From Branchiostoma floridae (Eukaryota > Chordata > Leptocardii > Amphioxiformes > Branchiostomatidae), in the NCBI RefSeq assembly GCF_000003815.2, contig NW_023365726.1:1-64000 (forward strand): a stretch of DNA of 64,000 nucleotides, written 5' to 3'. Each line of letters begins with the position of its first letter. Position 1 is the stretch's first letter. A program made the position numbers and the translations under genes. Under the pieces are notes generated by a model that ran no database searches, was not told the DNA's origin, and saw only the letters and a program-made list of their open reading frames with translations. This document shows positions 1 to 64,000 of this stretch, one piece after another.

Positions 1-290
1 GCGCCGCGACGCTCCGCGGGAGAAACTGGACTTGGCCCCGCTGAATTTCTCTTGCACATGACGGCGAACGCTCGGACATGTTTTCGGGTTCGATTCACTT
101 TTGATAAGGCCGTTGGCACCGTATATCTCATACATGAACTTGAGTATAAAAGCAACGACGCCAAAAGTACGCCGTGGATATTCTAATTCTAAGATGTTAC
201 GGGTGAAAGGTAAGCGCCTTCCCGCAGGCCTGATCTACCCTGCCCGCCCAGCTCTCGTCACCCACAGGTCGAAGCTTGAGCGAGCCCGTG
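1..290 (+). repeat. Dispersed repeat, copy 1 (second copy at 4870-5145)
   Basis: This segment and 4870-5145 align over about 280 bases in direct orientation with roughly 80-85% identity by eye. They share the block around the words CACATGACGGCGAACGCTC and GGTTCGATTCACTTTTGAT, and end in a shared GCTTGAGCGAGCC. The word GGGTTCGATTC resembles an RNA polymerase III B box, but I see no matching A box or poly(A) tail, so a SINE origin is only a possibility. The copy is cut by the window edge. Confidence 0.7.
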
Positions 291-520
291 TAAGCGTGGT
301 TTTCACAACAACAACCTTCGGCCTTGTCTACTTCTACAAAAGAAAATACGAGCGATGACTTTAAACGTTACTTTTGTAACTTGCTGTTCTGTTTCCTAAC
401 AGTCTACTAGTTTTAAAGGATAGAAATCCTACCGGTATATGCACGTACTCGTCCAAGGCTGCTGAGCGACTGACTTAGGGGAACAAGACTAGGTTTCTGG
501 CAAGATGGAAATATTTGTAT

Positions 521-566
521 CTATTAGTGAAAGAATGTGATAGAACCCTCTATCACATTGTGTCAC
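521..566. repeat. Short hairpin repeat, isolated copy
   Basis: The core AATGTGATAG...CTATCACATT forms a stem with a loop of a few bases, preceded by CTATTAGTGAAAG. The same unit recurs three times at 1885-2058. Function unknown; probably a tiny foldback element or part of one. Confidence 0.65.
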
Positions 567-798
567 TACAGATCGACACTAGTAAGAGGAAAGATTGTGT
601 CTAGTGGGATCCGGGAGCTTTATTTGACACGACAAAAATTACAGTGACTTTTGAATGGTCAACTATAAACTACAAAAAAAAGAAAGAATACAGAATAGAT
701 ATTAATGCTCTACTAATTAAAGAATATAAGATCGATAATAAATTCTACTAATTAAACAATATAGGACAATAAGAAAATCTCCATAGAATCAGGTGGGG

Positions 799-1073
799 CT
801 AAACATGGGTGTCACTATCTTTTCTAATTACAAAGCAATTTTTTATGTTGTTACCTATCTTGGCATAATGATAGCTGTCGGATCTAAAGATATAGTCAAA
901 TTTACTTCTGCTATATTTAATCTTGAAATCTGTAGTATTTAGACATAGGAATGTGAATAACTTATTGCGTAACATATCATACATAGGGCACTCCATGACG
1001 AAGTGAAATTCATTTTCAATTTGCTTTGGACAAAATGGGCAGAACCTTTGGTCTGGGGATACATTGTGGTACA
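799..1073 (-). pseudogene. LINE relic: C-terminal end of a reverse-transcriptase ORF (downstream part)
   Basis: On the minus strand this encodes a Cys-rich tail, QRFCPFC ... ENEFHFVMECPMY ... LRNKLF, which is the form of the C-terminal zinc-knuckle-like region found after the reverse transcriptase in many non-LTR retrotransposons (CxxC, then HF..xCPxY). The ORF stops at 799. Upstream on the minus strand it runs straight into a MITE at 1074, beyond which the same ORF resumes at 1509. The catalytic reverse transcriptase is not present in the window, so this is a dead 5'-truncated fragment. Clade not assigned. Confidence 0.7.
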
Positions 1074-1516
1074 TAGGGCTGGGTATCGGTACAGCGTACC
1101 GGTACAAAAACGGTTTTTCTTATATGACCGGTCCAGAAAAACCGGACCTGAAAAAATTAGGTGGACCGGATGTTGGACCGATGAGAAAATTAACAGATTA
1201 TTTTATCGGGCATCCACACGTTTTGGCGCTTGCAGGTGGACGAAAAAACAAGAATGAAGTAGAGTGAGTTTATAGTAATTTCTACCAAGTTTTCACAGCC
1301 AATCGTACAGATGCAGTTAGCGTTGTAGGATTTTAAAATGCCAGTGAAAGTCTAATACTCCACCAAACAGATTTCTTTGTAGTCAAATGGACCATTGGTA
1401 TGAGTCATACTGAATCAGGTCCAGGTTCAGGTCCGGACCAGGACCTAATCCTTTGGACCTGATGAACCGGACCTGGACCTGAATTTTCTGTACCGGTACC
1501 CACCCCTAGTGGTACA
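1066..1516. mobile_element. hAT-like MITE with perfect 8-bp target site duplication
   Basis: The element proper is 1074-1508 (435 bp). It begins TAGGGCTGGGTATCGGTACAG and its other end, read on the minus strand, begins with nearly the same 21 bases (two mismatches), giving terminal inverted repeats. GTGGTACA occurs at both 1066-1073 and 1509-1516, an 8-bp target duplication as made by hAT transposases. Ends of the form (C/T)AGGG-TGGG are also typical of hAT elements. Internally it is rich in CCGGACC/GGACCTG words with self-complementarity and has no coding capacity, so it is non-autonomous. It sits inside a LINE-relic ORF. A second copy is at 3120-3602. Confidence 0.85.
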
Positions 1517-1756
1517 TGTATCTTCCTGATTCAATATTCAATTTATGACTACTGATTCTCAACTGGATTTAAAAATTTCGCAGTTACTTATATCATACAG
1601 GTATTTTTCTTGTTTGTAGCAATTTTTGGAGCTGTTCAAAAGGGAAATATTTAAATTCTTTTTGATACTGTTAAACCACTCTTGTATGTCTATATCTTGT
1701 AGCCGGAGGCGAAGTTGGTCAGCAATATAATCTGTTTTATAAGACTGCGGTTTCAT
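1509..1756 (-). pseudogene. LINE relic, upstream part, separated from 799-1073 by the MITE
   Basis: The minus strand encodes LRLQDIDIQEWFNSIKKN and KYLYDISN, a pattern seen just upstream of the C-terminal zinc-knuckle of many LINE proteins. A frameshift lies near 1559; after it the frame encodes SSHKLNIESGRY and then the codons of the MITE target duplication, which lead directly into the Cys-rich tail at 799-1065. The two pieces are therefore one old LINE ORF that had decayed by frameshift and was interrupted by the MITE. Confidence 0.65.
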
Positions 1757-1884
1757 CCATATATATCCAAAGCCGTGGTAATTCAGAGTGTCCTTTACAT
1801 GATCAATCCCGTCATGATCACCGGTAACTACAGTATTATATGTATCACGGAGTAATTAAAGAGTCTTCGGGTAAGTTTGCCGAA

Positions 1885-2058
1885 CTATTAGTGAAAGAAT
1901 GTGATAGCACCCCTCTATCACATTATTTCACTAGTAAGAGGGAAACTATTGGGTCTATTAGTGAAAGAATGTGATAGCACCCTTCTATCACATTTTTTTA
2001 CTTGTACGAGGAAAACGATTGTGATAGCACACCTCTATCACATTCGTTTTCCTCGTAT
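1885..2058. repeat. Cluster of three hairpin units
   Basis: Three units at about 1885-1932, 1955-2001 and 2017-2058 each contain AATGTGATAG or TTGTGATAG, a short spacer and CTATCACATT, and are separated by variants of ACTAGTAAGAGG. Together with 521-566 they make a small family of stem-loops. The last unit also has flanking arms CGAGGAAAACGA / TCGTTTTCCTCG, extending its stem. No coding potential. Confidence 0.7.
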
Positions 2059-2458
2059 GAGCAGAATAACTTTTGTTTAAAAATACTGGTGAAATAAAGT
2101 GATATCATTTAGTTATCACGGTTTTCGACTCAAAAACGTTTTTTGAACTAAAATAATGTGATAAATCGACAGTACTTATATACGTTTTCTACACTATTGT
2201 TCAAGTCTTGAATACAGGAATGGATTATTTGTTGTCTGTGCTACCATATTTTGTGACTTCAATCATTGTTACAACGTTTAGAGTCTATGGTGTCTTTTTG
2301 AAAATTTAGCCATCTTCTTTTTTTCCCATCCGTTTTCTCACCCCATATAGGCCTATCTTATTATTTTTGCAGTCTGTAGAGGATGGCATCCATAAACTTT
2401 ACTTGCTGTGGACTAAGTCTTTTCACTCTAAACAAGGCCTGTGTCGCGTGTCTCGTAT

Positions 2459-2546
2459 TAGCCTGGTTACCAAACCCCAGCCCGATCTCAAGTATCTATC
2501 GTGCACGAAAGATATATCTTGAGGTTGGGGTATGGAATCCAGGCTA
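2459..2546. mobile_element. Small foldback/MITE-like element (TAGCCTGG ends)
   Basis: The ends TAGCCTGG and CCAGGCTA are inverted repeats, and the arms continue imperfectly through ACCCCAG...CTCAAG / CTTGAGGTTGGGGT. The whole element can fold into one hairpin of about 88 bases. A similar pair of ends, TAGCCTGGTA and TACCAGGCTA, frames 6526-6602. Confidence 0.55.
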
Positions 2547-2963
2547 GTCTCGTATAGTACCTGCGTACAAAACTCCGAAGACAGCGTTGTGGGCATTCTA
2601 AAACGTTACCTTCAAAATACGACCGTACAAATTCCTCCCAGCGGAGGCGAGAGCTTATCGCCCGTAAAGCTCTCAGTGGCGACATGATAAACTGAACGGG
2701 TTGCACGATAACAATAACGACTTGTGTACAACTAGTACTACGATAGGAGAATCGGTAACTGTATCACATTTGGGAAATGCTGTTCTACAGAATGACGATA
2801 GAAATCCTACCGGTATGTATGTGCAGCTGGAAGTGCTGTAAATGTCGGACCAACTTCTTCCTCGGACCGATGCGTTTGAGCCACTGAAGATCACGTCACT
2901 GTGAATGTGTACAGCGTCGGGCCTGCCGATTTTGTCTGATGTTTCCCATGATGCCTCCTATTA

Positions 2964-3826
2964 GGCCACGTTGATTTGATTATATGGATGACATCCACTG
3001 GGAACTCCAAATCTGATGCGAGCGAGTGAATAAAGAAAAAGTTGCCTTCAGTATGAAATCATTGCGGTCAGGAAGGTTGAACATAGGACTAAAAACACAT
3101 AGTATGGTATACCAACAGTTAGGTGTGGGGACCAGTACATCATACGGCCGGTGCAAAACGTTTTTTTCTTCTTGGACCAATCCGAAAAAAAAACAGACCT
3201 GAAAAAAAATCAGACGAACGGGTTTCGCCAATTACAAAATGGACACACTATGTCGGCAGGTGTTTGGGGTCTTACCGGGGGCCAAGAAGACAACAAAAGC
3301 CAAGTCGAGTAGAGTTTATAGTCAATTGTACCAAGTTTCTACAGTCAAAGGTACAGAGACAGTTAGCCTTTATTACATGGAGATGGTATTTTAAAATGCC
3401 AGTGGTACTCGTAGTCCAATAATCCAACAAACAGATTCCTTTGTAGCAAAATTGACAATTTACCATTGTTTTGAGTATTGCCAGTTCTCAAGTTTCCACA
3501 GACAACCAGGTCCAGGTTCAGGTCTGGACCTGGAAATGATCCTCTGGACCTGAACGTAACCTTTACCTGAATTTTCTGTACTGGTACCCCCCCCCCCCCC
3601 TACCAACAATATTTTTTTTCTGTCCTTTCACATCTTATCCTTTGACTTTAGATTTATTTTGGTATTCTATGGCATTAGTTATCTGTTTTCTGATACTTTT
3701 CTTCAATCTACGGAATATTTGTGCTCATTTTACTGTGTGGTCCAAAACGTTTTTTGGGGGAACGGCCGAAAATTGGTGCAAGCGTGGATGTCATCCATAT
3801 AATCAAATCAACATGGCCTTACACAG
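2964..3826. repeat. Inverted repeat arms flanking the second hAT-like MITE
   Basis: About 37 bases near 2964-3000 (GGCCACGTTGATTTGATTAT and on into GGATGACATCCAC) reappear as the reverse complement at about 3786-3826. The hAT-like MITE at 3120-3602 lies between the arms. The arms may be the ends of an older inverted-repeat element into which the MITE inserted. Confidence 0.55.
3112..3610. mobile_element. hAT-like MITE, second copy
   Basis: The element spans about 3120-3602. It shares the end structure (TAGG-TGGGG-CC-GTAC ... GTAC-GGTACCCC-CTA) and the internal GGACCTG-rich core with the copy at 1074-1508. The flanks are CCAACAGT (3112-3119) and CCAACAAT (3603-3610), an 8-bp target duplication with one mismatch, which suggests an older insertion than the first copy. 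A poly(C) run marks its right end. Confidence 0.75.
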
Positions 3827-3869
3827 CGGTAGCGCTCCTGAGATGGAGCATTCCTTTCCCTCACGCACT

Positions 3870-4480
3870 TGATTAATGACCGGTGGATTGCTGGGAACCC
3901 GCCGGCGAGCCGTGGGCACCGTGACCATGGTGACATACATGATAGCGATCTTGCCTGCAGTGTATGACATGGTGCTTGCTTCACGTGGTTTATTAGTTTA
4001 CAGTGACACCTGGCCTATCAAACCTAACTCCCCGGCACAGCGCAGCCCGGCAGAGTGAAACGCAAATAGCTAGAATAGAAGGGACGAGTGACACTCCTGA
4101 ATACCACTCCATTATCCATAACCCCATAGGACGGTTTCCACCGAACACAGATACTGACGCAAAACATTAATACTTAAAAGACCGTCGGTCGATCTGACAC
4201 TACACTAAGTCCCATTAATCTCCATCCAAAACCAAACTGTCTAAACATACAAAGGAACAGAGGCAAACCTGTAAAGGACTATATTCATCCAGCGGGTGGG
4301 CGCGTTATTCCTGCGGGAGGAAGTGCTATGAACTCGGGCTCGTCGCACGATGATCCGCCGGTGAACTTGTACTTGTAGTTGTACAAATTGCTACTCAATT
4401 GATACCAGGAAGCTTAGTGATATGTACCCTGGGAGCCATCCGGGGTCGGGCAGCTTGGACAGTTTATCGGTAGCCCAAGA
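3870..4480. other. No supported gene
   Basis: Short open frames only, without family signatures or convincing splice sites. Nothing else recognised. Confidence 0.4.
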
Positions 4481-4487
4481 CAGTCAT

Positions 4488-4614
4488 GCCCGCCGAGCTC
4501 CTATTAGCGCCCCGGGGAGTTTAAGCCCGATTAGGTCCACCTGCCCTTAAAGGGTAGCGATTACTCCTCCGGGCTGAAACTCCCCGGAGCGCTAATGTGA
4601 CCACGGCGGGCAGG
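4488..4614. mobile_element. GC-rich foldback element
   Basis: Arms of about 42 bases, GCCCGCC...ATTAGCGC..CGGGGAGTTT..GCCCG on the left and its near reverse complement on the right, enclose a short loop with the dyad CCCTTAAAGGG. The arms seem to continue outward imperfectly (GGGAGCCAT..GGGCAGC against GCTGCCATGGCTCCC). No coding capacity. Confidence 0.6.
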
Positions 4615-4869
4615 CTGCCATGGCTCCCCGAACAAAACTCGCGAAGAAATCTCGCTAGCTACCCGTCCTGTCTGGATTCCCAGGGTAAGTGATATGATTT
4701 TCAGATCGATGTATTTTCTTACGACAGTACCACAACCCTTTTCGAAGTTGCAGCTCAAGCTATCACAAAACTAAAACTTAAATCAGAAATCGACTGCGTG
4801 ATGACGTGGGTCGTACTTCTGACCGTGTAAGACGGAACTACTGTTACCTAGTAACCCCGGGGCTCCACT

Positions 4870-5145
4870 GTTGACACTCCGCGGAGAAGCCTAATTCCTT
4901 GGCCAGGCCGATTTTCTTTTGCACATGACGGCGAACGCTCAGATATGTTTTCGGGTTCGATTCACTTTTGATGAGGTCATTGACACCGTGTATCTCATGC
5001 TTGAACTTGAGTATAAATCAACGAAGCCAAAAGTACGCCGTGGACATTCTGTACGATGTTACCGGTGAAAGATTAACTCCTTCCCGCAGGCCTCACCTAC
5101 CCTGCCCGCCCAACTCTGGTCACCAGCCCGGGGCTTGAGCGAGCC
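4870..5145 (+). repeat. Dispersed repeat, copy 2
   Basis: Direct-orientation partner of 1-290, with the same order of shared words and scattered substitutions and small gaps. Immediately downstream (5149-5205) comes a short stretch beginning AAGCAGAGGTTAGGCTTCTG that belongs to the foldback family better preserved at 57670-57836. Confidence 0.65.
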
Positions 5146-5448
5146 TACTCACTAAGCAGAGGTTAGGCTTCTGCTGTTTTTTACTCGTTTTTATCGGACT
5201 TTCTATGTTGTATTGTTTCTTGAAGTTCGCCAGCCAAACCTAGCATGTTTTTTTTTTCAGTCAGTGTCTGTAATTTCATTGTTCGAATACCCGCACTTAT
5301 CGTCTGTCGAACCTTGGAGTCTCGGTGTAACTTTTTATCACCTGCTTACGGGAAACGAACACAGGAAGTGGAATCGATTGTATACCTGGAAAGAACGTAA
5401 TGTTAGCTGTCTCTATTTAGTTACTTCTACAATGGAGGTATAGTTTTT

Positions 5449-5492
5449 GGTGTCTGTCTGTGTGTGTCTGTGTGCGTGTGTCTGTTTGTTTT
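5449..5492. repeat. GT/TCTG-rich microsatellite
   Basis: A run of GTCTGTCTGTGTGTGTCTGTGTGCGTGTGTCTGTTT. Simple sequence, no further interpretation. Confidence 0.8.
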
Positions 5493-5639
5493 TGTTTCCG
5501 GATATTTGTGGTCACCACAACTCTAGAATGGATTGTAATGATAGTTTGTATGCGGACTCTCGTGGTGAATTCACTGTTTTCTAGTCTCAAATCAAGCTGC
5601 ATTTTCTCGTAAGCTAACTCAAACACTAGCTATGCAAGT

Positions 5640-7160
5640 GTAGCTAATATGCTGAAATATGATTACGATGTGTTAAATTCGTTACGTGCACTAATTTTCT
5701 AACCCCTCATGCTATGCCCCTGCGTCCGGCCTTAAAGAATAATGAGGCCTTTATTTTCTTCTATGTTCATCTATATACATGTGGCATTACAACCGATGTC
5801 ATCTTATCAACACATGAATCGACAGGACGGTTTTCAGGGTTGAAAGTTTTAATTTCGTCTGGAGAAAAGAAACATAACTTAATGCATTGAAATGGTATTT
5901 TCATTGGCTGCACTCACTGAAACAAAAAGCTATTTCCTAATTGTGTTTTTTGTACTTAGTGGTTACCACGTAACAAAACCTGAAGGTCATTACAAGGTGT
6001 TACCCAAAGGCCACACCGAGGTTACGGGTTACATTGTAACTTTAACAGCGTCAGAAACATGTGTCCTAACAAAATGATAACAAAATGTAATGTAAATTTT
6101 GCACATGTGAAAAGACAGTACAGTAACAGATAAGCCTGAACGAAGTACAGCGTCTGAGAAAATGATGATAAAGGAAATGAATATAAGAATTCACCGAGTT
6201 TCATTGTGGAATGTAAAAGCTAAGTACATTTCACATTTCTAACAAAAATTCTGAATATCTACCCCCTTATAACGTCAGTAGTAAGTATGCCATGTCATTC
6301 CAAGAGCCAATCTGGCTATCTAAAGCTTATGGCGAATCTTCCAGTGGTCACGGTGACTTGGAAGAAGTATATACAGCATATCTATACAGTTTAAGTCTGT
6401 GTTCTGTGAAAGTCAAGCTACAATGAACATAGCCTAACTAAATCAAGCTTCTAGCAGTTCTTCCACTAAATTACAAGGCTCTAAAGGTTTGATAGCCAAC
6501 ACCTCTAAGTCAAGAGACTTGCTTGTAGCCTGGTAATTGTGGAGAGGAGAGGAGAGAAGAGACTCGGGAACTACTAGTATATTACGGCTGGATACCAGGC
6601 TAGGAGACTTGGGAACATTCTAATCCTGATGATTTATGCATATGTGCCGACATAGACCAATGATTGTCAGACTCAGAACTGTCTGTACCATAGTGTTGGA
6701 AGTTGTGATGACTGGTTTCTGTACTGTCAGAGACTCCTGGACTCCTATGGTATTTCCACAGTGATTAATAATCTAGAGCTCATATTGTTTACTCCAGTTG
6801 AGAGAATTGTTCTCTAGAGTTAGAGGCGCATGGCTACAGGCTCTCGGAGAGATTGTGTAACACAGGCTACAATGAACAGTGATCCGACGTCCTAAACATG
6901 GCAGCCCTTTGCCAAGTGACATGTGACAACAACCGAAATTCGAACTCTCTTAAGCTTCTTTCATTTTGTATTTTTGCACTCATACATAAAACAGTGTACT
7001 GAATATCAGTTACAATCTATCTCGGTAAGTAATTAAAGCTGTACCATGCAGGCGTTTTCCGTAAGTAAATATTTTTTCATCTTCTCCGTCTTTCCAATGT
7101 AATAGAGTTTTGGTCTTTGTACGTGAATGCCTGGCATTTACAGCCTCAAATACATACCTT
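5640..7160. other. Intergenic region 3' of TRAF gene A
   Basis: No family signature or credible exon seen. A small inverted repeat, TAGCCTGGTA (about 6526) and TACCAGGCTA (about 6602), frames a GAGAG-rich stretch and resembles the foldback at 2459-2546. Confidence 0.45.
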
Positions 7161-7171
7161 AGTGCATTGAT

Positions 7172-9916
7172 CTAACGATCTAGATCTGAAGTGTCGACGA
7201 TGACCCTGATAAACAAAGTGTCGTCTCTGACGTAACCATGGCTGCTGCTGTCTAGCTGACTGAGCGGCACGAAGAGCGGACATCCACTGGCGATGTTCAT
7301 GTCACTGGTGGGCCGCTGGAAGGACGAGCTGGTCGGGTCAGGACGGAACGCGTCGATCACGTGTTCACGGTTGTTCTGGTCAAGCAGCATGAATGTCACC
7401 TAAAATTAAGAAAAAATTATCATTATTAGAACTGAAAAGGTGTGATGTTTATTCTATCAAGAACGCCAAAATGCAGACCACCTTGTTCAGACTAGCAGGC
7501 GTCGCAATTAATTCTAATTTCTAATTCAATTCTATTGCTAGTTCTGGTTTTACAGCACTTACTCTAATCTGCCAAATGAAATTGATGGTTTAATATACAC
7601 CACTAAGACTGAATCAACTGTTAATGTATATGGGAGAGATCCTACAAATTTGAAACTAACGGTGTAAGTGTTGTTAATTTATTTTAGGGGAATCTACGTA
7701 AAATCTACCTCTTTTTTTGTTGTTGAAACTTTTGCTCAACATTATTCACCTTCTGTCTAAACGGCCAGCGCAGAAGTCCATCGTAGTGCCCTCTCATGAC
7801 GACGAAGAACAGACTGACATGAGTGCCCTTCCCCATCCCGTCTCCGTTCAGGTAGATCCGGGCGCACATCTTGTACCCTGTACGGCTGGTGAAGAAACAT
7901 GGTGAGTAGAAACTTGCTGTCTTCCCCGTGATGGCGTCGTGGCGCTTACGGGTGAAGTCTGCGATCTTCCATGTCAGGATGCCATCATAGCTGGTCAATT
8001 CGAGGGTCTGGATCCGGAGGTCTTGTTCCGCGAGGGCAACGTCCTTCAGAGCGATGATCCTTTCCAGAGATCTGACCTTCCTCTCCAGAGTTTCGATGAT
8101 CTCCCTGTCCTGACGACGTTGTCGTTCGTACGCCTCCATCTGGGAGCTGCACTTCTCGATCTCACGGTTCAGAACGGCGACGATCCCTTCAAACGTGCCG
8201 ACTCTTGTCTCCCGACGACGTTGTTGTTCGTAAGCCTCCATCTGGGCTGCGAGTCTTCCAGCTGCTCCCTGGCAAGCGACAAGTCTTTCGCCAACCGCCT
8301 GCCATCTTGTGCCCACCCTCGTTGCTACGTTTGTCAGATACTTCCCCTGCCTCTCGAGATTCGACATCTGAACCTGAAGACGCACCACCCGATTTTTCTC
8401 GTCGTTTGAGGGACTGGACGCTTGGCCTTCGTCAGTCGGCCTTGACGTTGATGCGCATGCTCCCCTCAGAGGGCTCATCACTTGCTGGTTTGCAGCCAGA
8501 GTGAATGCATCGTTCTCATCAGGAAATTTTGGGCCGCCAGCCCCTTGGTCTTGTCCGCTGACCCCTGTCGCCTACAACAACATCATAAAGAATTTTTGTC
8601 TCTCTAACTTTCATGCTCTTTTTGTCAAATCAAGGAAAACTGCACGCAATCGGGTATGCACGTATTATGGTCACAATTTCTTTTTCGGACATATCCTTCG
8701 AGTAGATTAATTGCCTACAGCTATAAATCAAGATGGCATTAATGGACATCTACTTCATTATTTAAAAAAGTACCTGAGTGTCAGCAGGAGGCAGTGGTCC
8801 GTCGTCAGTCGCAGGGCAGTGATGCTTGTGGATCTGTAAAGAAAGTCAAAATGGTAGGTTAGCAACTGGCGAGAATTTTGACTCTGCAATAGCAACATTA
8901 GTATAAGTTAGTCCGTTTAGAGTCAATAGCAACATTAGTATAAGTTAGTCCGTTTACTTTGCTTTGATCTTGGTAATACGTATGTAAATTCAATAACGTG
9001 AATAGAGACAATCTGACTGACGATTTAGCTGTATAGTTCACCCATTCGTAACTATGCTACATGTAGTTTTCTGTCGACCGGGATCTATTTACAAAATCAA
9101 ATTTCGCAATACTAGTAACAGGCATCAATTAAACAATAGAAACTCACAAGGTCTCCAAGACTGCCCTCCCAACCACAGCCAGTCATGGGACAGGTCACCT
9201 CCATCTGTTCGATCTCTCGTTCGGCAAATCTGTCCCTGTACATCTATAACACAACATACCCCAGTTCAGCGTTTTATTACCTATTGAAAGGGATGCAATA
9301 GAAACACCAATTCATCTCTCCTTATGAATCATCCATGGCAAAATTGCTTCAAAGCATACTATCACAACACCAGACTTAGCGATTTTTATATTTATTACTG
9401 TTAACATACTGGAAACATGTATGCAATAATTTATTTGCATACATGAGTACTTCAAATGTCATGAACGTTGAAATGTACCTGGCTTCTGTCCAGGATTGTG
9501 TCTTCAGGAGGGGACTCTTTCGGACAGGACAAACATCTTGCTGCTCCATCACCCGGGCTGTACAAGGAAGAAATTCCAAAGTTTATATTGATCATATCTT
9601 ACAGGGAATTGTCAATTAGAGAGTATATTTTGTTGTTACCGACCCTTTTCAGCTACCAACTGAAACAATGATTACTTAAATTATTGGCACTTAACACCAT
9701 CATTCATGATGTTTAGATAATGATGTGAATAGACCTTGATTTCAAAATATGTACATGTACATCTAAGTGTACTCACTTGAAGATGTCAAGACACGATGAA
9801 CAGTACCGATGGCCACAATGTGTCTGTACAGGGTCCCTCAGAATTAGTTGGCAAAAAGGACACCTGTACTTCTGATTATCCGGGGTCTTGAAGATATTGT
9901 CCGGAAAGCCAGGCAT
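7172..9916 (-). CDS. TRAF-family signalling adaptor A (RING, zinc finger, coiled coil, MATH)
   Basis: Six coding exons on the minus strand: 9777-9916, 9479-9557, 9148-9243, 8774-8833, 7750-8571 and 7172-7399. All introns are GT-AG and the frame is continuous (1425 nt, 474 aa). Residues 19-58 form a RING-type site (C19, C22, C34, H36, C39, C42, C55, C58). Residues ~74-125 hold a TRAF-type zinc finger (CPMTGCGW then HKHHC). A long coiled coil (~150-315) contains a repeated QMEAYE(R/Q)QRR block. The MATH/TRAF-C domain runs from ~319 (SYDGILTWKI) to the end, with RQKV at an exon junction and NIASGCPLFV. TRAFs link TNF/Toll-type receptors to NF-kB and kinase pathways, and the RING serves ubiquitin transfer. 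Only one full TRAF zinc finger is seen, fewer than in TRAF C. The MATH half is almost identical to TRAF C. Confidence 0.93.
8887..8957. repeat. Tandem duplication in a TRAF A intron
   Basis: The 33-base word starting CAATAGCAACATTAGTATAA occurs at 8887 and again at 8924, a 37-base period with two copies. It lies in the intron between the TRAF A exons at 8774-8833 and 9148-9243. Probably a recent local duplication. Confidence 0.85.
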
Positions 9917-10136
9917 GGTCTAGCTTTTCTGTAAATCACAAAACACTATATGAATGTAACATCAATATGCATGCACTGATTCATCTGTATTGAATTCTAT
10001 GCACTGTAATCTGTACATGTGTCTAACGTCATTTATCGCAAACTAGTAGACATTTTGTAAAGAAAAAAAGACCAGTGCTATTTGATATTCTATTTTTGTC
10101 ATTTGTAAACAGTGTGTGTGTTTTTTTTATTTGTAA

Positions 10137-10910
10137 ACAGGCCAGGTGACTTTGTGACAAAGGCAAGTAATTTTACTTTGTGAAAAGCACCAGCCAGGTG
10201 ACTTTGTGAAAAGCACCAGCCAGGTGACTTTGTGAAAAGCACCAGCCAGGTGACTTTGTGAAAAGCACCAGCCAGGTGACTTTGTGAAAAGCACCAGCCA
10301 GGTGACTTTGTGAAAAGCACCAGCCAGGTGACTTTGTGAAAAGCACCAGCCAGGTGACTTTGTGAAAAGCACCAGCCAGGTGACTCTGTGAACAAAGCAC
10401 CAGCCAGGTGACTCTGTGAACAAAGCACCAGCCAGGTGACTCTGTGAACAAAGCACCAGCCAGCTGCAGGTGACTCTGTGAACAAAGCACCAGCCAGGTG
10501 ACTCTGTGAACAAAGCACCAGCCAGCTGCAGGTGACTCTGTGAACAAAGCACCAGCCAGCTGACGCTGTGAACAAAGCACCAGCCAGGTGACTCTGTGAA
10601 CAAAGCACCAGCCAGGTGACTCTGTGAACAAAGCACCAGCCAGGTGACTCTGTGAACAAAGCACCAGCCAGGTGACTCTGTGAACAAAGCACCAGCCAGG
10701 TGACTCTGTGAACAAAGCACCAGCCAGGTGACTCTGTGAACAAAGCACCAGCCAGGTGACTCTGTGAACAAAGCACCAGCCAGGTGACTCTGTGAACAAA
10801 GCACCAGCCAGGTGACTCTGTGAACAAAGCACCAGCCAGGTGACTCTGTGAACAAAGCACCAGCCAGGTGACTCTGTGAACAAAGTACCAGCCAGGTGAC
10901 TCTGTGAAAA
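10137..10910. repeat. Minisatellite with 26-bp and 28-bp unit blocks
   Basis: About eight units of 26 bp (CAGGTGACTTTGTGAAAAGC + ACCAGC) are followed at about 10384 by about eighteen units of 28 bp in which the middle reads CTCTGTGAACAAAGC. Two 28-bp units carry an inserted GCTGCA-type extension and one has TGACGCTG. The array starts 220 bp upstream of the TRAF A start codon. Because neither 26 nor 28 is a multiple of three, all minus-strand frames read through the repeat and give long ORFs with a cyclic SPGWCFVHRVTWLVLCSQSH peptide; these are by-products of the repeat and not genes. Confidence 0.95.
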
Positions 10911-11059
10911 GAAAATTATCCCGTTGGTGAATGGGAATCCCTATTACGTCACGTTGAAGTGTTTGCTGAGTTGATAGGGGTAGCGTTGTCAGGGTACAGT
11001 TGTCATTGTACAAACAGCAACGTTTACAACGTTTAATGCTGAATTTCTTTGGGTGACGC

Positions 11060-14000
11060 AATCAATAACCATTAAGAAACATTCTTCAAACTGGAACTGT
11101 TTTCTTCAAAAGATCTTCTAGAACCCGTCGTCCTGTTAACGTAAGTCACAGTACCAACTCTTTTTAGTTGAAATTTTGTATGGTAAACTCATAAATATCT
11201 TCTAGTGCTTTACAGCTACATTATCTATTGATATTGTCCAGGCTGCTTGGAAGGTGTGTCCAATTGAGTAAAACAGTACCAGCTTATATGCACGGTGTCA
11301 GGGTTGACAGAAATACATTCTTCAGTTATTCGAATAATAGGTATGTGGACACAATGTACTGTTGAAAAAGAAGAAATGGTATCCCACATGCTGAATGAAT
11401 GTATAGGTAGCATGCCCTGAATGGATGTCTAGAATGAATGTATTGTTGTTCCATGGAGCAAACTGATTTCCGAAGAGTAACCTCATTCCCCGGACTTTCA
11501 TTTCAGATACAACTTGACAATTGCTTTCTAAATCAATCTGTAATTAATTGGTTTGGTCTATAGAATGAGCCATATCTTAAGTCAATATGTACAAGGCGCA
11601 GGTATCTCAACAGTCGTTACTGTTTCAAGGTTGTAGCGTTGGTATCGGGTAACCACATATGAGTTAATGGTATGAATTCATACTGAGACCTCGTAACGTG
11701 TCTCAACGGTTAGCATGACGTCACCGTAACGAATACAGTTACCCAAGCATTGCAGCCAATCACAGTGCAATCTGAGGAGTCATAGCGTAAGGTTATACCC
11801 GCATATAATACCAGATTACGGAGAAAGCAGCTGCTACGCGTACCACAACTGTGACCACAGTACCAACGTCTGCTTTGGGATAAGCTACAGCGGAATATCA
11901 TCAACTTCAGCATTTCGAATGGACCATGCAGCTGCAGTATGTAAGTTGCCGAGACAGTGGATTCACAATTACCATGAACCTGCTAATGGTTTTATACCGG
12001 AACACGATTAAGCGATTCATCGAGAACACTGACGCTATAACTGTTATATGGCATAATATCGCCGTGCAAAATGGCGGCTATCCCGGCTGCTTCCACGGTC
12101 GTGAAAACGGAAGGATTTGTATTTTCATGTTTAGCCTGCCCGAAAGCAAAACTACTGGACTGCGTGGTTTATTACCACACATGAGGTAAGGCATTCTACT
12201 TATATGTGGTGGTCCCAATAAATGCTCATTTTCCGATGTACACGTTTTGTTACCGTCCAATCTTTTGAACTCGTGAGGGCCAGCTAGGGTATGGTAATAA
12301 AAGCTACCACTTTAGCTGATGCCGTTTGTTGATAGTTTAAAAAAGGTATATCAGGGAGCTGAGTTTTATAATTGACAATCCTATATAGAATCTAATCCCA
12401 ATCCTAAGCTGACTCTTGCATATCCTAGTCAAAAAACTATATCGGGTCTCCGAGCCGGTCTCCTCGGGTACCGTCGCGCTTTGCACCGCCTATCCGCCTG
12501 ACCCCGCCCCGAGGAATTAACCTGCATGGCGACGAGAGATTATATGGCTACCGATTCAAGGCTTCTACCCCTACAGTTCGGTGACCAGGCTGATTTTCAT
12601 TCTTCATGTTCCACAATTATCACGTTTGGGAGCAAATAAATATCTAGTTATGGTGCAGTTAAAACTGTAGGTATAGTGAATTGCATGGCCATGGCTGTTG
12701 ATTCCATCTGCATATCACTCCACTGCCAACCTTTTCTGTTAAATACATCTGTACTAAATACAGTAGTTTTCTAGTAAAATGTGCTATTCAGACTGCACAG
12801 TAAATTACCCCGGCTTTGTCCCGAGGAAGCGTTTGCGGTTTAAGTGGGAAAGACATGTCGGCAGAAGTGGGAGCCTGACATAGACGTGTCTGGATCCACT
12901 CTTAATTGTTATTTCTCTCCCACAGTCCATAGACTCCGATTGATAGTTTGATACTTACACAGCAGTAAAATTATTAACGTGGCAAAAAGTGCAATAGGAG
13001 TGACAATGGCCATATACTAGTATACTTACCTTAGTAACCACCAATATGTTATACAGACCACACGTGCTCTGCATGTCCGTTCACTGTGTGAGAGTACTTA
13101 GGACTGGGCATGGATCTTATTTAGTGGCTCTCCGCACCGTTACGAGATGACTCACGTTCTGTGCAAGCAGGGAGCTCCAATCAGAGGAAAGTAACTATTT
13201 CATGATCTATACAATAGGCTACTCTGGTTGCCCTTCTCTGTATATGGTGCGGGAATTACCCTTAGGCGTACCTTGAGTACTCAGCTGAGCCCCCTTTTCT
13301 CTTTATGAATAATGCACAATCAATAGAAGTTTATTTGCAAGTTCGTGCCCGATGGCTAATGGCAAGTACATGGTATAAACATAGGAAATATACAAGTGAC
13401 AATGTACAGTTATGAACAATATTCTACTGTAATACTAGTGTTGGCTATTTCTAAACAGGTCGGGTTTGACTTCTTTTTTGGAAGCAGAGGTTATTGTACG
13501 GCATACATTTACTCATACTCACGTTATTAACACGACCCACCACCTGCATGGAGGGGAAGGGCAGGGAGTGAATCATCTAGTTTTCGCAACTGACGGAGTT
13601 TATTGATACACTGTACATGTGTCACCTGAGCCATTATAGCATAACCAAACCAACGACTTGTTGCTCTACTTTGTCAGAAGTTGGTGAAGATATCTTCGAT
13701 TTGCTGATGAATGTCTTAATCTCAAGGAATCAATGAAACGTCTTGGCAAAAGTTAGATGTATAAATCTAATTCAACTGGCCCATTGTCAGGATGTTAAAA
13801 AGCACTGTTAACAGACTCTGAGAGGAACAATTTTCACTCTTTAGAGACAGCAAAGGTAAATGTATAAAACACTAAGTGGCTTACATGCTTTAGGGCATTT
13901 CAGTCATAAGTAGTGTCTTCATTTTCTTTCACAGAGTAGTTTTTCGTTTCACATTTCCTTCACCTAACAGTACGGAGCATTCGTTGGATTCTATGATGTG

Positions 14001-15660
14001 AGTTTGATTCCTATCATAGGGCAGGTCACCTTATCTTTTGAATATGGTATTCGTATAATTATTAGTGACATTATGACATTCTGATAAGATACACAGAATG
14101 ATAATTCACATACTTGTACTTTACGTATGCCACACAGATTAAAAAAAACACATAGGTAACAACAAAATGTACCATGTCCCTCATAAAGTTTCATTGATTA
14201 TGGTCTGTGAAAAGTGGCTTTGTTCTTCTATAAACTACCGGTGTAGTTTAGAAACATTGATAAATACAATTACACAATAGTATCTGTAAAATGCCATGCT
14301 TCATGATTGGAAGAGGTACTCTATTCAGTATTTTGCAAAATATGCCAAGTTCGAAATTATCTAGGTATATCCGTGCCCTTTCTTGAGTTCACAGTCGACT
14401 TGTCATAGATTTGCAACTGAGAACAACCAAAAGTAATCTTAAAACTCGCAACTAAATGAATCTTTAGAAATTGCCAGAAAGTTCCAATATACTGTAATTT
14501 CATTATTGAGAAAAAAAACAGTGACTTAACGAGCTATGAATAAGTTTGGAGACAATTGTTGTTAACTGTAAACATGTTAGGATGCCAAATGTGTTGAAAC
14601 GATGACAGGTTACACTAACTGCCACAGTTGACAAATATAGTCTGTCCATTCCAACTTGTTGTTTCTCATGATGATTTCTCTACAATGGAAAGTTGTGATC
14701 ACAAGGTTAATTCGCAAATCTGTCAGTAGTTATTCCTCAGAGGTTAAGCCGTGTTAACCACTTCCTATCGCTACCCACAACTTGAGATTAAAACATTCTT
14801 GTGGGTCCATACAGACCACAAATGTTCAAAACATGGCGGAGGAAAGTTAGCTGTTATTTCGGTACGAATTTTCTACAACGACAGGCGGATCAGAGCTACA
14901 CTCTATTCTTAGTTAATTTACTTGTGTAGCATACATCACAAAATAAAAGACAAAGTCATTGATTATACTGTATTTGCTAGAAATTTATCTACCAATATAC
15001 TTAGGATCATTCTGGAATATACATTTTGTAGTGGAGACACTTCATGGGACAAGGCGGATAGCTGACCGATCTGTCTTTGAAAATGATAAGTTTGCGCTAC
15101 ATTTGCGCTACAAATATGCGACGAAGATTGTGGGGCAAATTTTTAAAATGGTCAAAAAATAAAGGATAAATTTAACGTCCATTTTGTCAGTTATTTACAC
15201 AATCAATCCACGCCATTTTTGGCTACCAGAAGTCACACATTTCAAGTGCTTTGAATGATTCACCTAACCTGTACTTGACCACAGTTGTGAAAATGCTATC
15301 GAATTACTAGTTACTGTTAAAGTACAGTAAGTATCGTGATAGTTAGGGGGGGGGGGGATGTTTTTAGCATCATCGGCCTCAAAATGCAATTAGGAAATCC
15401 GTTTCCGCCCATGCAAACATTTTGGCCTATTTGTGTCGCAAATATGCACCGATAAGCCACGCAAATAACGTTTTCCATACACGAACATCTTTCCCTACCT
15501 GTTGTTCCGTGACTGCAATGCTAAGTCCCAACGTTTTAACCTCAAAATCTTCCAAGAAACTCACATGTACAAAGTCTCAAAGTCAGCCGTGGCACATGAC
15601 TCATCTCCCTTGGCTGCCCAATATGGCGATGTTAGCAACGCGTCATGAATAACCCTTGAA
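11060..15660. other. Gene-poor region
   Basis: Only short open frames, with no recognisable protein family and no run of exons with matching phases. Neutral AT-rich sequence with occasional stretches of higher GC (12430-12600). I see no tRNA, rRNA or mobile element I can name. Confidence 0.4.
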
Positions 15661-15667
15661 CCCTGTA

Positions 15668-15893
15668 CCCTTTCCACTAGGACGGCGCCCTCACCGCGCT
15701 CTCTCTGCGACATAAAATTTGACATATCGTTCAACGAATTGTATAGAAAAGAATCGATTTTTGTTTACACTTTGTGTGTTTGCTGTCCTCTCAGTCATAC
15801 TTTTACATGCTGTATGGTATACCCAGTATGAAAAGACATATCCTATTTAGGTCGCAATGAGAGCGCAGCGCTTTCGCCGTCTAGTGGAAAGGG
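15668..15893. mobile_element. MITE-like element, ~226 bp
   Basis: The left end CCCTTTCCACTAGGACGGCG and the right end, read on the other strand CCCTTTCCACTAGACGGCG, are inverted repeats differing by one inserted base. They continue imperfectly into CGCTCTC..GCGAC. The interior is AT-rich and has no coding capacity. No clear target duplication was found. Confidence 0.7.
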
Positions 15894-15899
15894 GGCCAA

Positions 15900-18800
15900 A
15901 CAAGCTGATTTTGTGTTGTGTTGTTTGCTGCTTTTAGTGCATATTCAATACATAAAACGCTGTGATTTTCTTTCCTGGGACGTATCTGATTTTTTTCAAC
16001 GAACAATGACAACGGAATACGTAAAAAGAGAAACAATGCTTCATTTTGCAAAACTCATGACAAAATACCGTCAAAACAAACAAGCAAGCACTCATTGGAG
16101 ATACCGTATTCAAGAAATACTCTACAATATGTGATAACTCTGAGACACAAATAGACCATGATTCATTTTATCTTTATTACTTTCTTTTATACATTGATTT
16201 CTGATTTTTCTGATACATAATTCATATAAATGACACAGGTGTTTTTAAGAGCTTTTAAGTGTCCACGAAGGCTGACAACTTACCTTGCTCTACAATCGCT
16301 GAACAAAAGACAACCGTGCGCCAAAGTGTCGAGTGACATTCCAACATGGTCACCGTATTTACCGTACGGAAAAGCAAACAATTTGAAAAGATCCTTATCT
16401 CCAAATGTACATGTCGTCCAATTAAGTCTTGATACTTGACAAACTGGCGTAAAAAAATCCAGCAAGGGTGAATGGCTTCCCAGGTATGCTTTCTGAGGAT
16501 TACAGACATTTTCTTTCTCAACGATAGACGAAAATTGTCCGAAGCACAAAACGTTGATCACCGTTCCCTGTCGGCCGGGCAAACTGCCATTTCTTTGTTC
16601 ACAAGTGCGGTGTCGAAAAACAGGCTCAACGGGCAATATCCAGTGTCCCTGCTGCCAAGCTTTCGTGTTTGGTGTCCTACGAAGTTCCATGGCGCTTGTC
16701 GAGAAAAAACAAAGTCACTCCGGTCATGTCAGTCACGGCAGTAGCTTGTCTGGAAATCAAACGTCCAAAAAAGGCATTTTCCTCTCCCCAAAAGATGATT
16801 TTGAGACCCTGTAGTCCCGTTCCAAAACGATCCCGAACCTGTATCAAGCACGCCAGTGGAATGTCTGGGTCTTTCAAGAGCTACCAAGCTCGTGGCCAAT
16901 CCCTATTGGTCGGATTAGGCTTTGAGTCTATATCTCGTGACTCAGAGCTAGTTACTATTGTTACCCGAGACCTGACGCACAGGGTCCAAGGTGCAAAACG
17001 GGATAGCGCGGAAAACAAACAAAATAGGCAGAACTTCAGCCTTGGTAACATTTCAACGGTTAAGAGCGCAGTCAAATCAGATACTTGTTGTCAATGTTGA
17101 TGGCTGTTAATGTATGCACATTATCCATATAAAACAAATTATAGTTTCACGTCTACGTATGTTCGAATCGTAGAGACTGAATGATTAAACCCAAGGAAGT
17201 GAGATGACATCTGATGCTCCATGCGCCAGAACTTACCTTGCATTCACCGCACGATTTTTCATTTTGACGTCTATTGCATGAACATGAGAAAGAGAAAGTT
17301 GCTCTAGTCTAAGCAAGGAGGTCGGTCTAAGCTATCCAGATGTCACACTGAACGACAAGAAATTAGCCAATGGTCACATGTTTCCTCTTCAGTGCAAATT
17401 GCAGCTGAATTCCAACGTCAACAGCGTCTGGTTGAAATCACTTTACCAAAATTGAAACATGACAATAATTTAGACTCTCGGCCGATGGCTCTTGCTCCAA
17501 CTGTTACAAATCTCGGTGTAGCCATAATCGCAACACCAGAAGAGTACCATTGAATTGTGTAGTGTTCAGTAGTAGTCTCATAAAATTGTTTTAGCAATCA
17601 CACCACATTTCTGACCCCCTTTGCCTGTATTTCTTTTCTCATAAAAGTCTCCCCTTCACAAAGTTTAAAGAAAGCGACTAGAAAAAAGATTTAGATGCCA
17701 TTCTCACCTGTTTTTCAGCTCAGATGTATTCTGGATTTGGTTTTCTTTCTTCCAGTGTACTACTGCGGTCAACATGAAACAATGTCCACACACTGTGACT
17801 GCTATAGCTAGTGGTTGTATGGTAGGCGTGACGCACAATGCAAAAATACGCGTACGGAGACACTAAAGCAAACGAGACCCCAAAGGGGTGTACGGTATGG
17901 CATGACTTAACCAGCATGTGGAAAATTTAACCGTTGTCAACATGTCGGGAGACGGAGACATGTAACGGTTTGCTCAGCCATTATGGCCAAGTCACCGATT
18001 GAAGTATCGAGAAGTATTGTGTACATTTTACCTTATTTAGAACTACACAAAACTCTATAAAGATTCTTGTCACGTGTGTAGTGACGCAGTGTTCGTAGGT
18101 CAGCCTACGGTGTTTGTACCGGACTGGTCGAAGAATACGTGTGGGCATGTGAGAACCTCTTGTACACCGTAAATCGCTGTCCCCGATAATGCAATGCCAC
18201 ATGGCCATGAAGTCTTCCATCATCTCTGATTGCCTTGTCACACATGTCGTGGGGAGATGACTCACAAAAAAGTCTACTACTAAGTGGGGAATCAGACGGT
18301 CTCCCATTTCACTTCGAACAGACAACACTTATATAGTCGTGCGACTGTTATTGACTATTCGTTGTGGGCAACGGTTGTCTTTAGACATGCGTTCGGAGTA
18401 CTGCGGGACACCGGCGGCGCAGGATTCCACTGCGGTGCGTGACCCACAGTGACCTCTTGCTTGCAAATTAGAAATGGCGGGAGAATTCTTCATTTTCGTC
18501 ATGCAGCAGATTACTATTCTTTTGCTTGCAAACAAACATTGTCCCCAACAAAGAATGACACAGAGACGGGAAAATCTGGAATTAAACCTGGCGTTCGTGG
18601 CCGCCGGTGGTATTACAGATTACTACTAGTATCATGAAGGATGTAGCCACTGGTGGCGGGGCATTGCGCTGGAACAGGCAGTTTCTGATGACAAATACGT
18701 TTCCATTACTGATTGCATGTATATTTACGGAAAAAAATGCCCTTTCAAATAGAAAAAAAAAACGATTTTTCTTTAGACATGTGAGGAATAGTCGCGGACC

Positions 18801-21800
18801 CCCCGCTGAAGGGTCGCGCGACTGGGTCCGAGGTGGTCGCACGATGATTCCATAAAAACCCTCGCACGACTATTTTGATCCTCTTTAGACAGCCTAAAAA
18901 TATCGTCGCCGGCAACGTTGTTGACAACAACAGTCGCATGACTATGAAAGTGTTGTCTGTCTAAAGTCGGCCTTATCTCACTGCACTTGGGGTACCGGTG
19001 CGGCACGGCGGGGGTCAAAAGATTACTCAACGAATTTCAGAGATAAAGTAGGTATTGTCTTCCTTTTTTTTTTGTATTTTGTTGTCTTCTAAGTCACACT
19101 TTTACGTATTATGCAATATCTAAATTATAAAAAAATCGGCGAAAATAACACAGCAGTACAGCAGCGCTGCACTGCTACCCCAAGTGCAGTGAGAGACCAC
19201 CTTAAAACACATACCACACCGAAGAAACAAGCTAACAACAAAAAAAGCGTTCTCGCAGTTCCAGCCATCTTGGTGTTAGGGACAATGACTCTCAGTCCAA
19301 TGTCCTTGACGGGTATCTATTGTATCATGATCCTGATTTCAGTCTGCCTCCTGAAAGCTATTGCATCACAAACTGTAAACGTAAAGCAAGAAGGAAAACC
19401 TCCAAAAAATAATCGACTTCTATGCAGAAAGACATTTGCATCATGTGTCCTAAGAAGTCCCGGCGGATAAACCCCGCAATCTTGAAAATGTGATGCTGTG
19501 TATTATCAACTCTTGTAGTACCCCTCCGGGATCCCCCCCCCCCCCACACACACACAAACACCCCCAGTCCATCAGGCGATCGCGCTGTGACATCCAAGTT
19601 GGATTTATGTAACCCTTGATTCCATATCTGGAATATCGTGTCAAATGTAATAGGAAGACCAATTGGAATTGGAGTGTAGGCATGGGGAATCCTACTAGGG
19701 GAATCCCGCTTTCAGTCTGGCAAAGGGGAATTCCGAAAATACCAGACAGGTCCGAACTTGCCATGGACAATGGAAGCAAGACATAGAATGCTGTGTTGCC
19801 CTATGTATGGAGGTTAGTAACTGTACTTATTTAGTTAAAGTTTGTGTGTGTCATACGATCTATGGTACTATAACAGTAAATGTACCCAGGTTATTCATGA
19901 TAATGTGATTAATATTGAAGTAACTGTTGCACAGTTGCACTAGACTAGTGCTCAATTTCTCAATGTCGCTCGTACGTTGCACATATGAAATTAAGTGTAG
20001 TATTCAACCTACACAGACTGGTCTATTGGATATAGGACATGGCCCATAAGTCGTTGTTTCTAAAACGTAGGGCAGATGTTGCCTGTTCTGGAATATCTAT
20101 ATTATCACATTTGTGTTATGTCGTACGTAATCCATAATATAACCGCAGTAATGCATGATTCAAACAACAATAGGGAGGACCTTGCGCCATGTATGGTCAT
20201 GCATAAAATGCCAGACGTATCACGTCATTCCCATAGATGAATTCTTACCTCATTTTTTCACATCACTGTGATAGAACTGTATGAATACTCAAGACTGGGA
20301 ATCAGGTATGTCTTTAATTGCCCTTTTCTCTCATTATCAAAGGGTAAAAAAATTTAGACAATAGCATTGCTAATTGCTAGTGTTTTAGCACTGAAATGAT
20401 TCTAGGGTACAGTAGTGGTAGTCAAGTGTGACGTCATCGATTCAAACTGGTTGTTGCACACTCACTGCAAAGTACGGCACATTGTATGGGCCCCATTGTT
20501 TGTGCATTAGTATATATAGGTCATTGCCAATGATATATGATGCTATTTCTTGTGTAAAGTTATATTTTACGACCTTACGTTTACTTAACTTCTTGGGTCG
20601 AAGTTCTGGAATGCGACACTCAGCATATTGCGTAATACCAAGGAGGTTGATACTTGGTACTACTGAAATCTTTAGACTATTTCAGTCCGCGTCATACTGC
20701 AGGAAAATACGAAGCTCGTTCAAGGATACCACTTAATATTATGACAATTTAGTACAGACACACATACACACACACACACACACACACATCCATGCACACG
20801 CACACATACAGCGGAGAGCAGGTGATACCTCATTATTGCTTAATTAAATCACCGTGAATTGGAAATTATCACCCAGTCAGAGGGCGTAGATTGTCCCGTC
20901 TCATACTTGACCCGGAACTACACTGTCATATCCAGATCTCGACCATACCATGTACCAGCAGGGTAATGTGTATTCACCCAGATACGATTTTCATCCTTTT
21001 TAAGCCATAACAGGTTTTCTCAAATCCCGTACTTGAATCCTGAACAAATCAAATCTGGATCAACCACTGTTTAACCAGAAACCACTGTATGACGTGTAAA
21101 AAACACATCATGTGGACCCCATTATAGAGAGATACTGTCCTATGACTTACTATGAATTACTCATGTGGACCCCATTATAGAGAGATACTGTCCTATGACT
21201 TACACACAGCTGTATAGCATTTTGCACGTGTTAGTCCTTTAATTTTGGGTATGCTCAGTTTTTTCTTACAATTTAGGTAACTCAGAATAATATACACAAT
21301 TTGCACCTTTTTTTTTAGCTTCACTCAACGGGCCTGCAGTGAAGAATAAGAAACTGGCAAAAATTATAGATGAGATAGACAGTTTGCGCCAGGCAGAATA
21401 GGGGTGCGAAACCGTACATGTAGTTTCGCTTCTCGAGCTCAGCAGTTTTGTCAAAAGTGTTTTCATTCAGCACGAAGAAGTCGTCAACCAGTACGGGTGA
21501 GTACAAGTTACATGTACATATTACCAAAGGCCTACATGACTCAGACGCAAAGAATCACAACATCAAAAGGGCTTGGGTTTCATTCGATGAGATTTGAGTT
21601 GATTTATTTCTAAATCAATGGGTTGGTAGACGATAAGGCTGTACAGAATCAGAACGCCTGACTTCGTGTATATCTTTAGATTGTTTGAAGCAAGCAAAAT
21701 CTCAGTACTAATGGTAGAAGCTGTATGGCACAAGTATAAACCTACCGATCATGACATTGCGAAACTCAATGAAAGAAGCTAAGATGGCGGCCACTTTTTT

Positions 21801-23250
21801 TTCGTTCTTTGCTGTTAAATTACGTAATACTATACAGTGTATAGCTTATGGCAAGTAGCATGGCATAGAATCCAGCTTCAATGGTAGCATGGGTGCCATC
21901 CAGTTACCAAACTGTGTGTCTTCATGAAGGTCACAGAGTGGTTGGATACTTAACATAAACACAGGGCAACGAAACAAGTGCTGCTGCTGTACGTACTTTC
22001 GAAACTTGTGACACCACGATCGCGCGCCCCTAGATTTTACTTGTTGGGGAACCCGTAAGTCGTTACATCAATAGTTTCCTGATAATTGTCTCAGCCAATG
22101 AACTGACACTTATATTAGCAATATTTATAGCCCAATTACCAATGCATGTACAAGCTGCTTCTATGACCTGTACTTGTTACAAAGCAATAACGTTCTTCTA
22201 TAATGTACCTGGGCCGTCGTACCTCTTTGAGGTCAGAGTTGAGCCGACGTCCTTCAACCATGGATGTTTTTGTTTACACGCTCCGCTATGACGCGACTGA
22301 AGGTCAGTCGGTGTTGGCCAATCATATGGGTAACCTTAGCGTTACCAAGATTACGGCGTCAGTATAGTCAAGAAGTTTGAAGCTATCGAGAATCTGGACG
22401 GCAACAGCTACATGTATGTTTCGTATCATCAAGCTATCTTACTGATGGCAAGGAAAACTCGCTACTCGGAACAGAAAGGTCTTGATGGTGAATCTACAAA
22501 GCTGCTAGCTATGAGGTCGTCGCGAAATATGCATGTGATATAATAACAACATGTAACCGCTGTATCCAGACAAGTACTTTGTAAGGCTTGGGGGCGTAGA
22601 GAAGGTAGGGACCAACACTTATATATTCAATAAACAGCTGTATGTATGGAAAATTAATGCCTGTACGAGTATCCATCCGTGTCATTCCTTTCGTCTATCA
22701 GTGGTTCCACGGTTCAAGAAAATGTAAATCCCTAACTAAATGGTGCATATCGCAGCGTCCACTTTTGTAGCCCTGAACCACACAACTTTGTGCAATCACT
22801 ACAGCAGGAGGCTAGTCCACTGGTAGTGGTTTCTGTGTTCAACTTCCATACTCTTTGAAGTCTTTCCCAAATGCTGAGTGCCATACAGGGAAAACAGCAT
22901 GTCCCATTTTTAAAAGTATTTGATACATGTACATTATTGATTAGGGAGCGAATTCAGGACCTACCGACTGCTATTGCACAGTTTGCGTTCTATAAGACGA
23001 AATAATGCTTGCATACATTAGCTTCAGACATTGATACTTTCTAATTGTAAAGTATGATGAACATCACTGATTAAATAGAACGTAAATGAGCATTAAGCCA
23101 GCTGCAGTACCGACACCAAGAAAGATCAACATTTGGTATGTTATTTAGTCATAAACTGTACAATGGGAATTACATGCTTGTTGGTTGGTGATAGTCAACG
23201 AGATCACTACAAAAACTAGAAAGGCCGACATTTGCTTGAGAGCAAATACA
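15900..23250. other. Gene-poor region with scattered microsatellites
   Basis: No protein family recognised. Several overlapping open frames at 16230-17100 are present on both strands, and minus-strand GTAAGT or GTGAGA donor-like sites occur near 16283, 17237 and 17707, but I could not link them into one reading frame. A (CA)n tract lies at about 20756-20791 and a poly(C)/(CA) tract at about 19530-19560. Three sites resembling GGGGAATCC cluster at 19683-19735. Confidence 0.4.
21108..21205. repeat. 53-bp tandem duplication, two copies
   Basis: The word TCATGTGGACCCCATTATAG and its continuation through CTATGACTTAC occurs at 21108 and again at 21161 with no visible differences over about 44 bases. 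A recent local duplication. Confidence 0.85.
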
Positions 23251-23252
23251 GC

Positions 23253-24346
23253 ATATTTCAGCCATCTCCCTCATGAAACAATAGGCCTTGAGGTCGTTGA
23301 CCCCTTTGGCCATTGGAAAATGACCAAAAAAATCCCAAATATATCATTTTAAAGTAGTCCATGCCAAAAATTATACATGGGTCATTTGAATAGATATCTA
23401 GAGCACCCCTTTACCAATTTACGGGTCATTAGGTTGTAAATCGAGGGAACAGGAGCCAAAAATGTCCAAATTTTGTCAAAAAATTGCCATAAAATCGCAA
23501 AATTAAGCATTTTGTTGTACCGTATGGGAAAACTTTTATTGAATTTATGTGCACATAATTGAAGGGCACTTTTATACCAACTTTCAGATCATTTGGTTGT
23601 AAAACGAGGCTACAGGAGCCAAAAATGTCCTTTTTTGGTAAAAAAATGGCCAAAAATCGCAAAATTAAGTATTTTGTTGTACCGTATGGGAAAACTTTTA
23701 TTGAATTTATGTGCACATAATTAAAGGGCACTTTTATACCAAATTTCAGATCATTTGGTTGTAAAACGAGGCTACAGGAGCCAAAAATGTCATTTTTTTG
23801 GTCAAAAAATGGCCAAAAATCGCAAAATTAAGCATTTTGTTGTACCGTATGGGAAAACTTTTATTGAATTTATGTGCACATAATTGAAGGGCACTTTTAT
23901 ACCAAATTTCAGATCATTTGGTTGTAAAACGAGGCTACAGGAGCCACAAATGTTCTTTTTTGGTCAAAAAATGGCCAAAAATCGCAAAATTAAGCATTTT
24001 GTTGTACCGTATGCCCAAACTGTAATTGAATCTAGGTGAGCATATGATCAAGGCACCTCTGTACCAAATTTCATGTCATTCGGCTGTAATACCAGGGTAC
24101 AGGAGCCCAAAATATACATAAAAATTGACAAAAACCTCAATAAAATCATTTCAAAGGCAGATATGAAAAAAATGAAAAAAACACCTGAGGGTATTGGCTT
24201 ACTCTACCTTTGTGCCAAATTTCAAGTCAATCGGTTAAAAAATGGCGGAGTTGATTCGATTTGAAGATTTGACAGGAGAAAGAAAGAAAGAAAGAAACAT
24301 TACGAATACAATATATTTCACCATACCTATGGTATGGCTGAAATAT
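23253..24346. mobile_element. Inverted-repeat element carrying a 162/163-bp tandem array
   Basis: ATATTTCAGCCAT at 23253-23265 and its reverse complement at 24334-24346 bound the element. Inside, the word AGGAGCC recurs at 23451, 23614, 23776, 23939 and 24101, giving periods of 163, 162, 163 and 162 bp. The central units are nearly identical (AAAATCGCAAAATTAAGCAT, CCGTATGGGAAAACTTTTAT) and the outer ones are diverged. Near the right end come a (GAAA)n tract and the hairpin CCATACC/GGTATGG. It has no transposase, so it is non-autonomous. Superfamily not assigned. Confidence 0.75.
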
Positions 24347-24349
24347 AAT

Positions 24350-25620
24350 GAAGACTTTCACAGGCTAATGTTAAAGTATGGGCGTTTATATGACTTAGTA
24401 CAACAATAGTATGCAGGACTACCATGAAGTAAATGTTGTACATGCATACTGCAGGTATTCTTAGCACATAAACTTTTATGCCCAAGGCTATTTACGTAAG
24501 GTATGCGCTTGAGTGTGACACGTTTCTATCCCTGTGAACAGCGATTCTTATAATTAATTCACAAATTCTCTCATTTGAATGTAGTTTTATTCAGCAGAAA
24601 AAAATGAAGACAAACAAATAGCTTTGCTATACGTTGCTGTAAAGCGTTGCTGAATCAGTATTAAGTTACAGACCAAACAATAGCTGTTGGTTAAAGTAAA
24701 CGGCCACATAGTTAGGTAGAGCTTCGTCTCAAAAGTCACATGTGTCTCAACAAAGACATACTTTTAAGGCAGACGCCCCCATCATCTTTTGCAAACGCAC
24801 TCCTAGACAAAAGTCACTATCCTTCCACCGGCCTATAAAGGGGTGATTTCAGTCACCATACTAACAACATCAGTGTTAGTACTCACTCATATCTCAAAGG
24901 AGCATATTTTCACTTTAATACTTAAACAATGTACTTTTGAGATTGGCCTCAAGCCCGCTGGATTCCTGCCAACCCGCCAAAAACTGGCACTGTGGACAGT
25001 CTAAGGTTCCTTTTCCCGCCAAAAACGAGGTGTTGTATACAAAAGGTTACGCCCTACTTAAAACCCGTACATTTCCCTTCCAACTTTCGCATTTCATGAG
25101 AATAAATTACGATCTTTGATGGAAGCCAAGTGTAGATACTATCTTATCCGAGCTTCCAGATTGAGACAATCATTAAAACGGTTTTACAGTAGCTCGGAAA
25201 AGAGAACTTAAATCACCGTCAGCGCGATATTTTCCAGCCATTTTTGCGGTGTCAGCGCGGTACTTTCCGGCCTTTTCTTATTTGGCAATCATAGACCAAC
25301 TCAACATATCCTCGTTAATCATAGATAGAAGAAATTTGGAGTCCTTACCCGTAAGGTGATGGCCACCAAGCTGTATCTGTCTGGTCACAAGTTAGGATTA
25401 CAGTCCGCTGTTGGTGCCTCGCTCGACGCCTTGAAGTGATCAATCTACTGGTCCAGAAGTTTGTTCTTGCCTACAACCAAAAGAATACTGATGATATTTG
25501 TTGCCGTCTCTCCCGGTGATAGATACTAGTACATGACCAGCAAGACACACGGCATGGTTAGGTAATCTGTGGTAAAGAGAAAATCTCGCCTCGTGGTAGG
25601 ACGTGCAGCCTGAAATGGCG
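24350..25620. other. No supported gene
   Basis: Short open frames only. Nothing recognised. Confidence 0.4.
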
Positions 25621-25621
25621 G

Positions 25622-25843
25622 GAAAATGTGACGTCACATAAAATGGCGTCACCTTTCGCATGCGCGGTGTCGCGGCATGCCACAGTCGTATCTGGCACAG
25701 ACCCAGACGTTACCGAAATAGATCCAGATAATTCACATTCTTCACTTAGTGAAAATGTGACGTCATATAGATATGGAGTCACCTTTCTCATGCGCGGTGC
25801 CCATCGTTTCTGGCACAGTTCCAGACGTTACCGAAATAGAATA
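25622..25843. repeat. Two-copy direct repeat containing CRE-type TGACGTCA sites
   Basis: Copies start at 25622 and 25751 (period 129). They share GAAAATGTGACGTCA, a GTCACCTTTC-CATGCGCGGTG block and CCAGACGTTACCGAAATAGA. Each copy has a full palindromic TGACGTCA (25629-25636 and 25758-25765), the binding site type of CREB/ATF proteins. No gene start is evident next to it. Confidence 0.7.
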
Positions 25844-25899
25844 AACACATCCTTAACTTATTTTCAAAATTCTCTTCTGTAGGGCTAATACATCCGACC

Positions 25900-27590
25900 C
25901 AATCACTTATAACTGTACCTGTGACTTAAGACTGGTCTCTTTAGTTAAGATGCCATAATGTTAGTGTTACGTTCTTTCCACGTTAAAATGCACCTAAACT
26001 AAATGCAGTACCAAAACATTTAGCATTGTTGTATAAAGGCCTGATCAGTGGAGGTGGTAAAAGTTACAAGTACTGTTTCTTACATTATCTTTGTACCTTT
26101 GTGATCACGAATTTTTGACACTGGCATGCACTTCAGTGAGGTGACATCATGTATTACTATTGGCTTAGCGGAACAAAAATATCCAGAGCAAGTATATCCT
26201 AAGACGCCTTTTTAGGCTATAGAAATCACAGTATTACAGTGACACGTTTATGCGTCGTTTGATGGGCGTTTTACTCACTGTCTTTTACAGGACATTGATA
26301 TGAATACGCGGACCACACTGCAGACTAATAACGATAGATGAACATGAAGGATCTTGCTCTTTCATGACTATTTAGTATGTTCTGTCAGACGTAAGGGTTT
26401 CCACATTTAGAAGTCGCTCCTAGTTTAGGGAAACTCGCGATATTCTTGCTAAAGCTACCCGAATGGTAATGGTACTTATCTGCCCAACTTACAAACTAAT
26501 TGAAAAAACACCTTGCATTATAGTAAAGATAAAGAAATAGAATGATACCTATGCAAATAAATAGCCATCACATCGTGCACTTTCATTTCATTTATTGGAA
26601 TCATTTTACAAATGCATTTACTATTGCTACATACAATCTTGCTACTTACATGGCTATGTGTCCAATTACGGACTAAAGGAATTGTTTTGTTATCTATCAA
26701 CAAAGGGAAATAGACGAAAAATCTCCCTACATCAATTCCATATGCCATGGCCACTAGGTTCGATATATGTATATAAAGTTGCAAATATCTTTGAAGACAG
26801 TTCATATTATCCAAGTGTATTCGTCGAAATAATTCTAATAAAACGATAACTGTGTTTTCCTTCTATGTGTAGGACAGTAACGGCGAAAATAAACAAAGGT
26901 TGATTTTTCGTCTATTTATCTTTGTTCAAATTTAACAAAATATCGCCAATATCAACAACTGAATAACACCAACAGTAATACTACTATGTGTTTACCTTTC
27001 GCTCATATATTGGGAGGTGACAATGCAAATACATTTATTACGCATGGAAGAACTTAACACATCAGATGAGAATTCGCATTTTCAACAAAAAATCAGTACA
27101 TTTATATGTATGGATAAACGAAAATGTGTTCTTTGTGCACATAATGCAGCACTAGCAGGGATATCTCACCTTCTTAAGATTCTAAAGGACTGTACTACAA
27201 TGTTCCCAAAGGAATTCGAATAAGAATTTGAACAAGGACAAAGACAAAGACCACATTGTGACGATGAGTGCGATGTCAAATGCTTTGTCAACAGATTGGT
27301 TACGCAATGTTGGGTCTGGTCGGAAGTTGTCTATCAACCGTCTGTCTGATTTGTTCCAGGCATCCGCATTCTTGCCTGAGCATGAGGAATATTGGACTGT
27401 TGTTAGCATATTTTAATTTTGATAAGGTCCAAAAATTCTATAAGAAATTCCTATACACCATTCTGCAAACATAGATTCATATGTGGCATTGTGTACAATA
27501 TGGCATTCATAGATACGTTACTAAAGTAGTATATTTTGCTTTAGGTGTTATATGGTACATAACACTACCTAGTAGAGTATACTTACGTGA
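25900..27590. other. Intergenic region 3' of TRAF gene B
   Basis: No supported gene. AT-rich with short open frames only. Confidence 0.4.
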
Positions 27591-27595
27591 TGCCT

Positions 27596-29153
27596 TCAGT
27601 TGAGGTTGGAGACATCCACTGTCACCTTCATGAACATGGTGTCATCCTTGACTAAGGCACGGTGGGTGTTCTTGAGCTCACTGAGCGGCACGAACAGTGG
27701 ACAGCCACTGGCAATGTTTGCAGTATTGGTAGGGCGCTGAAATTGTACAATACATTGTTGTACAGAATATACAACCTTATATTCTAGACACAATTTAAGA
27801 TTCTGTAGCTAGTAGAGAACCGATTGGTCGGGGTACAATTATTACTGTACATATTTGACATTAGAAAGTGAAGACAACATGGCTTGAGTGATTTTGTGAG
27901 GAAGGGTGGAAAGTGAAAAAAAGATAAGATGAATTCCAATTGCAATATTCGTTTTTGATAACGAGAACATGAATATGATATACGTGTACCTTAAAGGCAG
28001 CACTTGCGACGTCTGGGCGGTAGGATTCCATCACGCCAGAACCTCCATTCTGGTCCACACATTCGAAAGTGATCTAGGAAGATTGGTGCCTATCAATAGA
28101 TGGTTTATCTATCTATAGCCCATCATAAGTACCATTTATACCGATGTTTTACTTCCTCATTACAAACTATCATTAGAAAGTTGTTTCAGGAGAAAATGTT
28201 ATCACAAAAGACCTGGAGGAAGCAATTCAAATGCAACAAAATCAAATCAAAGTGTAAAATTATATCACATTACAGCATAAAATCGAACATGCCTGTATGT
28301 CATTAAGCGCTTCATTTTCTATATGAAATTTAGATTTCACAAAGTACATGTATTAACATGCTTAATTGGCAAATGAACACAAAGGCTAGAGACAAGTGAA
28401 GCTAGAGACTACCTTCTGGCGGAAAGGCCACGTCAGAAGTTGGTCGTAGTCTCCCTTCACGATGACTAAGAACACGGAGATGTGCGTTCCCTTTCCCTCG
28501 CCGTCTCCGTCCAAGTAGATACGAGCAAACATCTTGTATCCGTAACGACTTGTGTAGAAATTAGGAGAATCGATTTTTATATCCTTCCCCGAGATGGCGT
28601 TTTGTCGCCTGTGCTTGAAATCGTCGATCTTCCATGTAAGCTTGCCATCGTAGCTGCCAAATTCTAAGGTAGAGAGACGACTGTCCCTTTCCTCAAGTGC
28701 GGTTTCATGGCGAGCCAGGATTCTCTCGTTAGAGCGGAGCCTATTTTGGAGTTCCTTGATCTTCTCCTTGTCGCGACGACGACGGTTCTCACATGTCGCG
28801 AGCTGCTGAACTATACTGGGTAGCTTACGGAAGAGCTGCTCGCACATCGTGTCGAGGATTTCGCGCGTACGGTTGTCTAAGGCAGCGTGCGTGTTACATA
28901 AGTCGTTGTAGATGCGTTGTAGCTGGTGCAGTTCGTTTCGCACGAATCCCAGCCTTGCTTCACGTTCCCTGCAGTCAGACTGGTGGGCCAAAGAGTGTAG
29001 CAATGTGTCGATCAGATAAGAGAGGTGGTTGACGCGGTGCCGAAGTCGCTGTGCACCGAGTACATTGTTGTCGTCCTGTCCGTTAGGACTACCCCGGCTC
29101 TCTTCTGGAGTGTCCCCGCTCCTGCCTTCATCATCGCTGCCTCCTCTCTCCAT
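27596..29153 (-). CDS. TRAF-family protein B, coiled coil plus MATH, no RING seen
   Basis: Three exons on the minus strand: 28413-29153, 27990-28073 and 27596-27736. The phases match (966 nt, 321 aa). Residues ~1-30 are acidic and Ser/Gly-rich, ~35-165 are coiled coil, and the MATH/TRAF-C domain runs from ~167 (SYDGKLTWKI) to the end, with RQK at the first exon junction and NIASGCPLFVPL in the last exon. Unlike genes A and C, the C-terminal part of the domain is split by an extra intron after AAFK. I see no RING or zinc-finger exon between here and the gap at 30531, so the protein may resemble RING-less TRAFs such as TRAF1. An acceptor-like TTGGCAG sits 16 bases before the chosen ATG, so an upstream coding exon cannot be excluded. 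Such a protein could bind receptors or other TRAFs without ligase activity. Confidence 0.85.
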
Positions 29154-29575
29154 CTCGAACGGTTGATACCTGCCAATGTATATAGCGAAGCCTCATATCA
29201 AAAACACTGGAATTTGCTTTTGCTCGCCTCTTTATTTGTTTACCACCGGTGTCAACACTGCATAACTTTTGTTCCAACCTGTCCCAAAGTTCAGCAAGAG
29301 CCTAGTGAGTTTTAAGACAAAGAGGGGAGAATACAGGATGAATGTAATTTTAAGAAAATCGCTGTTGTCGGCGAGTCATTTACATTGTAAAGAATTCGTC
29401 GATTCTTTTTAAAGCTCTGCCTTGGTATTTGCTGAACTTGAGACAAATTGGATAAAAAATCACGAATCCCGTCATTTAAGCTAATCACGTGACCAGGGGA
29501 AATTTGCATATATCCCATGATGCACCGCGGTCTCAACTATATATACGCTCGAGCCGTGACGTCATCATTTGAAAA
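29154..29575. promoter_or_regulatory. Divergent intergenic region with TATA-like and CRE-type sites
   Basis: Only 422 bases separate the TRAF B start (minus) from the start codon of the next gene (plus). Just before the plus-strand ATG are CTATATATACGC (about 29537) and GTGACGTCATC (about 29560), and the ATG itself lies in AAAATGGCGG, a YY1-like context. This is the layout of a possible shared promoter. The TATA-to-ATG distance of about 35 bases would give a very short leader. Confidence 0.5.
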
Positions 29576-31675
29576 ATGGCGGGTTCCGGTGATGGTAGCA
29601 TCCCGGGAGCTCCCGTAAACACAGTGTTTACGGTTGAACCAAAGCTGTTGCAGGACGCTCCAGAAGTTTTACTTTGCTGTGTAAACACTCACCAGTTCCC
29701 AATCCATTTCTCGGGGGTTTCGTGCATCGAAGTAGTTACACGGCGCTGTCACATAGCAGTACCGGGCGACCCGCCGTCAGTGCGCCGGCTGTGCTTGATG
29801 CCTGATCGGAACCTGGATAGCCTGTTCGCCGGGGTGACTTCCCCAGTGAAACTACGGATCAAGTCTAGTTCTACCATTGATGTAAGGTTTACTTTATTTC
29901 GTAGATCTTTTAGGGACCTCCAGTATTTTTTATGGTTCGAAATTTTACAGCAACAGAAAGGCTACGAATTATAGGGGGCATGTAACGTAACGTATCGACT
30001 TTGTAAATGTTTTCCAGTGGCACTATTCCTTTTCAACTCTGATTCAAATCGAGTTCTATTATAGTTTTATGTACTAGTATGTGATAGTTATTTCTTCATT
30101 TTACATCAACACCGGCTATTGTTTTGTTGTCGAGTATTTTCACAGAAAAAAAGGTACAAAGTGATGTATTTTCAGCGTTCAGTCAGTATTACTGGGTATT
30201 TGAATAGGACTGAAAAACGTGTATAATATGAAAGGTGATTTTTCACAGCCACTTTATTTGTAAAAATTATTTGCTGTCAATGGTTTTACATCATTTCAGT
30301 GTTTGGGTATTGGAAGGGGATAGTTTTTTTTTACTGAAGACTCGTTAGCAATATTCAATTATTTTTTTAAAATACAAATACTAGAGTTTCACGACCCCAT
30401 ACCTTTGGTCAACAAACCTATCTTTACTAATAGTAGAAATCATGTCTGTCTGAGGATTGAGGCATTTACAAAAACTTGTTTTTTCCTACCACCATTTGTG
30501 GAATGGAACATGTTGTGAAGTATGTACATGNNNNNNNNNNNNNNNNNNNNNNNNNNNNNNNNNNNNNNNNNNNNNNNNNNNNNNNNNNNNNNNNNNNNNN
30601 NNNNNNNNNNNNNNNNNNNNNNNNNNNNNNNNNNNNNNNNNNNNNNNNNNNNNNNNNNNNNNNNNNNNNNNNNNNNNNNNNNNNNNNNNNNNNNNNNNNN
30701 NNNNNNNNNNNNNNNNNNNNNNNNNNNNNNNNNNNNNNNNNNNNNNNNNNNNNNNNNNNNNNNNNNNNNNNNNNNNNNNNNNNNNNNNNNNNNNNNNNNN
30801 NNNNNNNNNNNNNNNNNNNNNNNNNNNNNNNNNNNNNNNNNNNNNNNNNNNNNNNNNNNNNNNNNNNNNNNNNNNNNNNNNNNNNNNNNNNNNNNNNNNN
30901 NNNNNNNNNNNNNNNNNNNNNNNNNNNNNNNNNNNNNNNNNNNNNNNNNNNNNNNNNNNNNNNNNNNNNNNNNNNNNNNNNNNNNNNNNNNNNNNNNNNN
31001 NNNNNNNNNNNNNNNNNNNNNNNNNNNNNNNNNNNNNAGACAGACATTCAGCCTGTAGACCCCAATCTACCATACCCTGACCATTGCAACTGTCAGATGT
31101 CTGAATCTGTACAGTCACCTCCAATACTTTGCGACATGCAAACAGAGTCACAACTAGACCCTCTTGTATGTAGCTTGGAGGACTTGCATTTTTCTTCAGA
31201 TGGGGGGGAGTCGGATGACCAAGATCTAGATGCAGAGTTGGAAGAAGACGAAGACACAGATAACCATGCTGCAAATCGTATGAGTGGGCAGATTTTTTCT
31301 GTTGTTGGCTCTACGTGGCATACTAGTTGTCAGGCTGTGCTAGATAAGTGTGAAAAACTGAGAAGGGAGGGAGAAGATGTCAAAGTCCAGGTAGCCTTTG
31401 AGCCCACCAATATCAAGGATAGGAATGCCATCGTGTTTGAAATGTTCATAGAAAACACTTGGCAGATAGTGGGTTATTGCCCAGGCCCCAAAGTCCCCAA
31501 ACTGACAAGAGCAATGAGAAATGGTTTCATCACTGAGATTGCGATGCACAAGTTGACTCATTCCTTCTGCTTCCCTGCAAAGAAATTCATGTACAAAGTT
31601 CAGGTGAAGATTGTGAAGAGAGGGATTTGGGAAGGCGATGCAAAAGACTACAGGTTCAATTCGGTCATTGTATAA
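29576..31675 (+). CDS. Uncharacterised protein, C-terminal HIRAN-like domain (gapped model)
   Basis: Exon 1 (29576-29881, 102 codons) starts at an ATG in AAAATGGCGG and ends ATTGAT|GTAAGG. The last exon emerges from an assembly gap (30531-31037) and runs 31040-31675 in an open frame to a stop. That part has an acidic region (GGESDDQDLDAELEEDEDTD) followed by about 125 residues with VVGSTWH, FEPTNIKDRNAIVFEM, WQIVGYCPGPKVPKLTRAM and YKVQVKIVKRGIW. The pattern (E)P-N--D-NAI ... -GY-P resembles the HIRAN domain, which in helicase-like proteins binds DNA ends. The link between the two exons across the gap is inferred from strand and spacing only. The N-terminal exon matches nothing I know. It converges on the large gene at 33151-39468. 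Confidence 0.55.
30531..31037. other. Assembly gap (507 N)
   Basis: Run of N. Open frames that cross it are not evidence of coding. Confidence 0.99.
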
Positions 31676-31762
31676 AAAGTATAACGAGGCAACAACCCAT
31701 CAACTCGATTTGATCTGTAGTTTTATTGGGAATTTTGTTACTCGCTTGTGCCTCCACTCTTA

Positions 31763-32880
31763 ACTTTCTGCCCTGACTCACTATATTATTAGTGGAGGGC
31801 GATACCACATTGCGACTGCAAAAAAAAGTGGTCGCTGGTTGGATTAGGCAGTTGGTTGCTGGGAGAAAGGCAAAAACTGATATCTTATAAGGTCAGAACC
31901 CGTATAACACTTAGGACTATGTCTATACATGGTCTCCTCTTTCCTGACTTGCCACAAAATAACATCTTTTAGCATTTATTCTATTACCTAGGTTCAGGAA
32001 CATTCTTACATTTTAATGGTTCAAAATACTGACAGTTTACTTCTTATTGTGTTGACAGTGGTCCTCTTATATTTTATTTAAGTCAGTTTTGATAAACTAT
32101 TGTTCTATCATAAGTAGGCAGTGTTTGTCTAACAATTAGAATCTGGTGTTTGAATGAAGGTAGATATCTTGAACTAAAATGGTTGATTACTTTCTGCCCT
32201 GACTCACTATATTATTAGTGGAGGGCGATACCACATTGCGACTGCAAAAAAAAGTGGTCGCTGGTTGGATTAGGCAGTTGGTTGCTGGGAGAAAGGCAAA
32301 AACTGATATCTTATAAGGTCAGAACCCGTATAACACTTAGGACTATGTCTATACATGTTCTCCTCTTTCCTGACTTGCAACAAAATAACATCTTTTATGA
32401 GTATCATTGAGTAATAAAACTTAAGGTTCTGAAGAAAACAAAATCTGAAGAGCATGCCTCATAAGTTCAATAACTAGTTTGACAGTTACAATAACTAGTT
32501 ACAATAACTAGTATAACACTTGCAACAATGTATATACCTGAGTTCTCTTCTTTCTTGACTTGCAACAAAATAGCATCTTTTAAGTATACATTCAGCAATA
32601 AAACTAAAGGTTCTGAAGAAAACAATATCCGCAGTGCTTGCCTCATATATACAATAACTAGTTTGACAGAAGGATACTTCAAAGCATAACTAGGCAAAAA
32701 CCTGTATAACACTTGCGACAATGTCTATATATACCTGTGGTCTCAAGATCAAAAACTGATTGTCATATAAGGTCAATACCTGTATAACACTTGCAACAAT
32801 GTCTATACCCGAGTTCTCTTCTTTCCTCACTTACAACAAAATAGCATCTTTTACAAGTATACATATACAGAATAAAAAGT
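31763..32880. repeat. Repeat cluster with ~426-bp period
   Basis: About 210 bases from 31763 (ACTTTCTGCCCTGACTCACT...) recur almost unchanged at 32189-32397, a 426-bp offset. Two more diverged partial copies follow at about 32500-32690 and 32755-32880, recognised by TATAACACTTGCAACAATGT and ACAAAATAGCATCTTTTA. The cluster lies between the convergent genes ending at 31675 and 33151. It may be a local tandem duplication of a mobile-element end. Confidence 0.75.
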
Positions 32881-33150
32881 AAACATACATAAAATAAAAG
32901 ACTTAGATATATACAACAGTGGTGACAGGTGGAAACAAGTGGCTACAGGCACTTTCTTCTGTAAAAAAACAAACAATGCTTGGTACCATGACTAAAAAGT
33001 ACATTTATATCAAAATCTCACTCATCAAAAAATCGGGCAAGTGGGGTAGGACATGAGCTTGCCCAATCAGCACTTTCACTTGGCTAGGACAATAAAACTT
33101 TTGGACTTGTCCAACCCTGGATGTGGATATAACAGTTTAAAAGTAATCTT

Positions 33151-36100
33151 CTAAACAGGTGGCAAGCTATTTGGGACCTCAGGCAGTGGCACTTCTGGTC
33201 TGTGCAGTATCTGCCTGATGGTCCCCCTGTTCCTGACCGGCAGGACACCCCTTGCAGTTGTGAAAATCGAAGCGTCTTCCCTTCTACAAGTGCGCAGTCG
33301 GTGGAGGCGCAGACGACCATCCTCAGGGTCATCATTGAAGGATGGGTAAGTGTCTTCTGCTTCCCTGAACCTCTCACTGATTGTCCAGTAGTAGAAAGGC
33401 AGGTCCGGGTCAATTCTCTTTGAGAATTCCCTGTGAAAGACAAATAAATAATTACAAACCTGTTCAAGTGAAATAATACATGCCATGGACACAAGAATTG
33501 TGCCCATACTGCCCATAATGACCTGTCCACAAGTGATTTGTAATGTACGTCGCAAGTACAATGTGAGTACATGAAATCTTTCAATAATTTTACAAAAAGA
33601 CCATACTGTAAATGTTTGAAAAGATACTTAAATACCTGACTTCTGTAGGCCATCGAGCATGCAACTCCTTGAGGGTAAAGGTGTTTCCCATGTGTCGGTG
33701 AAGTCCAGCAAAGAAACACTCTACATCGTCTGTCGTGCTCGCTCTTGGATGCTCTTCATAGCCAATTGTCGCACTCTCACTTCTCCGCAGCTCCATTGAC
33801 TCGATATTTGTTGTGACCGCGATGAGGGTTTCTCGGCTCCACCCAAGTACTCCTCGACCGAACCTAAAAAAAGCGACCAGAACAAAGATATTCATTTCAC
33901 TGGGTCTTTAATCCATCTAGGCATTCTCGAGTTATACTATTTCAAGTAAAGCCCCTATCTCACTGGATTTGCAAGTTAAAGAGAGCGGTTACTGCATTTT
34001 TTATATCTAATCATATTCATTGTGTAGGGTTTTCTTGCCTGTTGATGTCAAGAGTTGAGAAGTCTGGGGGGTAACGGCGCCATGGGGGGGAACGGTGATA
34101 TGGCATCAGCTCATCAAGGATCATGTCCATCATGGCTGTGTTCTTCTCCTTCCTCTCTTCCTCTGAAAGCCCTCGGCCATCAGCTGCTTCATGCCATCCA
34201 GCAACGACTTCGATATAGCATGCTTCCCGGTGATACCCTCTGTGTCGGAGAAACCTGACCATGTTGTAGGACAGCAAGATCTCTGCATCGGTGACAGACT
34301 GCTTTCGGAAACCAAACAGGGCTGCCTCTGTTAGCCCTGGCTTGGGCTCACCATCTTGCGGATGGAGCGCTTCTTCGAGAGCATGGTGGTCAAACCACCG
34401 GGGAGGCTCTTTTCTGAGGTGACCAGCAATTCTCTTGAGGAGATGGCAATGATCTTCTCTTCTGTGAAGGTAGTTGAGGCCGTCTTTCTCTGGGACATAC
34501 ATGTGGTGTGTGAAATCAACCCCCTCAGTTCGAAAGTCCTCTATTCTGAGACGGTATCTGTATGTGGCCATTATTGATCGCAGCATGTCAGCCATGCACT
34601 CATGCGAGTTGGGCACGGAAAGGTTGAGGGGCCACAATCTGGGGGCACGAGTTGTCCACGCAGTCTTACTACAGCATCCTCCTCTCTCNNNNNNNNNNNN
34701 NNNNNNNNNNNNNNNNNNNNNNNNNNNNNNNNNNNNNNNNNNNNNNNNNNNNNNNNNNNNNNNNNNNNNNNNNNNNNNNNNNNNNNNNCTGTCAATGGCA
34801 TGCCATTGTCATCCTCTGCACAGTGAAACCACATCATCAAATTAGTACAAACTGATGGGGAGTTCAGAGTCTATTGTGACATAAGCTGAACACATTTGGT
34901 TCGACAAGGGCAGAATTTGTGAGAAGATACAAGATGGCTTCACCATATTCCCCCTGCAGAATATCCCTGAAATCAGGTGAATTTGTTGCATTGTAAGTGT
35001 ACTTGGGCCAAAGATATATCACACGGATAAAACATACTAATGTCAGTGGTACTGCACAGTCTGATATAATAGAGAGGCCAAACATTAAAGTCAAGTCAGC
35101 AGAGAAAGAAACTAACCTCCAACTTTCCGGAGTGACTTCAGCACAGTGTCAGAAGCCATCCTCCTGACACTGTCTTTCACCCCACGAATGATTTCATAGA
35201 GATGAATAGGGCGCTTGTTCCCAAGCGTCCTTAGGGAGTTGAACTCTCCATCCGTAACATCACCTGACAACAAATCACAAAGCACCACATCACTGATAGA
35301 TTTGCAAAATGAAAAAGCTCTAAATGGAAAATTAGCTTTGAGTACCTAAAAAAGCCCCCAGCGCACAGGCTCTAGGGCCAACCCACTAGCATTGCACCAG
35401 AATATACCAATGGTCAACACCTCAGCAAAGACTACAGTCTACAAATGGACTTTATCATGAATTTTCGTTGAAATGTCTCAATAAAAAAGACAAATTTTCC
35501 TATAATGGATTTTGTTCAGCTTTGCATCATTCAACAGAAGCACTGTCATATTACAAAAAACAGACAAGAGTAACACTCTACTTTTACTTTTGTGCTTTAA
35601 CTTCAACTTTTGTCTTTACTATGTTTATAGTGGAGTTAAGCTTCACATGTAAAGGATAGACTCTTACCAACAGGTATCAGTCCCAGCTTCTTGGCCTCCT
35701 CATGGCACTTGTCCAGGAACTGCTGGAGGAACTGATCCCGGATACTGTGATATGGAATGAGCAGGATTGGCACAGCATAGGGCTTCTGATTTCGTCTTTC
35801 GTCAGACACCAAAACGACCAATGCATGATCAGCAGCCACTCTCTTCTTCTTGAAGAGATTGTGCAAGTAGGTTTTGTTGTCTTCTCTCAGTTCCACCAGA
35901 CATTGGGCCACACGGCCAGGTTGAGGGGAAGCAGTTCCAAGAGCTGCCAGCAGCCTTTCATACCTACATAATATAGAAAGCATGTGCATGAAGGTAAAGG
36001 TAAAGCAGTCATCCTCAACTGATGTGAAGCATAAATTGTGCTTTTTCAAGTAGCTCAGGTACATGTAGTTGTGCAATGCGGCTTTGCTAACTACTTGATT

Positions 36101-39100
36101 TATATAACTATGCAGACAGAAAATTGAAGTCAATATTTCTAAAAGTCACCTTTCATAGAAGGCTTTGGCCTGCTCCAGAAGGGTATTGTACTCTACCCTG
36201 TCCCATGCCAGGTTTTTCAGCACATCTGTAGATGAGTTAGCCTGCTCGAATTTCTCCTTATACCTCTTGTTTGCTGCCTCAAGGCCACCTTTCAGCAGAT
36301 CAATGTCTTCTCCAAGATCCTGAAGGAGACTGAGGAGACAGGCCTCTAGATTGCGTGGCACGCAGGACTTCCCAGCTTCCCTGACAAGGACCATGCGTCT
36401 GTCGTTGTCAGCCCTTAGCTTCTCCAGGCTTCCATCCCCAAGATCAACGTCTCCAGCCCATTTGCCCTTTGTAGATGTCTGCAGGGCAACCTTCAAATCA
36501 CAAGCATCAGCCTTAAACCAGACACGTGCTCCTGGCTTCGTCTTGGCAAAGGATTCCAGTGCAGCGATCTGTATATAACAGAACAAACTTTACTGTATAC
36601 TAATCTGATATGCATGATATAGTAAAAGTTTTCCCAACATCCATGTCTATTCTTTAGTAGTGTGTCTACCAAATGAAGCTCAATAATTTCCATTCATAGA
36701 CATCACAAGGAGCAGAACTGCTGATAGTATAATTGCCAAGAAGAGAATGCCTCTGGAACAATTTTTCTCTTTTTTTTGAAGGTTTGTAAACTCACATGGA
36801 TACTGGAGTTGCCATCAAACTTCTCAGTCTGTGCCAGTCTGTACATGGTGTCCAGGGAGGGGGCGGCGACATTAATATGTGCCTGTCAGAGAAGGAAGAG
36901 AATCATATGTCAAATAAGACATGACAAGTAAAAAAAAAATAGACAAAAATTACACAGTAACAGAACAAGATGTACTTTCTTCAAATGCACAGTATTTAAG
37001 TGCCCCTAATTCTTTCACAATTCATGTTATCATACTACTCAAGGTAAATATCACTCTGAGCCAGCCTCCTTAGTACTGTACTAACTTATAGGGAATCTAC
37101 TGGAATAACCAAGATAAAAGCTCCTTGGAATAACTAAGTATGTCAAATACATACAAAATGGAATTGAAAAGGTATCGCTATTATGGCAAATATTCAGATA
37201 CTACATTAAGTATATGGACTGGTTATCATCACAATTGAAAATTTGTGAAACATAAAAGCCATCTTTATACATGTAGTAACCTTCAATGGGTCCAAGTCAG
37301 TGCTTTCCAGGCCACTCCACCCTGGCCCCCGAAACAGCCTCAAGAACCTGGTTGGAAACTCAGCACACATGCTCTCCAACCAGCTGGCATAATCTGGAGA
37401 AATGCTGACCTACAGAACATACATGAGTACCATTGTATAAATTAATACCATAACAAGTTGGACATAACACTGTCTCTTGCTATGAAGTCTGCAATCTTCA
37501 TCATATCTGATATCACCATAGATAATTTGTTCACACCCTCCTACCACAATGAACAAAGTTCCTGATCACACTTCTAATTGCCCAACACTACATGGCTTGG
37601 GGCCTGGCTAATTGCACAGGAAGATGGTAGCAAAAATGAATTGGGGTTTTTGGAAAACCCTGTCCAGTCCAGACAGGGAAATGGGGCGGAAAACCCTGTC
37701 CAGTCTGAAAAGAGGGTCTGCATAGGGGTTCCTGGCAATGCTTAAAAGTATTACTTCAGACAGCACTTACACAGCATAATGAGTGACCCAAAGGTGCAAT
37801 ATGCATGCACACAAAGTCAGTTCTGTCAAATGCAAAGTACCCAATTAACACTTATCTGGTAGGACATGAGGGGAGAGAATTGTCAATCAAACAATGGATA
37901 GTGAGTGTCCGTCAATTTCGGGTTGTTAAATAATGGCAATACATTACAAAGACAGGCTTTGAAAGGTTTTCTTTAAATGATAAGTGCGCAGCACTCATTT
38001 TGAGAGCTGGTCTGTTTAAATCCTGGTTTAATAGAATGACTGCGAAAGGTTTCAATATCAACACGACTTTAGTACACAATGTTATAACATTACAATATAT
38101 TTTACAATGCACTACAATAAAGCCGAGATGGCATTTTTCAAACGATAGTACAAGTTGTGAGCTATATAGAACTATGTATCCTTTTAAAAATAATGTGTTT
38201 TATTTGCAAAATTATGCCGTAAGGCTAATAGCATGTTCAGTCTCAAAGACTTAAAGAGTAGACGTTTTTTATATGATGAGAAGTAACAATGATGGATGAT
38301 TTTTGTTAAGTAATAATTTTTTTATGACATTGTGCCACACTTCAAGTTGATGTTATTTCTGTGCTTAGCCGTATCAAAGATAAAAAAAATGTTGTTGTAT
38401 ACTAGTACTTAGTAGCTTACACCGTATACCCCCATGCAGACCCTCTTTTCAGACAGCTTACAATGTATACCCCCATGCAGACCCTCTTTTCAGACTGGAC
38501 AGGGTTTTCCGCACTCCGGACTGGACAAGTTTTTCCGAAAACCCAAATGAATTGAGGTAATTAGTTACAAAATTAGACAAAACTAGCCAAAACAACAAAC
38601 AAAAAACTAAGAAGGCATTCTTTACTGGAAATGCCATCATTTTGAATTAGTACATCAGATAAGTATCATTATATACTGATGCTAACCTGATGTACATTGG
38701 TGGCACTGAAGAACTCCATCTGGTATTGTAGTAATCCAAATGGCATCCTGTCAATTTGGAGCAGAGGGGTGGAGGTGCCAGGCCTGTTGGTGCTCAAGAT
38801 GTGGGCAAACTTGTACAGGATGTTGGGCTTGTTGTGTTCTTGTAGGGTGGACATGGCATTGATGGACTTTGAAAAGAAGTCGGTTGGGTATGTGGAAATA
38901 TTCTTTGCTGTAGCTACAACTGAGAACAGTTTATCACCAAAGGATAGAACTGAAGATGATTGAACGATTTGAGGAAGCAGCATAAGCATGAAAGAATCAA
39001 ATTCTGATTGGGTCAGGGCCTTGCAAGAAGACAGTACTGTTGTGACATCATCCTGGCAGCTATGTTCAGTTTGTGTTTGCTGGTCCACAGTCAACTTCTT

Positions 39101-39468
39101 TGTCTGGCATCCCCTGCTGACTGTTTCTTTGGTTTTCTTTGCACGGCTGATTGAATTCGTCTCAAGACCAAAAGACTTCACAGCAGCTTCAAGGGATTCG
39201 TCGAATTTCGTCCTCCACTTCCTGCACCTGTTCCTCACTGTGTTTGCTGTGAATAGAAAGAGAAACAGTGTGTCACTTAAGAGAAACCTTTGCTATTGAC
39301 AAAGTATGACTTCATATCCCAACACCTTGAGGGACTACACTCACACTAAATGTGAGAAATAATAGAACTTCTTTTGATTTCTATCAGTTCTAAACTTGTT
39401 GCAATAATCTATCAAGGTAAAGACAGCAAGAGCCATTGTTTTTCACTGACCTGAAAGAAGTTCACTGC
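33151..39468 (-). CDS. Large uncharacterised gene with RNase H-fold (transposase-like) features
   Basis: Minus-strand exons with matching phases: 39451-39468 (continues into a gap), 38687-39246, 37281-37409, 36796-36882, 36150-36568, 35668-35963, 35117-35263, 34039-34815 (holds a gap), 33636-33863 and 33151-33430 (stop). The sum is about 946 codons plus missing parts. The intron after 34039 uses a GC donor. I do not recognise the product by name. One stretch reads like the core of an RNase H fold: a strand ending [10 protein letters not shown], a hairpin AVPILLIPY, a helix, then [15 protein letters not shown] with a second Asp. Further on, [18 protein letters not shown] recalls the Glu-containing block of hAT/P-type transposases, followed by [17 protein letters not shown] recall similar uncharacterised proteins in lancelets and cnidarians, without a name. 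A domesticated or intron-bearing transposase is an inference. Confidence 0.75.
34689..34788. other. Assembly gap (100 N)
   Basis: Run of N inside an exon of the gene at 33151-39468. The frames on the two sides differ when 100 is taken as the true length, so the real length is probably different. Confidence 0.99.
37636..38554. mobile_element. ~900-bp long-inverted-repeat element in an intron
   Basis: About 100 bases near 37644-37735 (ending AAAGAGGGTCTGCAT) match the reverse complement of about 38430-38546. The arms contain repeated AAAACCCTGTCCAGTC words. ATGAATTG occurs on both sides (37636-37643 and 38547-38554), a candidate 8-bp target duplication. The right arm has a further 40-base local duplication (CCCCCATGCAGACCCTCTTT twice). 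The interior has no recognisable transposase. The element lies in the intron between exons 37281-37409 and 38687-39246 of the uncharacterised gene. Confidence 0.75.
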
Positions 39469-39568
39469 NNNNNNNNNNNNNNNNNNNNNNNNNNNNNNNN
39501 NNNNNNNNNNNNNNNNNNNNNNNNNNNNNNNNNNNNNNNNNNNNNNNNNNNNNNNNNNNNNNNNNNNN
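39469..39568. other. Assembly gap (100 N)
   Basis: Separates a minus-strand exon on its left from a plus-strand caspase exon on its right. The length is probably a placeholder, and the 5' parts of both genes may be missing here. Confidence 0.99.
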
Positions 39569-39569
39569 C

Positions 39570-40653
39570 GAATTTGAGGAGCTGGAAAGTAGACAAGGAG
39601 CTGACAAAGACACAGGTAAGAACTTTTTGTGTAAACATTATAATAACAATTTTGTAAAGACACGATTTCTTAAATGTGGTTGTGAAGGCATGATCTGAAT
39701 TACAATTAACAGGATCAAAAATATCTTTAAAAAACGCTGCAGTACCAAGGTCAATCAACAGGAGACCTAAAATCGACACAATAACCCCATCTACAAAACA
39801 TGGCAATCCATTAAGTGGTTCTTGAGATATATCCCAATACATCATTTTGGGTCCAAGTACCTCCAGTTTTCATTTAGGTTATCATAAAAAGTACATAATA
39901 AAACTAAAACTGCGCATGAATACGTACAATGTAAAATTCCTCCTGGTCTACACAATTCTGTAAGGTTTTTTTTTAATCCATCACCCACCAATTATATAAG
40001 TTTGCAAATGGTACTTACGCCCAAACTTTTGAACCTTAGAACGTCTGCAAGAGATCTTCGAACGCCTCAACTTTATCGTGACGGTCTTCACCAACCTCAA
40101 CTTCGCGGGGATGATAACAGTTATGAGAGACCACGGGAAGATGGACTTCTCCCAGTACGACTGTTTCATCTGCTGTATCATGTCTCACGGGGCGCTCGGG
40201 AAGGTCTTCTCCTCTGACAATGTAGGTATTGATATTTGTGAGCTGATCAAACCCATGGAGACCCAAAGGTGCCCCTCCCTGGCAGGAAAACCTAAGTTGT
40301 TCTTCATCCATGCATGCCAAGGTGACAGAACACAGGGTAAGACGACACGGAGTGACTTCACGCACGACGTGAAAGCCTTACCTTCTATGCCTTCCTTTAC
40401 TCACGAAGCTGACGTGTTCTTGGGTCTCTCCACTGTTCCTGGGTTTGTAGCCCCTCGCAACAATGACGGGTCGCCCTACATACGCTTTCTGACTGAGGCA
40501 CTTGACAAAATGTCCCCGGTCCACGACCTCTTGAAAATTATGACAACAGTCTGTAAGCAAATGAATGACATCAAAGACGGAGGGCTGGGATATGTTTCTT
40601 GCAACCTCAGCACCCTGAGGAAACGGCTCTATTTTCTCTGTGATTCAGACTGA
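39570..40653 (+). CDS. Caspase-8-like cysteine protease, C-terminal part (partial)
   Basis: Two plus-strand exons: one emerging from the gap (39570-39615, donor CAG|GTAAG) and 40040-40653 with a stop. Joining them gives DKDT-E-RLQEIFERLNF, which fits the start of a caspase p20 subunit. The catalytic His block is CCIMSHG and the Cys block FFIHACQGD. KPKLFFI, CPSLAGKP and the p10-like part (DVFLGLSTV ... APRNNDGSPYI ... LRKRLYF) place it near initiator caspases 8/10. These cleave substrates after Asp, downstream of death receptors. The Gln of the usual QACxG is His here; in caspase-1 that Gln lines the S1 pocket. The pocket Arg (APRNN) is kept. The p20-p10 linker is short and has several Asp residues. 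The prodomain is not visible; it would lie in or before the gap. Confidence 0.88.
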
Positions 40654-40659
40654 CTTTTA

Positions 40660-43190
40660 CAAAACACATTTTCCGAACCGTCACTCGTAACATCATCCTA
40701 TTTGCCCATGGCGAAGGATTTTTATCAATGCAATAAGAGACCCAGTATACACTACACAGTGGAGTTGTTGAAGGCATGTGTGCTCTGGTTTTCCTGGAAG
40801 AATGTTTTGAAATGTACACCATGTTTTGTCGTTTTGTCACACATATATCCTGGTCAGCTGTATGTGTTGCTTACACTTGTCTATTTAGTATAACACTGTT
40901 TTCACGGCACAAGCATAACTTTGCTTAAGACAAGCTGTCATGTCCTGGTGCAATTTCCTTGTACTTAGGCCAATACATCTGAGAAAGGCAATCGTATTAT
41001 TCCGACACAAACAATTAACTTTGCATCCTGTTTTATCATGTAACCCTTGTTCCTAATCGTTTGAATCACTCAGATTAAGAAGCATGGTGTTTAGTCTTCA
41101 ATAGAACTCTTTATCGTTGTTGTAAGCTATTTAGTAGATATTAGTCTTGATGTTTGGCAAATGTGCTGGTACTTAACTTGCCATGCATTGTACCTGTTAC
41201 AATTGTGGTCAATAAATAGTGATTCATAATCGTAACATTAGTATATGCCAAATGTTTAAAACTACGTATGCTACTACAAGAAGACTGTGAATAAGCCTAC
41301 ATAAAGGTTATTTCTTAATATTAATGTATATAGGATAGCATATGGTTTGTTCGCATTAATATTATTCTGTGTAGTATTCACTATTGTATCAAATATAGCG
41401 TCTACTTTTGTCATATGTGTAAGTACTATATTTTGTAACTTTGTAATGGCAATACATGTACTAAGCTATTATAGATAAAGAGTTACAGGTAGCTATAGCA
41501 TTTAATGTTATTTGCAGCTGTATCGCAACATGCTCACTATTTATGGTAAGGACGTATATGTGTTACTTTTGGTACTTCTTGAACTTGCTAGGGCCGTGTT
41601 GGCATTGTGATGTATCATGTAAGTTTCTCTACGCGTTCATGATAGTTTGCTCAATTGCTGAATTATGTCTTCGTGCCGTGACTAAAACAACAAATACCGA
41701 CTGCGTATTATGGCTAACTAATGCATATCAACAAGTACCATGAAACTTTTCCTATAATAAATGGCAGTAAACAACACTGTGTTGAAAGCTTTCAATTGTT
41801 TATTTACTATTGGATTCCGTATTAAGTCAAGCGTAGCTGTAATTAGCTACAGATGAGTGGTTCCCAAGCTGCCCTGACACGTGCTTGACGTGCGTGTTGA
41901 CAGTACGGCTAGATCTATATCACACTCGGGATGCAGGTGTGTCACCACCTTGGTCACAGTAACTACAGACGACACTTAAATTAACTTAATGCGCGTAAAG
42001 CTGGGAACGTACTTAAGGTTCTGTGTTCTCCACGGGGAAATTCACACATATATTCAAGTCCACGTACAAGGAGGTTGAAACCTCCTTGGTCCGTATAATG
42101 TCCGTATGGACTTGTAAGCCTCTACCAGGCTTCACAGGTCGTTTGAAAAATAAGACTTCCATACGGACTTGAATATATATGAACCCACCTTACAGAAATG
42201 CTACTGAATCGGGTACAACTCTATAAGATGAAGAGTTTGAGATGCAGCGAAATTACTGGTAAACTTGTCGCAGTGTTGTGATGGCAAAATATCGGATTAT
42301 TTCTCACCTTCTCCACTTATATAGATACAAGAACGCAGTACGTATACTTCACTCGTACACATTCTCTATCGATGTTAAGGCTAAGTAAAATTCCCATAAA
42401 GACACCTTTGCATATCCTAGTGTGGTTTCAACTACAAGTTGCAAATTCCAATGAATATATTCATTGTGGCTGCTTATCAGAATAACACATTAACACTAAT
42501 TAATCTCTTCATATGACTAATACATTTTACAAATTGCTACACTAAAACTGAATTTACAAAAATTCAATATGTCCCTTCATCATTACTAATTGTGTTTTTG
42601 TCGTCGTGTTAACATATCAGCTCGCCCTTTGCAGTAGACTACATATAACTTCAAAGGGTGTAAAAGGGTTAATGGTTTTATGACCTCCCCTACTTGGTGT
42701 TGTAACAATCATCAGGTTTGCCTCCCTTGTTAAACAACGGAGGATTTCAAAGCTCACTTCAAAGGTTTACGACAAAATGGCTTATCTTACAATAGCATAT
42801 CGGAGCAATGCTACAACTTCTGAACAAAACCGAACAAAATCACAAACAGAGTCTCATATTTCTTCCCCTTCCCAATTCATCTACTTCGGTGCTACATTCC
42901 TCCATCGAAAAGCAAAGCATGAATATCTGGACTTTGATAGTCCTAACAATAAGTTACGGTGGGCGTTTGTAGCCCTAACATTAAGCTAACGCGGTCACAT
43001 TTGTAGGCTGTCATACAATTTTGATGCCGTAGAATGTCAAAATACGGCCTGGGACAAAACGTACCAGCAGCCGACAACGATCTAAGCCAGATTTTCCCAT
43101 TAAAAAAACAGCAGACATATGCACTTGTCTACAAGAATGGTCTCAGAATTGTACGACAATCGTGCGACGAACGTGCGACAACTGTGACCT
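40660..43190. other. Intergenic region 3' of the caspase
   Basis: No supported gene. One foldback element at 42048-42178 is listed separately. Confidence 0.45.
42048..42178. mobile_element. Foldback element, ~131 bp
   Basis: ATATATTCAAGTCC at the left end is the exact reverse complement of GGACTTGAATATAT at the right end. Inside, CAAGGAGGTT and AACCTCCTTG (42067-42088) form a perfect 10-bp stem, and GTCCGTATGGACTT adds another dyad. No coding capacity. Confidence 0.65.
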
Positions 43191-43195
43191 GGAGC

Positions 43196-43359
43196 TTAGT
43201 TCAGTGCCCCTGCACCGGACAGGGAAACGTTGTCACATGAAGCCATAGCTGGTTGTAAGTCCAGTGTGTCTGAAGACGGTGGTTCTGTATTTTCCACTGG
43301 GAAATTCAATTTCTCCACTGTCATGTCAGGAAGGGGCACAGGTTGAACGTACCTATTCT
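43196..43359 (-). CDS. Possible terminal exon, unknown protein
   Basis: On the minus strand an acceptor (AACTTTCAG) at about 43360 is followed by an open frame of 53 codons and TAA: NRYVQPVPLPDMTVEKLNF then a Pro/Ser-rich tail (ENTEPPSSDTLDL). The composition looks coding, but I found no convincing upstream exon and no family. It could equally be chance. Confidence 0.25.
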
Positions 43360-43774
43360 CTGAAAGTTTGAAAAATAAAAGATTTCTGTTCAAATCAACT
43401 ATGAAAGTTCCAAAAGTCCTTAAATCGGTACAGCATACCCACATGATAAGTAAATTATACACACAGCGTTTGCGGTCAACATAGATTACAACAGCTTTGT
43501 AGCTGGGCATGTTTTAGCATGTACAGCAGGATACATCCGCTCTTCTAACAGGTGCCTATATAAATGGTCCCGTAAGAAACTTTGATCTCCCGCTCTATTC
43601 AACTTTAACCTATTGACTCAAGCTCGAGACACACCTTTGTTGAATCACATCGCGTACCTACAGGCATCATACACATGTAGTTGGTTCTCTAACCCAAAGA
43701 CGCCTCTATCGAAAGGAGTAGACTTTGAAGTAGATAGAATTCATTTTTGCTAAGTCTAGAGATACTGAAACGAT

Positions 43775-45799
43775 CCTTTACCTTTACCTAGTCCCATCCT
43801 CATGTCTGAGGGTCGGGGACTATGGTAGCATCCAGTATCAGCCTCCTCCACTCCCTTCTGTCTCTGGCTCTGTGGGCGCACTCAGCCAGTGGCATGCCCA
43901 TCCACTCCCGGATGTCATCGCCCCACCTCCTTCGTGGTCTCCCGCGGCTCCTCCTTCCGTTGATGGACCCTTGTAGAATGTGGGTGCTGATGTTGCCTGC
44001 TCTCGTGACGTGACCAAAGTATTGGAGTTTTCTTCTTTTTATGATGTTCAGCAGTGTCCTGTCTACTCCTAGCTGTTCTAACACAGAGTCATTTGTGCGA
44101 TGTTCCGTCCAGCTGACACGGAGGATCTTTCTGTAGCATTTCATCTCCAACGCCTGAATCCTGCGGATGTCACTGGCGTGTAGAGTCCATGCCTCACAGC
44201 CATACGTGATCACCGGCCAGACAAGAGTCCTCAGCACCTTCAATTTGATGGCTGTCTTGAGGGATCTGTCCTTCCAGATCACATCTAGACTTCGGAGGGC
44301 TGCCCGAGCTGTACCTAGACGTATGCTGATCTCATGGCTGCAGCTGGCTGTTTGTTCCATGGTAGAACCCAGGTACTTAAAACTAGAGACCTGTTGTAGT
44401 TGCTCTCCTCGGCAGGTGACTGTCACTACGGTGGGTTCCTTGGTAACGGCCATCACTTTGGTCTTTTTGGTGCTGATTTCCAGCTGATACTCACTAGAGA
44501 CGCTGTCTGTGGAGTCCAGCAGTTCCTGGAGTCCTTCAGGTGTAGTGGCTATCAGTGCTATGTCGTCGGCAAAACGGAGGTTGTTGATGATCCTGCCACT
44601 TACATTGACACCAATGTTGGGCTGTTCCTCCACCGATTCCCTCATTACAGCCTCTGAGTAGAAGTTGAAACACATCGGCGACAACAAGCAGCCTTGCCTT
44701 ACACCCTTACTGACTACAAACCACTCTGTAAGATCATCTTCCACTCTCACTGCTGCTTGCTGGTCCTTGTAGAGATTGCATAGCAACTTCACCAAGTGCC
44801 CTGGAACTCCCATGGATTCCATCACCTTCCACAAGGTTTGATGATTAACAGAATCAAAGGCTTTCTTGTAGTCGATGAAGGCCATAAAGAGCTTCACGTT
44901 GCTTTCCCTAGCTTTCTCCATCAGTATCCTCAAGTTGAAGATCTGGTCCCTCGTCCCCACCCTCTTTCTGAAGCCCATCTGCTCTTCAGCAAACTCCTGC
45001 TCTGCCACTCTCTCCATACGCCGATGGAGGATTCGGAGGAGGACTTTACTAACATGAGATATGAGGGCTATAGTGCGGTGTTCTGAACAGTCAATGGTGC
45101 CAGGTACATTGGGGATGGTAATGAAGACAGACTTCACCCAGTCAGACGGCCACTGACCAGTGCTGACGANNNNNNNNNNNNNNNNNNNNNNNNNNNNNNN
45201 NNNNNNNNNNNNNNNNNNNNNNNNNNNNNNNNNNNNNNNNNNNNNNNNNNNNNNNNNNNNNNNNNNNNNNNNNNNNNNNNNNNNNNNNNNNNNNNNNNNN
45301 NNNNNNNNNNNNNNNNNNNNNNNNNNNNNNNNNNNNNNNNNNNNNNNNNNNNNNNNNNNNNNNNNNNNNNNNNNNNNNNTATTGTCACTGTACAGCTTCT
45401 CGCAGTATTCCTTCCATCTTTGAAGAATGCTTTGTAGTTTGGTCAGTTATGCGGTTATCAGCTGCTTTGATGTTCCTCTGTCTAGGCTGAAAACCTCGTC
45501 TCAGTTTCTTGATGGTAGAGTAGGCTTTCCTTGAGGTGCTGTTGCTTTGCAGGCCCTGTTCTTATATCGACACACTGTTCCTCTAACCACTTTGCCTTGT
45601 CTATGCCTAGCTTCTTTCTGGATTTGTCTGTCCAGTTCTCTGTAGCGTTGGTCCCCATTTACAGTGGTGCTGCGCTGGGCTTTCAAGTCCCGCCTTCTGT
45701 CCATAAGGTCCAGTGTACTTTGTCTTTATCCAGGGTCGGTTCGCTCTTCTTGGTGCTTTACCAAGGGTCTTTGCTGCAGTGGACTTTATTACTTCGTTG
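43775..45799 (-). mobile_element. Non-LTR retrotransposon (LINE) with reverse transcriptase, gapped
   Basis: The minus strand 43800-45137 encodes 445 residues of a reverse transcriptase without its start: AFIDYKKAFDSV (~residue 90), VRQGCLLSP (~147) and the catalytic RFADDIAL (~188-195). The C-terminal part has YGCEAWTL, RILRVSWTEHRTN, QYFGHVTR and RGRPRRRWGDDI. That tail is common in RTE-like and related elements; I do not fix the clade. Upstream parts continue beyond gaps (45170-45379 and 45800-45899) in broken frames (RRDLKAQRS, RPWIKTKYTG), so the copy is probably inactive. The 3' end carries a short (GGTAAA)n tail near 43775-43790. Endonuclease not visible. Confidence 0.85.
45170..45379. 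other. Assembly gap (210 N)
   Basis: Run of N inside the LINE. Confidence 0.99.
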
Positions 45800-45899
45800 N
45801 NNNNNNNNNNNNNNNNNNNNNNNNNNNNNNNNNNNNNNNNNNNNNNNNNNNNNNNNNNNNNNNNNNNNNNNNNNNNNNNNNNNNNNNNNNNNNNNNNNN
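45800..45899. other. Assembly gap (100 N)
   Basis: Run of N near the 5' side of the LINE. Confidence 0.99.
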
Positions 45900-46471
45900 A
45901 ACCGCAGGTCAAAGTTCAAAGATCAGACAAAAGACCGCCAGCCTGAGCGCCAGGTAACGTTAGGTAAACATTATGCTGTATGGACAAGTGTGAAACTATC
46001 ATTGATAGCAAGAAGCATGAATAGAGACTTATACACTGTATACTCTTAAAAAGGTCAGGTTTTCTAAAACATTTGTGACTTCAGTTTGCTGGTATGACTC
46101 ATATTTAACATCGGATCTGTCACTCGCCGTATTGCACGGTCAATGAATGAACCCCCTTGGTCAATTATAAATTATTCGACAGTCAAAGCATGGAGGTCAC
46201 AGGAACAAAGCAACCTGTCTCTGCCTGAAGAGCTCGAGCTGTGCCACGTAAACTCATGGGTAGGTGAATTCTCAATATCTGATGAGTCCGAATGACCTGT
46301 AACGTTATATAAGTAGTTACAGAGCTCCCACATTAATGGAATATCCTTGAGATTTAACCTTTGAGAAACGGTATGCCCAAACACGACCAACGACCCTTTA
46401 TTTGAGACAGAGTATTCCATATAAATGTCTGTCTGCACGGTGTAACGTTATGTACTAGTAACGTTATACGC

Positions 46472-46955
46472 TGTAGCAAGTCTGTTATTACGTTGGGCGG
46501 CCCAGGGGTCGCGTGGTGAGAGCACGTGACCATGGGCGCGCCCTGACGTCAGCTAGGCCACGCCCCGCTCGCTCGCAGCGCTCGCGTAAGCTCCGCCTCA
46601 AATTGACGTAATATAAGGCGCGGTACGCGCTTGATAGGCTAGAAGAAGCAGACTCAGGGACAAGGACATCCGCACCTTCCGCCGTCGTAGGTTAGTTAAC
46701 CGGGTTAGTTAGTATCATCCACCGCAACTCTGTCCAGGTATCGTATCTTGTATCACTTGTATTAGTTGTAGTATTATATCATCACATCCGTTCACTTGCC
46801 TAAACTGTATTCCATCGGTCGTAGTAATAAAGATCACATCAAACTGTACACTGAACCCTGGTCCTTGGCTATATTGGTGAGAGTGCATAGCATAGATGCG
46901 TCATACTGACGTATAGATAGATGCCCAAATTCTACCACTAAGACCAAATGTTACA
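46472..46955 (+). mobile_element. Long terminal repeat, copy 1 (sense +)
   Basis: The 484-bp unit starts TGTAGCAAGTCTG and ends CAAATGTTACA (TG...CA). It has a TATA-like ATATAAGG at about 46612 and an AATAAA at about 46826, in the order expected of U3-R-U5. A CRE-type TGACGTCA and CACGTG lie in the U3 part. The same unit is present inverted at 48415-48890 with very few differences: one 8-bp CTCGCTCG insertion here and scattered substitutions. No gag or pol gene is visible nearby. Flanking sequence is discussed with copy 2. Confidence 0.82.
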
Positions 46956-47065
46956 CGGACTTTTTTGTTGTACCGGCCGGTGGACATGATAAAAAATGAG
47001 AGCCCGACAAAACCACATATAACACGTCCAAAAACAGTCGGAGCCGAACCTCTGCTTGGAGAGTA
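46956..47065. repeat. Part of a foldback element, interrupted by the LTR
   Basis: Read on the minus strand this contains CAAGCAGAGGTTCGGCTC, TTTTGTCGGGCTCTC, a loop CACCGGCCGGT and then AACAAAAAAGTCCG, where the LTR begins. It is one arm, the loop and the start of the second arm of the family seen whole at 57670-57836. Confidence 0.6.
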
Positions 47066-47518
47066 CTGTCTATACACTGCGTCGCTGTTGGAACCCGAAC
47101 ATTTCACTCAAAATACTGTCGAAGGACAGTCCATAAACCATAGAAATTTCATGGCTCCTATAGCTTTTTTGTAACTGAAACTATGGAGTATCTACAGATC
47201 TCTGTGTTTTGAAGCTCCTTGCCGAAACATCATGCATGCATACCACGTGGTTATTATAACTTGGGAGAAAGGCGGAAGTTGTCAATTAAAAATTTTAGTT
47301 TCCGTCTGGTGTCACGACCAAAGATCTCTTCGGAAACCCCGTGCTGAAAATAAGACTAGAATTAGACCATCTTAATTGTTCTCGTTAACGACATATATTA
47401 AGTGGGAACAGGCGACCGACAACAGTCATTTTTGACATTGTAATACTGAAAGGAGCCAGGAAGGAAGGCGTATATTGAAAGGTATTTGAACTCAGTGTAT
47501 TACACATACCTTTTTTTC

Positions 47519-47572
47519 ACACACATACACACACACACACACACGCGCGCCGCGCACGCACGCAAGTACACA

Positions 47573-47624
<52 letters not shown>

Positions 47625-47625
47625 T
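47519..47625. repeat. (CA)n microsatellite
   Basis: Long CA runs interrupted by a CGCGCGCCGCGCACGCACGC stretch. Confidence 0.95.
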
Positions 47626-48414
47626 TAAGTCAGAAAGTAAAAATTTACTACTACTACAAATGTACTACGTTGGGATTTTAAGATTTAGGAACCAGTTGTG
47701 TATAATTACTATGTTGTACTTTTTTTATTGGTGATTAATAGGCGATGACGTTTATCATGTAATTTATCATCTTAAATGATTAAAAACTTCTAACGATAGC
47801 ATACCTCTCGTCTTGCCAATAATCATAGCCATATACAAGGCTTTTCCACATACCATTGCATATAGAGCCTGCCATACGGGTGGGCTTTGAACAGTGACAG
47901 GCAAGTTTACTCTCTTAGATCGGTACGTCATATTCACTTGACCAAGCTTAAAAGGAGCTATGTTATAACCTCATTGGTATGACGGATTAAGTGTCACTGA
48001 GTAAAACTTGATAAAACCTATAGCTGTCCTGCAATTATGGAATTATACGGAAACGATTCTCTGAATGTACTCACAGCAAGCTGTAACAAGTTTCGCTGGC
48101 GAAAGAAACTACGTGAATAAGCGCGCTAATTTATTTACGTACCCCGCGAACCGGAAGTACTAGTATTTGGCGCGAATTCAAGTGGCGCGAAAATTCTGAG
48201 TCTGTCACTGACTGTCAGCCATGTCGGTGACTGTTTAGCTCGTCCTGCCTGTTGTCATGACTGTAGCAGAAGATATTGACAGGTATGGAATTTATGAGAT
48301 AAGTGTTGACTACATCTAAACGAATCTTTAACTGTCTGAGATAGCACTGGACAACATCAGTGTGGATTTGTGTCACTGCAGGACTGACCCCATTTTGAGA
48401 CATAGCGTGAACCA

Positions 48415-48890
48415 TGTAACATTTGGTCTTAGTGGTAGGATTTGGGCATCTATCTATACGTCAGTATGACGCATCTATGCTATGCACTCTCACCAATATA
48501 GCCAAGGACCAGGGTTCAGTGTACAGTTTGATGTGATCTTTATTACTACGACCGATGGAATACAGTTTAGGCAAGTGAACGGATGTGATGATATAATACT
48601 ACAACTAATATAAGTGATACAAGATACGATACCTGGACAGAGTTGCGGTGGATGATACTAACTAACCGGGTTAACTAACCTACGACGGCGGAAGGTGCGG
48701 ATGTCCTTGTCCCTGAGTCTGCTTCTTCTAGCCTATCAAGCGCGTACCGCGCCTTATATTACGTCTATTTGAGGCGGAGCTTACGCGAGCGCTGCGGGGC
48801 GTGGCCTAGCTGACGTCAGGGCGCGCCCATGGTCACGTGCTCTCACCACGCGACCCCTGGGCCGCCCAACGTAATAACAGACTTGCTACA
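48415..48890 (-). mobile_element. Long terminal repeat, copy 2 (sense -)
   Basis: This is the reverse complement of 46472-46955 and is nearly identical apart from an 8-bp difference. On its own sense strand the base following the LTR's end starts TGGTTCACGCTATGTCTC, which has the TGG start expected of a primer-binding site, so this looks like a 5' LTR with some leader sequence (48414 downward). The base before the LTR's start is foldback-element sequence (TTTTTGTCGGG). Copy 1 has the other half of the same foldback element after its 3' end. The pair therefore looks like the two ends of one element, with one end inverted relative to the other. Confidence 0.8.
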
Positions 48891-48940
48891 CCCGACAAAA
48901 ACGCCTAAAAATAGCCAGATCCGAACCTCTGCTTGTATGT
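48891..48940. repeat. Other part of the foldback element interrupted by the LTR
   Basis: CCCGACAAAAACGCC ... CCGAACCTCTGCTTG is the second arm of the foldback family. Joined to the 46956 piece with a shared CGG(G/A) it rebuilds the arm found at 57784-57835. Confidence 0.6.
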
Positions 48941-49099
48941 ATGTGACACGCCCACACAGCTGGCCGGGGTTAAAAAAAGGGATTCCCCCAACGTTTCTGG
49001 ACTGGTTATTTTAGGTAGTTCATATATATCTCTCCCGCAAAGCCACGACATTCTTTTCATTCCCCCTTTCCTTTTCGATAAAGATGTCATGTGAAGACA

Positions 49100-50680
49100 T
49101 CAGCGTCATAGTTTCATGCAGGGAGCGAGGGTGGTGATTAGCATTAGGCGATTAGTACCAAAATTAGCATTCATAAAGAATTTGCAGGTGGCATTTAGTC
49201 ACTTGTCACAGTAATAAACGTCCTCCTTTTTTCCTCACTGATTGTCACCGTTTCGCGCGAAGCGTTCTCGCGTAATATGCCGGTTATGTTCATTCATTCA
49301 TTCATGTTGTGTCGATAACATGCTATCATGGACCTTTTAGCCTACTTATTGCTTTCAAGGAAACATGTGATTGACGTCACAGGAAATCACTGACGGCCAT
49401 GGTAGCCATTTTGTTTTGTATCGATCCATATAACTCCTCTACCCTGCAATACTGACACGACAATATGACATCATAAACCTACGTTGTGACTTATGACATG
49501 AAGCATGAAACGGCGCTTCAACTGTATAGGTTTCCGTGAAATCAATGAGGTTTTTTCAACCTTATTGGTAAAATCCACTGCTTGGGAATTACCGAACAAC
49601 ACAACACTCTGTTACACTGGTTAGCTGCCACGCCCCGTGAAATCAGACTAACCTTTATAATCCTCGCGTCCCTCGGTCGGTCAAATATATTTGGGACAGG
49701 TCTGTGTGTTGAATACACAACGAAGTGATTCGAATTCTGTTGTAGACTACTAAGCTCTGGAGCCCTAGGAATCGTGTATTTTTGCATAAAAACGGAGGAA
49801 AATGCGTGAGTGTGACCTACTTAAGTATTTTCATGATCTGTCGAGGGAGAAACAGGATGTATGTGCAATCAACATTTACACTTTCCTGTGTCGTTTCCTG
49901 GCAAAAAACAGAAACGAATACATTAACATATCTTCTGACCACTATTGGAAATGTATGGGTCAATTTTCAATCGTTTGCCATGCGTTTCAGCCGTAACGTA
50001 AAAATAGACTCCCTCTGGTCTGAGTGGTATCGGCGGAGGGGGAATCCCCCATATGACGTGTACATACCGTGACGTCAGAACACAGTCCAGCGCACCGCAG
50101 TACTTGAAAGAGCTGTAGAAATTCTTCTGTAGACGTCAGCGAGTCAAAAACCGTGGTGAATGGTAGAGGAATACGTTAGGTTTGAGACTGTATGAGTTGG
50201 GTTACGAAGTTCGTTCACACGGATTGACTTTTGCGCTGGGATCCTGTTCCCGCCAACTTCCGTGTGTCGGCTGTAGTTTGATGACCTCCGCCAGGGGTCA
50301 AATAATAGTGGCCTTTATAGGACATGGGACGAGCAGACAAACTTGAGCTCAATTTCACATACATGCATTTTGAAGGTTGTACAAAGAACTTCAATATATT
50401 CAATCAGTTTAAATTACTTCTGAGCTCTGTCATAAATTTTTAGGCATCGGACGTTGTTTGTCATCAGACGACCGCACATTACAGTCACAGAACCTCTGCT
50501 GTCATACACGCTCATATTGTACGTTAACAGGGTATGCAAGGGAGGCTAGTGGAATATAAAACTGAAGCAAAACTGATGACAGCATAAGTCTTATGGAAGC
50601 TTTTATTGAAGACAACCGCGCATTACAAAAGTTTTACATCAGAGTTTTCTCTTTGGATCTTACTACACCTGTAGTGCTTT
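49100..50680. other. Intergenic region 3' of TRAF gene C
   Basis: No supported gene. An NF-kB-type site is listed separately. Confidence 0.45.
50039..50049. promoter_or_regulatory. NF-kB-type palindromic site 1
   Basis: GGGGAATCCCC, the reverse complement of GGGGATTCCCC, inside GGGGGAATCCCCC. It matches the kB consensus GGGRNWYYCC. It lies about 640 bp past the TRAF C stop codon. Confidence 0.45.
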
Positions 50681-50688
50681 TCTTAAAG

Positions 50689-53600
50689 TTAAAGGTCCGA
50701 AGTATCCACGATGATCTTGAGATACATGGTGTCATCTCTGACGTAACCATGGCTGCTGCTGTCGAGCTGACTGAGCGGCACGAAGAGCGGACATCCACTG
50801 GCGATGTTCATGTCACTGGTGGGCCGCTGGAAGGACGAGCTGGTCGGGTCAGGACGGAACGCGTCCGTTACATTTTCTCGGTTGTTCTGGTCCACCAACA
50901 TGAAAGTTACCTGGAGAAACAGAACATAAACGTGCATTATTTTTTTTACATGAGAGGTGTGTACAATCTCACCTTACACAACACAGGTCAAAATTTCAAA
51001 TATGTTAGACACCTTGAAATATCGTGATAGCACAAAAGAACATAAAATTCGAATGCATCGGTGCAATGTTTCACCTTTTGTCTGAATGGCCAGCGCAGCA
51101 GCCCATCGTAGTGCCCCCTCATGACTACGAAGAACAGGCTGACATGAGTACCCTTGCCCATCCCGTCTCCGTTCATGTAGATCCGGGCGCACATTTTGTA
51201 CCCTGTACGGCTGGTGAAGAAACATGGCGAGTAGAAACTTGCTGTCTTCCCCGTGATGGCGTCGTGGCGCTTACGTGTGAAGTCTGCGATCTTCCATGTC
51301 AGGATGCCGTCATAGCTGGTCAGTTCTAACGTCTGGATCCGGAGGTCTTGTTCCGCGAGGGCAACGTCCTTCAGAGCGATGATCCTTTCCAGAGACCTGA
51401 CCTTCCTCTCCAGAGTCTCGATGATCTCCCTGTCCTGACGACGTTGTCGTTCGTACGCCTCCATCTGGGAGCTGCACTTCTCGATCTCACGGTTCAGAAC
51501 GGCGACGATCCCTTCAAACGTGCCGACCCTTGTCTCCCATGCAGCTATTTTCCTCCTCAGTTCTTCCACCCTCGCACGTTCCTGCTCAACCCGGTTTTCT
51601 AGTGTTTTGTTGCCGCCTGACGTTGATCCTCCTGATGGTTGCTCGCTTGACAACTTACCTTCAATGGTAGCAATTTTGGCGTCAGCATCTTGGATGCCCT
51701 TTTCTAGTCGTAGAAGCAGGATCCGCATATTTTCGCGTGATTCTTCCTCTTTTTGCCGGTGTTGGTCGACATTTGTAGCTAAGCAAAGAAGGTATGTGTT
51801 GGTCATGCTCAAATGATGCTGGACCGTCTTCTTCAAGTGCTCAGGGAAGTGCTTCTTCTCCATCTGTGCATATCAAATACAAAACCATCATTGTAGGTTT
51901 CCGTTGCTATGATGATCAAGTGCAAGCTTTGATACTACAAATAGAATTACAGCAAAATATCTACCCAATGTATGTACCTTTTCCTTGCACCCCATTGGTT
52001 CGAAGCTGCATGTTATCTTCATGTTGGGGCAGTCTCCTGTCTCCGGCTGTTGATGCTCCCGAAGTTGAGCCCTTGTCAGACCTTTCTTATTGCACCAGTC
52101 ACACCGTACTGGTGCTGCTGGGCATGTCTGTTTGTGGGTCTGAGTAAAAAGGCGGATATTACTAGTATGTAAAACTAGAAATAAATTCAGAAATGCAAAA
52201 CAACTTAGAGGTCAATGACGTATAGCAACTATTCTATCACTCCTCGTTCCCAGCTTTGTCGTCTTGTAAGTACAGCCAACTGCAACCCAGTTTAACATAT
52301 TCCTAGCCTCCATAGCAGGCTCTCTGTGCCTTTTTCATCTTCTTGGGCTCATAATACAATTTTGCTGGCCTTGTCTTTTTGTACTGGGTCGCTTGTACTG
52401 TCAGTATGGGACCTGCTATGGAGGCTTACATATTCCGAGGTTACTAGATATATGCAGATAGCTTCATACCTTCAGTTCTTTATGAGGAGTTGTCTCATCA
52501 CACCATTGACACGTTACAGGTCTATATTCACAGTCCGACTGTAGATGGTTGGCCAGGTTCTTCCTGCATATGGTCGCCTTACAGCCTTGGCCGGCGTTGA
52601 TACATGTGATCTTTTCGTAGCCACATTCTGATAAATGTTCCTAAACATAAAACAATCATACTTGTGGTCATTCATTATCACATAAGAATACACCTGGTCG
52701 TACGAATGGAGCTACATTTGTTGTACTATCACACAGAAATCAAACTATTAAAACAATTACTGAACTTTCAATTCTGATCCTCATATATATTGTATAATTT
52801 GCCTCAAAATGGATAAGATAATTGTGTTTTCTTACCGTACGCTGTAATGGAATGAAAATGGTACATAGTTGAGTGTGTAGTGTTAAAATGGTATGCTTAC
52901 GTGCTTTAAACATCATACCTACCATGAGATTGCGAACAATGCCCTCCCATTTACAGCCATCTTCGACATTGCTGCAGAAAATCGCCAGGCCTAGGATTTC
53001 CCGTTCTATAGCTTTGTCTGGATACACCTGGATCATGGAATATACAAAACACTGAGGTGTCATACAAACAAACTACACTGTGGCAATGATATTAGCGTTA
53101 CTGCTGGCGTTGTTGTTTGTTTCGAAGCTAGAGCAACGTCTGTACCAGTTCAGCATGTGAATATATATAATACACTTTGGACAACTTGTTGGTAAAATAG
53201 TTACGTCAAGCCAAAACTAGTATAGTTTCTATTCTTATCATAACACACATACTGTTGTTCTAATCGTGTTTTGAACAAACAAGTTTTGGATACAACTTAC
53301 GTCCTGAGCTTGAACCACTTCTCCACAATTCCGTGCTTTGCATTTTCCTCCCCAGCTCCTATAAAAAGATAGCAAAATAATGACTAAGACACTATGGTTT
53401 TATCTACATGTAATGCTTTGATGTATCAAAGAGCAATCTGTATCTGTATCTATATAGCCGGTATAACCGCCATTCGGCGTAACACACCAGCTTCGCAGGC
53501 ACGCGGCGCGGCAGCAGCTGGTTATATTACACTGAACGATCCGTCACACCTAACTTTTGCACATCTAACTGCAAGCGTTCTTTAAAACTATCCAGAGAAG

Positions 53601-56580
53601 ATGCCCCTACTGTACTTGGTGATAACAAATTCCAATCTACGATAGTTCTGGGAAAATACGAATTTTTGAACACATCAATCCTAGCTTGGAAACTCTGGTA
53701 CTTGAAGTCATGGCTGTTTCTTGTTCTTTTTTGAGCTGGTATTAGATACTTATCAGTCGGTACGTCCACCAGCTTATTGGTCATTTTGTACATCATGCAA
53801 AGTCTGGACATTTTCCTTCTGTCTTCAAGTGATGTCCACTGTAGATCTGTTTTCATTTTGGTAACACTAGCATCCCTGTTGTAGTTGTTTGTACAGAATC
53901 GGGCAGCTTGGTTCTGTACCCTTTCAAGTTTATCTTTGTCTTTCTTTGTATACGGATCCCATACTGTTGCAGCATATTCAAGGTTAGGTCTTACCAGTGA
54001 CGTGTATGCAAGTGATTTTACGCGGGCTGGGCATGCCCACAAGTTACGTTTGATCACTCCCAATGTCTGTTTGGCCTTGGTTGTTATTTTGTTAACATGG
54101 ACACCCCACTTCAGCCCAGTTGTTAACGTAACACCAAGGTATGGGTGGCTTTTTGTGGTTGCTAATGTCTGACCACAAAACTGGTAAGGGGACACATTTG
54201 GTGTTCGTTTGTTCGTTATGTGCATGATATAGCACTTATCAGGATTGAACTGCATAAGCCATTTCCTTTGCCATTCTTCCAGGGTGTTCAGATCTTTCTG
54301 AAGAAGTTGTGAGTCATTCTTTGCAGATACCTCTATATATAGCAGACAATCATCGGCGAATAACCTCACACTTGAATCGAGCTGGTCTGGCAAGTCGTTT
54401 ATGTACAAGAGGAAGAGCAATGGTCCCAGAACAGTCCCTTGTGGAACTCCCGATGCTACTTTAACTGGAGCTGAGGCCTTCCCTTCTACCACTACCGTTT
54501 GCTCTCTATTCGTCAGGAAAGCCTTTAACCAGTTTAATGTAGAACCTTGAATTCCATAGTACTCCAGTTTTGTTATGAGTCTGCTATGTGGGACTTTGTC
54601 GAAGGCTTTAGTGAAATCAAGTATTGCTAGATCCACCTGTCTTTTATTGTTCAGTGCCCCAGCTATGTCGTGAACTGTTAAAATAAGCTGTGTTTCTGTT
54701 GATCTCTTTGCTCTGAAACCATGCTGGTAGTCCGTTAGTATATTGTGGCCTTCCAAGTGTTTCATGATATGGCTATGAATAATGTGTTCGAGTAGTTTAC
54801 AGGAAATACAGGTAAGTGAAACAGGTCTGTAGTTACTGGGAACCGCTCTATCTCCCTTTTTGGAAATGGCGCATATGTTTGCATCTCTCCAGTCTTGGGG
54901 GATTTCTCCTGTGTCAAGCGATTGTTGGAAAATGTTAGTCAAAACAGGTGCGATTTCACTGGCTGTCATTTTGAGGAACCAAGGCGGTATTTGGTCGGGC
55001 CCGGATGCTTTGGACGGATTAAGGCCTTGCAACATTTTTTCTACACCATACGTAGAAATGTCTATATGTTCCATAGGAGTGGTGCAGGGGTTTCCAAGAG
55101 ATGGCATGTCTGTGGTGTCTTCTTCTGTGAATACACTTTTAAACTGTGAACTGAGTGCTTCTGCTTTCTTTTCACTGTCACTTATAATGGTGCTCCCCAC
55201 CTTCAGAGTGGCTACCCCAACAAGGGCTTAATATTGTAAGCCATTAAAAGCATTAAACATCTGGCCTTGCGCATCCTAGATTGTGTGTGAGAGAAGGTCT
55301 ACAAGAAAATCGGACTTAAAGAACGTTTACATTTCCAACTTCCCAATGCAATACGTTGTCAAATTTCACAAGCCTTCGTTAAGGTTATTTTAAAACAGTT
55401 GCAATAGCAAACGTTCGCCGCTAGGGGCGTTAATAGGCCATCACAACATCACAAGGGGATTCCCCGTTACTACTGACAACAAAACACATGCCCGGGACAA
55501 ATCTGACGCTTGGATTTACGCCTCCTTCCCAACGGTTTATAGCAAGGTACAAACAGCGTTTAAATCCTCAATTCTATCGTCTATATACTAACAGGAGTTC
55601 ATGCCAATACTGAATGGAGCCTTTAAGCTATCAAGAACTGTCCGTTCTCTATAATGTATAAGAACTGCGCGCCGGCGCATGCCCGTAGCCAGGGGGGGTT
55701 CGGGGGGGTTTCGGAAGAACCCCCCCACACACTCAAAAGGTCCGCTTTTTCAGGCTCGAAGGTCCACTTTTTCATGTCCAAGATTTTTTTTTCAAAGGCA
55801 TGACTGATTTGCATTTCCCTGATAGACATTTCAGCCAATCGTAGTGAGTCTATCAGCAAAATTGCCCCCAGAAAGTGCAGGAAATGGCTTTTCAGAGGGT
55901 CCAGATTTCAAAATTTCCCCGGACCTCCATTACGACGCCTCGCGCCTTTGATGTCGGACATAGTGAAAATATGTCGAGGGAGTTGGCTTCAAAGACTTAC
56001 GCAAAAGCCTTGTCCTTTAATAGAAATTCCATTAAACTTCGCAAGCGATTTTTGCCCGTCAAAATGCAGGAAATTGCGTTTCAGAGGGTCAAAATTTCAA
56101 TTTTTCCGGGGGAGCATGCCCCCGGACCCCCCTAGGTAGCTCACGCCGCTCGATGGTCCCACATTTACCAAAAAGAACCCCCCCAACCAAAATCCTGGCT
56201 ACGGGCATGCGGCGTTCATATGAAAGCTCTTTTTCCAGTTAGTAAACAAATTGTTAATGACGGTATTTACATATTGAATGCAAGAATTATAAGATCAACA
56301 GACAAAGATATCGATATTCATATGCCAAATATGGGTAAGGCTTTTCTGTATGTATTAATACAGTCAAACTAATAAATGGAAACAAATTTGTGCCGCCCCC
56401 CTCCCCATGGCTAGCATAATAACACTTCCGTAGTTACCTTATAAGATCCTCCACACATGACCGACAGTACCGGTGTCCACATGGTGTTTGTTTTGAATCA
56501 CGCAGTAACAAGCCACAACTCGTACACAGGTATTTAGGATCAGCTCTGCCTCCTTGTAGCTTGACAGAGTATCCTGGCAT
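50689..56580 (-). CDS. TRAF-family signalling adaptor C (RING, zinc fingers, coiled coil, MATH)
   Basis: Seven minus-strand exons with continuous frame (1650 nt, 549 aa): 56438-56580, 53301-53358, 52923-53027, 52470-52640, 51978-52139, 51075-51863 and 50689-50910. Residues 19-59 form a RING-like site (C19, C22, C34, H36, C39, C42, then C54 and C59). Residues ~68-213 hold several TRAF-type zinc fingers (FCSNVEDGCKWEG, CGYEKITC, CEYRPVTCQWC, CPNMKITCSFEPMGC). A coiled coil (~214-395) is broken by a Gly/Ser linker (QPSGGSTSGGN). MATH/TRAF-C runs ~396-549. The full set resembles TRAF2/3/5-type adaptors that recruit kinases and ubiquitin ligases to TNF-family receptors. The last RING pair is CxxxxC instead of the usual CxxC. 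Intron 1 (~3.1 kb) holds a LINE and a MITE. Confidence 0.93.
52304..52428. mobile_element. MITE in a TRAF C intron, ~125 bp
   Basis: TAGCCTCCATAGCAGG at the left is the reverse complement of CCTGCTATGGAGGCTTA at the right with one mismatch. A TA on both sides may be the target duplication, as in Tc1/mariner-like MITEs. It sits between the exons at 52470-52640 and 51978-52139. Confidence 0.7.
53410..55230 (-). mobile_element. 5'-truncated LINE (CR1/L2-like) in intron 1 of TRAF C
   Basis: The minus strand 53527-55230 is open for about 567 codons and encodes a reverse transcriptase: a KASGPDQIPPWFLK block, NYRPVSLTCISCKLLE, LDFTKAFDKVPH, GVPQGTVLGPLLF and the catalytic RLFADDCLLY (~281-284 from the first possible start). 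The C-terminal part has HPYLGVTL, RPNLEYAATVWDP, RVQNQAARF and a final TIVDWNLLS block. The frame closes upstream at a TAA at about 55231, and no endonuclease precedes it, so it is 5'-truncated. After the stop, the minus strand ends in GATACAGATACAGATTG, a short repeat tail. It has the same orientation as the host gene. The open frame suggests a recent insertion. Confidence 0.88.
55455..55465. promoter_or_regulatory. NF-kB-type palindromic site 2
   Basis: GGGGATTCCCC within intron 1 of TRAF C, between the LINE and the MITE. A full match to the palindromic kB site. Confidence 0.5.
55677..56210. mobile_element. MITE-like element in intron 1 of TRAF C, ~534 bp
   Basis: GCATGCCCGTAGCCAGG and its exact reverse complement CCTGGCTACGGGCATGC bound the element, followed inward by G-rich and C-rich runs (TTCGGGGGGGTTT / AGAACCCCCCC). 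GGC flanks both ends and may be a 3-bp target duplication. Inside, two similar stretches (GCAGGAAATGGCTTTTCAGA and GCAGGAAATTGCGTTTCAGA) show an internal duplication. No transposase. Confidence 0.78.
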
Positions 56581-57432
56581 CGTAGGCTGCCACTCGTTCT
56601 ATCCGCAATGCACCTGTGAAATGATATACACATCTTAAAGTTTGTTGTAGCTCTAACTTGTATACGTAGCTAACACGCGTGTACTAAATGATGCTGATTG
56701 GTTAGATTGTGATCGTATGGCAACGTTTATCCTGTACATGCGCAGTTGTTAGTCACTATTGTGTCTGGTGTCTATTTAGTCCAAACTTCATTCACAATAA
56801 ATGAATCTCAGAGTTACAATGACAAATATTGACTTTGTGAATGGTACGCCATACATTTAATAGATTAATGTGATAACTGGTGGTTAGAACATCAGTGACA
56901 CCACTCCGGAGCTCCCACGCGACTTATCATTTGTCAGTTCTCACGATCACAGCGTCAAGTACATCTGATCCTTCGGCATTGTTTTAACTTCTTCCAAACT
57001 AACACCCTGTAGTCATCACGTTTATAATTCAACAATTCAATGTTTTATTCGGTAAGGTTCTCACGGGTTAACACAAGGACACCCGAATTTCGTCCTTATT
57101 ACAATGCCTTTTCACACTCAAACTTAACTAATTCATGGTACAAATATATAATTGATTAAAAAAATCATGTTGGACAACCATAGTAAAGTTTTTCGGGCTT
57201 TCGTTACACTGATTGAGCGAGAGAGAGTTTCTCAGAGAAGAGCCCCGTAGCTCCTGCTTCAGTGGGTGGTACGAAGTACTCAGCTATTGTTGCTCCAATG
57301 TATGTAATACCTATATATTGAAATTAACGTTACCCATATATATATGTGTGATGAAAGCACTGTGTGAAACAACGGAATATTAAACCTAGTTCCCAACAGT
57401 GTAAAAGATCGACTTTTAAACCATTGCGTAAC

Positions 57433-57443
57433 GGGGATTCCCC
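57433..57443. promoter_or_regulatory. NF-kB-type palindromic site 3
   Basis: GGGGATTCCCC about 850 bp upstream of the TRAF C start codon (minus-strand gene), in the likely promoter side. Confidence 0.5.
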
Positions 57444-57669
57444 AGCAAGTGACTGTCACATGACAACTTAAAACACTTCCCCTACCTGTCTAAGACCTCG
57501 ACATTAATCCATGTTAAGTATAAAAAATGTATTTAGTATTTGATTTATTGTTTTCGCTGATATGTAGTTGTGGCATGGCATTGACTGATCACTTCAAAGT
57601 CAGGCTATACGAGTATATTGCTAGCTTCTCTATATTCACTTTTCACGATCATTTGGGCATGAGGATACT

Positions 57670-57836
57670 ACGCTCCAAGCAGAGGTCCGGCTTCTGCTGT
57701 TTGTTTACCTGTTTTATGTGTTTTGCCAACTTTTTGGGGCTTTCTATTTCATACCGCCAACCTCGACGGACATCATGGAATCGGTACAAAATAGAAAGCC
57801 CAACAAACGCATAAAAACAAGTGAAAAACAGCAGGT
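57670..57836. mobile_element. Foldback element, best-preserved copy
   Basis: Left arm ~57692-57754 (CTTCTGCTGTTT ... GGGGCTTTCTATTTCATAC) and right arm ~57784-57835 (GTACAAAATAGAAAGCCC ... AACAGCAGG) are inverted, with a ~29-bp loop. The outer left end has CTCCAAGCAGAGGTCCGG. Fragments of the family occur at 5149-5205, 46956-47065 and 48891-48940. Confidence 0.7.
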
Positions 57837-57839
57837 GTA

Positions 57840-60420
57840 GTTTTTAGTTCGAGGCACAAACCACACAACTCATAGCACTGCTTGAAGAAACAACAAGTAC
57901 AGAGTACAAATGATGAGATTCCTGAGTGATTATGAACAAAATGTACGTACCGCAAATAGTGTCACTTACCGATCCCAGAACGTACCCGGCCTCGCACTAG
58001 GACGAAAATTTTTGTAGTTTTGCGCAGGTGATCACTTTTATAAATGAGCCTTTGCTCTTTGAGCCCTCTTTCTCACAATGGGATGTACCTCGTGATGTCG
58101 TGGGTACATAGTATTGTCTTTTTAGGGAAATTTGGGAAGTGAAGTTTCCGAAATGGCATCATTTATAAATTAAGGCTGACGACATCATCAAGCTTCCTTA
58201 TTCAGAATATTGATCAACATAAGACCCGAGAAGGAAAGGAATTCCCAGCCCATCGATATCGGCATAAAGTAGATATCATCTTCAAAATACGGTAATTTTC
58301 CTGCATGATATTATTTTTATTAAATAGTCTCCAGATTTTACGTTATTATTTTATATTTTTTTTCCATATACACTAGTACTGTAATGTGAAGTAATAATAG
58401 ATGAAAATATGTCAAACACAGCGGAAATAAAGCGCCTTTGTGCAGTAGTATAACCAAACAGTCTAGATTATAATAAAAAAAGGTTATCAATTAGCAGATG
58501 AAATGATCTACAGACAACTGCATGGACAGGTGAGTAGGTTCAGGTATTCAAATTTCCGAACGTTTCTTTCCCTGGACTCTCCTATTTCAGTATGGATAGA
58601 TACAAAATCAAGCCAAACGACCATGGACATTTCAACGTTTTTTTTGTGCTAGCTTCTATTAGTTATCAATAAAGCACCGCGGTTGGAAAGTAAAAACTCT
58701 TAGCCGGCACCGGCACATACCATGCTGACGTGTCTCTGACCATTATGGGAGAGGGGGGGGGGGGTCACTTGGACGGATCTTTTTACAAAGATTTGATAAT
58801 TAATGGACCAAAGGAGTTAAACAAGTGTCAACAAGACTGTCAATGTCAAAGTAAGACATAGATAGAGCTATGGCTTTGACGGGCAGTATGGCTTCCCAAT
58901 GAACAGGTGGTAAAGAAAGTTCTTACCCGGCTTTCGGATGATCACGAGTTCGGCGATACCCCCGAATGACCCCAGACATTCTCACTAACATTGTAGGTAG
59001 CTATAGAATTATATGATGATTGGAAATTTCTACATCCATTGAGCTGAAACGTAGAGAACTGGGAGATATAGCCATATAGATATGAAAATGTTGCCATTGT
59101 CACTTCTAGAGAAAAAGTACAGTATAGAACATTCCTAGGGCAGTTTTTGGTGCTAGGAACAACTTTCAAATCGACCGTTCCACGGGGATTCCCCGTCATT
59201 AGTTTCAGGCGAAAAGTGACTCACATCCGCCCTTTAAAACGCAGGTCACAAAGGCCCACTTTGCATGCAGGACTCGCAAACTGGCGCAGCCCTCTGTAGG
59301 CTCAGGTAGGTATGCCCATATATTACACACACAGGTATGTCAACGTTAAAAATGTTCGCGTGGCTTGGATTTCGACAAATTAGGAGCACAATATGCTTAG
59401 CCTATTGTTCCGTGCCATGAAAAGACATGATGGTAAAAGACATGGAGACACCATTGATTATATACTACATATCATATTACTACTAGTTGTACTGTAATAG
59501 ATTTGATTTGTGTTAAAATCCTAGCTAAACCGTTTTATAAAGTGTACCAGATAAAATTCTCAGTATCCCCTGCGTTACCACCAACGCTGCTTGAAGTGAA
59601 CAAAGCTCACGTTTAATTTCCGGTTGACGCCTCCGTACCTTCAAGGGCAAACATACATTACGTGACTCATTCCTTCGCCTAACTACTAACCCTGTGTCTT
59701 TAATGGCCACGTTTTTCACTATACAGGGGGGAAAACATGGAAAGAATTCCATAACCCTTCTTCATTTGGTTTTAGAACTCACCTTTTTTGAATGGAACAA
59801 TATATTTTGAACGCAGAAAATCTTACGTTAGCCGGGTGTGGGCCATGACTTTGTGCACAGGATCTAACTTCAATAAGAAATGCCACAGCACCTGTGACAG
59901 TCTTTTTCATCATTATCACGGGCGAATTGCCGAGACCTTCTCCTTCTAGACGTCCCTGCCCCCGGCCCCATAGCGTTCTTTAGCCTCGATCTACAGCCCC
60001 ACATCTCGAGCAAGTTGGTCTGGTTAAGTCAGCCGCGGTTGACCAGCATGTGTATATCCGCGTTTATTTACAAACGTTTTACAACGCAGAAGAACGTGCT
60101 TATGGATTGGAATTTTACCATGCGCCTTACGTAGTTACCTGGTTAACTAACATGGATGGCACCCAGGCTAATTATAAAACGTACCGTGTTCAGATGAACA
60201 ATCTTCGGTTGATCCAAAGCTAGTATCTTGCTCGTAAAAAATTCCAGCGTACTTTGGGCGTTGTCTCCCAAAAAGGTGAGTTTAGCTTTTGAAGAGTGTC
60301 AAACTGAACTGGTAACAAAAGATGAGTATGACTAACCAGTTGAACATTCAAAGAATGTATATCGCCCACTTCAGTACATAGAGTAACAGATATGTTTTCA
60401 ATGAATTGGTTACATAGATA
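57840..60420. other. Intergenic region upstream of TRAF gene C
   Basis: No supported gene. A G-run at about 58747-58763 and one kB-type site (listed) are the only features I can name. Confidence 0.45.
59184..59194. promoter_or_regulatory. NF-kB-type palindromic site 4
   Basis: GGGGATTCCCC, embedded in the 15-bp perfect palindrome ACGGGGATTCCCCGT, about 2.6 kb upstream of the TRAF C start codon. Confidence 0.45.
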
Positions 60421-60426
60421 TGATGC

Positions 60427-60528
60427 ATTCCGTATCGCCTAGGTACGTACGATCCGACGCCGCATGAGCAGGTCGGATCGCCCTAAGGCCGACCCGCGGG
60501 AGGGCTGGGATGGAGGGCGATACGGAAT
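60427..60528. mobile_element. Small foldback/MITE-like element, ~102 bp
   Basis: ATTCCGTATCGCC at the left is the exact reverse complement of GGCGATACGGAAT at the right. The interior is GC-rich (GGTCGGATCGCCC, CCGACCCGCGGG). No coding capacity. Confidence 0.65.
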
Positions 60529-60819
60529 ACACCGTGCTGTGTTTTATTTATATCATGCCAACCTGACATACACACATGGATAATGGATGCTAATACACGT
60601 TTTGTTTTGTTTTGTTGTTCTTTATGCTTATGTTACAGTACTAAGTTTACCCTGGACGAAAGATCTATCTGCGCACCTGGTACACTAGATTTTGTGTCTT
60701 CTACGTAAATTAGTCTAATGACAGAGTTCATCATATATCAGGCATGTTACAAAACATCAACATGTACCAGCGGCCACATGTACAGCAAAAAAGCAATATT
60801 ATTGTTAATTTACATTACC

Positions 60820-62503
60820 CAAGATTTGCCCATGGAGTCACCACCACTGATCGAAGTCAACAACAAGCCACCTTTTCTGAAAAACATCAAAGTTACAGCT
60901 CGGGAAGTTACAAAGCTCATTAAGGATCTTGATGCCAACAAGGCAACTGGGCCAGACAATATTCCGGTAGTTGTTCTTAAAAACAATTCTCCTGAATTAT
61001 CTCCCATCCTGGCCAAGCTTTTTAATCGCTGCTTAAAGGGAAAATGTTTTCCCTCCATGTGGAAGATATCATCAGTTTGTCCTGTTTTTAAGAACGCTGG
61101 AGAACGGTCATCTCCATCCCAGTATCGGCCAATTAGTCTTCTCTGTATCATTAGTAAACTCTTCGAGTCCTTCATAAACAAGGCAGTACTCACCCATCTT
61201 GAAGACAACAATCTCCTGAGCGACAAACAGTATGGTTTTAGATCTTCTAGGTCCACGGCAGATGTTCTAACTGTCATAACCCATCGAATAAGTACAGCCC
61301 TTGATGGTGGCTTTGTGACCAGAGCAGTTGCCTTAGATATATCAAAAGCGTTTGACAAGGTATGGCATAGAGGTTTACTGCATAAACTTGCCAGCTATGG
61401 CATCTGCGGCAAGATTCTAGCAACAATAAAATCCTTCCTGTTCTGCAGATCTCTGAAGGTCGTTATAAATGGTCAATCATCAGAATGTCATAGCATCAAT
61501 GCTGGAGTACCGCAAGGATCCATCCTCGGTCCAACATTATTTTTAATCTACATAAACGATCTGCCTGATCATATACTCAGATCATTTGTCGACATATATG
61601 CTGATGACACTTCAGTATTTGGCCACACATCCAAGAGATGTAATGACCGCTCCCTTGCAGCTAATCTCTCTGCTGACCTTGATCATACAGTTCAATGGGG
61701 CAAAACGTGGCTTGTGACCTTCAACCCTTCAAAAACAAACCTTCTTTCGTTCCATCATAAGAGATCCGATCCGAACCTGCCACCGGTCCAAATGAGTGGG
61801 ACTCTACTTAAAGAAGCCCAATGCTTTGAGCGACTCTTGGGCCTAAAATTTACACCTGATCTTAAGTGGAATTGTTACATCCAATCCGTTGCCAAGGAAG
61901 CTGGGAAAATGGTGGGCTCTTTGTACCGAACCAGAAAATATCTTACCCCCTCTGCTATTCTTTATCTTTATAAGAGTCAGATAAGGCCCAAAATGGAATA
62001 TTGTTGTCACATTTGGGCTGGAGCCTCCCAGAACTCCCTGACCTGCCTCAATAGAGTACAAAAACGGTTAAGGAACATTGTTGGCAGCGACTTATTCGCC
62101 ACACTACAACCATTGGCCCAAAGGCGTGATGTAGCTAGCCTAGCACTTTTCTATCGGTACTTCCATGGTAAATGCTCGGCAGAACTTCATTCACTTGTGC
62201 CTTCAATACGAACCTTCACAGCAAGAACGCGTTTAGCCACTTCCACGGAAACAAATCATCCTTTTTCCTCCACAATCCACCTAACAGGAGGAAGTTCCAC
62301 GCTCAGAGCTTATTTCCTAGAACAACATCGCTATGGAATAAGCTTCCACGGACTTGCTTCCCCACAGAGTACAGCCTGAAACTGTTCAAATTAAGGGTAA
62401 ACAAACATCTCTCTTCACAATTCAGTAACGTAACCCAAAACGCTTGAGTGGCTCCACGAGCCTTGTTTTGCGGTGACCTCAAAGTAAATAAAAAATAAAA
62501 AAA
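60820..62503 (+). mobile_element. LINE (jockey/I-like) reverse transcriptase with a late frameshift
   Basis: An open frame of 553 codons (60718-62379; the first ~35 codons may not belong) encodes a reverse transcriptase: KATGPDNIPVVVLK, QYRPISLLCIISKLFE, LDISKAFDKVWH, AGVPQGSILGP and the catalytic DIYADDTSVF (YADD ~294-297). RPKMEYCCHIWAGA follows. The expected C-terminal block (SLFPRTTSLWNKLP ... LFKLRVNKHL) lies in another frame ending at 62447, so one frameshift occurs near 62250. The element ends in an A-rich tail (GTAAATAAAAAATAAAAAAA, about 62483-62503). No endonuclease upstream, so it is 5'-truncated and dead. The clade is tentative. Confidence 0.85.
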
Positions 62504-62509
62504 ACCTGT

Positions 62510-63840
62510 CCGCCACTTCTATTCTTCATTAAATATGTCAAAGCGACGGCATTGGTTCTGACATGCCCTTGTTGAGTAATGATTTCTCAGAAATATTAAT
62601 ATATAATTTGGTGTTCACTTTTAAGTTAATTTGTACAGCTGTGTTGATAGAAGACATTATGGATCAGAGTTGAAGTGTAACTGTCAACAAAAAATGGATA
62701 CACCGCTCACTGTGTCACGTGTTCTATCTGCATAACGTAACGTCACATAGCAGTGGATTGCTCATTCCTTGACAAAGGCTGGAGTTGGTCAGTCAAAAAT
62801 TTGGGTAAGCTCTTTTTTTGTTTCAACTACAGTACAACTCTGACCCAGAATGCAATTCGTTAATCAGACGTCTGAACTTGAGAGTACAGAAGAATATACC
62901 ATAGCCTGTATACCGATGATTTCTGAACTTGAATGCCACGCCAATGAAAGAAGATATTGAGGGTTGAAGACCAAAATGTTTCCTGACTGCTTGTTTTCCC
63001 TGACAGCTGTTTTTATTCGGCTGTAAAAATATGTCTACCTAGACCTAATAGCGATACCTTGACGTCATCACTTCAGGTCAAAGCAAATCCCCCTGTATGC
63101 CTTCTGAACGTTTAAACCCTCCATCCAAACGGAAAAGAGAAGCGTCTGGGGGATGGTACGATAGAGTACAATTCTAAATACACCCTTGTCCCTACATATA
63201 ACTTGTCCAGGCTAGATCAAACATAATATTAATATTAGCGACAATTTGTCTGACTAAAGGCAGCAGATATATTGTGTACTTCCATATGCTGCCATTACGG
63301 TGGTACACATGCAGTAGGTTAGATAGAACAAGAGAAAGTTACACACGGTTGATCTCTTATGATGCAAGTACGACCTGTTGGATATGATATGTAGTGCACG
63401 GAAAAAAAGACGAAATGTCTATCATGGCAAATCCTTGGGAAATGTACCACCTCCAATCTTCCGCTATATTTTCTTCAGCCCTTATCGTCTCAGAATATAA
63501 CGTTAGCTTTCCCAGGGAAATCCCCTTCCACGTCTTCAGACATTGCATCACCACGTGCACCTTCCGGATCCATTGAGTATCGCAGCATATCCACCCACAG
63601 AGGCCGGTTCGTTATCAATGTTGAGAGGGACGCAGTCGCCGGTCGGACATATGTGGAGGTACTTATAAGACTAAAATCGAGATTCGCTAAATATTACTTT
63701 TTGAAAATCACGGAAACTATAAGACTTGCGCGAGGATAGGCACTACGCAGGAAGAAGTATATTTTATATGTATTTCAAAAACATCTGAATTTATTCTATG
63801 AGATGTCAAAGTCCTATGTACGACGTATTCTAACTTCTAC
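62510..63840. other. No supported gene
   Basis: AT-rich sequence with short open frames. A GGGAAATCCCC word, also kB-like, occurs at about 63514. Confidence 0.4.
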
Positions 63841-63842
63841 TA

Positions 63843-63989
63843 GATGATGACATCTTGTATCACTCGTTGATGAAGTTTTCTCGATTGTTCTGGTCCATCT
63901 CTATTTTTGTGATGGACCAATACAACCGCGAACCCGTCATCATCGCCTTCCAACTGGACTTGATGATGCCCCAGATGGGAGCTGTCAAG
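63843..63989 (+). CDS. Possible exon at the window edge, unknown protein
   Basis: A branch-site-like CTAAC and acceptor CTACTAG precede an open frame that reads DDILYHSLMKFSRLFW ... MDQYNREPVIIAFQLD and ends GTCAAG|GTAATG, a usable donor. An internal ATG at 63912 could also be a start codon. The product is not recognised and the gene would continue beyond the window. Confidence 0.3.
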
Positions 63990-64000
63990 GTAATGTCACT

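Follow-up and report, generated by a model that had tools for sequence, protein, structure and literature searches.

An intron-rich DNA transposon of Branchiostoma floridae with a candidate DDE-type transposase and an accessory gene

The residue string D, D, DxxH, E is common to the transposases of the hAT, Kolobok, P, MuDR and Dada superfamilies, with CxxH instead in some (PMC3706591). In the P element transposase the corresponding residues are D230, D303, D339 and E531, and in human THAP9 they are D304, D374, D414 and E613 (PMC8230255, PMC7776569); the inverted repeats of the P element in Drosophila measure 31 bp (PMC7776569), and P elements and Pdre2 generate 8-bp duplications (PMC10983969). 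Dada elements are mostly intron containing, span 4.7 to 11 kb and in some cases carry an added exonuclease domain; Dada-U6_DR has 11 exons and 1402 residues, and one Dada element is listed for Branchiostoma floridae (PMC3706591). According to the same source, those Dada elements whose ends can be defined lack terminal inverted repeats, duplicate 6-7 bp of their target and insert into small-RNA genes. MULEs are reported to make 8-10 bp duplications, to carry a CxxH motif and to have repeats that typically exceed 100 bp, and repeats shorter than 60 bp occur in two of 14 mosquito MULE families (PMC5225508).

In the current study, we analyzed a stretch of 64,000 nucleotides from B. floridae (the window; positions 1 to 64,000 of contig NW_023365726.1) and found that a multi-exon gene on its minus strand is real and is the transposase of a mobile element. 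We assign a probability of about 0.86 to the reading that this element is a DNA transposon of the cut-and-paste type, some 12.45 kb in length, which encodes its own DDE-type transposase together with an accessory protein. The coordinates of its features in the window are collected in Table 1.

The transposase exons have GT-AG borders, with one GC donor adjoining position 34039, and splicing was predicted solely from these border signals and the open frame. When joined across the window, the exons give two stop-free stretches, of 560 and 385 residues, separated by an assembly gap, whereas random sequence of the same composition would be expected to contain some 45 stops. This bears out the claim of the first-pass annotation that the exons join with matching phases into about 950 residues. 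G+C content is 0.51 in the exons and 0.32 to 0.40 in the introns (leaving the all-N gap out of the latter). In copy C7a the gene is complete from ATG to stop, with 11 exons and an open frame of 1094 residues. Within the window, the limits originally given for the gene, 33151 and 39468, are correct; the gene continues past the gap at 39469, where exon 1 and most of exon 2 encode about 125 N-terminal residues. The pieces 34789-34815 and 34039-34688 correspond to a single exon in C7a and in the window enclose an assembly gap. Compared with C7a, exon 9 of the window copy also carries two single-base insertions, which break the frame there.

Table 1. Features of the element in the window (window coordinates)
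Feature	Coordinates	Strand	Remarks
9-bp target site duplication	29485..29493	.	GTCACGTGA in gene orientation
Right terminal inverted repeat	29494..29525	-	plus strand reads CAGGGGAAATTTGCATATATCCCATGATGCAC
Element bases 2271-12454 (C7a numbering; right four fifths)	29494..39468	-	DNA match
Accessory gene exon 1	29576..29881	+	102 residues
Accessory gene exon 2, visible part	31040..31675	+	weak HIRAN match towards C-terminal end
Transposase exon 11	33151..33430	-	stop codon 33151-33153
Transposase exon 10	33636..33863	-	candidate catalytic Glu
Transposase exon 9	34039..34815	-	N gap 34689-34788 inside; DHCHLLK = DxxH motif
Transposase exon 8	35117..35263	-	candidate second Asp (VTDGEF); first letters of motif from exon 7
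Transposase exon 7	35668..35963	-	candidate strands 2-3
Transposase exon 6	36150..36568	-	candidate first Asp, then insert (helices in low-confidence model)
Transposase exon 5	36796..36882	-	in-phase joining, comparison with copy C7a
Transposase exon 4	37281..37409	-	in-phase joining, comparison with copy C7a
Transposase exon 3	38687..39246	-	in-phase joining, comparison with copy C7a
Transposase exon 2, end only	39451..39468	-	exon 2 start and exon 1 on contig 84247-86516

The first-pass annotation had suggested counting the copies in the genome and searching their borders for inverted repeats and target duplications, and both were carried out. When the last 385 residues of the window protein were searched against the species' own genome (513 Mb in 431 contigs), 57 exon-level matches came back, among which seven transposase-bearing loci (the window included) are 94 to 100% identical in exon 9; the others are more diverged or degenerate, save for the end of the relative C233. 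Ten-kilobase stretches around the six other loci, compared with each other and with the window copy, show 97.3 to 99.95% DNA identity in long matches that include the introns. The closest pair, C7a and C7b, is 99.95% identical over 9,988 bases, with zero differences in the exon or intron bases of the gene.

A DNA search of the same genome placed a sharp element border at window 29494. In C7a numbering the element comprises 12,454 bases, and its left end (the sequence of which was taken from C9 and C7a) and right end form an inverted repeat that is identical at 31 of 33 aligned positions, the other two being a gap and a mismatch. Pattern searches found nine right ends with no more than one mismatch and 13 left ends (12 exact and one with a single mismatch), all of whose flanks were read for duplications; four further right-end matches with two mismatches and three left ends with two or three were kept outside these counts. 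Wherever the two ends of an insertion could be paired on one contig, they are bordered by an exact 9-bp duplication (7/7: C7a, C7b, C1, C15 at its outer right end, the window copy on C168, C2 at its outer left end, and a 758-bp derivative on C7), the chance of one such 9-bp match being 4^-9, or about 4e-6. The 758-bp derivative consists of left-end and right-end sequence and carries both ends. Segmental duplication was rejected as a source of the copies, since all eight fully read right-end outer flanks differ; the ninth, that of C9, is legible for nine bases before it enters an N gap. An inverted-repeat pair at 37635-38553 of the window was rejected as the element ends, being a smaller insertion within an intron.

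Ends left unpaired are those on the left at C2 (inner), C5, C302, C6 and C2:9.26 Mb, and on the right at C9. The left flanks of C5 and C302 are identical to each other across the 35 bases read. The paired ends of the C15 and C2 insertions stand 15.6 and 17.4 kb apart, each with one inner end, so that both insertions hold extra DNA. On different chromosomes, the left flank of C9 also has a 9-bp word in common with the right flank of the inner C15 end, and neither flank occurs within the element; we read this pairing as an assembly chimera. The window copy itself is divided. Element bases 1-2270 lie outside the window, at 84247-86516 of the contig, where they reach the contig's end, and the partner of the window's 9-bp duplication is found at 84238-84246, directly to the left of the left end. 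Since parts of the element lie at both places and their outer flanks share the same 9-bp word, the two parts of the scaffold appear to have been put together the wrong way round at the gap. The caspase-type gene beside the window copy is probably not a true neighbor.

The full 1094-residue frame is present in four of the seven transposase-bearing copies (C7a, C7b, C9 and C15), and the other three are frameshifted by single-base indels, in exon 9 (window), exon 7 (C1) and exon 2 (C2). Synonymous and nonsynonymous differences stand at 8:2 between C7a and C9 (dN/dS of about 0.07) and at 9:5 between C7a and C15 (about 0.16); between C7a and the relative C233, dN is 0.19 and dS is 1.41. These substitution patterns indicate that the transposase frame has been under purifying selection. 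The last 93 codons of C7a and C233 are far closer (dS 0.047) than the genes overall, so C233 looks chimeric. Taken as a whole, we read the element as recently mobile.

In an alignment of four relatives (C7a, C233, C1:31.7 Mb and C13), the motifs KxDxxDxK, TDGE, EDHxHxLKR and DDVE are invariant in all four, as are the D and E of VSDERR and many further acidic residues. These invariant residues fit a D-D-DxxH-E transposase, whose candidate active site, in C7a numbering, would comprise D411, D633 and E974, with D788-H791 as the DxxH motif. The intervals are 222 residues from D411 to D633, 155 from D633 to D788 and 186 from the DxxH Asp to the Glu. The first-pass annotation had proposed the start of an RNase H fold with two Asp residues, and a Glu block later on. 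The Glu block is indeed invariant in the four relatives, and so is the Asp of VTDGEF, whereas the first catalytic Asp has its best candidate upstream, in exon 6, and not in VSDERR. Structure models of two single exons had mean pLDDT values of 48.5 and 44.4, too poor to use or to take into a fold search; these low-confidence models place a strand-strand-helix arrangement, and three strands followed by helices, where a predicted RNase H fold would have them.

The earlier statement that the protein falls into no nameable family agrees with our Pfam search, in which no family exceeded its cut-off for either the window or the C7a protein. The best match to the window protein of PF21787 (TNP-like_RNaseH_N, the P/THAP9 type) scored 13.6 bits against a cut-off of 24.6 (E 0.086), and weak matches to the same model occur in two of four family members (best E 0.16). 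Other names that appeared among the relatives, each in one of four members, were taken as chance: Hikeshi-like_C (0.00069), BCDHK_Adom3 (0.0036), NleF_casp_inhib (0.017) and TPMT (0.095), the relatives' figures being best E-values read without cut-offs. The weak matches to Pep1_7, Stealth_CR3 (E 0.015) and Noda_Vmethyltr were also taken as chance. Of two sequence searches of the PDB, one returned nothing and the other two chance-level matches (E 0.16 and 1.4); a profile search gave six matches, the best at E 0.14 and none meaningful. NCBIfam had no match to the protein, and no relatives were confirmed in viral contigs or prokaryote contigs. The N-terminal 196 residues have no Pfam match and so no THAP domain; a Myb/SANT look of this part, noticed by eye, was set aside, as Pfam finds nothing there. 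Similar predicted proteins may exist in other marine invertebrates.

The accessory gene runs on the strand opposite to the transposase and begins some 80 bases in from the right end. In C7a it has two exons and encodes 359 residues; in the window, the start of exon 2 lies inside the N gap at 30531-31037. Its exon 2 is seen, in part, in the window, C9, C7b and C1 (99.8 to 100% identical), and at C2 (98% identical); the stretch around C15 stops matching the element before the gene is reached, and no C15 match at the gene was present among the 40 of 2808 candidates scored in a DNA search. The sequence covered for the C1:31.7 Mb and C13 relatives stops short of this region. HIRAN (PF08797) matches the C-terminal part of the C7a protein (E 0.016; 15.4 bits) as well as the homologue next to the transposase of C233 (E 0.0027; 17.9 bits), both below the cut-off of 24.7 bits, and the two matches cover overlapping stretches of the profile. 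DUF6691 scores slightly better than HIRAN in the C7a protein (E 0.0078) and was taken as chance. Over 170 residues the accessory proteins of C7a and C233 share 49% identity (dN 0.38, dS 1.54); the gene is retained in this diverged relative. Binding to DNA 3' ends is a property of HIRAN domains, and it is on this basis that we propose a role for the accessory protein at cut ends. Unlike HIRAN domain proteins, it has no helicase part. The literature matches listed in our search included none that linked HIRAN to an animal transposon.

How might these parts work together? In the mechanism that we propose, the N-terminal part of the transposase would bind the 33-bp inverted repeats, and the predicted D-D-E site with its DxxH motif would cut the ends of the element. 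Joining of the cut ends to target DNA with a 9-bp stagger would then give rise to the 9-bp target duplications. The accessory protein, with its possible HIRAN domain, may act on the exposed 3' ends or help with gap repair. There are only a small number of transposon superfamilies, and both the chemistry and the history of turning into host genes differ from one to the next. An element that was very recently mobile, with a transposase selected despite ten introns and a second conserved protein that may read DNA 3' ends, would let one ask how large eukaryotic transposons repair their own breaks. More generally, what looks like an uncharacterized gene of many exons in an animal can turn out to be an intact transposon.

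The first-pass annotation had left two outcomes for the gene, a domesticated one or an intron-bearing mobile element. The second held, given the inverted repeats, the duplications and the near-identical dispersed copies. That the gene is instead a transposase-derived host gene which no longer moves would accord with its many introns and with purifying selection on its frame, yet selection by the host on one gene would not explain dispersed copies, inverted repeats, 9-bp duplications and a short derivative; we regard this explanation as very improbable and reject domestication on the strength of the dispersed copies with their duplications, a rejection that covers the window family and not the C13 and C1 relatives. 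It is also unlikely, though less so, that the element is a DNA transposon with a non-DDE transposase in which the D-D-E residues are conserved for other reasons. The models yield no confident fold, and many other acidic residues are invariant as well. Nevertheless, the order KxDxxDxK, TDGE, DxxH, DDVE is that of the published DDE plus DxxH string, the low-confidence models place strands as in an RNase H fold, and the combination of inverted repeats with a duplication of fixed length is usual for DDE enzymes.

A stronger contender, to which we would give somewhat less than an even chance, is that the element belongs, as a highly divergent member, to a named DxxH/CxxH superfamily (P, MuDR, Dada, hAT or Kolobok), perhaps listed in Repbase already under one of these names. 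DxxH or CxxH is common to all five, 9-bp duplications are known in MULEs, and several signs lead toward P: the weak PF21787 matches, a DxxH-to-Glu interval close to that of P, and a best profile alignment to amphioxus P-like genes. In this last comparison (hhalign, against two such genes), the expected strands and the second Asp were aligned at a probability of 0.6% and an E-value of 0.1, a score reached by four of 150 shuffles. When the first-Asp segment, matched by eye, was compared with the same two genes, two of eight sequence pairs fell under 3% of shuffles and six were not unusual. We regard a relationship to P-type enzymes as a lead and do not count it as a result. Against membership, a search of the genome with PF21787 found five other places, none of them of the window family and two of them the P-like genes compared above; P duplications are 8 bp, inverted repeats are absent from those Dada elements whose ends can be defined and which occupy small-RNA genes, and typical MULE repeats exceed 100 bp. 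Returning to a DDE-type transposon outside the named groups, we consider it a real if tentative possibility, at somewhat less than even odds, that the element represents a new superfamily. Its transposase would be an intron-rich DDE plus DxxH protein of 1094 residues in which the first strand is followed by a long insert; with repeats of 33 bp and duplications of 9 bp, the element would also have a HIRAN-type protein as a dedicated partner for DNA ends or for repair of the donor and target gaps, and would be active now or have been so very recently. In the literature searched (titles and abstract starts of the papers listed, a set without subscription papers or Repbase), no description of the element was found.

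Set beside the known systems, the element resembles P and THAP9 in its DxxH motif, its subthreshold PF21787 match and the length of its inverted repeats (33 versus 31 bp), and it differs from them in its 9-bp rather than 8-bp duplications, in having no THAP match and in its accessory gene. Its first two intervals (222 and 155 residues) are longer than those of P (73 and 36), whereas the last is similar (186 versus 192). As in Dada, the transposase contains introns, exceeds 1000 residues and combines candidate DDE residues with DxxH, but the 33-bp inverted repeats, the 9-bp duplications and the differing flanks are unlike Dada. With respect to MuDR and MULEs, 9 bp falls within the range of 8-10 bp, and their CxxH motif is a second resemblance; the repeats are shorter than typical, which does not exclude a MULE, and the MULE transposase domain of Pfam was not among the matches up to an E-value of 10. 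hAT elements make 8-bp duplications and carry hAT Pfam domains, in contrast to the 9-bp duplications seen here and to Pfam matches that include no hAT model, and Kolobok elements duplicate 4 bp, TTAA, again unlike the 9 bp of this element. For none of P, hAT, Dada and the typical MULE does the window element show all the defining features, and it is best filed as a new lineage of DDE-type (DDE plus DxxH) transposon, possibly a new superfamily.

Two parts of a single insertion of the 12.45-kb element sit apart on C168, the contig that carries the window: one lies on the window side of the N gap at 39469-39568 and the other at contig positions 84247-86516, and both share the same 9-bp duplication. 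The scaffold therefore appears to have been joined in the wrong orientation at this gap. The gap is adjoined by an exon encoding a caspase domain. Elsewhere, GTGGAAGCT is common to flanks on two chromosomes, at the left end of the copy at C9:7204219 and the right end of that at C15:14926969, as if the assembly had exchanged the halves of two insertions.

Fifteen of the 57 genome-wide transposase matches, six of them with stops, fall on the 28.1-Mb chromosome C6; 14 lie within 25.6-27.9 Mb and one at 19.7 Mb, so that nearly all are near the chromosome end. This cluster is a graveyard of relatives. The relative at C233:3200-8300 appears to be a chimera or the product of gene conversion, its protein identity being 97% at the 3′ end and 59-81% elsewhere. 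A more distant relative (C13:11849600-11856500; ca. 33-50% identity) has no stop in any matched exon; it may represent a further family that is active, or else a gene that the host has domesticated.

Within the window, a transposase intron contains a smaller insertion with inverted arms, which has a counterpart in copy C7a, whose transposase frame is intact. Other protein-coding frames of the window are listed with it in the table. In addition, the segment at 24000-24350 recurs at 29 or more other places with 97-100% identity and is adjoined by tandem copies that are spaced by ca. 162 bases and are ca. 78% alike (region 23513-24350).

Intron insertion and other coding frames in the window
Feature	Position	Strand	Basis or detail
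Coiled-coil + MATH (TRAF-type) frame	7705-8571	minus	by eye
Coiled-coil + MATH (TRAF-type) frame	28389-29192	minus	Pfam-confirmed
Smaller insertion	37635-38553		inverted arms of ca. 40 bases; within transposase intron
Caspase-domain exon, single, long	40033-40653		PF00656, E 3e-35
Reverse-transcriptase frame	43800-45446		by eye
Coiled-coil + MATH (TRAF-type) frame	50991-51872	minus	Pfam-confirmed
Reverse-transcriptase frame	53530-55227		Pfam-confirmed
Reverse-transcriptase frame	60709-62376		Pfam-confirmed

A search of the genome with PF21787 (TNP-like_RNaseH_N) placed two P/THAP9-type genes, at C19:10311853-10312299 and C11:17076605-17077051, above the cut-off of that profile; both are distinct from the 12.45-kb element.
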